A DNA stretch of 33,771 nt from Pseudoroseomonas ludipueritiae (GTDB taxonomy: Bacteria > Pseudomonadota > Alphaproteobacteria > Acetobacterales > Acetobacteraceae), in contig NZ_JACTUZ010000036.1 of the NCBI RefSeq assembly GCF_014490445.1, forward strand, positions 1-33,771, written 5' to 3'. Under the pieces are notes generated by a model. That model did not search any database. It saw only the letters and a program-made list of their open reading frames with translations, and was not told the origin of the DNA. How positions within the stretch are numbered: position 1 is the first letter of the stretch; the number at the start of each line of letters is the position of its first letter. A program made the position numbers and the translations under genes. Shown here in pieces: positions 1 through 33,771 of this stretch.

Positions 1-306
1 GCCGGCCCGGAGCGGCTGCGCCCGGCGGTGGCGGGCCTGCAGGAACTGCTGGCCGAGATGGAGCGCCAGCCCGGCGCGCTGCCCGAGGCCCGGCGCTTCC
101 TGAACATCCAGCTCGATGGGCTGGAACGCATCGTGGCCCGCCTGCGGGCGGGCGCCGAGCCGCCGGCGGCGCTGGATGCGCTGGTGGCCGAGATGGCCGA
201 GGGCAGCGCCATGCTGCGCAGCCGCCTGCGGGCGGCGGAAAGCGAGGCGCTGGATATCCAGATCAAGGTGCTGTCCGAGCGGCTGCGGCAGGAGGGTTTC
301 GCGTGA
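1..306 (+). CDS. XpaC-like protein, 3' part only
   Basis: The reading frame is open from the first base of the window, so the start lies outside; 101 residues are visible. They are mostly helical and rich in Ala, Leu, Arg and Glu, with no membrane segment in the visible part. The end of the gene overlaps the next start by four bases (GTGA), which indicates translational coupling with the TelA-family gene. XpaC-like proteins (named for 5-bromo-4-chloroindolyl phosphate hydrolysis) commonly sit directly upstream of TelA/KlaA-type genes, and the helical C-terminal segment fits that family. The assignment rests mainly on this pairing, because the N-terminal part is not in view. Confidence 0.6.
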   Translation, partial: AGPERLRPAVAGLQELLAEMERQPGALPEARRFLNIQLDGLERIVARLRAGAEPPAALDALVAEMAEGSAMLRSRLRAAESEALDIQIKVLSERLRQEGFA

Positions 307-1370
307 GTGACGAATTGACCAAGGACACCGCCGCCCCGGCGCCGGCCCGCGTGCAGGAACTGGCGGGCAGCATCGACCTGGCCGATCCCGGCACCATCCT
401 GCGCTTCGGTGCCGAGGCGCAGAACCGTGCCGCCGCCGCCGCCGATGCCATGCTGGGCGCCGCCCGCAACCCGGCGACGGGCGAGGCGGGGGAGGCGCTC
501 TCCGGCCTGCTGGACACGCTGCGCGGCTTCGACGTGACCAAGCTCTCGGAGAAGCCGGGGCTGGTGGGCCGCCTGCTGGGCCGTGGGCAGAAGCAGGTGA
601 CCACCATCATGCACCGCTATGAGACGGTGCGCGGGCAGATCGAGGCCATCGGCGACAAGCTGGACGGCCACCGCACCCACCTGCTGGAGGATGTGGAGCG
701 GCTGGAGCGGCTCTACCTCGCCACGCTGGACTGGTTCCATGCCCTGGCCGAGCATATCGCCGCCGGCGAGACGGTGCTGGCCCGCACCGACAACGAGGTG
801 ATCCCCGCCGCGCTGCGCGAGGCTGAATCGGCGCCCGGCACCCTGGCGGCGCAGCGGCTGGCCGACCTGCGCGGCGCGCGGGACGAGCTGGACCGCCGCG
901 TGCACGACCTGCGCCTGACGCGGCAGGTGGCGATGCAGTCGCTGCCCGCGCTGCGGCTGATCCAGGAGAATGACAAGGCGCTGGCCGCCAAGATCCATTC
1001 GGTGCTGGCCAATACCGTGCCGCTCTGGCGCACCCAGTTGGCGCAGGCCCTGGCCATCCAGCGGATGCGGGAGGCTGGCGCCGCCGTGCGCAGCGCCACG
1101 GACCTGACCAACAAGCTGCTGACCGCCAATGCCGAGACTCTGCGCGCCGCCAATGCCGAGGCCCGCACGGAGCTGGAGCGCGGGGTGTTTGACCTGGATG
1201 CCGTGAAGCAGGCCAATTCCGCGCTGGTGGCGACGCTGGAGGATACGCTCCGCATCGCCGCCGAGGGCCGCGCCGCGCGCCAGAATGCCACCAAGGAACT
1301 GGCGATCGCGGAGCAGCAGATCCGCAAGGCGCTGACCGAAACGCGGGATGCGCGGCTGCGCGGCGGTTGA
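303..1370 (+). CDS. telA: TelA/KlaA-family toxic anion resistance protein
   Basis: This 355-residue, almost wholly alpha-helical protein has long charged heptad-like stretches (about residues 95-340) and no signal peptide or membrane span, so it should be cytoplasmic or peripheral. The segment around residues 75-110, where a Gly/Arg-rich turn leads into a YETVRGQIE helix, is typical of the TelA/KlaA (tellurite resistance) family, and the length fits. The GTG start overlaps the upstream stop by four bases. Family members are linked to resistance to tellurite and to some cell-envelope stresses, but their biochemical role is poorly known, so 'toxic anion resistance' is a family label and not a proven function here. 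Confidence 0.85.
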   Translation: MSDELTKDTAAPAPARVQELAGSIDLADPGTILRFGAEAQNRAAAAADAMLGAARNPATGEAGEALSGLLDTLRGFDVTKLSEKPGLVGRLLGRGQKQVTTIMHRYETVRGQIEAIGDKLDGHRTHLLEDVERLERLYLATLDWFHALAEHIAAGETVLARTDNEVIPAALREAESAPGTLAAQRLADLRGARDELDRRVHDLRLTRQVAMQSLPALRLIQENDKALAAKIHSVLANTVPLWRTQLAQALAIQRMREAGAAVRSATDLTNKLLTANAETLRAANAEARTELERGVFDLDAVKQANSALVATLEDTLRIAAEGRAARQNATKELAIAEQQIRKALTETRDARLRGG

Positions 1371-1399
1371 AGCGGGAGCGGGGCGGGCTCGTCAAACTA

Positions 1400-1430
1400 T
1401 TACGTTTAGCGTAACTTGCCCGTAACGGGC
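1400..1430. promoter_or_regulatory. CGTAA dyad and repeat upstream of the P450 gene
   Basis: A perfect dyad TTACG-N5-CGTAA lies at 1400-1414. A third CGTAA at 1421-1425 is offset by 11 bases from the second and sits inside a small hairpin, GCCCG-TAA-CGGGC (1418-1430). This AT-richer patch is the only non-coding sequence between telA and the P450 gene. The symmetry resembles a TetR- or GntR-type operator, but no regulator gene is adjacent and no clear -35/-10 pair is seen. Confidence 0.35.
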
Positions 1431-1470
1431 TGAATGACTGGTGCTGGCCCGGAGGGAGGGCCGCCCACTC

Positions 1471-2874
1471 ATGTCTGCCGCCGCCGCAGAACTTCACCGC
1501 GACGCGCCGCCCTTCATCCCGCCTTATCCGCCTCGACACAGCCGGATGCCGCGGGTGCCGGAGCTGCTGCGGCTGCTGCGGCGCTCCTTTCTGGATATCT
1601 GGCCCCGCGCGGCCTTCGAGCGTGAATTCCTGCACCGCCGGGTGCTGCTGCGCGATGTCTTCATCTGCAACAGCCCGGCCACGGTGCAGGAAGCCTTCCT
1701 GGAACATGCCGCGACCTATGAGCGCAAGTCGCCGCAGATGCGGCATGCGCTGAAGCCGCTGCTGGGCGACGGGCTCTTCATCAGCGATGGGCCGCTCTGG
1801 AAGGAGCGGCGGCGGGTGGTGGCGCCGGTCACGCATGTCTCGCGCCTGGCGGAACTCTGCCCCCCCATCACCGAGGCCGCCGCCGAGCGCGCGGAAGCCT
1901 GGGCCGCGCGGGACCCGGCGCAGCCGATCGACATGCTGGCCGAGATGGGCCACCTGACCGCCGAGATCATCTGCCGCACCATTTTCGGCCGGCAGTTGGG
2001 CGGGCAGGCGGCGGCCAGCGTGGTCAGCGCCTTCGCGGAATACCAGCGGGCGGTGGGGCAGACGGACCTGATCTCCCTGCTGGGCCTGCCGGACTGGATG
2101 CCGCGCTGGCAGCCGCCGCGCGCCCGCCGCGCCAGCCGGCGCATCGCCGCGGTGCTGGATGGGCTGATCGACAGCGTGCTTTCCGCGCCCAGCGGCGAGG
2201 CCAGCCTCATCCGCTCCATGGCCGAGGGCGTGAACCCCACCACCGGCCAGCGCATGGACCGCGAGGCCTTCCGCAACGAGGCCGCCGTGCTCTTCATGGC
2301 GGGGCACGAGACCACGGCCAATACCCTGGCCTGGGCCTGGTACCTGCTGAGCCAGTGCCCCCACGCTGCCGCGCGGGTGGGGCGGGAGGCCGCGGCACTA
2401 GGCCGCCCCGCCACCTTCGCCGACCTGCCGCGTCTGCCCTTCACCCGCGCCGTGGTGGAGGAAACGCTGCGCCTCTACCCGCCCGTGCCGCTGCTGGCGC
2501 GGGAAGCGGTGACGGAGGGTGAGCTGGCCGGGAGGCGGGTGCCCAAGGGCTCGCTGGTGATCGTGGTGCCCTGGCTGCTGCACCGCCATGCCAAGTTCTG
2601 GCAGGAGCCGGATGCCTTCCGGCCCGAGCGCTTCCTGCCCGGCGGTGAGGCCGCCACCAAGCCACGCTATGTCTGGATTCCCTTCGCCATCGGGCCGCGC
2701 GTCTGCACCGGCGCCGCCTTCGGGCTGACGGAGGCGGTGCTCTGCCTCGCCACGCTGGCCGCCCGCTTCGCGCCGAAGCTGGCGCCGGGGGCGGAGGTCT
2801 ATCCCGTCTGCCGCCTGACGCTGCGCCCCGGGGACAGCCTGCCCATGCTGCTGGAGCGCCGTCCGCATGGCTGA
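1471..2874 (+). CDS. Cytochrome P450
   Basis: This heme-thiolate monooxygenase has every core signature: the I-helix oxygen-binding motif AGHETT (residues 277-282), the K-helix ExxR (E331-R334), and the heme loop FAIGPRVCTG with axial ligand Cys412. At 467 residues it is of normal bacterial length. It has no membrane anchor and no fused reductase, so it needs a ferredoxin and reductase from elsewhere; none is nearby. The start chosen is the ATG at 1471, preceded by GGAGGGAGGG at 1451-1460; a GTG at 1441 is in frame but would lie upstream of that ribosome site. The gene overlaps the following acyltransferase by eight bases, so the two are probably co-translated and may act on related lipids. 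The overall sequence style is like the CYP4/CYP102-type fatty-acid hydroxylases, but the substrate cannot be read from sequence. Confidence 0.93.
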   Translation: MSAAAAELHRDAPPFIPPYPPRHSRMPRVPELLRLLRRSFLDIWPRAAFEREFLHRRVLLRDVFICNSPATVQEAFLEHAATYERKSPQMRHALKPLLGDGLFISDGPLWKERRRVVAPVTHVSRLAELCPPITEAAAERAEAWAARDPAQPIDMLAEMGHLTAEIICRTIFGRQLGGQAAASVVSAFAEYQRAVGQTDLISLLGLPDWMPRWQPPRARRASRRIAAVLDGLIDSVLSAPSGEASLIRSMAEGVNPTTGQRMDREAFRNEAAVLFMAGHETTANTLAWAWYLLSQCPHAAARVGREAAALGRPATFADLPRLPFTRAVVEETLRLYPPVPLLAREAVTEGELAGRRVPKGSLVIVVPWLLHRHAKFWQEPDAFRPERFLPGGEAATKPRYVWIPFAIGPRVCTGAAFGLTEAVLCLATLAARFAPKLAPGAEVYPVCRLTLRPGDSLPMLLERRPHG

Positions 2875-3739
2875 GGAACGCGCGCTGGACCGGCTGGTGC
2901 GGCGCCTGGACCATGTGAAGGATATCGGGCTGCACGAAGGCATGCGGCTGCTGCCGACCCCGGCGGTCTCGGCGCTGGGGGGGCGGCTCGCGGCGCTGGG
3001 CAGCCATTTCCGCCTGCGCAGCAAGGTGGAGCGCTCGATGCGCGCCCTGGCCTATCTGCGCCCGGAGCTGGATGAGGCGGCGCGGCGGGAACTGGCGCTG
3101 CTGAACCTGCGCAACATCGGCCGCACCTTCGCCGAATTCTCCTGCCTGCACCGCATGTGGGACGAAGGCCGCATCACGGTAGTGGGGCGGGAGAATATCA
3201 CCGCCCCCAATGCCGTGCTGGCCCTGCTGCACCTGGGCAACTGGGAAGCCGGGATGGGCGCCATTCGTGGCGTTGGGATGCGGGTGCGCAGCATCTATCA
3301 GCCACCGGTGAACCAGACGCAGCTCGCCATCGCCAAGCGGGTGCGGCGCTCCCTGGATAACGACGCCATCCTGGGCAATGCCATGGCGATGCGGGAGGCG
3401 CTGCGCGTGCTGGCGCGTGGCGACACCATGATCGGCCTTTTCGTGGACGAGTTCAAAGGCGGGCGGGTCAATGCGCCAGCCTTCGGGCGCCCGCCAGCAC
3501 GCGGCGGCAATATCGCCATGGCGGCGCGGCTGGCGGCACGGGCCGGGGTGCCGCTGGTGCCCGCCTATATGCTGCGGGACGGGGAGACTGCGCGCTTCAC
3601 CGGCCATTTCCTGCCGCCCATCCCCGTCACCGGCGACGCCGAGGCCGATCAGGCCGCCATCGAGGCGGTGATCGAGCCCGTGGTGCGCCGCCACCTGGAG
3701 CAGTGGCTGATGCTCTACGCTTTCCGCCCGGACCGTTGA
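2867..3739 (+). CDS. Lysophospholipid/lipid A-type acyltransferase (LpxL/HtrB-like)
   Basis: The 290-residue protein carries the LPLAT catalytic motif H-x4-E as HLGNWE (His122, Glu127), followed by a basic substrate-binding region and a VDEFKGG segment near residue 190. Both are typical of the LpxL/HtrB branch that transfers acyl chains to lipid A or related acceptors at the inner membrane. The usual N-terminal transmembrane helix is weak or absent, so it may be a peripheral membrane protein. It starts inside the last codons of the P450 gene. Lipid A genes are absent nearby, so the acceptor may be another lipid such as an ornithine lipid or a lysophospholipid. The family call is firm; the acceptor is unknown. 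Confidence 0.85.
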   Translation: MAEERALDRLVRRLDHVKDIGLHEGMRLLPTPAVSALGGRLAALGSHFRLRSKVERSMRALAYLRPELDEAARRELALLNLRNIGRTFAEFSCLHRMWDEGRITVVGRENITAPNAVLALLHLGNWEAGMGAIRGVGMRVRSIYQPPVNQTQLAIAKRVRRSLDNDAILGNAMAMREALRVLARGDTMIGLFVDEFKGGRVNAPAFGRPPARGGNIAMAARLAARAGVPLVPAYMLRDGETARFTGHFLPPIPVTGDAEADQAAIEAVIEPVVRRHLEQWLMLYAFRPDR

Positions 3740-3801
3740 CGGGCGAGAACGATCCACCCCACCGCGCGTTGTACCGCCTGTTGCAGCAGCAGGGCAGGGC
3801 C

Positions 3802-4170
3802 ATGGACGACGAACGTATCTGGAGCTTCGAGGAAAGCCTGTGGACCGCGGATGCGGAACACTACAGGGCCTCGATCGACGACGAGTGCCTGATGGTGCTG
3901 CCCCAGCCGCCCTTTGTGATGAGCGGGCAGCAGTCGATCGAGGCGGTGTCCGACACCCCGCGCTGGTCCAATGTCGAGCTTTCCGACCGGCAGGTGAAGC
4001 GGCCGCAGGAGGGGCTGATCGTCATCGCCTACCATGCGCGGGCGGAGCGGGAAGGGGTGCAGCCCTATGAGGCGCATTGCACCTCGGTCTACCGCCGCCT
4101 GGCGCATGAGGAGTGGCGGGTGGTGCAGCACCAGCAGACACCACGGCTGATGGCCCACCCGAAGGCGTGA
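3802..4170 (+). CDS. NTF2-like protein (DUF4440/SnoaL-type)
   Basis: A 122-residue protein starting at MDDERIWSFEESLW. The layout (N-terminal helix pair, a 'DDECLMVLP' strand, then beta strands ending in 'YRRLAHEEWRVVQHQQTP') matches the cone-shaped NTF2-like fold seen in DUF4440 proteins. The frame extends upstream to 3703, but the preferred ATG at 3802 begins at the usual family N-terminus; the upstream extension is Pro-rich and overlaps the previous gene. Such proteins may be small enzymes or binding proteins and no specific reaction can be assigned. It follows the acyltransferase after a 62-base gap and may belong to the same transcript. Confidence 0.7.
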   Translation: MDDERIWSFEESLWTADAEHYRASIDDECLMVLPQPPFVMSGQQSIEAVSDTPRWSNVELSDRQVKRPQEGLIVIAYHARAEREGVQPYEAHCTSVYRRLAHEEWRVVQHQQTPRLMAHPKA

Positions 4171-4176
4171 CTTGGG

Positions 4177-4197
4177 GGGGGCGCCAGGCGCGCCCCC
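4177..4197. terminator. Hairpin between convergent genes
   Basis: An 8-bp perfect stem GGGGGCGC / GCGCCCCC with a 5-base loop lies just after the stop at 4170 and before the minus-strand stop at 4205. It has no U-tract, so it is a weak or Rho-aided bidirectional terminator at best. Confidence 0.45.
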
Positions 4198-4204
4198 GCC
4201 GCCG

Positions 4205-4666
4205 TCAGTCGAGGATGCGGATCACCGCCTCGATTTCCACCGGCACGTTGGAGGGCAGCGAGCCCATGCCGACGGCGGAGCGGGCGTGGCGGCCGCGCTC
4301 GCCCAGCGCCTCGAAGAGCAGCTTGGAGCAGGCATCGATCACCTGCGGCTGCTGCCCGAAATCGGGCGTGGCATTGACCATGCCGAAGATCTTCAGGAAC
4401 TCCACCTTCTCCAGGCTGCCGGCGGCGGCCTTGGCGACGGAGAGGATATGCAGCGCGCAAAGCTCGGCGGCCTTCTGCGCCTCCTCCACCGTCAGCGCAT
4501 CGCCGACCTTGCCAGTGGTCAGTGAGCCATCGGCATGGCGCGGCACCTGGCCGGAGATATAGGCGACATCGCCCGCGCGCTTGAAGGGCACATAGGCGAA
4601 CAGCGGCTTGCCCAGCACCGGCAGCGTGTGGCCCAGCGCGGCCAGGCGGGATTCAGCGTTATCCAT
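4205..4666 (-). CDS. RidA-family (YjgF/UK114) enamine/imine deaminase
   Basis: This 153-residue member of the YjgF/YER057c/UK114 family retains the residues used for imine hydrolysis. Arg129 lies in the ARSAVGMGSLP segment and Glu144 lies 15 residues later in VEIEAVI, the spacing of Arg105/Glu120 in enterobacterial RidA. RidA proteins hydrolyse reactive enamine/imine products such as 2-aminoacrylate released by PLP dehydratases. It is the last gene of a minus-strand run, beginning 15 bases after the stop of a PLP enzyme of the D-serine dehydratase/D-threonine aldolase family, with AAGGAAAA as ribosome site. That neighbour could make exactly this kind of imine. The protein is longer than the compact 116-130-residue RidA form, so it belongs to a YjgH/other subgroup. 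Confidence 0.9.
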   Translation of the reverse strand: MDNAESRLAALGHTLPVLGKPLFAYVPFKRAGDVAYISGQVPRHADGSLTTGKVGDALTVEEAQKAAELCALHILSVAKAAAGSLEKVEFLKIFGMVNATPDFGQQPQVIDACSKLLFEALGERGRHARSAVGMGSLPSNVPVEIEAVIRILD

Positions 4667-4681
4667 GGTAGCGGTTTTCCT

Positions 4682-5737
4682 TCAAAGGGTGCGGCCGCGC
4701 GCGGCGACCTCGACGAAGCCCTGGAAGGCACCGTCACGAATGACCGCGACGCGGTCATGCAGGTTGGAAACAGGGCAGACATGGTTGGGCACCACGCGCA
4801 GCCGCTCGCCCACTTCCGGGCGGCGGGAACTGGCGGAAAGGTCCACCATGCCGTGTTCCTCGCTGAGGCGGTCGATGCGCGCCTCCGGGTAGCCCATGAT
4901 GTAGCCGTAGCCCTCCTGGATGCCGGCGGGCATGATGTCGGCGGCGAAGCTTTTCGTGCCCGCGTCGATGATGGCGCGGTCGGGCTCTGGCCGGCTGATG
5001 ACGGTGACATGCAGCGTCAGCGCGCAGTCTTCCCAGGTGGCGGCGCCGGCGGCCACCATCATGCGGTCGTTGTAGATATAGGTGCCGACGCGCAGCTCGT
5101 TGACCGGCGCCAGCTCATGCGTCTTCGCCGCCTGCGGGCTGCCGCCGCCGGAGAGCACCTTGGCCTCCAGCCCTTCCGCGCTCAGGCGGGGCAGGGCCTC
5201 GGCGAGGAAGGCGGCGGTGGCGGCGGTGGTGGGATAGGTCATCAGCCCGTCGAAGCGCAGGCCGGGCTGGGCCTTGATGGCGCGCGCCAGTTCCAGCGCG
5301 GCATCGACGGAGGTGACGCCGGTGCGCTTGGCGCCGCTGTCGAATTCCACCACCACGCCGATGGTATGGCCATGCCGCGCGGCGCGGATGGCGGTGGCCA
5401 GCGCGGCGGGGCTGTCCACCGCGACGCGCATCTTCACCCGCGCGGCGAGGGCGGCGAGGCGTTCCGCCTTGGCCTCACCGATCAGGGGGTAGCTGATGAA
5501 AATGTCGTCCAGTCCGCCATCGGCCATGACCTCGGCCTCACCCAGCTTCTGGCAGGTGATGCCCCTGGCGCCCAGCTCCACCTGCCGGCGGGCGAGGCCG
5601 GGCAGCTTATGCGTCTTGATATGCGGCCGCAGCGCCAGGCCATGCGCATCGGCATAAGCCTGCATCCGCGCCATATTCGCCTCGGCGATGCCGAGATCGA
5701 CCACGGGCACCGGCGTTTCCAGGGAAGCAATATCCAA
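4682..5737 (-). CDS. Fold-type III PLP enzyme (D-threonine aldolase / D-serine dehydratase / 3-hydroxyaspartate family)
   Basis: The 351-residue protein has the N-terminal alanine-racemase-like PLP barrel with the lysine motif RPHIKTHK (probable Schiff-base Lys41). It also has the C-terminal metal site NHVCP (His319, Cys321) that defines the DSD1/D-threonine aldolase family. Known members split D-3-hydroxy-amino acids (aldolase), dehydrate D-serine, dehydrate D-threo-3-hydroxyaspartate, or act as the 3-hydroxyaspartate aldolase of the glycolate-assimilating hydroxyaspartate cycle. Sequence alone does not separate these. The start is a TTG at 5737, chosen because AGGAG lies nine bases upstream and the next ATG would remove the conserved TPVPVVDL strand. 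It begins six bases after the dctD stop and is followed by a RidA deaminase, which favours a reaction that releases an enamine/imine. Confidence 0.85.
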   Translation of the reverse strand: MDIASLETPVPVVDLGIAEANMARMQAYADAHGLALRPHIKTHKLPGLARRQVELGARGITCQKLGEAEVMADGGLDDIFISYPLIGEAKAERLAALAARVKMRVAVDSPAALATAIRAARHGHTIGVVVEFDSGAKRTGVTSVDAALELARAIKAQPGLRFDGLMTYPTTAATAAFLAEALPRLSAEGLEAKVLSGGGSPQAAKTHELAPVNELRVGTYIYNDRMMVAAGAATWEDCALTLHVTVISRPEPDRAIIDAGTKSFAADIMPAGIQEGYGYIMGYPEARIDRLSEEHGMVDLSASSRRPEVGERLRVVPNHVCPVSNLHDRVAVIRDGAFQGFVEVAARGRTL

Positions 5738-5743
5738 GGCCGT

Positions 5744-7081
5744 TCACTCCTGCCGCACGAATTGGGCACGGTCGATGCCGTGCCGCGCCAGCTTGTCATA
5801 GAAGGTCTTGCGCGGAATGCCGAGGGTGGCCAGCGTGGCCCGCACATCGCCGGCGTTGTTCTCCAGCGCCTGGCGGATCAGCATGGCCTCGAAGCGCTCC
5901 ACGCGCTCGGGCAGGGTGCCGGCGCCGTTCTCGGCCGGGGCGGCATCCTCCACCGCTTCCAGGCCCAGGGCGAAGCGTTCCGCGAAATGGGAGAGTTCGC
6001 GCACATTGCCGGGCCAGTCGTGACTCAGCAGGTGGCGCTCCACCGCCGCCGTCATCTGCGGCGCCGGGCGGCGGAAGCGGGTGGCGGCACGGCTCAGGAA
6101 ATGCGCGAAGAGCAGCGGGATGTCGCCGCGCCGTTCCCGCAGCGGCGGGATGCGCACGGTGACGACATTCAGGCGGTAGAACAGATCTTCCCGGAACTCG
6201 CCCCGCGCGGCGGCCTCGCCCAGGTCGATCTTGCTGGCGGCCACCACGCGCAGGTCCAGCGCCCGCACCTCATTGGTGCCGAGCGGCGCCACCTCCCGCG
6301 TCTCCAGCACCCGCAGCAGCTTCACCTGGAGGGAGAGCGGCATGCTCTCGATCTCGTCCAGGAACAGCGTGCCGCCGCTGGCATGCTCGATGCGGCCGAC
6401 GCGCTTCTTCTGCGCGCCGGTGAAGGCGCCGGCCTCGTGGCCGAACAATTCGCTCTCGATCACCGTCTCCGGCAGCGCGCCGCAGTTCAGCGCCACCAGC
6501 GGGCGGCTGGCGCGGCGGCTCCAGCGGTGCAGGGCGGAGGAGACGACCTCCTTGCCCGAGCCGGTCTCGCCCACCACCAGCACGTCCACATCGGCATCGG
6601 CGATGTGGCGCAGGGTGCGGCGCAGGCGCTGCATGGCCGCGGTCTCGCCCAGCAGCAGCCCGTCATCCTCGGCTCCGGCGGCCTCGCGCAGCCGGCGATT
6701 CTCCAGCACCAGCCGGCGTTTTTCCAGCGCGCGGTGGACGCTGGCCACCAGGGCCTCCGGCGCATAGGGCTTGGGGATGAAGTCGTAGACGCCCTCCCGC
6801 ATCGCCGAGACGGCCATGGGGATGTCGCCGTGGCCGGTGATCAGGATCACCGGCAGGTCCGCGTCCAGTTCCCGTAGCCGGCGGAACAGCGCCAACCCGT
6901 CCATGCCGGCCATGCGCACGTCGCTGACCACCACGCCCTCGAAGCCTGCGTCCACCCGGGCCAGGGCCTCCGTGGCGGAGGCCAGGGGCAGAGGGTCCAG
7001 CCCGGCCAGCTCCAGCGTCTGGGCATTGGCGTCGCGCAGCACGGCGTCGTCATCCACGAAGGCGACACGGGTCAGGCTCAT
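5744..7081 (-). CDS. dctD: Sigma-54-dependent response regulator, DctD-type
   Basis: The 445-residue protein has three clear parts. A receiver domain (residues 1-120) carries the acidic pocket Asp10-12, phospho-acceptor Asp54, Thr82 and Lys104. An AAA+ activator domain carries Walker A GETGSGKE (171-178), the sigma-54 contact GAFTGA (218-223) and Walker B FLDEIE (240-245). A C-terminal Fis-type helix-turn-helix spans about 400-440. It overlaps dctB by four bases. Two tandem dyads and a -24/-12 promoter upstream of the divergent dctA are its obvious targets. This is the classical DctB-DctD arrangement for C4-dicarboxylate-induced dctA transcription. The gene continues without a gap into the PLP enzyme and RidA genes, which may therefore share its transcript. 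Confidence 0.95.
5747..5751 (-). promoter_or_regulatory. Ribosome site fixing the TTG start of the PLP enzyme
   Basis: AGGAG on the minus strand lies nine bases before the TTG at 5737 and directly abuts the dctD stop (5744-5746), so the site sits within the end of dctD. This supports the rare TTG start and translational coupling. Confidence 0.6.
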
Positions 7082-8940
7082 GGCTGCACCTCGGGCAGGA
7101 TGATGGTGAAAGTGGTGCCGGCCCCGGGGCGGCTGACAACCTCGATGCGGCCGCCGGCCTCAGTGACGATGTCGTTGCAGATCACCAGCCCCAGCCCCAG
7201 CCCCTGCGGCTTGGAGGTGGAGAAGGGCATGAAGAGCGCGCCCATGATCTCGGGTGGGATGCCGGGGCCATTGTCGGCCACGGTGATGCGCACGCCGCCG
7301 CCGCCGGCGGTCACACCCAGGCGGATCTCGGCGCCGGCCTGTCCTTCCAGCGCGTCCAGCGCGTTCTGGATCAGGTTGACCAGCACCTGCTCCAGCCGCA
7401 CCTGCCGGCCGTTGACCCAGACCTCCTCCGCCGGAAGGTCGCGCAGCAGGGGCACGCCCTGGTGTTCCAGCCGCGCGCGCAGCAGCATGGCGGCGCCTTC
7501 CGCCGCCGCCTTGACCCCGACGGGGCCGACAGGCGGCGTGCCCTTGCGGGCAAAGGCGCGAAGTTCATCCGTGATGCCGCCGACGCGCTCGCAGAGCCGG
7601 GCGATGGTCTCCAGGTTGCCGCGCGCCCGCTCCGTCTCACCGCGCTGCAGGAAGGTGCCGGCATTGCCCGCGTAGGAGCGGATGGCGGCCAGCGGCTGGT
7701 TGATCTCATGCGCCACGCCGGCGGCCACCTGGCCCAGCGTGGCCAGGCGGTTGGCCTGCCGCAGCGTCTCCCGCGCATCCTGCAGCCGGGCCTCGGCGCG
7801 CTCGCGCTCCGCGATCTCGCTGGTCAGCTCGGCGGTGCGGGCGGCGACGCGCTCCTCCAGCTCCTGCCGCTCGGCCTGTTCCTGGGCGCTGCGGCGGCGG
7901 GCGCGGCCGGCGCGCTGCAACAGAAAGGCGGCGATGCTCATCAGCACCAGCGTGATGCCAAGCACGGCATCGCGCCGCTGCGCCTCTTCGGTGGCAAGCA
8001 GCGCCTCGCTGGGCACCAGCAGATGCAGCTGCCAGTCGGAGCTGGGCACCGCGACCGCGGCGTGCAGCAGGGCGGTGGCCTGGGCGGCGGGAAGCCTGGC
8101 CCTGGCGGCGTCCGGCACCTCGTCCAGCAGCACGGCGCCGGCGTCGAAGCCCAGGGGATTAGGGCGCAGCGGCAGCGGCGCCAAAGGCGCGGTGCCGAAT
8201 TGCAGGCTGTCGCGGATGGCCGCCAGGTCCTGTTGGGGCAGGGGGTGGTCGGTCTGGAAGCGCCAGCGGGGCCGGTTGGTCAGCAGCACGATGCCGCGGC
8301 GGTCCGTGACATAGATGGGCTGTTCCGGGTTCCGCCAGGTATCCTCCACCGCCTCGAACCCGACCTTGACCACCACCACGCCCATCGGCGCCTGCGCGCT
8401 GCCGAGGCGGCGGGAGATATAAAGCCCCGGCCGCTGGCTGACGGTGCCCAGGGCGAATTGCTCCCCCGCGCCCAGCCGCATCCCGTCCTGGAAATACTGG
8501 CGGAAGCGGTAGTCATTGCCGACGAAGCTGCCTTCTTCCCGCCAGTTGCTAGCGGCCAGCGTCATCCCGTTCGTGTCGATCAGGTAAATGACATCCGCCC
8601 CGGTGCCATCCCGCAGCCGCTCCAGCTTGCGGTTCAGGGCTTCGAGCCGCGTCGCGGCCGGGGTGGCGAGGGCGGCGCGCAGGTCCGGGTCTTCCGCCAG
8701 CACGAAGGGCAGGGAGCGCTGCTTCTCCAGCTCGCTGCGTAGCAGGGCGGCGTTGAGGGTGGCGGTGGTGGTGGCCTGGGCCTGCAAGGCTTCCCAGGCT
8801 TCGCGCCTCGCGCCCTGGCCGGCCGCCCAGGCCAGCAGGCTCGCCGCCAGTCCCCCCACCAGCGCCAGGGCCAGCCAGACCGCCGCCCGCCGGTCGGCGC
8901 GCAGCCGTCGCGGGGAACGGGGTGAAATATCAAACGGCAT
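7078..8940 (-). CDS. dctB: C4-dicarboxylate sensor histidine kinase, DctB-type
   Basis: A 620-residue membrane sensor. It has an N-terminal transmembrane helix (about 20-40), a periplasmic double-PAS-like sensing domain (about 45-310, with the YRFRQYF and LYISRRLG segments typical of DctB), and a second membrane helix near 325-345. A coiled coil leads to the HisKA H-box [16 protein letters not shown] with phospho-accepting His411, followed by an ATPase domain with DNGPGIP and GLGLGL boxes. The family usually runs to about 600-620 residues. The start at 8940 (MPFDIS) was chosen because in-frame starts at 8961 (ATG) and 8991 (GTG) would place coding sequence over the DctD-like dyads; an earlier start remains possible. 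The stop overlaps the dctD ATG. Confidence 0.93.
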
Positions 8941-8942
8941 GC

Positions 8943-8960
8943 TGTGCGGAGTACCACACA
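8943..8960. promoter_or_regulatory. DctD-like upstream activator dyad, site 1
   Basis: TGTGCGGA-GT-ACCACACA matches the ideal dyad TGTGCGGA-N2-TCCGCACA perfectly in the left arm and 6 of 8 in the right. Its centre is 32 bp (about three helical turns) from that of site 2 and roughly 130 bp upstream of the predicted dctA transcription start, a usual place for a sigma-54 activator site. Confidence 0.65.
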
Positions 8961-8974
8961 TACCGGAAAACGGG

Positions 8975-8992
8975 AGGGCGGATTTCCGCACA
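8975..8992. promoter_or_regulatory. DctD-like upstream activator dyad, site 2
   Basis: AGGGCGGA-TT-TCCGCACA matches the same ideal dyad perfectly in the right arm and 6 of 8 in the left. The outer perfect half-sites of the two dyads (8943-8950 and 8985-8992) are exact inverted copies of each other. Tandem DctD sites of this kind are known upstream of rhizobial dctA. Confidence 0.65.
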
Positions 8993-9054
8993 AATCAACG
9001 GGGCACGAAACATGTATCAGTTATATGTTGCGTGTTTTCAGTCGCCTAACCGGC

Positions 9055-9069
9055 TGGCATGCTGCTTGC
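9055..9069 (+). promoter_or_regulatory. Sigma-54 (-24/-12) promoter of dctA
   Basis: TGGCATG-CTGC-TTGC fits the consensus TGGCACG-N4-TTGC with one mismatch and exact spacing between the GG and GC elements. The expected transcription start is near 9080, leaving a leader of about 90 bases before the ATG at 9170. It lies downstream of two DctD-like dyads and next to a gene for a DctD-type activator. A possible but poor IHF site is seen in the AT-rich stretch 9010-9035. Confidence 0.85.
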
Positions 9070-9156
9070 CAAAGGGGCGTTCATGGCCGCCAAACCGGGC
9101 AGTTCAGCCCCCGGCGCCAGTTTGGACAATATTGGCCCGCCGCGCCGGGCTGGACT

Positions 9157-9163
9157 GGAAGGA
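9157..9163 (+). promoter_or_regulatory. Ribosome site deciding the dctA start
   Basis: GGAAGGA at 9157-9163 is six bases before the ATG at 9170. The other in-frame ATGs at 9059 and 9083 fall on or next to the promoter, and the ATG at 9164 is too close to this site. Confidence 0.6.
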
Positions 9164-9169
9164 ATGCCG

Positions 9170-10501
9170 ATGGCGAGTTTCGCCCCCACCGCACCGGCTG
9201 GGCCCGTGAAGAAGAGGCTGTGGCAGCACCTGTATTTCCAGGTGCTGGTCGCCATCGCGCTCGGCATCGCCCTGGGCCATTTCTGGCCGGAAGAAGGCAC
9301 GGCGATGAAGCCGCTGGGTGATGCCTTCATCAAGCTGGTGAAGATGATCATCGCCCCCGTCATCTTCCTGACGGTCACCACCGGCATCGCCGGCATGAGC
9401 GACCTGCAGAAGGTGGGCCGCGTCGCCGGCAAGGCGATGATCTACTTCCTGTGCTTCTCCACCCTGGCGCTGATCGTCGGCCTGATCGTCGGCAACCTGC
9501 TGCAGCCGGGCTACGGGCTGCACATCAACCCGGCCACGCTGGATGCCAAGGCGGTGCAGGGCTACGCCAACCAGGCGCATGAGCAGACCATCACCGGTTT
9601 CCTCATGAACATCATCCCCACCACGATCGTCAGCCCCTTTGTCACCGGCGACATCCTGCAGGTGCTGTTCTTCGCGGTGCTCTTCGGCATCTCGCTGGCC
9701 CTGGTGGGCGAGCGCGGCAAGCCGGTGCTGGACTTCTTCCAGACGGTGACGGCGCCGGTCTTCACGCTGGTCGGCATCCTCATGAAGGCCGCTCCCGTCG
9801 GTGCCTTCGGCGCCATGGCCTTCACCATCGGCCGCTATGGCATTTCCTCGGTCGCCAACCTCGCCTTCCTGGTCGGCACCTTCTACGTCACCTCGCTGCT
9901 CTTCGTGCTGGTCGTACTGGGCGCGGTGGCGCGCTACAACGGCTTCAGCATCCTGGCGCTGGTCCGCTACATCAAGGAAGAGCTGCTGCTGGTGCTCGGC
10001 ACCTCCTCCTCCGAGGCCGCGCTGCCGACGCTGATGGAGAAGATGGAGCGCGCGGGCTGCAAGAAGTCCGTGGTCGGCCTCGTCATCCCCACCGGCTACA
10101 GCTTCAACCTGGACGGCACCAATATCTACATGACGCTGGCGGCGCTGTTCATCGCGCAGGCCACCGACATCCAGCTGAGCATCGGGGACCAGGTCCTGCT
10201 GCTGCTGGTGGCGATGCTCTCCTCCAAGGGTGCCGCCGGCATCACAGGCGCGGGCTTCATCACCCTGGCGGCCACGCTGTCCGTGGTGCCTTCCGTGCCC
10301 GTCGCGGGCATGGCGCTGATCCTGGGCATCGACCGCTTCATGTCCGAGTGCCGCGCGCTGACCAACCTGGTCGGCAATGCCGTGGCGACCGTGGTGGTTG
10401 CGCGCTGGGAAGGCGAGCTGGACCGCGCCCGCCTGGATGCCGCCATGGCCGGCAATCCTCTGCCGGACCCCTCCGGCGCCGCCATCGTCGCGGCCGAGTA
10501 A
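9170..10501 (+). CDS. dctA: C4-dicarboxylate:cation symporter DctA
   Basis: A 443-residue inner-membrane transporter of the dicarboxylate/amino acid:cation symporter (GltPh/DAACS) family. Visible signatures are the serine-rich hairpin [15 protein letters not shown] (from residue 278), the TM7 segment [10 protein letters not shown] (from residue 313) and the second hairpin [13 protein letters not shown], together with hydrophobic helices along the whole length. It imports succinate, malate and fumarate with protons, and in some species aspartate or related acids. It is transcribed from a -24/-12 promoter with DctD-like sites and is divergent from dctBD. The stop is only seven bases from the stop of the convergent iclR gene. 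Confidence 0.95.
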
Positions 10502-10508
10502 GTTAAGT

Positions 10509-11330
10509 TCAGCGACCCGGCGCGGCTTCCATGGCCGCGCCGGCCCGCCGCAGGGCGGGGTCGAAAGGATTGAGGCGGGCGCCGATGGCGTCCGCCTCTT
10601 TTATGAGCGCGGCCGCGACGGTGGCGCGGCGCTCCTCGCCCATCCGGTCCGTGGTGGTGCCGATGGAGAGCGCCGCCGCCGCCCGGCCATCCGCATCCAG
10701 TACCGGCACGCCCAGGCCCGCCATGCCTGGCAGGATGCCGAAGGCGGCGCAGTAGCCCTGCCGCCGCACGCTCGCCAGCTCCGCCCGCAGCCCGCCTTCG
10801 TCCAGGCCGCCGAATTCCTCGATGCGCGGCAGGTTGTGGCGGATCACCTCGTCCTGCTCCGCTGGCGGCATGAAGGCCAGGATGGCGCTGGAGCCCTGGC
10901 CGACGCCCAGCGGCACCCGGCCGCCGATATCGCCGGTAAAGGTCAGGATCGGCAGCGGCCCGGCGCTGCGGTCGATGCAGACGGCATCGAAGCCATTGCG
11001 CACCAGCAGGAACACCGTCTCCCCCAATGCCGCTGTCAGCCGGAGCAAGGCGGGACGGGCGATGTCGCGCAGCCCCACCGCCTGCCCGGAGCGGGCGGCG
11101 AGCAGGAAGAAGGAGAGGCCCAGGCGGTAGCGGCGCCGGGTGGCGTCGTGCTCCACGAAGCCCTCGGCCACCAGCAGGCGCAGGATGCGGTGCACGGTGG
11201 GGCGGGGCAGGGCCGCGGCATCCGCCAGTTCCGCCAGGCGCTGGCCTTGCGGGTCGCCAGAGCCGAGCAGGCGCAAAAGGCGCAGGGCGCGGGGCAGGCT
11301 GCCGGCTTGGTCGGAGACGGGTTCGATCAT
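10509..11330 (-). CDS. IclR-family transcriptional regulator
   Basis: The 273-residue protein has an N-terminal winged helix-turn-helix (about residues 12-75, with the recognition helix in the LPRPTVHRILRLL segment). A C-terminal effector-binding IclR domain follows (FLLVRNGFDAVCIDR, then the AAFGILPGMAGLGVPV and AALSIG segments). The ATG at 11330 gives the usual family length; an upstream in-frame start at 11417 would add 29 residues lying across the putative promoter. It is divergent from the hyuA-hyuB operon and two 16-bp repeats lie between them, so it very likely controls that operon and itself. IclR proteins can repress or activate and bind small carboxylates or amides; the effector is unknown. 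Confidence 0.92.
   Translation of the reverse strand: MIEPVSDQAGSLPRALRLLRLLGSGDPQGQRLAELADAAALPRPTVHRILRLLVAEGFVEHDATRRRYRLGLSFFLLAARSGQAVGLRDIARPALLRLTAALGETVFLLVRNGFDAVCIDRSAGPLPILTFTGDIGGRVPLGVGQGSSAILAFMPPAEQDEVIRHNLPRIEEFGGLDEGGLRAELASVRRQGYCAAFGILPGMAGLGVPVLDADGRAAAALSIGTTTDRMGEERRATVAAALIKEADAIGARLNPFDPALRRAGAAMEAAPGR
10517..10543. terminator. Hairpin in the iclR 3' end, after dctA
   Basis: A 10-bp perfect stem CCGGCGCGGC / GCCGCGCCGG with a 7-base loop lies 15 bases after the dctA stop, inside the last codons of the convergent iclR gene. It has no U-tract; it may end or stabilise the dctA message. Confidence 0.4.
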
Positions 11331-11332
11331 CG

Positions 11333-11348
11333 TGTTCCGCTTAGCGAA
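11333..11348. promoter_or_regulatory. Putative IclR operator, copy 1
   Basis: TGTTCCGCTTAGCGAA is the first of two tandem copies of TGTTCCG-N2-TAG-N-GAA. It contains an internal dyad (GTTC...GAAC with GCT-T-AGC inside). It lies just upstream of the iclR ATG, over its ribosome site. Confidence 0.5.
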
Positions 11349-11355
11349 CCACATC

Positions 11356-11371
11356 TGTTCCGAATAGTGAA
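11356..11371. promoter_or_regulatory. Putative IclR operator, copy 2
   Basis: TGTTCCGAATAGTGAA shares 13 of 16 bases with copy 1 and is offset from it by 23 bases. It overlaps the likely -10 region of the iclR promoter, as expected for autoregulation. Confidence 0.5.
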
Positions 11372-11393
11372 ATTTTGACGCTCCCGATGTCAA
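11364..11393 (-). promoter_or_regulatory. Probable iclR promoter
   Basis: On the minus strand a perfect TTGACA (-35, 11393-11388) is followed after 18 bases by CACTAT (11369-11364), a moderate -10. The -10 falls inside operator copy 2. No equally good promoter is seen for the divergent hyuA. Confidence 0.45.
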
Positions 11394-11471
11394 GGAGCGG
11401 AATTCTTCTTGCGGCATTCAGAATGAAGGGGTTGCATCGACCTGAGGGCATTCTGCGGCGAGGAGGCTTGC

Positions 11472-13544
11472 ATGGCGCGTTGGCGGGTAGGCGTGGATTC
11501 GGGCGGGACCTTCACCGATGTCTGCCTCTTCGACGAGGAGAATGGCCGCGTCGAAGTCTGGAAGGTCTCCTCCACCCCGGACGACCCCTCCCGCGGCATT
11601 GCCCAGGGCGTCGAGGAAGGCATGCGCCGCGTGGCCCCCGAGGCCGGTGACAAGCCCGCCGCGCCGGTCACCTATTTCGGCCATGGCACCACCGTCGCCA
11701 CCAATGCGCTGATCCAGCACCGGGGCGTGAAGACCGGGCTGGTGACCACGGACGGCTTCCGCGACCTGCTGGAGATCGGCCGCCAGAAGCGCCCGGACCT
11801 TTACGACATGCAGGCGGACAAGCCGCCCGTGCTGGTCTCCCGCGACCTGCGGCAGGAAGTGCCGGAGCGGGTGCGGCATGACGGCAGCATCGACCTGCCG
11901 CTGGACGAGACGCGGATGCGCGCCGCCGCCGTGGCGCTGCGCGAGGCGGGGGTGAAGGCGGTGGCCGTTTCCTTCCTCTATGGCTTCATCCGGCCGGAGC
12001 ACGAGGCGCGGGCGGTGGAGATCCTGCGCGAGGAGATGCCCGAAGCCTTCATCAGCGCCGGCCATGAGACCGCGCCCGAGTTCCGGGAATTCGAGCGGCT
12101 CTCCACCGTGGTGCTGAACGCCTACCTCGGCCCGGTGATGCGCAGCTACATCGAGAAGCTGACGCCGCGCCTGGAAAGCCTGGGCATGACGGCGGCGCCG
12201 CACCTGACGCAAAGCAATGGCGGCGTCATCAGCTTCGCGGCGGCGGCGGGGCTGCCGGTGCGGACGGTGCTCTCCGGCCCTTCCACCGGCGTGGTGGGCG
12301 CACAGGCTATCGGCAAGCTGGCGGGCTACGAGGACCTGATCACCTTCGACATGGGCGGCACCTCCACCGATGTGGCGCTGCTGCAAGGCGGCCAGTGCCG
12401 CCTGACCAGCGAGGCGGTGGTGCATGGCTACCCGATCAAGGCGCCGATGCTGGATATCCATACGGTGGGCGCCGGGGGCGGCTCCATCGCCTATGTTGAT
12501 GCGGGCGGGCTGCTGAAGGTGGGGCCGCGCTCCTGCGGCGCCTTCCCGGGCCCCGTTTGCTACGACCAGGGCAATACCGAGCCCGCCACCACCGATGCCA
12601 ATGTGGTGCTGCAAACGCTGAATCCGACGCATCTGCTGGGTGGGCGGATGGCCATCCGGCAGGATTTGTCCAGGGCCGCCATCCAGCGCGTGGCGGACCA
12701 GCTTGGCCTGGGGCTGATGGAAACGGCGCAGGGTATTCTCTCCGTCGTCACGGCCAACATGGCCCGCGCCATCCGCGTCATTTCCGTGCAGCGCGGCCAT
12801 GACCCGCGCGACTTCACGCTGATGGCCTTCGGCGGTGGCGGCCCGCTACATGCGGCGCGGCTGGCCAAGGAACTGGACATGAAGCGCGTGCTGGTGCCGC
12901 GCAATCCCGGCATCCTCTGCGCCATGGGCCTGCTGCTGACTGACCTGCGCGCCGATTTCGCCGCCACCAAGCTGCTGCCGCTGAAGCCTGCTTCGATCGG
13001 CGATGTGGCCGAGGGCTTCGCGACCCTGACGGCCCGCGCCGAGGAGTGGTTCGAGCATGAGGGGACCGCCCCCGCCAACCGCGTGCTCACCCGCACCGCC
13101 GACATGCGCTACAAGGGGCAGAATTACGAACTGGCCGTGACGCTGCCGGAAGGCCCGGTGACGCAGGCGACGCTGGAAGCCCTGGCCGCCGGCTTCGCCG
13201 AGTTGCACCGCCAGCGCTACGGCTTCATCGCCGAGGGCGAGCCGGTGCAGATCGTCACGCTGCGGCTGGAGGCCACCGGCCTGGTGCGGAAGGCCACCCT
13301 GACGCGCTACCCGGATGCCGGGCCCGATGCCAGCGGCGCCCGCATTGGGGAGCGCCCGGTCTGGTTCCCAGAGGCACAGGATTTCGTCGCGACCCCGATC
13401 TACAGCCGTGATGAGCTGAAGCCCGGCAACCGCTTCACCGGCCCCGCCATCGTCGAGCAGATGGACACCACCACCGTGGTGCCGCCGGGCATGACCGCGC
13501 GCGTCGATCCCTATCTCAACCTGATCCTGGAGGCCGCGGCATGA
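11472..13544 (+). CDS. hyuA: Hydantoinase/oxoprolinase family subunit A (first copy)
   Basis: The 690-residue protein begins with VGVDSGGTFTDV (residues 6-17), the phosphate-binding loop of the ATP-dependent HyuA/OxoA superfamily. It has GHGTTVATNAL (70-80) and a second ATPase loop DMGGTSTDV (from 293). With HyuB it forms ATP-hydrolysing amidases or carboxylases: N-methylhydantoinase, 5-oxoprolinase, caprolactamase, acetone carboxylase. An AGGAGG lies five bases before the ATG. It is the first gene of a ten-gene run and is divergent from iclR. Both ATPase loops are intact, so activity is likely. The substrate cannot be named; a cyclic amide is the most economical guess given the downstream amine dehydrogenase. 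Confidence 0.9.
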   Translation: MARWRVGVDSGGTFTDVCLFDEENGRVEVWKVSSTPDDPSRGIAQGVEEGMRRVAPEAGDKPAAPVTYFGHGTTVATNALIQHRGVKTGLVTTDGFRDLLEIGRQKRPDLYDMQADKPPVLVSRDLRQEVPERVRHDGSIDLPLDETRMRAAAVALREAGVKAVAVSFLYGFIRPEHEARAVEILREEMPEAFISAGHETAPEFREFERLSTVVLNAYLGPVMRSYIEKLTPRLESLGMTAAPHLTQSNGGVISFAAAAGLPVRTVLSGPSTGVVGAQAIGKLAGYEDLITFDMGGTSTDVALLQGGQCRLTSEAVVHGYPIKAPMLDIHTVGAGGGSIAYVDAGGLLKVGPRSCGAFPGPVCYDQGNTEPATTDANVVLQTLNPTHLLGGRMAIRQDLSRAAIQRVADQLGLGLMETAQGILSVVTANMARAIRVISVQRGHDPRDFTLMAFGGGGPLHAARLAKELDMKRVLVPRNPGILCAMGLLLTDLRADFAATKLLPLKPASIGDVAEGFATLTARAEEWFEHEGTAPANRVLTRTADMRYKGQNYELAVTLPEGPVTQATLEALAAGFAELHRQRYGFIAEGEPVQIVTLRLEATGLVRKATLTRYPDAGPDASGARIGERPVWFPEAQDFVATPIYSRDELKPGNRFTGPAIVEQMDTTTVVPPGMTARVDPYLNLILEAAA

Positions 13545-15193
13545 GCCACGCCATCGCCGAGGCCAAGCCCGCCGCGCTGGACCCCATCACCGTCGAGGTG
13601 ATCGGCGCCGCGCTCTCCTCCATCGTCGAGGAGACGGGGGAGGCGCTGATCCGCGCTTCCTATTCCACCAACATCAAGGAACGGCGGGACTGTTCCACCG
13701 CGCTGTTCAACGCGGCGGGGGAGACGCTCTGCCAGGCCGAGCATATCCCGATCCATCTCGGCTCCTTCATCGGCATCATCCCGCAGATCATGCGGAAGCA
13801 CCGGGTGGAGGATATGCGCCCGGGCGATGTCTTCGTCGGCAACGATGCCTATGAGGGCGGCGGCACCCACCTGCCGGACATCGTGCTGGCGGAGCCGATC
13901 TTTTTCGCGCACCGCATCGTCGCCTGGACGGTGAACCTGGCGCACCATTCGGACTTCGCGGACCGTGGCCACGCGCATATCTATCAGGAAGGGCTGCGCA
14001 TCCCGCCCGTGCGGCTCTACCGCGAGGGCGTGCTGCAGGAGGATGTGCAGAGCCTGATCCTGCTGAACTGCCAGGTGCCGCATGAGCGTCTGTCGGACCT
14101 GCGGGCGCAGATGGCGGCCAACCGCGTCGGCGTGCAGCGCTTCCAGGCGCTTTGCGCCAAGTATGGCGTCGAGACGGTGCTGGGGGCTGCGGCCGAGCTG
14201 CTGAACTATGCCGAGCGCAAGATGCGCGCCGGCATCGCCGCGCTGCCCGATGGCGCCTGGACCTTCAAGGATGTCTTCGACCCCATCGACATCCCGGATT
14301 CCATGCCCTTCGCCGTCAAGGTGACGATCCGGGGCGACAGCATGTCGCTGGATTTCGACGCGCCCGACCAGCGCCGCGCCGGCATCAACATGACCTACAC
14401 GGCGCTGCTGGCGACGGTCTATTACATCGTGAAATCCGTAGTGGACCCGACCATCCTGCCTAATGCCGGGCTGGCGCGGCCGCTGACCGTCACGGCGCGC
14501 AAGGGCAGCATCCTGAACTGCGAGCATCCGGCGGCGGTGAACGGGCGCCTCGCGGCCTGCCAGCGGGTGTCGGACCTCATCCTCGGCGCCATCTCCCAGG
14601 CGGCGCCGGAGCGGGTGACGGCCTGCTCCAACTCCATCTGCACCGTGGCCAGCTTCATCGGCCAGCGGAAGGAGGATGGCGCGCTCTGGGTCTATCTGGA
14701 GACCATGGGCGGCGGCAACGGCGCCCGCCACAACAAGGACGGGCTGGATGGCGTGCATGTGCACACCACCAATACCTCCAACCTGCCGGTCGAGGCGCTG
14801 GAGATCGAGTACCCGCTGACCCTGCTGCGTTACGAGCTGGTGCAGGATTCCGGCGGCACCGGCCGGTTCCGTGGCGGCATGGGCCTGCGCCGGGTGTATC
14901 GTGCGGATGAGGATTGCCTGGTGCGCGTCGATATCGGCCGGCTGCGCTCGCGTTCCTGGGGCCTGCAAGGTGGCGGTGCGGGCAGCAAAGGCGCGGTGGA
15001 ATGCGGCCCGGGCGTCACCTTCAACGGCAGCACCGCCGCGCTGAAGGCGGGGCAGTGGTTCGCCATCGTCAGCCCCGGCGCCGGCGCCTATGGCCCCCCG
15101 TCACAGCGCCCAGCCGAGGCGGTGGCGCGCGACGTGGCCGAGGGTGTGATCAGCGCCGCCCATGCAAAGGATGCCTACGGCTTCAAAGCCTGA
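13541..15193 (+). CDS. hyuB: Hydantoinase/oxoprolinase family subunit B (first copy)
   Basis: A 550-residue partner of the preceding HyuA, overlapping it by four bases (ATGA). It shows the HyuB metal-site signature GNDAYEGGGTHLPD (Asp102, His110, Asp113) followed by AHHSDFADRG (His135-His136, Asp138), and the C-terminal GGxGRFRGGMGLRR segment found throughout the family. HyuB proteins hold the hydrolytic or carboxylating active site, while HyuA supplies ATP-driven activation. Full length and intact. The pair is equally long but clearly different in sequence from the second HyuB at 23332, so it is an old paralogue and not a recent duplication. Confidence 0.9.
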   Translation: MSHAIAEAKPAALDPITVEVIGAALSSIVEETGEALIRASYSTNIKERRDCSTALFNAAGETLCQAEHIPIHLGSFIGIIPQIMRKHRVEDMRPGDVFVGNDAYEGGGTHLPDIVLAEPIFFAHRIVAWTVNLAHHSDFADRGHAHIYQEGLRIPPVRLYREGVLQEDVQSLILLNCQVPHERLSDLRAQMAANRVGVQRFQALCAKYGVETVLGAAAELLNYAERKMRAGIAALPDGAWTFKDVFDPIDIPDSMPFAVKVTIRGDSMSLDFDAPDQRRAGINMTYTALLATVYYIVKSVVDPTILPNAGLARPLTVTARKGSILNCEHPAAVNGRLAACQRVSDLILGAISQAAPERVTACSNSICTVASFIGQRKEDGALWVYLETMGGGNGARHNKDGLDGVHVHTTNTSNLPVEALEIEYPLTLLRYELVQDSGGTGRFRGGMGLRRVYRADEDCLVRVDIGRLRSRSWGLQGGGAGSKGAVECGPGVTFNGSTAALKAGQWFAIVSPGAGAYGPPSQRPAEAVARDVAEGVISAAHAKDAYGFKA

Positions 15194-15218
15194 ACCCTGA
15201 GCCCCCGAACCCTGAGCC
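15192..15218 (+). repeat. 12-bp tandem direct repeat
   Basis: GAACCCTGAGCC occurs at 15192-15203 and again at 15207-15218. The first copy overlaps the hyuB stop codon. It fills the short gap before the binding-protein gene, whose ribosome site AAGGAGA follows at once. It is probably a local duplication. Confidence 0.6.
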
Positions 15219-15233
15219 AAGGAGACCAAGCCC

Positions 15234-16754
15234 ATGCCTCCCGTGACTCTGTCCCGCCGCTCCATGCTCGCCGGTGCCGCGGCGCTGCCCTTCCTGCGTA
15301 TCCCGGGCGCGCGCGCGGCGGCGCCGGGGGTGCTGACCTTCGGCCTTTCCTCCTTCCCGCCCTCCATCCAGCCATGGGCCAATAGCGGCACGGCGGCGGC
15401 GACCATGAAGCTGCTGATGTATCGCGGCCTCACCTCCTATGCCGATGACGGTTCGTTGCGCGGGGAGTTGGCGGAAAGCTGGGCGCGGGACGGCGACAAA
15501 GCCTGGGTCTTCAAGATGCGGGACGCGAAGTTCCAGAACGGCGAGAAGGTCACCTCCGCCGATGTGAGATGGACCATCGAACAGGTCGCCGATGCCAAGT
15601 CCACCGCCTTCTTCCGCAACGAGATGCAGAAGGTGGAAGCGGTCGAGACACCGGACGACCGCACGGTGCGCATCGTCACCAAGGTGCCGGTGGTGACGCT
15701 TCCCAATATGATGGCCAGCTACCACTTGCCGATCATCTACCGCTCCTCCGACCGGCGGGAGCCGGTGGGGGCGGGGCCCTTCATCCTGAAGGGGCAGGAG
15801 CGTGGTACCTCCCTGGATTTCGAGGCCAATCCGAATTTCTACAAGCCTGGCCTGCCGAGGCTGAAGGGTATCCGCGTCGTCGCCTATCAGGATGAGAACC
15901 TGCGGGTCTCCGCCTTGCAGTCCGGCGACCTGGACCTGATCGAATACGTGCCCTGGCAGGCCATGGATGCCATCACCGCCAACCCGGCGCTGAGCCTGGA
16001 TGCGGTGGATGGCGCCTTCATGTTCCTGGTCTTCAACGGCGCCAAGGCGCCCTTCAACGACCCGCGCGCGCGCAAGGGCGTGGCGCATGCCATCCGGCGG
16101 GAGGATGTGGTGAAGGCGGCCTTCTTTGGCCGTGGCTCCGGCCTGTTTCAGTTGCCCATCGCGGAATCCAGCGCCTACTACAACCCGGAATACAAGAACG
16201 CCTGGAAGTACGACCCGGATCTGGCGAAGAAGCTGCTGACGGAATCCGGAGCGTTGAATTCCCCGGTGACCATGCTCTCTACGGCCCAGTACGGCATGCA
16301 CAAGGACACGGCCGAAGTGGTGCAGAGCCAGTTGGCCGCCATCGGCATGAAGGTGCAGCTCAACCTGCCGGATTGGGCGACACGCGTGGCCATCGGCAAC
16401 CGGGGCCAGTACGACTTCGCGATGATGGGCACGGCGGCGGATAGCAACGATCCCGATGGCATCGCCAACTTCATCGATGGCAGCCTTTCGCCTTCCTATG
16501 TGCGGTCCTACGGCCTGAAGACGGAGCGCATCACGGAACTGCTGGCCGCTGGCCGCGCCGAATTCGACGAGGCCAAGCGCCGCGCGATCTACAAGGAAAT
16601 GGAAGGCATCGCCATTGAGGAGGCGCCGATCGTCGGCCTCACCTGGCGGAGCCAGGGCTATGCGATGAAGAAGGGCGTCACCGGCTTCAAGAACCTGCCG
16701 GGCGCGCTGACCTTCTATTCCGGCCTGACCTTCGAGACCACCTCCCTTGCGTGA
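15234..16754 (+). CDS. ABC transporter substrate-binding protein, family 5 (oligopeptide/dipeptide type), Tat-exported
   Basis: A 506-residue periplasmic protein with a twin-arginine signal (SRRSMLAG, Arg8-Arg9, hydrophobic core to about 22, probable cleavage after ARA at 26-28). The mature part has the family 5 features LAESWARDGDKAWVFKMRDAKFQNGEKVTSAD (about 75-106, quoted here only as a region) and NDPRARKGVAHAI. Such proteins deliver peptides, opines, amino-acid derivatives or sugars to an ABC permease. No permease or ATPase gene is present in this window, so it must use a transporter encoded elsewhere. A strong ribosome site, AAGGAGA, lies upstream. Its place between hyuB and the SDR suggests that it captures the substrate of this pathway. 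Confidence 0.9.
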   Translation: MPPVTLSRRSMLAGAAALPFLRIPGARAAAPGVLTFGLSSFPPSIQPWANSGTAAATMKLLMYRGLTSYADDGSLRGELAESWARDGDKAWVFKMRDAKFQNGEKVTSADVRWTIEQVADAKSTAFFRNEMQKVEAVETPDDRTVRIVTKVPVVTLPNMMASYHLPIIYRSSDRREPVGAGPFILKGQERGTSLDFEANPNFYKPGLPRLKGIRVVAYQDENLRVSALQSGDLDLIEYVPWQAMDAITANPALSLDAVDGAFMFLVFNGAKAPFNDPRARKGVAHAIRREDVVKAAFFGRGSGLFQLPIAESSAYYNPEYKNAWKYDPDLAKKLLTESGALNSPVTMLSTAQYGMHKDTAEVVQSQLAAIGMKVQLNLPDWATRVAIGNRGQYDFAMMGTAADSNDPDGIANFIDGSLSPSYVRSYGLKTERITELLAAGRAEFDEAKRRAIYKEMEGIAIEEAPIVGLTWRSQGYAMKKGVTGFKNLPGALTFYSGLTFETTSLA

Positions 16755-17436
16755 CCTCAGCGGCAAGGTGGTGATGGTGTCCGGTGCCGCGCGCGGCATC
16801 GGGCGGGCGGTGGCGGAACGGCTGCTGGCGGCGGGCTGCCAGGTCAGCGCCGGGGTGCGGGATACCGCCCGTGCACCGGAGGGGACGGCGGGCTTCGCCT
16901 ACGACGCCAATCGGCAAGGCAGCGCCGCTGGCTGGGTGGAAGGCACAGTGGCCCGCTTCGGGCGCGTGGATGCGCTGGTGAATGCCGCCGGCATCAACCC
17001 GCGCGCCACGCTGCTGGAAGGGCCGGACGGCGCCTTCCAGGACCTCTGGACCGTCAACGCCATGGGGCCGATCCAGGTGATCCGCGCCGCCTGGCCGCAT
17101 CTGGTGGCGGGCGGGGAGGGGCGGGTGATCAACATCGCCTCGCTTTCCGGCAAGCGGGTGCGCAACGACAACCTGGGTTATGCGATGAGCAAGTTCGCCG
17201 TGATGGCGCTGACGCAGGAAGTGCGCCGGCTGGGCTGGGAGCATGGCATCCGCGCCACCGCGCTCTGCCCCGGCTTCGTGGATACGGACATGACGGCGCA
17301 TGTCACCAAATGGCCGCGCGAGCAGATGTCGCGCCCCGAGGATCTGGCGCTGCTGGCGGAAACGCTGCTGCGGCTGCCCAATACCGCCTCGGTGGCCGAG
17401 CTGCTGGTGAACTGCCGGCACGAGGACACTCTGTGA
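16747..17436 (+). CDS. Short-chain dehydrogenase/reductase
   Basis: A 229-residue classical SDR. It has the cofactor loop GAARGIG (residues 13-19), NAAG (79-82), catalytic Ser132, and Tyr145-x3-Lys149 (YAMSK). It is slightly short for the family (usually 240-260) because the C-terminal substrate lid is abbreviated. It starts with TTG at 16747, eight bases inside the end of the binding-protein gene, and ends with a GTGA overlap onto the ferredoxin-like gene, so translation is coupled on both sides. It should interconvert an alcohol and a carbonyl with NAD(P)H; the substrate is unknown but presumably a pathway intermediate. Confidence 0.88.
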   Translation: MRDLSGKVVMVSGAARGIGRAVAERLLAAGCQVSAGVRDTARAPEGTAGFAYDANRQGSAAGWVEGTVARFGRVDALVNAAGINPRATLLEGPDGAFQDLWTVNAMGPIQVIRAAWPHLVAGGEGRVINIASLSGKRVRNDNLGYAMSKFAVMALTQEVRRLGWEHGIRATALCPGFVDTDMTAHVTKWPREQMSRPEDLALLAETLLRLPNTASVAELLVNCRHEDTL

Positions 17437-17708
17437 GGCTGGCGCGCCTGCGGGATACCGACCGCCCGCCGCTGCATCTGGAGCTGGACGGGCGCGCCAT
17501 CGCCGCGATGGAAGGCGACACGCTGCTGACCGCCCTGCTGGCCGGTGGCGCCGGGCATCTGCGGGAAAGTGAATTCGGGGACGGTGGGCGGGCCGGCTTC
17601 TGCCTGATGGGGGCCTGCCAGGATTGTTGGGTTTCGGTGGAAGGGCTGGGCCGGGTGCGCGCCTGCGCCACCCTGGCCAGGGACGGAATGAAGGTGCGGC
17701 GCGGATGA
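17433..17708 (+). CDS. 2Fe-2S subunit of an FAD amine dehydrogenase (HcnA-like)
   Basis: A 91-residue protein with four cysteines in ferredoxin-like spacing: Cys57, Cys62, Cys65 and Cys78 (C-x4-C-x2-C-x12-C). This is the layout of HcnA, of opine oxidase small subunits and of the N-terminal part of heterotetrameric sarcosine oxidase alpha. The start is GTG at 17433, overlapping the SDR stop by four bases; a longer frame from 17310 lies antiparallel in logic to the SDR and is rejected. It should carry electrons from the flavin subunits that follow, toward quinone or another carrier. Confidence 0.85.
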   Translation: MRLARLRDTDRPPLHLELDGRAIAAMEGDTLLTALLAGGAGHLRESEFGDGGRAGFCLMGACQDCWVSVEGLGRVRACATLARDGMKVRRG

Positions 17709-19075
17709 AGGTCGCGGTGGTGGGCGCCGGCCCTGCCGGCGTGCGGGCGGTGGAGGCGCTTCTGGCTGCCGGCATCCGCCCGGTCTGGATCGACGAGGCG
17801 ATGGATGGCGGCGGCCGCATCTACCAGCGCCCGCCCGCCGGCATGCGGCGCGACGCCCGCACGCTCTATGGCTTCGAGGCCGCCCGTGCCACGGCGCTGC
17901 ACGCGGCGCTGGATGCCGCCAAAGCCAGGGCGGATTGGCGGCCGGAAACGCTGGTCTGGAATATCCATCCTGGCAGGCAGCAACTCCACACGCTCAGTGC
18001 CGGGCGGCAGGGCGTGGTGGAATACGACGCAGCCATTCTCTGCACCGGAGCAATGGACCGCGTGGTGCCGGTGAAGGGTTGGACCCTGCCGGGCGTGACC
18101 ACTATGGGCGGTGCGCAGATCGCGCTGAAGTCCCAGGGCTGCGGCATCGGGCGGCACGTGGCTTTTCTGGGCAGCGGGCCGCTGCTCTGGCTGGTGGCCT
18201 ACCAATATGCCAAGGCGGGAGCGCAGGTGGCGGCGGTGCTGGATACCACCCCTCTCGCCACCAAGGCGGGCGCCGCGCCGGGCATGCTGCGCGGGCCGGC
18301 GACCTTCGCCAAGGGCCTCTATTATGTCGGCTGGCTGCGCGCGCGTGGCGTATGCATCGCGGAAGGCGTGACGCCGCTGGCGATCGAGGGAGAGGGCAGC
18401 GTTTCCGGCATCCGCTGGCGCGATGCCAAAGGCGTGGAACACCATGCCGGCTGCGACGCCGTGGGCATCGGCTGGGGCCTGAAGCCGGAAGCGCAGCTTG
18501 CCGATCTCGCCGGTGTGCCCTTCGATTTCGACAGCTTGCAGCACAACTGGGTGCCGCGCCGCGATGCCGCCGGGCGCGCGCCTGTGAAGGGCATCTACCT
18601 CGCGGGCGACGGCAGCGGCATCGGCGGCGCCGAGGTGGCGGAGCTGGCTGGTGCCCGCGCCGCCTTGGCATTGTTGCAGGATGCCGGGCACAAGGCCGAG
18701 ACCACTGCCCTGGACCGCAAGCTGGAAAAGCTGGCCCGCTTCCGCGCGGCGCTCGAAAAGGCCTTTCCCTTTCCCGCGCACCTGGCCGCCGCCTTGCCGG
18801 ATGATGCCGTCTTCTGCCGTTGCGAGAACCTGACCGTTGGCGAGTTGCGCGCCACCACTGCCGGGCCGCAGATCCCGGCGCCGGAGGTGAACCGCGCCAA
18901 GGCCATCAGCCGCGCCGGCATGGGCCGTTGCCAGGGCCGCGTCTGCGGTGCCGCGGCGGCTGAGATTCTGGCCGCGTGCCTGGGCTGCGGCGTGGCGGAG
19001 GTCGGGCGGTTGCGTGGGCAGGCGCCGGTGAAGCCCATCCCCCTGACGCCCCCGCCGCTGGTGACGACGCCATGA
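17705..19075 (+). CDS. FAD/NAD(P)-binding and BFD-type Fe-S subunit of amine dehydrogenase (HcnB-like)
   Basis: A 456-residue flavoprotein. It has the dinucleotide-binding loop GAGPAG (7-12) and a second nucleotide loop LGSGPL near residue 157. At its C-terminus is a bacterioferredoxin-associated-ferredoxin [2Fe-2S] domain with Cys371, Cys373, Cys409 and Cys414 (CxC-x35-C-x4-C). This is the architecture of HcnB, octopine/nopaline oxidase subunit A and D-hydroxyproline dehydrogenase subunits. ATG at 17705 overlaps the previous stop (ATGA). The frame extends back to 17624, but that part overlies the ferredoxin gene. Confidence 0.88.
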   Translation: MKVAVVGAGPAGVRAVEALLAAGIRPVWIDEAMDGGGRIYQRPPAGMRRDARTLYGFEAARATALHAALDAAKARADWRPETLVWNIHPGRQQLHTLSAGRQGVVEYDAAILCTGAMDRVVPVKGWTLPGVTTMGGAQIALKSQGCGIGRHVAFLGSGPLLWLVAYQYAKAGAQVAAVLDTTPLATKAGAAPGMLRGPATFAKGLYYVGWLRARGVCIAEGVTPLAIEGEGSVSGIRWRDAKGVEHHAGCDAVGIGWGLKPEAQLADLAGVPFDFDSLQHNWVPRRDAAGRAPVKGIYLAGDGSGIGGAEVAELAGARAALALLQDAGHKAETTALDRKLEKLARFRAALEKAFPFPAHLAAALPDDAVFCRCENLTVGELRATTAGPQIPAPEVNRAKAISRAGMGRCQGRVCGAAAAEILAACLGCGVAEVGRLRGQAPVKPIPLTPPPLVTTP

Positions 19076-20205
19076 ATGACACCCGCTTCGATGTTCTGGT
19101 GGTGGGCGGCGGCGGCGCCGGCTGCTCGGCCGCGCTGCACCTGGCCAAGCGCGGCACCCGCGTGGCGCTGCTGGAGCGCGGGCTGGTGGGTGGGCAGGCT
19201 TCCGGCGTCAATTACGGCGGCGTGCGGCAGCAGGGGCGCAACCCGGCGGAGCTGCCCATCGCCCGCCGCTCCCGCGAGCTTTGGGGGCGGATGAAGGAAC
19301 TGGTGGGGACGGATGCGGAATTCACCGTCACCGGCCACCTGAAGCTGGCCCGCAACGATGCCGAGGAAGCCGACCTGACCGCCTATCTGGACGTGGCGAA
19401 GCAGCATGGGCTGCCGCTGCGGATGGTGGGGCGCAACGCCATCCATGTCGAATACCCCTGGCTGGGACCGCAGGTGGTGGCGGGGTCCTTTGCGCCGGAG
19501 GATGGCTCGGCCAATCCGCGCCTGATGGCACCGGCCCTGGCCCGCGCCGCGCGGGATGCCGGCACCACGGTGCTGGAGCGGACGGAGGTGCTGGACTACG
19601 CCCATGACGGCACGCTGTTCCGGCTGCGCACGGTGGATGGGCGCGAGTTCACCGCCCCAGTGCTGCTGAACATGGCCGGCTTCTGGGGCGGGCGCATTGC
19701 CGAGGCCTTCGGGGAGCCGGTTCCGGTGAAGCCGCTCAGCCCCAACATGATGGTGACGGAGCCGCTGGATTATTTCATCGAGCCCAACCTCGGCGTGGTG
19801 GGCGGCAATGTTTATCTGCGGCAGATCCCGCGCGGCAATGTCATCATCGGCGCGGGGCATGGGGAGAACGACCCCGGCCAGCCCGGGCAGGTGCCCTGGT
19901 CCCGCCCCTTGCCGGAAGTGACGATGGAAGGCGCCCGGCTGGCCATCGCGCTGGTGCCGGCGCTGGAGGGGGTGCAGATCATCCGCTCCTGGACCGGCAT
20001 CGACGGCAGCATGCCGGACAAGATCCCGGTCATCGGCCCCAGCAGCACCACGCCGGGGCTGTTCCATGCCTTCGGCTTCTCCGGCCACGGCTTCCAGCTT
20101 GGGCCGGCGATCGGCGCCATCATGACGGAGCTGGTGCTGGACGGGCGTACGGATATCCCGCTGGAGTCCTTCCGCATCACCCGCTTCGCGGAGGCCGCGG
20201 CATAG
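19072..20205 (+). CDS. FAD-dependent D-amino acid/amine dehydrogenase catalytic subunit (HcnC-like, DAO family)
   Basis: A 377-residue DAO-fold flavoprotein with VVGGGGAGCSAA (10-21) and the ASGVNYGGVRQQGR segment, which is characteristic of FAD oxidoreductases acting on proline-type, hydroxyproline, opine or N-alkyl amino acids. The C-terminal FGFSGHGFQLGPAIG flavin contact is intact. It starts by a four-base overlap with the preceding subunit, completing a three-part dehydrogenase. The complex oxidises a C-N bond to an imine. Candidate substrates are the amino acid released by HyuAB ring opening, an N-methyl amino acid or an opine. Glycine (cyanide synthesis) is possible for the architecture but is not supported by the neighbours. 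Confidence 0.88.
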   Translation: MNDTRFDVLVVGGGGAGCSAALHLAKRGTRVALLERGLVGGQASGVNYGGVRQQGRNPAELPIARRSRELWGRMKELVGTDAEFTVTGHLKLARNDAEEADLTAYLDVAKQHGLPLRMVGRNAIHVEYPWLGPQVVAGSFAPEDGSANPRLMAPALARAARDAGTTVLERTEVLDYAHDGTLFRLRTVDGREFTAPVLLNMAGFWGGRIAEAFGEPVPVKPLSPNMMVTEPLDYFIEPNLGVVGGNVYLRQIPRGNVIIGAGHGENDPGQPGQVPWSRPLPEVTMEGARLAIALVPALEGVQIIRSWTGIDGSMPDKIPVIGPSSTTPGLFHAFGFSGHGFQLGPAIGAIMTELVLDGRTDIPLESFRITRFAEAAA

Positions 20206-20222
20206 GCTATCCGGCGGGCGCC

Positions 20223-21218
20223 ATGTACCACGCGCCCTTCCTGGACCACCTGCACCGCCTGCTGCTCGCCGCCCTGCCGCGTTGGGGCCTGCCCGCGGGC
20301 ACGCACCTCTCGCTGCTCAATGTCTCCGAGAACGCCACCTTTCTGGCGGAGGGTCGTGCCGGGCGGCTGGTGCTGCGCGTTTATCGCCAGGGCTATCACC
20401 AGCCGGCGGAGATGGAATCCGAGCTGGCCTGGATCGCGGCGCTGCGGCAGGCGAGGGTGGTGGAAACGCCGGCGCCGGTAGCGGCCGCCGATGGCACACT
20501 GCTGCAGGCGCTGCCCGACGGTACCGGGACGCGCCATGCCGTCGCCTTCACGCATATGACGGGGGAGGAACCGGCGCAGGATCTTCCGCGCCGCTTCCGG
20601 CAATTGGGCGGCATCAGCGCGCGCCTCCATGCTCATGCGCGCGGCTGGGCACCGCCGCCCGGCTTCATCCGCAAACGCTGGGATGCCGATACCATGTTGG
20701 GTGCGGCGGGGCATTGGGGCGACTGGCGCGCCGGCATCGGGCTGGAAGCCGAAGGCGCGGCTCTGCTGGAACGTGTGGAAGCGGCGCTGCGCATCATCCT
20801 GGCGGGATACGGCGATACGCCGGACCGCTTCGGCCTGGTGCATGCCGACCTGCGCCTGACCAATCTGCTGGCCGATGGCGCGCGCCTCGGCGTCATCGAC
20901 TTCGACGATTGCGGCTTCTGCTGGCATCTTTACGACTTCGCCGCCGCCGTCAGCTTCATGGAGCATGAGCCGGTGGTGCCGGCGCTGATGCGGGCCTGGG
21001 TCGCCGGCTATCGGGAAGTGGCGCCGCTGGCGGAAGCCGATGTGGCGCTGCTGCCAGCCTTCGTCATGCTGCGGCGCATGTTGCTGACGGCCTGGCTCGC
21101 TTCCCATGCCGAGACGCCCACGGCCCAGGCCCTGGGCGCCGGCTATACCGCCGGCACGGTGGCGCTGGGGCGGGACTTCCTGGCGCGGCAGGCTGGCATG
21201 GGCCTCGCTTCCGGCTAA
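20223..21218 (+). CDS. Small-molecule phosphotransferase (APH/choline kinase-like family)
   Basis: A 331-residue protein kinase-like fold enzyme of the APH family, with the catalytic loop HADLRLTN (His207, Asp209, Asn214) and the metal-binding DFDD (Asp226-Asp229). The nucleotide lysine probably lies in the LRVY/RLVLRV strand near residue 57; in this family an arginine can replace it. Relatives phosphorylate hydroxyl groups of small amines (choline, ethanolamine, hydroxylysine, homoserine). It lies 17 bases after the dehydrogenase gene, in the same run as two HyuAB pairs, so it is more likely a pathway kinase than a drug-resistance enzyme. Confidence 0.82.
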   Translation: MYHAPFLDHLHRLLLAALPRWGLPAGTHLSLLNVSENATFLAEGRAGRLVLRVYRQGYHQPAEMESELAWIAALRQARVVETPAPVAAADGTLLQALPDGTGTRHAVAFTHMTGEEPAQDLPRRFRQLGGISARLHAHARGWAPPPGFIRKRWDADTMLGAAGHWGDWRAGIGLEAEGAALLERVEAALRIILAGYGDTPDRFGLVHADLRLTNLLADGARLGVIDFDDCGFCWHLYDFAAAVSFMEHEPVVPALMRAWVAGYREVAPLAEADVALLPAFVMLRRMLLTAWLASHAETPTAQALGAGYTAGTVALGRDFLARQAGMGLASG

Positions 21219-21250
21219 GCTCCTTCTGCCGGTGTCATGGAGCTTTCGCC

Positions 21251-23335
21251 TTGAACCCCACGCCTGTCCGCCTCGCCGCCGATATCGGCGGCACCTTCAC
21301 CGATGTTGTGCTGGAAGCCGGAGGGCGGCGGCGAACGCGCAAGGTGCTGACCACCCCGGCGGCACCGGAGGAAGGCGTGCTGGAAGGCGTCTCCCTGGTG
21401 CTGGAGGATGCGGGGCTGCATTTCTCCGACATCGATGTCTTCGTGCACGGCACCACGCTGGCCACGAATGCCATCATCGAGCGGCGCGGCGCCCGCACGG
21501 CGCTGGTGGCGACGCAGGGCTTCCGCGACGTGCTGGAGATCGGCACCGAGAGCCGTTACGACCAGTACGATCTGACGCTGGAAAAGCCGGTGCCTCTGGT
21601 GCCGCGCGCCCTGCGCTTCACAGTGCCGGAACGCGTGGATGCCGAGGGCCAGGTCCGCCTGCCGCTGGACGAGGCTGCCGTCGCCGCTCTGGCGCCGGAA
21701 TTCGAGAAGGCGGGCGTGCAGGCCGTGGCTTTCGCCTTCCTGCATGCCTATGCCAACCCGGCGCATGAGCAGCGCGCGGCGGCGGTGTTGAAGGCGCTGC
21801 TGCCGGGCCTTTCCATCACCATGGCGCATGAGGTCTGCCCGGAGATCCGGGAATACGAGCGCACCTCCACCGCCGTCGCCAATGCCTATGTGCAGCCGCT
21901 GATGGAAGGCTATCTCGGCCGCATGCGGGATGCGCTGCAGGCGCGGCAGTATCGCGGCGCCACCTATCTGGTGACCTCGGGCGGTGGGCTGACATCACTG
22001 GAGACGGCCCAGAAGTTTCCGGTGCGGCTGGTGGAATCCGGCCCGGCGGGCGGCGCCATCTTCGCGGCGCAGGTGGCGCTGCGGGCGAATGAGCAGAAGG
22101 TGCTGTCCTTCGACATGGGCGGCACCACGGCCAAGGTCTGCCTGATCGAGAAAGGCCAGCCCGCGACTTCCCGTTTCTTCGAGGTGGACCGCTCCGCCCG
22201 CTTCCTGAAAGGCTCCGGCCTGCCGCTGCGTATCCCCGTGATCGAGATGGTGGAGATCGGCGCGGGCGGCGGCTCCATCGCGCAGGTGGATGCCATGCAG
22301 CGCGTGACGGTGGGGCCGGAGAGCGCGTCCTCCGTGCCGGGCCCGGCCTGCTATGGGCTGGGCGGGGAACGGCCGGCGGTGACCGATGCCGACGTGGCCA
22401 TGGGGTTGATCGAGCCACAGGGCTTCGCGGGCGGCAGCATGACGTTGCGCGACGACCTTTCGCGCGCGGCGCTGGCCCGCGACATCGGCGCCAAGCTGGG
22501 GCTTTCCGCCGAGATGTCGGCTTATGCGGTCTATGAGATGGTCTGCGAGAACATGGCCAGCGCCGCCCGCGTGCATGCGGCGGAGCGTGGAGCCGTGATC
22601 GGCCAGCACACCATGATCGCCTTTGGCGGCGCCGCGCCGCTGCATGCGGCGCGGGTGGCGGAGAAGGTGGGGGTCAGCCGCGTGCTGGTGCCGCCCAATG
22701 CCGGCGTCGGCTCGGCGGTGGGCTTCCTGGCGGCGCCGGTGGCTTATGAAATTGTCCGTTCCCGCCACGCGCGGGTGGATGAGAGCTTCGATGGCGCCGG
22801 CGTCTCGGCGCTGTTCGCGGAGATGGCCACCGCCGCCCGCGCGTTGGTGGAGCCCGGCGCGCGCGGCGCGCCCTTGTTCGAGCGGCGGATGGCCTTCATG
22901 CGCTACGTCGGCCAGGGCCACGAGATCACGGTGCTGCTGCCCAACCGCGACCTGACAGCGGCGGATGTGCCGGAGCTGCGCCGGATCTTCGAGGCCGAAT
23001 ACGCCGCGCAGTTCGCCCGCATCATCCCGGCGGCGGCCATCGAGGTGCTGAACTGGTCCGTGCTGGTCTCCACCGAGGCGAAGCAGCCGGAAGCCATGGC
23101 GCCGGTACGTGCGGCTGAGGCGCCCAGCCCATCCGGCCTGCGCCGGATCTTCGATGGCCGCAGCGAGAAGCATGTCGAGGTGCCGGTCTACCGGCGGGAA
23201 GCCATGCCCCCCGGCGCGGTGGTGCCCGGCCCCGTGGTGATCGCGGAGGACGAAACCACCACCTATGTTTCCGCCAGCTTCGACGCCCATATCGACGGCG
23301 CCGGCTGCATCGTGATGGAAAGGAAGGCGGCATGA
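21251..23335 (+). CDS. hyuA: Hydantoinase/oxoprolinase family subunit A (second copy)
   Basis: A 694-residue HyuA with the N-terminal loop ADIGGTFTDVVLE (about 9-21), HGTTLATNAIIERRGART (about 75) and a second ATPase loop reading DMGGTTAKVCLIE in place of the DMGGTSTD of the first copy. This places it in a different HyuA subgroup. The start is TTG at 21251 with GGAG eight bases upstream, 32 bases after the kinase gene. Both ATP loops are intact. Having two dissimilar HyuA proteins in one operon suggests two different ATP-dependent amide or carbonyl steps. Confidence 0.88.
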   Translation: MNPTPVRLAADIGGTFTDVVLEAGGRRRTRKVLTTPAAPEEGVLEGVSLVLEDAGLHFSDIDVFVHGTTLATNAIIERRGARTALVATQGFRDVLEIGTESRYDQYDLTLEKPVPLVPRALRFTVPERVDAEGQVRLPLDEAAVAALAPEFEKAGVQAVAFAFLHAYANPAHEQRAAAVLKALLPGLSITMAHEVCPEIREYERTSTAVANAYVQPLMEGYLGRMRDALQARQYRGATYLVTSGGGLTSLETAQKFPVRLVESGPAGGAIFAAQVALRANEQKVLSFDMGGTTAKVCLIEKGQPATSRFFEVDRSARFLKGSGLPLRIPVIEMVEIGAGGGSIAQVDAMQRVTVGPESASSVPGPACYGLGGERPAVTDADVAMGLIEPQGFAGGSMTLRDDLSRAALARDIGAKLGLSAEMSAYAVYEMVCENMASAARVHAAERGAVIGQHTMIAFGGAAPLHAARVAEKVGVSRVLVPPNAGVGSAVGFLAAPVAYEIVRSRHARVDESFDGAGVSALFAEMATAARALVEPGARGAPLFERRMAFMRYVGQGHEITVLLPNRDLTAADVPELRRIFEAEYAAQFARIIPAAAIEVLNWSVLVSTEAKQPEAMAPVRAAEAPSPSGLRRIFDGRSEKHVEVPVYRREAMPPGAVVPGPVVIAEDETTTYVSASFDAHIDGAGCIVMERKAA

Positions 23336-24984
23336 GCACGCAACCCGGCCTGATCGACCTCCAGATCATGTGGAACCGCCTGATCGCCGTGGTGGGCGAG
23401 CAGGCGCAGGTGCTGATCCGCACCGCCTTCAGCCCTATCGTGCGGGAATGCGAGGATATCTCGGCCGGTGTCTTCGACCTGAAGGGGCGGATGCTGGCCC
23501 AGGCCGTCACCGGCACGCCCGGCCACATCAATTCCATGGCCGAGGCGGTGAAGCACTTCATCCGCCACTTCCCCATCGAGAGCATGCGCGAAGGCGACGC
23601 CTATATCACCAACGACCCGTGGATGGGCACGGGGCACCTGAATGACTTCGTCATCACCACGCCCGCCTTCCACAAGGGCAAGCTGGTGGGGCTGTTTTCC
23701 TGCACCAGCCACCTGATGGATATCGGCGGCCTCGGCAACGGCCCTGAAGCCAGCGATGTCTTCATGGAGGGGCTCTATATCCCCATGCTGAAGCTCATTG
23801 ACCAAGGGAAGGTCAATGAGACGCTGATGGCCATCATCCGCGCCAATACGCGGCTGCCGGTGGATACGGAAGGCGATACCTATTCCCTGGCCGCGTGCAA
23901 CGATGTTGGCGTGCGCGCCCTTTCGGCCATGATGGACGAATTCGGCATCGACACGCTGGAGCCGCTGGCGGAGCACATCATCGCCCGCTCCCGCGAGGCG
24001 GTGCTGGCGGAGATCGCGAAGCTGCCCAAGGGCACCTGGCGGTATTCGATGATGGTCGATGGCTATGACCACCCACTGACGCTGGAAGCGGCGCTGACCA
24101 TTTCCGACACCGGCATCCATGTCGATTTCACCGGCACCTCGGACGCGGTGAAGCGCGGCATCAACGTGCCTATCGCCTATACCACCGCCTATACCTGCTT
24201 CGGCCTGGGCTGCGTTGTGGCGGCGCATATCCCGAACAATGCGGGCTCCCTGGCGCCGCTGACCGTTTCGGCGCCGCCGGGCTGCATCCTGAACGCGCAG
24301 AAGCCGGCGCCGGTCTCCATCCGCCACATCATCGGGCAGATGCTGCCGGACATGGTCTTCGGCTGCCTGCGGCAGGCCATTCCGGACCGGGTGCCGGCGG
24401 AAGGCACCTCCTGCATCTGGAACATCATCGTGCGCGGCGTGCGGCCGAAGATGGAAGGGCCGAACCACGGCTATGCCCTGGCCATCACCACCAATGGCGG
24501 CACAGGGGCGCGGCCGCGGCAGGACGGACTCTCGGCCACCGCTTATCCCTCCGGCGTGCATGGAACGCCGGTGGAGATCGCTGAAATCCAGTCGCCGCTG
24601 ATGTTCTGGCGCAAGGAATTCCGCCCGGATTCCGGCGGGGCGGGGCGGCAGCGCGGCGGCCTCGGCCAGATCATGGAAATCGAGAACCGTGACGCTGCGC
24701 CCTTCGAGCTGCTGGCGGCCTTCGACCGCATCCAATACCCGCCGCGTGGGCGGGATGGCGGTGGGGATGGCGCTGCGGGTTATGTTGGCCTGTCCTCGGG
24801 GCAGGTGCTGCGCGGCAAGGGCCTGCAGGTGATTCCGCCGGGTGAGCGCCTGGTGGTGTTCACTCCCGGCGGCGGCGGGCTCGGCGACCCGGCGGCGCGC
24901 GACCCTGCCAAGGTGGCCGCCGACCTCGGCAATGGCCTGATCTCGGCCGAGACGGCGGCACGGCATGGCGTTGCGGCAGAGTGA
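23332..24984 (+). CDS. hyuB: Hydantoinase/oxoprolinase family subunit B (second copy)
   Basis: A 550-residue HyuB that overlaps the second hyuA by four bases. The metal-site segment reads TNDPWMGTGHLND (Asp95, His102, Asp105), followed by SHLMDIGG (His127, Asp130), against GNDAYEGGGTHLPD and AHHSDFADRG in the first copy. The C-terminal GGAGRQRGGLGQ segment is present. This is the last gene of the run; a stem-loop follows after about 30 bases. It should form the active-site subunit with its own HyuA. Confidence 0.88.
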   Translation: MSTQPGLIDLQIMWNRLIAVVGEQAQVLIRTAFSPIVRECEDISAGVFDLKGRMLAQAVTGTPGHINSMAEAVKHFIRHFPIESMREGDAYITNDPWMGTGHLNDFVITTPAFHKGKLVGLFSCTSHLMDIGGLGNGPEASDVFMEGLYIPMLKLIDQGKVNETLMAIIRANTRLPVDTEGDTYSLAACNDVGVRALSAMMDEFGIDTLEPLAEHIIARSREAVLAEIAKLPKGTWRYSMMVDGYDHPLTLEAALTISDTGIHVDFTGTSDAVKRGINVPIAYTTAYTCFGLGCVVAAHIPNNAGSLAPLTVSAPPGCILNAQKPAPVSIRHIIGQMLPDMVFGCLRQAIPDRVPAEGTSCIWNIIVRGVRPKMEGPNHGYALAITTNGGTGARPRQDGLSATAYPSGVHGTPVEIAEIQSPLMFWRKEFRPDSGGAGRQRGGLGQIMEIENRDAAPFELLAAFDRIQYPPRGRDGGGDGAAGYVGLSSGQVLRGKGLQVIPPGERLVVFTPGGGGLGDPAARDPAKVAADLGNGLISAETAARHGVAAE

Positions 24985-25016
24985 GGCACGAGCCGAGGGC
25001 TCCCGGCGTCATCTGG

Positions 25017-25039
25017 CGGCCAGCGGATTGCGCTGGCCG
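25017..25039 (+). terminator. Stem-loop after the second hyuB
   Basis: A 9-bp stem CGGCCAGCG / CGCTGGCCG with a 5-base loop, followed by GU wobble pairs and a short T-containing run. It lies 32 bases after the hyuB stop and is the likely end of the operon. Confidence 0.55.
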
Positions 25040-25151
25040 TTATCGCTTTCGCGGCTGGCCTCATGTAGTCTGCGGCGACTTCATGGCGAAATGATTGTTG
25101 AAAAAAGAACAGCTCAAGCAGCGTGGGTTTTCTTCTGAAACATCGTAGGCC

Positions 25152-25163
25152 GTTTCGCGAAAC
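25152..25163. repeat. Perfect 12-bp palindrome
   Basis: GTTTCGCGAAAC is a perfect palindrome in the AT-rich leader about 110 bases before the small exported protein gene. It is a possible operator; no matching regulator is known from this window. Confidence 0.4.
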
Positions 25164-25272
25164 AATTGATAACAACTTCTTCCGAGACGGCGCATTTATC
25201 TCCCGCTACGACTTGGTGGTCGTCAGCACGATGCTTCGGCGTCGGTTGGCAGAACAACGGGAAGGATGAGAG

Positions 25273-25659
25273 ATGAAGAAGATCCTGATGCTCGGCGCTG
25301 GTCTGGCTCTGATGGGCGCCACCAGCGTCGCCATGGCCCAGGCGCCGCAGCCACCCGCTGCCGCGCCGCAGACCACGGAAGCCGCGCCTCCGCCGCCTCC
25401 GGGTGGTCCTGGCATGCATCGCCATGGCATGCGCGGCCCGGGTGGCCCCGGCATGATGCACGGCCCTGGTCCGCACCGCTTCGGCCCGCCGCCGCCGCCG
25501 TCCAAGGCCGCGTCCTTCAACTTCCAGAACGGCGACATGCGTATCCGCATTCGCTGCGCCGAGGATGAGCCGATGCAGAACTGCGTGAACGCCGCTTCCG
25601 CGCTGATCGACAAGGTCGGCGGCATGACGTCGGCGCCGGCCACGACCCCGGCGCGCTGA
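25273..25659 (+). CDS. Small exported His/Met/Pro-rich protein
   Basis: A 128-residue protein with a clear Sec signal peptide (MKKILMLGAGLALMGATSVAMA, cleavage after AMA near residue 22; shown here as residues 1-22). A low-complexity zone (about 23-75) rich in Pro, Gly, His and Met follows, with repeats such as GPGM and MHRHGM. A compact end contains MRIRIRCAEDEPMQNCVNAA with two cysteines (near 95 and 104) likely to form a disulfide. AAGGA precedes the ATG at a good distance. I do not recognise the family. The His/Met-rich stretch could bind copper or nickel, but this is only composition-based. It lies between an operon end and a convergent amidase. Confidence 0.7.
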   Translation: MKKILMLGAGLALMGATSVAMAQAPQPPAAAPQTTEAAPPPPPGGPGMHRHGMRGPGGPGMMHGPGPHRFGPPPPPSKAASFNFQNGDMRIRIRCAEDEPMQNCVNAASALIDKVGGMTSAPATTPAR

Positions 25660-25666
25660 GCGGGCG

Positions 25667-25694
25667 AGGGCGGGGCAGGTAATGCCCCGCCTTT
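25667..25694. terminator. Bidirectional terminator between convergent genes
   Basis: A 9-bp perfect stem GGCGGGGCA / TGCCCCGCC with loop GGTAA, extended by wobble and A-T pairs and followed by TTT on the plus strand. It sits in the 39 bases between the stops at 25659 (+) and 25699 (-). Confidence 0.75.
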
Positions 25695-25698
25695 GGCT

Positions 25699-26973
25699 TC
25701 AGCGGCCCAGCATGCCTTCCAGCCAGCCGGCCCAGCCCAGCAGGGCGCGGTCCTGCCCGGGAAGGCCCACCAGTTGCATGCCGATGGGCAACCCATTGGG
25801 ACCACGCCCGGCAGGGATGCTGATGCAGGGGCCGTGCATCGCCGTCCAAAGCGCGTTGCAGATGGAATCGCCGGTCCAGCCCAGGCCCTGTGGCGCTTCG
25901 CCAGGGGCGGCAGGGGTCAGGATCGCGTCGTAACTCGCCATCAGTTCCCGCAGGGCGGCGCGGCCGGCGGCAAAGGCAGCGCGGCCTTCCGCCAGGGCGG
26001 GCGCTGGCAGGGCAGCCGCCCAGTCCATGTTCTCCGTCAGTTCAGCGGAGATGTCCGCCGGGTGTGTCATGCGCTCCCAGGCCAGGGCCTGCAAAATCTC
26101 ACCGTTCATCACCGCCGGATGTGCTTCCTGCGCCGCCACCACGGCGGGAGGCAGCGCGACGCGCTCGATGCGCGCACCGGCGCGGGCGCAGGCGGCGGCG
26201 ACATCCTCCAGCAGCGCCAGCGTCTCGGGCGCCAACTGCCCCTCACCAGGGCCGATGCAGACGGCGAGGCGGGGCGCCGCGCCGGTGGCGCGCTGGGGGT
26301 CCCCCAGGTCCAGGCCGGTGACCGCCTGGGCCAGCAGGGCGCAATCCGCCACGCCGCGCCCGAAGACGCCGATGGTATCCAGGCTCTCGCTCATCACTTT
26401 CATGCCGGCGCGGTGGATCAGGCCGAAGGAGGGCTTGAACCCGGTGATGCCGCAGAAGGAGGCCGGCCGCAGCACGGAGCCGCCCGTCTGCGTGCCGAAG
26501 GCCAGCGGGAAGAACCCCGCCGCGACACCCGCCGCCGAGCCGGAGGAGGAACCGCCCGGCGTATGCGCGGGGTTGTGCGGATTGGTGGTGGGGCCGGGGT
26601 GGCGGGTGGCGAATTCGGTGGTGACGGTCTTGCCCAGGATGATGCCGCCGGCGCCGCGCGTGGCGGCCACGGCGAAGGCATCGGCGCGCGGCTGGTGCCC
26701 GCGCCAGATGGGGGAGCCGTATTCGGAGGGCTGGTCGGCGGTATCCAGCACATCCTTCACGCCCACGGGCAGGCCGGCCAGCAGCCCCTCCCGCGGGCTG
26801 GCCAGGGCCGTGCGGGCCAGGGCCGGGTCCAGATGCGCGAAGGCCCGCACCGTGCCCTCGCGGGCGGCGATGCGGTCCAGGCAGGCTTCCAGCAGGTCGC
26901 GGGGATGAAGGCTGCCGGCGTCGATGCGCCGGGCGGCCTCCGTGGCGGAAAGGTCGGCGGGGTCGGTGCTCAT
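25699..26973 (-). CDS. Amidase-signature family hydrolase
   Basis: A 424-residue cytoplasmic amidase with the complete Ser-cisSer-Lys triad: Lys73 (GVKDVLDT), cis-Ser142 (GGSSSGSAAG) and nucleophile Ser166 (GTQTGGSVLRPA). The Asp common in the GTDTGGS motif is Gln here. The length is typical of the shorter, GatA-like but non-Gln-tRNA amidases. It lies 41 bases downstream of a BASS-type transporter on the same strand, so the two form a likely uptake-and-hydrolysis pair under the divergent LysR gene. The substrate is unknown; the active-site motif does not tell an aryl amide from an alkyl amide. Confidence 0.9.
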   Translation of the reverse strand: MSTDPADLSATEAARRIDAGSLHPRDLLEACLDRIAAREGTVRAFAHLDPALARTALASPREGLLAGLPVGVKDVLDTADQPSEYGSPIWRGHQPRADAFAVAATRGAGGIILGKTVTTEFATRHPGPTTNPHNPAHTPGGSSSGSAAGVAAGFFPLAFGTQTGGSVLRPASFCGITGFKPSFGLIHRAGMKVMSESLDTIGVFGRGVADCALLAQAVTGLDLGDPQRATGAAPRLAVCIGPGEGQLAPETLALLEDVAAACARAGARIERVALPPAVVAAQEAHPAVMNGEILQALAWERMTHPADISAELTENMDWAAALPAPALAEGRAAFAAGRAALRELMASYDAILTPAAPGEAPQGLGWTGDSICNALWTAMHGPCISIPAGRGPNGLPIGMQLVGLPGQDRALLGWAGWLEGMLGR

Positions 26974-27014
26974 CCGCCGATGCTGGACAAAGCTGGCGCG
27001 GTGGTCCAGCCGGG

Positions 27015-28010
27015 TTATTCGGCCGGAAGGCCGGCGGGCAGGGGGCTTTCATCCCGGCGCGCATAGCGTTGTGCCAGGGCGGCACAGGCGAAGAGCTGGA
27101 TCTGGTGGAACAGCATCAGCGGCAGCACCAGCAGCCCCACCGGGTGGCCGGCGAAGAGGATATTCGCCATGGGCACGCCGCTGGCCAGGCTCTTCTTGGA
27201 GCCGCAGAAGACCACCACGATCTCGTCTTCCTTGGAAAATCCGGCGCGGCGGGCGGCGAAGACGGTCAGCGCCAGCACGATCCCCAGGATCACCACATCC
27301 GCCAGCGCCAGCAGGCCGAGGCTGCGCAGGTCCACCTGCTGCCAGATGCCGGAGACCATGCCCTCGCTGAAGGCGGCATAGACCACCAGCAGGATGGAGC
27401 CGCGGTCCACCACCGAGGTCAGCAGCTTGTGCCGGCTGATGAAGCCGCCGATCAGCGGCCGCGCCGCCTGGCCCAGCAGGAAGGGCAGCAGCAGGTGCAA
27501 GCCGATATCCTTCAGCGCATCGGTGCTGAAGCCGCTGCCCCCCACCCGCAGCAGCAGCGCCACCAGGGCCGGAGTCAGCACCATGCCCAGCAGGTTGGAA
27601 ACGGAGGCGCTGCACAGCGCCGCCGGCACATTGCCCCGCGCCACCGAGGTGAAGGCGATGGAGGACTGCACCGTGGAGGGCAGCAGGCAGAGGAACAGCA
27701 GGCCCATGGAGAGCCCTGGGCCGAGCCAGCGGCCCAGCAGCGCCGTCGTGGCCAGCCCCAGCAGCGGGAAGACAATAAAGGTGCTGGCCATGACCAGGGC
27801 CTGCAGGCGCCAGTGCAGCAGCCCGTCCATCACCGCCTTGGGTGCCAGCTTGGCGCCGTAGAGGAAGAACAGCAGCGCCACGGCGAAGGAAGCCAGCAGG
27901 TCCACGCCTTCCGCCGCCTTGCCGCTGGCTGGCAGCAGGGCGGCCAGCATCACGGCGGCGATCAGCAACAGCAGGAAGCGGTCGATGGGCAGACGGCGGA
28001 GCAGGTTCAT
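27015..28010 (-). CDS. Bile acid:sodium symporter-family (BASS/SBF-like) transporter
   Basis: A 331-residue membrane protein with about nine to ten hydrophobic helices and the SBF-like features FFLYGAKL (near 50), PSTVQSSIAFT (near 111-121) and FCGSKKSLASGVP (near 270), which mark the PF13593 branch. Bacterial relatives move organic anions (bile acids, pantoate, keto acids, pyruvate-like compounds) with sodium. It is the first gene of a minus-strand pair with the amidase and is divergent from the LysR regulator, with a GGTT-N11-AACC box between. It probably imports the amidase substrate or a breakdown product. Confidence 0.88.
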   Translation of the reverse strand: MNLLRRLPIDRFLLLLIAAVMLAALLPASGKAAEGVDLLASFAVALLFFLYGAKLAPKAVMDGLLHWRLQALVMASTFIVFPLLGLATTALLGRWLGPGLSMGLLFLCLLPSTVQSSIAFTSVARGNVPAALCSASVSNLLGMVLTPALVALLLRVGGSGFSTDALKDIGLHLLLPFLLGQAARPLIGGFISRHKLLTSVVDRGSILLVVYAAFSEGMVSGIWQQVDLRSLGLLALADVVILGIVLALTVFAARRAGFSKEDEIVVVFCGSKKSLASGVPMANILFAGHPVGLLVLPLMLFHQIQLFACAALAQRYARRDESPLPAGLPAE

Positions 28011-28072
28011 GGGGCGGCCTCCACTGTGTCAGCCCCCGAGATAAGCCCGTCGGCCTTTATTCTCGATCCGCA

Positions 28073-28093
28073 TGGTTCCGATAACTGTAACCA
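28073..28093. promoter_or_regulatory. LysR-type operator (T-N11-A box)
   Basis: TGGTT-N11-AACCA is a perfect 5-bp-arm dyad with the T-N11-A spacing usual for LysR binding. It lies in the 105-base gap between the divergent BASS transporter and LysR genes. A second small palindrome, ATCATGAT (28097-28104), follows at once and may be part of the activation region. Confidence 0.65.
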
Positions 28094-28115
28094 CAAATCA
28101 TGATAAGCATGAGGC

Positions 28116-28973
28116 ATGTTGCACCCGGACCTCCTCCGATCCCTCCTGGCCGTCGCCGAGACCCGCAGCTTCACCCAGGCGGCCCGACGGCTCGGCCTGC
28201 GGCAATCCACCGTCAGCCAGCACATCCGCCGGCTGGAGGAAGCGACGCGCCGCAGCCTTTTCGCCCGCGACACCCATTCCGTGGCGCTGACGCCGGATGG
28301 CGATGCACTCGCCGGCTTCGCTCGCGGCGTGGTGGAGGCGCATGAGCGGATGGAGCGCTTCCTGGCCGGCTCGCCGCTGCGTGGCCGCATCCGGCTCGGC
28401 GCCTCGGAGGACTTCGCCTTCTCGCGCCTGCCGGAGGTGCTGGCGGATTTCGCCCGCGCCCATAGTGGCGTGGACCTGGAACTGACGGTCGGCCTCAGCG
28501 GAGTGCTCTACGAGCGCTTCGATGCCGGGGAACTGGACGTGATCCTGGTGAAGCGGCGCGGCAACGACCCGCGCGGCACCTTGGCCTGGCGGGAGCCGCT
28601 GGCCTGGGTCGGCCGCCCGGGGCTGCGGCCAGACCCGGCGCAGCCGCTTCCGCTGGTGCTCTTCCCGCCGCCCTCCATCACCCGCGCCCTGTGTATCGAG
28701 GCGCTGGAGAAGGCCGGACGCTCCTGGCGCGTGGCCTGCACCGGCGGCAGCCTTTCAGGGCTGCGGGCGGCGGCCATGGCGGGGCTGGGAGTCGCGGCGC
28801 ATTCCGGGCGGCTGGTGCCGCCGGGGCTGGCGCCGCTGCCGCCCTCCCGTCACCTGCCGGAACTGGGGATGATCGAATTCGTGGTGATCGGCCCCGGCGC
28901 GCACCGGCCCATCGCCCAGGCGCTGATGCATGCCATCCTGGACAATGCCGGGCGCCTGCAGCCGGAGTCCTGA
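28116..28973 (+). CDS. LysR-family transcriptional regulator
   Basis: A 285-residue regulator with the LysR winged helix at the N-terminus (SFTQAARRLGLRQSTVSQHIRRLEEATR region, about 17-44) and an effector domain from about 90 on (GRIRLGASEDF, ELDVILVKR, GLGVAAHS). The gene is divergent from the BASS transporter-amidase pair, and the intergenic dyad fits autoregulation and activation of that pair. The ATG at 28116 has only GAGG one base before it, so translation may start weakly. Confidence 0.9.
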   Translation: MLHPDLLRSLLAVAETRSFTQAARRLGLRQSTVSQHIRRLEEATRRSLFARDTHSVALTPDGDALAGFARGVVEAHERMERFLAGSPLRGRIRLGASEDFAFSRLPEVLADFARAHSGVDLELTVGLSGVLYERFDAGELDVILVKRRGNDPRGTLAWREPLAWVGRPGLRPDPAQPLPLVLFPPPSITRALCIEALEKAGRSWRVACTGGSLSGLRAAAMAGLGVAAHSGRLVPPGLAPLPPSRHLPELGMIEFVVIGPGAHRPIAQALMHAILDNAGRLQPES

Positions 28974-29012
28974 CCCCTGGCGGCGCCGGGCGCGGCGCAC
29001 CATCTTGGTCCC

Positions 29013-29513
29013 ATGCCCCCAGCCGTTCGCGTGGCGGTCGCCCCTGACGGCGTCCTGCACTACGCCATTCCCTGCCGCCCGGAAGACCTTCCCGGCGTTT
29101 CCCCCCAAGCCCTCAGCACGGCCTGGGAGGCGGCGCGCGCGGCTGCCGCCGCTGAGCACTGGGGCCCGCACCGCACATTGCTGTTCCAGGATGGGCCCGT
29201 GCTGGCCCTGGCCGATGCCGATGCCGCCTGCTGGGCGGAGGCCGTGGACCGCCTCGCCGGGCTGGATACGCTGCCCGGCCTGGCGCTCTGCCTGCGGCTG
29301 CTGGCGCTGGTGGACCTGCTGGGGCGGGCGCGCTGGATGGCCGGGCTCTTCGCCATCGGGCGCGACGGAATCGAGATCCATCCCGCCCTGCTGTCCGCCG
29401 CCGCTACGCAGGGGCTGGACGCGGCGGGGCGGTTCGACGAAAGCGGGATGAAGCGGCTATTATCGGGCCGCATCGCCGGCGCGCCGGCGGGCAGGGGGGC
29501 GGAGGCGGGCTGA
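29013..29513 (+). CDS. Hypothetical protein
   Basis: A 166-residue protein, rich in Ala, Leu, Gly and Arg, with no signal peptide. It has an N-terminal beta-like segment (VRVAVAPDGVLHYAIP), a central hydrophobic helix region (about 95-115, LALCLRLLALVDLLG) and a disordered Gly/Ala-rich tail. I do not recognise the family. GC-rich third positions and its place between two real genes support coding. Its neighbours (LysR regulator, lipoprotein, MFS exporter) give no clear functional hint. Confidence 0.6.
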   Translation: MPPAVRVAVAPDGVLHYAIPCRPEDLPGVSPQALSTAWEAARAAAAAEHWGPHRTLLFQDGPVLALADADAACWAEAVDRLAGLDTLPGLALCLRLLALVDLLGRARWMAGLFAIGRDGIEIHPALLSAAATQGLDAAGRFDESGMKRLLSGRIAGAPAGRGAEAG

Positions 29514-29585
29514 GCCGGTTGGAACGGCGGCCGCAACGTTCCGTTGCCCGCATCGTTCCGGCTTCACGCCTTGCCGGAGCGCCTC

Positions 29586-29939
29586 ATGAAATCCCTTTCC
29601 CTTCCGCTGCTGCTGCTCATGGGCGCCTGTGCCGCCGCCGCGCCGCGCAGCGCCGAGCAGCGCCAGCAGGACCAGGCCGCCGCCATCTGCCGCCAGGATG
29701 TCGAGCGCACCATGCGCTTCCGCGACCGCGGCCAGCTCATGCGGACCGATGAGGCCGAGTCGCGCCTCGGGGCCGGCAGCTTCACCGGCGCCCGTGATGG
29801 CTCCATGGGCACCGAGCGGCTTTCCGCGCAGTTCGAGCGGGACCAGATGATCGATTCCTGCGTGCGCGGCGCGACCAATGCCTCGGCGGCCACGCGCTCT
29901 CCGGGAACCGCTGGCGCGGGGACGGGGCGGAGCCCCTGA
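29586..29939 (+). CDS. Small predicted lipoprotein
   Basis: A 117-residue protein with a hydrophobic signal peptide ending in LMGAC (lipobox-like, Cys at about 15). The mature part is short and charged, with two further cysteines (in AICRQD and IDSCVRG) that may pair. A GGAG six bases before the ATG at 29586 supports this start over the frame from 29544. I do not recognise the family. It lies 12 bases before the MFS exporter and could share its transcript. It should be anchored to the inner or outer membrane. Confidence 0.65.
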   Translation: MKSLSLPLLLLMGACAAAAPRSAEQRQQDQAAAICRQDVERTMRFRDRGQLMRTDEAESRLGAGSFTGARDGSMGTERLSAQFERDQMIDSCVRGATNASAATRSPGTAGAGTGRSP

Positions 29940-29951
29940 CCGGCCCGCGCC

Positions 29952-31214
29952 GTGGTCTTCGGCGCGCTGGGGCGGGCGCTCTCCACCCGTAACGCCCGGA
30001 TTTTCTTCGGCGCCAGCCTGACGGCCTGGACCGGGCTCTGGATGCACCGCATCGCGGTGGCCTGGCTGGCCTGGGAGATGACGGGCAGCGCCTTCTGGGT
30101 GGGGCTCGTCGCCTTCAGCGACCTGGCGCCGGCGGCCTTCATCAGCCCCATCGCCGGGGCTGTGGCGGACCGGGTGGACCGGGTGCGGCTCACCACCATC
30201 GCCCAGGCCGCCATCGCGCTGGAGGCCGCGACGGTCGCCGCCCTGGTGGCCGCCGGGATGATGCAGGTGGAACTGCTGATCCTGCTGGAACTCTGCGCCG
30301 GCACCGCCGCCAGCTTCCTGCAGCCGGCACGGCAGACGCTGATCTCGGGCATCGTGCCGAAAACCGAGCTGCCGGCGGCGGTGGCCTGCAATTCGCTGGT
30401 CTTCAACATCGCCCGCTTTATCGGGCCTGCCCTGGCGGGGCCGGTGATCGCCGGCTTCGGCGTGGCGCCCGCCATTGCCTGCAATGCCGTGGCTTATGCC
30501 TGCGCCCTGGCCAGCATGGCGATGCTGCGGGTGGCCCCGGCGCACCGGCGTGGCCACCCCGCCACCAGCAGCCTTTGGGATGAGGTGCGGGAAGGGCTGA
30601 GCTATGTCGGCCGCCACCCCGGCCTTGGGCCCTTGCTGACCTATGCGGCGGCCATGAGCGTGCTGCTGCGCTGCGTGCAGGAGCTGCTGCCCCCCTTCGT
30701 GGAGCGCAATTTCGGCCGTGGCGCCGATTCGCTGGCCCTGCTGACCGCCAGCTTCGGCGTCGGCGCCCTGGTGACGGGGCTCTGGCTCTCGACGCGCGGG
30801 CGCATCGAGGGCGCGGTGCGGATTTCCATCTTCTCCGGGCTGGCGCAGGCGCTCTCCATCGCGGGCTTCGTGGGCACTGGCTGGTTCGGCTTCGGCCTGG
30901 CCTGCGCGGCCCTTATCGGCGCCAGCACCTCCATGCAGGGCATCACCACCCAGCAGCTGGCGCAGACGGCGGCGCGGCCGGACATGCGGGGCAGGGTGCT
31001 GGCGCTCTGGGGGCTGATCACCCGCGCCTGCCCGGCGCTGGGCGCCTTGCTCCTGGGTGGGGCGGGGGAGGCCTTCGGCCTGCGGCTGCCGGCGCTGGTG
31101 GGGGTGGCGCTCTCCCTGGTCGTCTTCGCCTGGGGGCTTGGGCGGATGCGGCATATCGAGCATTCGCTGGAAGCCCCGCCGCCGGATGTGGCGCCCGGTG
31201 CGGCGCGGGGCTGA
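29952..31214 (+). CDS. MFS transporter (MFS_3/enterobactin exporter EntS-like)
   Basis: A 420-residue protein with about twelve hydrophobic helices. The loop after TM2 contains SPIAGAVADRVDRVR (near 56-70), the MFS signature GAxADRxxRxR, and the C-terminal half contains the matching MQGITTQQLAQTAARPDMRGRVLALWG region typical of the MFS_3 group. It is probably a proton-driven exporter in the inner membrane; members export siderophores or drugs, and the substrate here is unknown. The start is GTG at 29952. A weak ribosome site suggests coupling with the upstream lipoprotein gene. Confidence 0.85.
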   Translation: MVFGALGRALSTRNARIFFGASLTAWTGLWMHRIAVAWLAWEMTGSAFWVGLVAFSDLAPAAFISPIAGAVADRVDRVRLTTIAQAAIALEAATVAALVAAGMMQVELLILLELCAGTAASFLQPARQTLISGIVPKTELPAAVACNSLVFNIARFIGPALAGPVIAGFGVAPAIACNAVAYACALASMAMLRVAPAHRRGHPATSSLWDEVREGLSYVGRHPGLGPLLTYAAAMSVLLRCVQELLPPFVERNFGRGADSLALLTASFGVGALVTGLWLSTRGRIEGAVRISIFSGLAQALSIAGFVGTGWFGFGLACAALIGASTSMQGITTQQLAQTAARPDMRGRVLALWGLITRACPALGALLLGGAGEAFGLRLPALVGVALSLVVFAWGLGRMRHIEHSLEAPPPDVAPGAARG

Positions 31215-31225
31215 GGGCCACCACC

Positions 31226-31254
31226 TTGCGGCTGCTTCACCCTCGTCCTAGAAG
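31226..31254 (+). promoter_or_regulatory. Possible promoter of the second ridA-like gene
   Basis: TTGCGG-N17-TAGAAG has the spacing of an alphaproteobacterial housekeeping promoter and would start transcription near 31261, about 70 bases before the ATG. A 7-bp hairpin TGGCGCC/GGCGCCA (31271-31287) lies in the leader. Confidence 0.4.
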
Positions 31255-31329
31255 CAGCGCGCCCCGGGTCTGGCGCCAAGGGCGCCACGGCCCCTTCGAT
31301 TGTGAGCAACCAGGGAGCGCAGAGCGCCG

Positions 31330-31680
31330 ATGAGCAAGATCACCCGCCACGAGACCAACCCGGTCCTCTCCAACGCGGTCGAGTATCACGGCTTCGTCTT
31401 CCTGGCCGGCGTCACGGCCCAGGACCTCTCCGCCGACGTGGTCGGCCAGACGCAGCAGATCCTGGCCAAGATCGACGATCTGCTGGAGAACCATGGCACC
31501 GATAAGACCCGCCTGCTGCAGGCCCAGGTCTGGCTGAAGGACATCCGGGACCGCGACGCGCTGAACGGCGTCTGGACCAAGTGGCTGCCCGAGGGCGGCG
31601 CCCCGGTGCGCGCCTGCGTCGAGGCCAATATGGCCGACCCGCGCCACCTGGTGGAGATCATGGTCACGGCCTGCCGCTGA
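31330..31680 (+). CDS. RidA-family deaminase (second copy)
   Basis: A 116-residue compact RidA/YjgF-family protein. Arg94 and Glu109 (VRACVEA...VEIMV) have the spacing of the catalytic pair in RidA, so it should hydrolyse enamine/imine intermediates. It is a typical single-domain length and quite unlike the 153-residue RidA protein at 4205. It is monocistronic, with its own promoter-like sequence upstream and a strong terminator downstream, which suggests a general house-cleaning role and not a part of one pathway. Confidence 0.9.
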   Translation: MSKITRHETNPVLSNAVEYHGFVFLAGVTAQDLSADVVGQTQQILAKIDDLLENHGTDKTRLLQAQVWLKDIRDRDALNGVWTKWLPEGGAPVRACVEANMADPRHLVEIMVTACR

Positions 31681-31713
31681 CCCTTCTTCCCGCGGCTTAA
31701 CTGCCAAGATGAT

Positions 31714-31756
31714 GAAACGGTGTGGCCAGGGAACCTGGCCGCACCGTTTCTGTTTA
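31714..31756 (+). terminator. Strong intrinsic terminator after the second ridA-like gene
   Basis: A 17-bp stem (31714-31730 with 31734-31750, one G-U pair) and loop GAA, followed by TGTTTAT. It is the best-formed terminator in the window and ends the RidA transcript 34 bases after its stop. Confidence 0.85.
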
Positions 31757-31775
31757 TGGCGAACGATTCCCCTCC

Positions 31776-31804
31776 TGTTGCAAATACATCGCAACACTGT
31801 TGCA
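31776..31804. repeat. Interleaved TGTTGCA / GCAACA repeats
   Basis: TGTTGCA occurs at 31776-31782 and 31798-31804, 22 bases apart, with an inverted GCAACA at 31791-31796 between them. Together they make two overlapping dyads, a layout typical of a regulator site. Confidence 0.5.
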
Positions 31805-31828
31805 TTTCGTCCTGTAAGCCTGTGTTAT
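31800..31828 (+). promoter_or_regulatory. Possible promoter of the CHAP-protein gene
   Basis: TTGCAT-N17-TGTTAT, with TATAGG just downstream, is a weak to moderate promoter overlapping the second TGTTGCA element. A protein bound there would block it. Confidence 0.3.
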
Positions 31829-32006
31829 AGGATTAAGGTCTTATTCATCACCGGTTAGTGAGCCTTTAACTGACGAATCACGGCAGATTTCGCTCTGAAA
31901 CACGCAACCTGATTGTCCGCACCCGAAAGCCTTTGCTACCGCCTTCCTGCCGCAGCCGGAAAACCGGCGCGACCGGGGGGTCGAGTTTGGCGATTGAGGG
32001 GGTTTC

Positions 32007-32741
32007 ATGCGGGTGACCAGCACTGCTTTGGCCGTGGCTGTCTTGATGGGCGCGGCCTGCTTGGCGCCGACGATGGCGGATGCCGCCACTGCCCGCGGCA
32101 CGCGGGACAGCGTGAAGCAGCAGCGTGTGACAGTGGTGGCTGGTCCTGCGCGTGGTGCGAAGCCGCAGGCGACCAAGCAGGTGGTGCGCAGCGCCGCCCC
32201 GCGTGCCGCCGACTTCGGCGGCGGCCCCATTTCCTGCGTTCCCTATGTCCGCTCCGTGACCGGCATGGAGATCACCGGCAACGCGCATCTCTGGTGGGCG
32301 AATGCCGCCGGCACCTATGCCCGTGGCCAGCGCCCCGAGCATGGCGCGGTGATGTCCTTCCGCTCCTCCGGCGGTATGCGCCTGGGCCATGTGGCGGTGG
32401 TGTCCAAGGTGGTCAGCGCGCGTGAGGTGCTGATCGACCACTCCAACTGGGAAGGCCCTGGCATCCGCAAGGGCACCATCATGCGCGGTGTCTCCGTGGT
32501 CGATGTCTCCGACCACAACGACTGGACGGCGGTGCGCGTGCAGGTCGGGCGCGACGACGACTCCTACGGCCGCGTCTATCCGACCAACGGCTTCATCTAC
32601 AATCGCCCGGATAGCGGCCGGATCATGACCGCCAGCACCGGCGGTGGCTTCGAGGAAGTGGCCGAGGCGCCGGCTTCGCCGCATCAAGCGCATCTGGCCA
32701 ATGTGGTGGGCGACCTCAACCTGGGTGGCGCCCGCCGCTGA
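32007..32741 (+). CDS. Secreted CHAP-domain cell-wall hydrolase
   Basis: A 244-residue exported protein. It has a signal peptide (cleavage after ADA, about residue 26), a basic Ser/Arg/Lys-rich linker (27-70), then a CHAP (Cys/His amidase-peptidase) domain. Catalytic Cys77 lies in GPISCVPYVR, His128 in LGHVAVV, and a polar third residue in IDHSNWEG (Asn147). A tail of about 50 residues is low in structure. CHAP proteins cut peptidoglycan amide bonds. The ribosome site is a G-rich GAGGGGG before the ATG. The AT-rich upstream region suggests dedicated control. The protein stands alone, without an immunity or lysis partner, so a role in cell-wall remodelling or division is more likely than a toxin. 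Confidence 0.88.
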   Translation: MRVTSTALAVAVLMGAACLAPTMADAATARGTRDSVKQQRVTVVAGPARGAKPQATKQVVRSAAPRAADFGGGPISCVPYVRSVTGMEITGNAHLWWANAAGTYARGQRPEHGAVMSFRSSGGMRLGHVAVVSKVVSAREVLIDHSNWEGPGIRKGTIMRGVSVVDVSDHNDWTAVRVQVGRDDDSYGRVYPTNGFIYNRPDSGRIMTASTGGGFEEVAEAPASPHQAHLANVVGDLNLGGARR

Positions 32742-32788
32742 GGCACCGCCGGCGGGCCGGTCTGCCCGCCTCCGAGATCGACCCCGCG

Positions 32789-32820
32789 GAAGGGCGGGCC
32801 GGGATGCCGGCCCGCCCTTC
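32789..32820 (+). terminator. Intrinsic terminator after the CHAP-protein gene
   Basis: A 14-bp stem (32789-32802 with 32807-32820) with loop GATG, followed by TTG, lies 48 bases after the CHAP stop. GC-rich and stable. Confidence 0.75.
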
Positions 32821-32858
32821 TTGCATCTGGAGCATGTCGTCCCCGGTAAGCATCCGCG

Positions 32859-32886
32859 CCCGGTCAGGTGGTCCTGCCTGACCGGG
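32859..32886. terminator. Hairpin near the thiE 3' end
   Basis: A 10-bp perfect stem CCCGGTCAGG / CCTGACCGGG with an 8-base loop ends 8 bases from the thiE stop (32894). It probably marks the end of the minus-strand thiE transcript, though without a U-tract. Confidence 0.5.
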
Positions 32887-32893
32887 GCCTGCT

Positions 32894-33538
32894 TCAGTTC
32901 CGGGCGGCGGCGATGGCGGCGTTCATGGCCCGCACGCCGGCGCCGGCGCCTTCCGGGTGACCCCAGACCGCGCTCACCACCGCCAGGAAATCCGCGCCCG
33001 CCTGCACCAGCGGGGCGCAATTGGCGGGCGTGATGCCGCCGATGGCGACGCTGGGCAGCTCGAACATCTCCGACCACCAGGCGAGCACATCGGTCTCGGC
33101 CTTGTGCTCGGTCTGCTTGGTGCTGGTGGGGAAGAAGGCGCCGAAGGCGACATAGTCGGCACCGATCTCGCCGGCCTGCATCGCCAGGTGGCGGCTGCCG
33201 TGGCAGGAGATGCCCAGCATCCCGTTCTCGCCCAGCTGGCGGCGGGCGGCAGCGTGGTCGCCATCCTCCTGGCCCAGGTGCGCGCCGTCGCAGCCGGTCT
33301 GCACCGCCAGGTCCACGCGGTCGTTCAGCAGGAAGGCCACGTCGCGGGACTGCGCCACCGGGCGCAGCACGTCGATGGCGCGGCGCAGGGCGTCGTCGTC
33401 CACGTCCTTCAGCCGCAACTGCAGGGCGGCGACATCGCCGGCATCCAGCGCCCGCGCCAGGGTATCGGCGAAGGCGCGCGGCTCCAGCGCCGGCGGCGTG
33501 ATGAGGTAGAGGCGGCAGCCCTCGGGCGCGACCGGCAT
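32894..33538 (-). CDS. thiE: Thiamine phosphate synthase ThiE
   Basis: A 214-residue TIM-barrel enzyme that joins the pyrimidine (HMP-PP) and thiazole phosphate to give thiamine phosphate. Characteristic parts are LQLRLKD (about 39-45), LLNDRVDLA (near 70-78), DGAHLGQED (near 84-92), GISCHGS, the phosphate loop [17 protein letters not shown] (near 167) and a final LAVVSAVW strand. Length and motifs are intact. No TPP riboswitch is visible in the 120 bases upstream. A 15-codon reading frame ends four bases before the thiE start, and no other thi gene is in view. Confidence 0.92.
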
Positions 33539-33540
33539 GG

Positions 33541-33588
33541 TCAGGCGCCCCGGCGGCGGCGCGGCAGGCCTTGCTTCACGTGATGCAT
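33541..33588 (-). CDS. Possible 15-residue leader peptide before thiE
   Basis: A short frame reads [15 protein letters not shown] and stops two bases before the thiE ATG. AGAAGG lies about 11 bases upstream of its ATG. The tail has four Arg codons in a row. It could couple translation to thiE, but short frames arise easily by chance, so support is slight. Confidence 0.25.
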
Positions 33589-33611
33589 GATGTGGCGGAC
33601 CTTCTGTTACG

Positions 33612-33634
33612 GCGCCCGGATAAGCTCCGGGCGC
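33612..33634. terminator. Hairpin between two minus-strand genes
   Basis: An 8-bp perfect stem GCGCCCGG / CCGGGCGC with a 7-base loop lies 25 bases past the stop of the partial gene at 33659, on the way to thiE. The T-run is on the plus-strand side only, so its value as a minus-strand terminator is uncertain. Confidence 0.45.
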
Positions 33635-33658
33635 TTTAGCCGAGGGCCAGGGGGCGTG

Positions 33659-33771
33659 TCACCCGCGGAGCCAGTCCCGCAGCCGGGCCTCCGCGCGCGG
33701 GTCGCCGGGGCGCATGCCGGCGGTGTCGAGCGCCGCCGGTGCCTCGGGCCAGAGCCGCGCGCCCCGTTCCG
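33659..33771 (-). CDS. 3' end of an unrecognised gene
   Basis: The minus-strand frame is open from the window edge to a TGA at 33659-33661 and encodes the last 36 residues of a protein (…LWPEAPAALDT…, ending LRDWLRG). Ala, Arg and Leu use GC-ending codons as in the neighbours. Too little is visible to assign a family. The hairpin and gap before thiE suggest separate transcription. Confidence 0.5.
   Translation of the reverse strand, partial: ERGARLWPEAPAALDTAGMRPGDPRAEARLRDWLRG

Follow-up and report, generated by a model that had tools for sequence, protein, structure and literature searches.

The window, that is, the whole stretch of 33,771 nucleotides analysed here, covers positions 1-33,771 of the forward strand of contig NZ_JACTUZ010000036.1 of Pseudoroseomonas ludipueritiae (GCF_014490445.1). 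As originally predicted, it carries a set of ten genes on a single strand, divergent from an IclR gene: ten open reading frames, all on the + strand, occupy 11472-24984 (Table 1), and the name given to each is matched by Pfam (Hydantoinase_A and Hydantoinase_B twice, SBP_bac_5, adh_short, Fer2_4, Pyr_redox_2, DAO and APH). The Pyr_redox_2 protein has an additional BFD match below threshold. The junctions had been described as mostly overlapping by 4-8 bases, which holds for six of the nine, with overlaps of 4 bases at five and 8 bases at one; the remaining three are gaps of 40, 17 and 32 bases, the latter two at the DAO-APH and APH-HyuA2 junctions, respectively. The true start of the IclR gene is probably at 11330, as alignments to five relatives begin at residue 27-36.

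Table 1. The ten genes of the operon and the divergent regulator gene, in window coordinates
Feature	Position	Strand	Basis
IclR-family regulator, divergent	10509..11417	-	Pfam HTH_IclR and IclR_C
HyuA1, ATP-binding subunit of putative ATP-dependent lactam/hydantoin hydrolase, aga clade	11472..13544	+	Pfam, identity, tree, D9/D293
HyuB1, metal-site subunit	13541..15193	+	Pfam, 63.6% to Ti-plasmid HyuB, metal ligands
AgaA-like family-5 solute-binding protein, no adjoining permease genes	15234..16754	+	Best solved relative 6hlx AgaA
SDR oxidoreductase	16747..17436	+	Pfam adh_short; similarity to plasmid SDRs
Gamma-like [2Fe-2S] subunit	17433..17708	+	Fer2_4; cysteine motif
Alpha-like FAD subunit, BFD-type cysteines C-terminal	17705..19075	+	Pyr_redox_2; cysteine motif
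Beta-like catalytic DAO-fold subunit	19072..20205	+	DAO; best solved relative by sequence 1y56_B; R305-X-W307
APH-fold kinase, amino-alcohol kinase kind	20223..21218	+	Pfam APH; best solved relative 6ef6
HyuA2, second ATP-binding subunit, different clade from HyuA1	21251..23335	+	Pfam; tree; neighbours elsewhere
HyuB2, second metal-site subunit	23332..24984	+	Pfam; same four metal ligands

The two HyuAB pairs are dissimilar, as had been noticed: HyuA1 and HyuA2 are 37% identical, HyuB1 and HyuB2 31%, and they account for two of the five Hydantoinase_A matches in the whole genome. HyuA1 (67.5%) and HyuB1 (63.6%) resemble the pair on the octopine-type Ti plasmid NC_002377.1, which adjoins AgaA, the agropinic-acid binding protein. 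In the tree, HyuA1 groups with the copies on the Ti plasmid, pAoF64/95 and other plasmids (clade support 100/99), and HyuA2 falls in a separate clade. Among solved structures, both A subunits are closest to N-methylhydantoinase 7hk5. For catalytic residues, the reference was 6yra, which we take to be CapAB, as its chains of 696 and 581 residues agree with the CapAB paper (PMC8453981), a study of the Pseudomonas jessenii caprolactamase in which six residues were mutated. Lys40, also named there, does not match the numbering of the alignment. D9 and D293 of HyuA1 correspond to CapA D11 and D295, and D50, H110, D113 and H135 of HyuB1 to the CapB metal ligands D41, H99, D102 and H124. All six mutated positions are invariant among the HyuA and HyuB sequences aligned (14 of each, with both pairs represented), so that the catalytic residues of caprolactamase are kept in both. 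However, both pairs fall far below the NCBIfam CapA/CapB equivalog cut-off of 1000 bits (A subunits 610 and 480, B subunits 266 and 211 bits). By inspection, the adenosine motif GxxPGP reads GAFPGP in HyuA1 and SSVPGP in HyuA2.

Genes 1-7, from HyuA1 to the beta-like subunit, appear from their sequences to be a modified form of an opine-lactam catabolic operon that is already known. The counterparts are the aga (agropinic/mannopinic acid) locus of octopine-type Ti plasmids and a similar locus on pAoF64/95, to which HyuA is 67-68% and HyuB 64-65% identical. Agropinic acid is the lactam of mannopinic acid, and a 1999 description of the aga region reportedly noted HyuA/HyuB-like proteins and introduced the name AgaE. 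The binding protein of the window is likewise of AgaA type (38-40% identical), with 6hlx AgaA as best solved relative (E 2.6e-104; next-best 2.5e-38); the crystallised AgaA matches the binding protein of the Ti-plasmid cluster letter for letter over the 102 residues compared. At about 40%, identity to AgaA is too low to fix the ligand. The SDR is 47% identical to that on pAoF64/95 (44-49% across five plasmid loci), and a flavin oxidoreductase adjoins HyuAB in each case. The window differs from aga in having an IclR regulator, in adding a kinase and a second HyuAB, in lacking permease genes and in its oxidising enzyme, a three-subunit Fe-S/flavin protein in place of the single flavoprotein. Dpp-type permease/ATPase genes were not found within the operon, but a DppB paralogue (60%) lies elsewhere in the genome, and Dpp-type permease genes stand at the matching operon point in congeners G012, G006 and G011. 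An AgaE-type single-chain FAD oxidoreductase is absent from the operon, and the DAO subunit matches that type at only 26-31%. On a Sagittula plasmid the order is HyuA-HyuB-SBP-DppB-DppCD-DppF-SDR (DppF being our by-eye label for the relatives' gene), followed by a single FAD oxidoreductase; G012 and G006 have the same seven genes, followed by Fer2-FADred-DAO. These gene orders indicate that the type of dehydrogenase has been exchanged at the same operon position. The locus had been put forward as a candidate for an undescribed system, which does not hold for genes 1-7, as they are closely related to the aga genes for agropinic acid on Ti plasmids. A literature search combining HyuAB, kinase, sarcosine oxidase and N-methylpyrrolidone gave no match, and no title or abstract opening among the matches listed describes this operon.

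The three-part enzyme resembles flavin opine and D-hydroxyproline dehydrogenases, for which motifs of all three subunits have been published (PMC4575208). The genes are in tandem and follow the gamma-alpha-beta order given there for Odh of B. thailandensis. The gamma-like subunit contains Cys57-X4-Cys62-X2-Cys65-X12-Cys78 (published, Cys-X4-Cys-X2-Cys-X11-12-Cys), the ADP motifs are shared, and the beta-like subunit has R305-S-W307 and G12, G14 and G17, corresponding to the published Arg-X-Trp (FMN) and Gly-X-Gly-X2-Gly. Both beta motifs are invariant in 32 sequences (the window and 31 loci aligned of 61 listed). However, the C-terminal cysteines of the alpha-like subunit (Cys371-X-Cys373-X35-Cys409-X4-Cys414) are spaced by X35 where the published motif is Cys-X-Cys-X15-20-Cys-X4-Cys, and the window enzyme is linked to HyuAB and an SDR. 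The enzyme thus has most of the motifs of flavin opine dehydrogenase, though not all. Its neighbourhood varies among 63 loci with a DAO subunit at least 50% identical (52 of them full-length). HyuB1 of at least 60% accompanies the subunit in 25 of the 63, in several arrangements, and no HyuAB was detected in 35 of the 63 (27 of the 52 full-length), so that the substrate of the subunit need not come from a lactam. An acid-sugar-dehydratase-like enzyme and an FGase-like amidohydrolase are each found in seven of the 63 loci and a pyrroline-2-carboxylate reductase in two; given these differing additions, the substrate is probably not the same at every locus. Only four of the 63 have the kinase and HyuAB2 beside the DAO gene; all four belong to the genus of the window, whose other loci lack them there.

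The ten genes recur in identical order in the genome of the window and six relatives, that is, in seven of the 17 genomes analysed for the genus (one of the seven is only 71% complete, and one operon has an additional 296-aa ORF between the DAO and kinase genes). The arrangement is more than chance. When two pairs of genomes were compared, dN/dS lay between 0.03 and 0.24 for the ten genes, and all ten are under purifying selection in these pairs. Within this seven-genome clade the kinase and HyuAB2 stay with genes 1-7, with kinase identity down to about 72%, and only in this clade do they occupy this position. The expectation that the ten would travel together is therefore borne out for these seven genomes, but in other relatives the kinase and HyuAB2 lie elsewhere. 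What recurs as a module is genes 1-7, of which the two add-ons are not fixed partners. By the refuting condition set at the outset, unlinked positions in relatives, the single pathway originally proposed is therefore only partly supported: the case for breakdown of a cyclic amide is good for genes 1-7, while the kinase and HyuAB2 may or may not serve the same substrate in the clade.

The APH protein has 6ef6 as its best solved relative (E 1.6e-77), which is presumably the (S)-1-amino-2-propanol kinase of the aminoacetone microcompartment. The title of the paper on that kinase and microcompartment appears among the references of PMC8007038. H207, D209, N214 and D226 of the kinase are invariant in eight sequences. 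In contrast to that system, the window operon has neither microcompartment genes nor a phospho-lyase gene, no phospho-lyase of class-III aminotransferase type being found among the ten genes by Pfam. Kinase homologues elsewhere often lie beside phospho-lyase-like aminotransferases, and once with microcompartment shell genes. A class-III aminotransferase adjoins the homologue in six of nine distant loci, which were drawn from the 32 matches listed besides that of the window (two of the six are only 24-26% like the query), and also on pAtC58. HyuAB2 orthologues elsewhere accompany TRAP or amino-acid transporter genes or lie near PxpABC genes; in congeners L219 and L220 they are away from the module, beside TRAP genes (small and large permease, as we label them by eye).

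The best explanation, which we consider probable, is that genes 1-7 are a variant Ti-plasmid opine-lactam module to which the kinase and HyuAB2 were added in this clade. It builds on homology, conserved catalytic residues, conservation of the module and the dehydrogenase exchange, all apparent on comparison; from these we infer a substrate, an order of steps, an electron acceptor, a permease partner and functions for the added genes. The AgaA-like protein, assisted by a permease encoded elsewhere, would capture an N-substituted 5-oxoproline, either agropinic acid or a similar sugar-amino-acid lactam. HyuAB1 would open the lactam with ATP to give an opine-like N-substituted amino acid, whose secondary amine the three-part dehydrogenase would oxidise; the molecule would then split to yield an amino acid plus a carbonyl compound, with the electrons passing to the respiratory chain. 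The SDR may have a hydroxyl or carbonyl group of the substituent as its target. The kinase and HyuAB2, added behind the dehydrogenase, might allow more substrates to be used, or might handle an amino alcohol set free by the pathway along with a further cyclic amide. Several points count against this reading: the operon has neither permease genes nor an AgaE-type oxidoreductase, the DAO subunit often occurs without HyuAB, the alpha-like subunit has its X35 spacing, the additional enzymes differ among loci, and identity to AgaA is modest.

More doubtful is a single pathway through all ten genes for a lactam from plants or soil that is linked to a sugar or an amino alcohol. Its ring openings, two in succession and both driven by ATP, would fall to the dissimilar HyuAB enzymes, joined by the respiratory Fe-S/flavin opine-type dehydrogenase and an amino-alcohol kinase; Acetobacteraceae would then have opine-like catabolism with no Ti plasmid involved. 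A somewhat better case, tentative all the same, can be made for two unrelated functions on one transcript, namely the opine-lactam module and a recently inserted kinase-HyuAB2 block for another substrate, which is compatible with the main reading of genes 1-7. The gaps flanking the kinase gene, where overlaps are absent, would fit such an insertion, as would the TRAP genes beside HyuAB2 in L219 and L220, its other partners in more distant genomes, and the aminotransferases beside the kinase in six of nine distant loci and on pAtC58; the ten-gene order in all seven clade genomes, despite the divergence of the kinase, and purifying selection on every gene in the pairs compared argue against it. 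The aminotransferases also suggest a route from an N-hydroxyalkyl lactam, with ring opening by HyuAB1, release of an amino alcohol by the dehydrogenase, phosphorylation by the kinase and the action of an unlinked phospho-lyase-like aminotransferase. A class-III aminotransferase of this type is present in the same genome (G000:C1:155707-157005; 56% like one beside a distant kinase homologue), but it overlaps an APH gene of its own and is found (at least 82%) in 13 of the 17 genus genomes, six of seven with the operon and seven of ten without, and thus shows no clear association with the operon. It was dropped as a partner on these grounds, and the route, which leaves HyuAB2 unexplained, is unlikely.

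Degradation of N-methylhydantoin, creatinine or N-methylpyrrolidone, suggested at the outset, now looks quite improbable. The relationship of both A subunits to 7hk5 is consistent with it, as is a creatininase-family gene after a paralogous transporter in the same genome, a relative of which (48%) follows the Sagittula set. However, HyuA1 stands much nearer to the Ti opine pair (67%; blastp, 963 bits) than to N-methylhydantoinase (phmmer, 543 bits), its CapA score (610 against 1000 bits) is below the cut-off, and Pfam finds no carbamoylsarcosine-amidase-type gene among the ten. Hydroxyproline- or proline-type catabolism shares its subunit architecture through D-hydroxyproline dehydrogenase, and the pyrroline-2-carboxylate reductase added in two relatives would suit it, but there is no epimerase or deaminase among the ten by Pfam, and the AgaA-like protein and HyuAB1 are left unexplained, so that it seems highly improbable.

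The preferred reading, that of a variant opine-lactam module with later additions, connects the opine-lactam chemistry of crown-gall plasmids with an operon that is found in Acetobacteraceae and has relatives in Hyphomicrobiales, and points to an oxidising enzyme swapped for a different type at an unchanged operon position. The reading also gains from a Terrarubrum plasmid, on which the set lies near SIS-domain, PfkB and RidA genes; SIS and PfkB genes are a feature of Amadori-compound catabolism. If it is true, soil or plants would commonly offer N-substituted 5-oxoprolines (lactamised sugar-amino-acid conjugates) as nutrients, and a short list of candidate compounds would follow.

The ten open reading frames originally predicted (HyuA1-HyuB1-SBP-SDR-Fer2-FADred-DAO-kinase-HyuA2-HyuB2) lie where they had been placed, and each assignment is backed by Pfam. 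Genes overlap at six of the nine junctions, the remainder being gaps of 40 (HyuB1-SBP), 17 (DAO-kinase) and 32 bases (kinase-HyuA2). The two HyuAB pairs are indeed dissimilar (37% identity between HyuA1 and HyuA2, 31% between HyuB1 and HyuB2), and neither reaches the NCBIfam equivalog cut-offs. All ten genes occur in the same order in 7/17 genomes of the genus, the window's own included, one of the seven with a further ORF separating DAO from the kinase; dN/dS is 0.03-0.24 across all ten genes in two comparisons. Five congeners (G005, G009, G010, G014 and G016) gave no DAO or HyuA1 matches at the thresholds chosen. The operon is decaying in congener G011, where HyuA1 to SDR are present, DAO is reduced to a remnant, and neither Fer2 nor FADred was detected.

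Locations of the loci and flanking features discussed
Feature	Locus	Coordinates
HyuA1 to SDR with DAO remnant, congener G011	L254 (G011:C581)	7900-18964
Second SBP and permease set, own genome	L249 (G000:C1)	1485-7625
Kinase homologue with microcompartment proteins	L235 (G519:C3)	~7800-16300
HyuAB2-type pair near PxpABC genes	L222 (G251:C1)	8100-17100
HyuAB2 relative, Marinibacterium plasmid	L261	5700-21042
SDF-family symporter, amidase, SBF-like transporter	window	9059-10501 and 25699-28010
Proline/glycine-rich small protein	window	25273-25659

The operon represents a modified form of an opine-lactam operon already known, in which the dehydrogenase has been swapped and two putative functions have been appended. 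On the Ti plasmid, HyuAB-like proteins open the ring of agropinic acid, which is a lactam. HyuA1 matched 921 records of a plasmid collection, 52 of them at 60-80% identity, of which six were read (octopine-type Ti plasmid, pAoF64/95, Terrarubrum, two Martelella and Sagittula). A flavin oxidoreductase lies within the HyuAB cluster on all six, and an SDR is adjacent to the oxidoreductase on five, the Ti plasmid being the exception. The Ti-plasmid pair is 67.5% identical to HyuA1 and 63.6% to HyuB1. In a tree of 20 HyuA proteins of our choosing, for which the program warned of long branches among outlying rows, HyuA1 groups with the plasmid copies (support 100/99) and HyuA2 falls in a different clade. 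Among solved structures, the window's binding protein is closest to AgaA (6hlx; E 2.6e-104, the next 2.5e-38). Over the 102 residues compared, AgaA matches the binding protein of the Ti-plasmid HyuAB cluster exactly; a second binding protein in the same stretch showed no such letter-for-letter match. PMC6683767 cites a paper on agropinic acid import, and a figure legend in PMC6341043 places a member of an agropinic acid uptake operon beside the mannopine genes on pAoF64/95.

The exchange is seen in gene order. The Sagittula plasmid carries HyuA-HyuB-SBP-DppB-DppCD-DppF-SDR followed by a single FAD oxidoreductase and a creatininase, whereas Fer2-FADred-DAO completes this order after the SDR in Neoroseomonas and congeners G012 and G006 (DppF named by eye). 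This three-part enzyme resembles flavin opine dehydrogenase in its gamma cysteine motif, ADP motifs and Arg-X-Trp motif, and shares the gamma-alpha-beta gene order of B. thailandensis Odh; its alpha cysteine spacing, however, is X35 rather than X15-20 (PMC4575208, which also describes subunit exchange in enzymes of this kind). By sequence, the best solved relative of DAO is 1y56_B. Scanning genome contigs with a DAO alignment gave 74 loci, 63 with DAO of at least 50%. Of these, 61 have Fer2 and FADred, 44 SDR (at least 50%), 24 HyuA1 (at least 60%), 25 HyuB1, 25 the binding protein (at least 55%), and four, all from the window's genus, kinase and HyuA2; these counts are underestimates, as 10 kb was kept per side and 11 loci were below full length.

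Given the arrangements in Neoroseomonas and the congeners, the window clade looks like a derived form that lost the permease genes and gained kinase-HyuA2-HyuB2. An FGase-like or acid-sugar-dehydratase-like gene occurs in 9/19 loci with DppB of at least 50%. The modules of G003 and G013 lack permease genes and contain genes resembling pyrroline-2-carboxylate reductase and a dehydratase, the latter only a remnant in G013; HyuAB2 (86%) lies apart in both, beside TRAP-type transporter genes (~57 kb away on the same contig in G013). The window's own genome holds a second complete set, SBP (55%)-DppB (60%)-DppCD (61%)-DppF, then a creatininase-family gene whose 48% relative follows the HyuAB set on the Sagittula plasmid. 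The permease of this set could serve the operon's orphan binding protein.

A single undescribed cyclic-amide pathway, with a kinase step and a second ATP-dependent amide step, had been predicted. This does not hold for genes 1-7 (HyuA1 to DAO), which are of known opine-lactam kind, and could apply at most to the kinase-HyuA2-HyuB2 portion. The alternative of two functions on one transcript likewise treats genes 1-7 as a module for opine lactams, and departs from our reading over the last three genes alone; because the two overlap, our confidences in them do not sum to one. Both HyuAB pairs are expected to be active, since the residues whose mutation was studied in caprolactamase, six in all (PMC8453981), align to HyuA D9 and D293 and HyuB D50, H110, D113 and H135, invariant in 14 HyuA and 14 HyuB sequences that include both pairs. 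By inspection, HyuA2 deviates from the GxxPGP motif by one serine.

In the contexts read outside the window clade, kinase and HyuAB2 were not found together. The closest solved chain to the kinase is 6ef6, which we take to be the kinase that acts on 1-amino-2-propanol in the aminoacetone microcompartment. Nine distant kinase loci were fetched from the 32 matches listed besides the window's. A class-III aminotransferase adjoins the kinase in six, two of them with weak likeness (24-26%), and is absent from three; microcompartment shell genes occur at one. On pAtC58 the kinase-aminotransferase pair lies near polyamine-type transporter genes. A paper on the microcompartment kinase is listed by title in the references of PMC8007038. 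L235, from an alphaproteobacterium, is a microcompartment locus of the aminoacetone type, in which a homologue of the kinase (44%) is clustered with a class-III aminotransferase, a CoA-type aldehyde dehydrogenase, an SDR, and shell and vertex proteins. At L222 a HyuAB2-type pair lies one ORF away from PxpABC 5-oxoprolinase and biotin carboxylase genes; others precede a 2-hydroxyacid-dehydrogenase-like gene (L224) or stand beside TRAP-type genes, named by eye, at two congener loci (L219, L220). On the Marinibacterium plasmid the relative accompanies amino-acid transporter, M20 hydrolase and kynureninase-like genes, opposite another dissimilar HyuAB pair and a DadA-like dehydrogenase gene; this is a further locus with two dissimilar pairs, and RidA is also there. 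A Terrarubrum plasmid carries the best plasmid matches to both HyuA1 (71%) and HyuA2 (73%), 28 kb apart.

The symporter, amidase and SBF-like transporter flanking the operon each recur in 5/6 congener stretches read, and may be part of the operon's function or of a conserved backbone. Between operon and amidase gene lies the small proline/glycine-rich protein, presumably secreted, which by eye is also present in loci L024 and L028.
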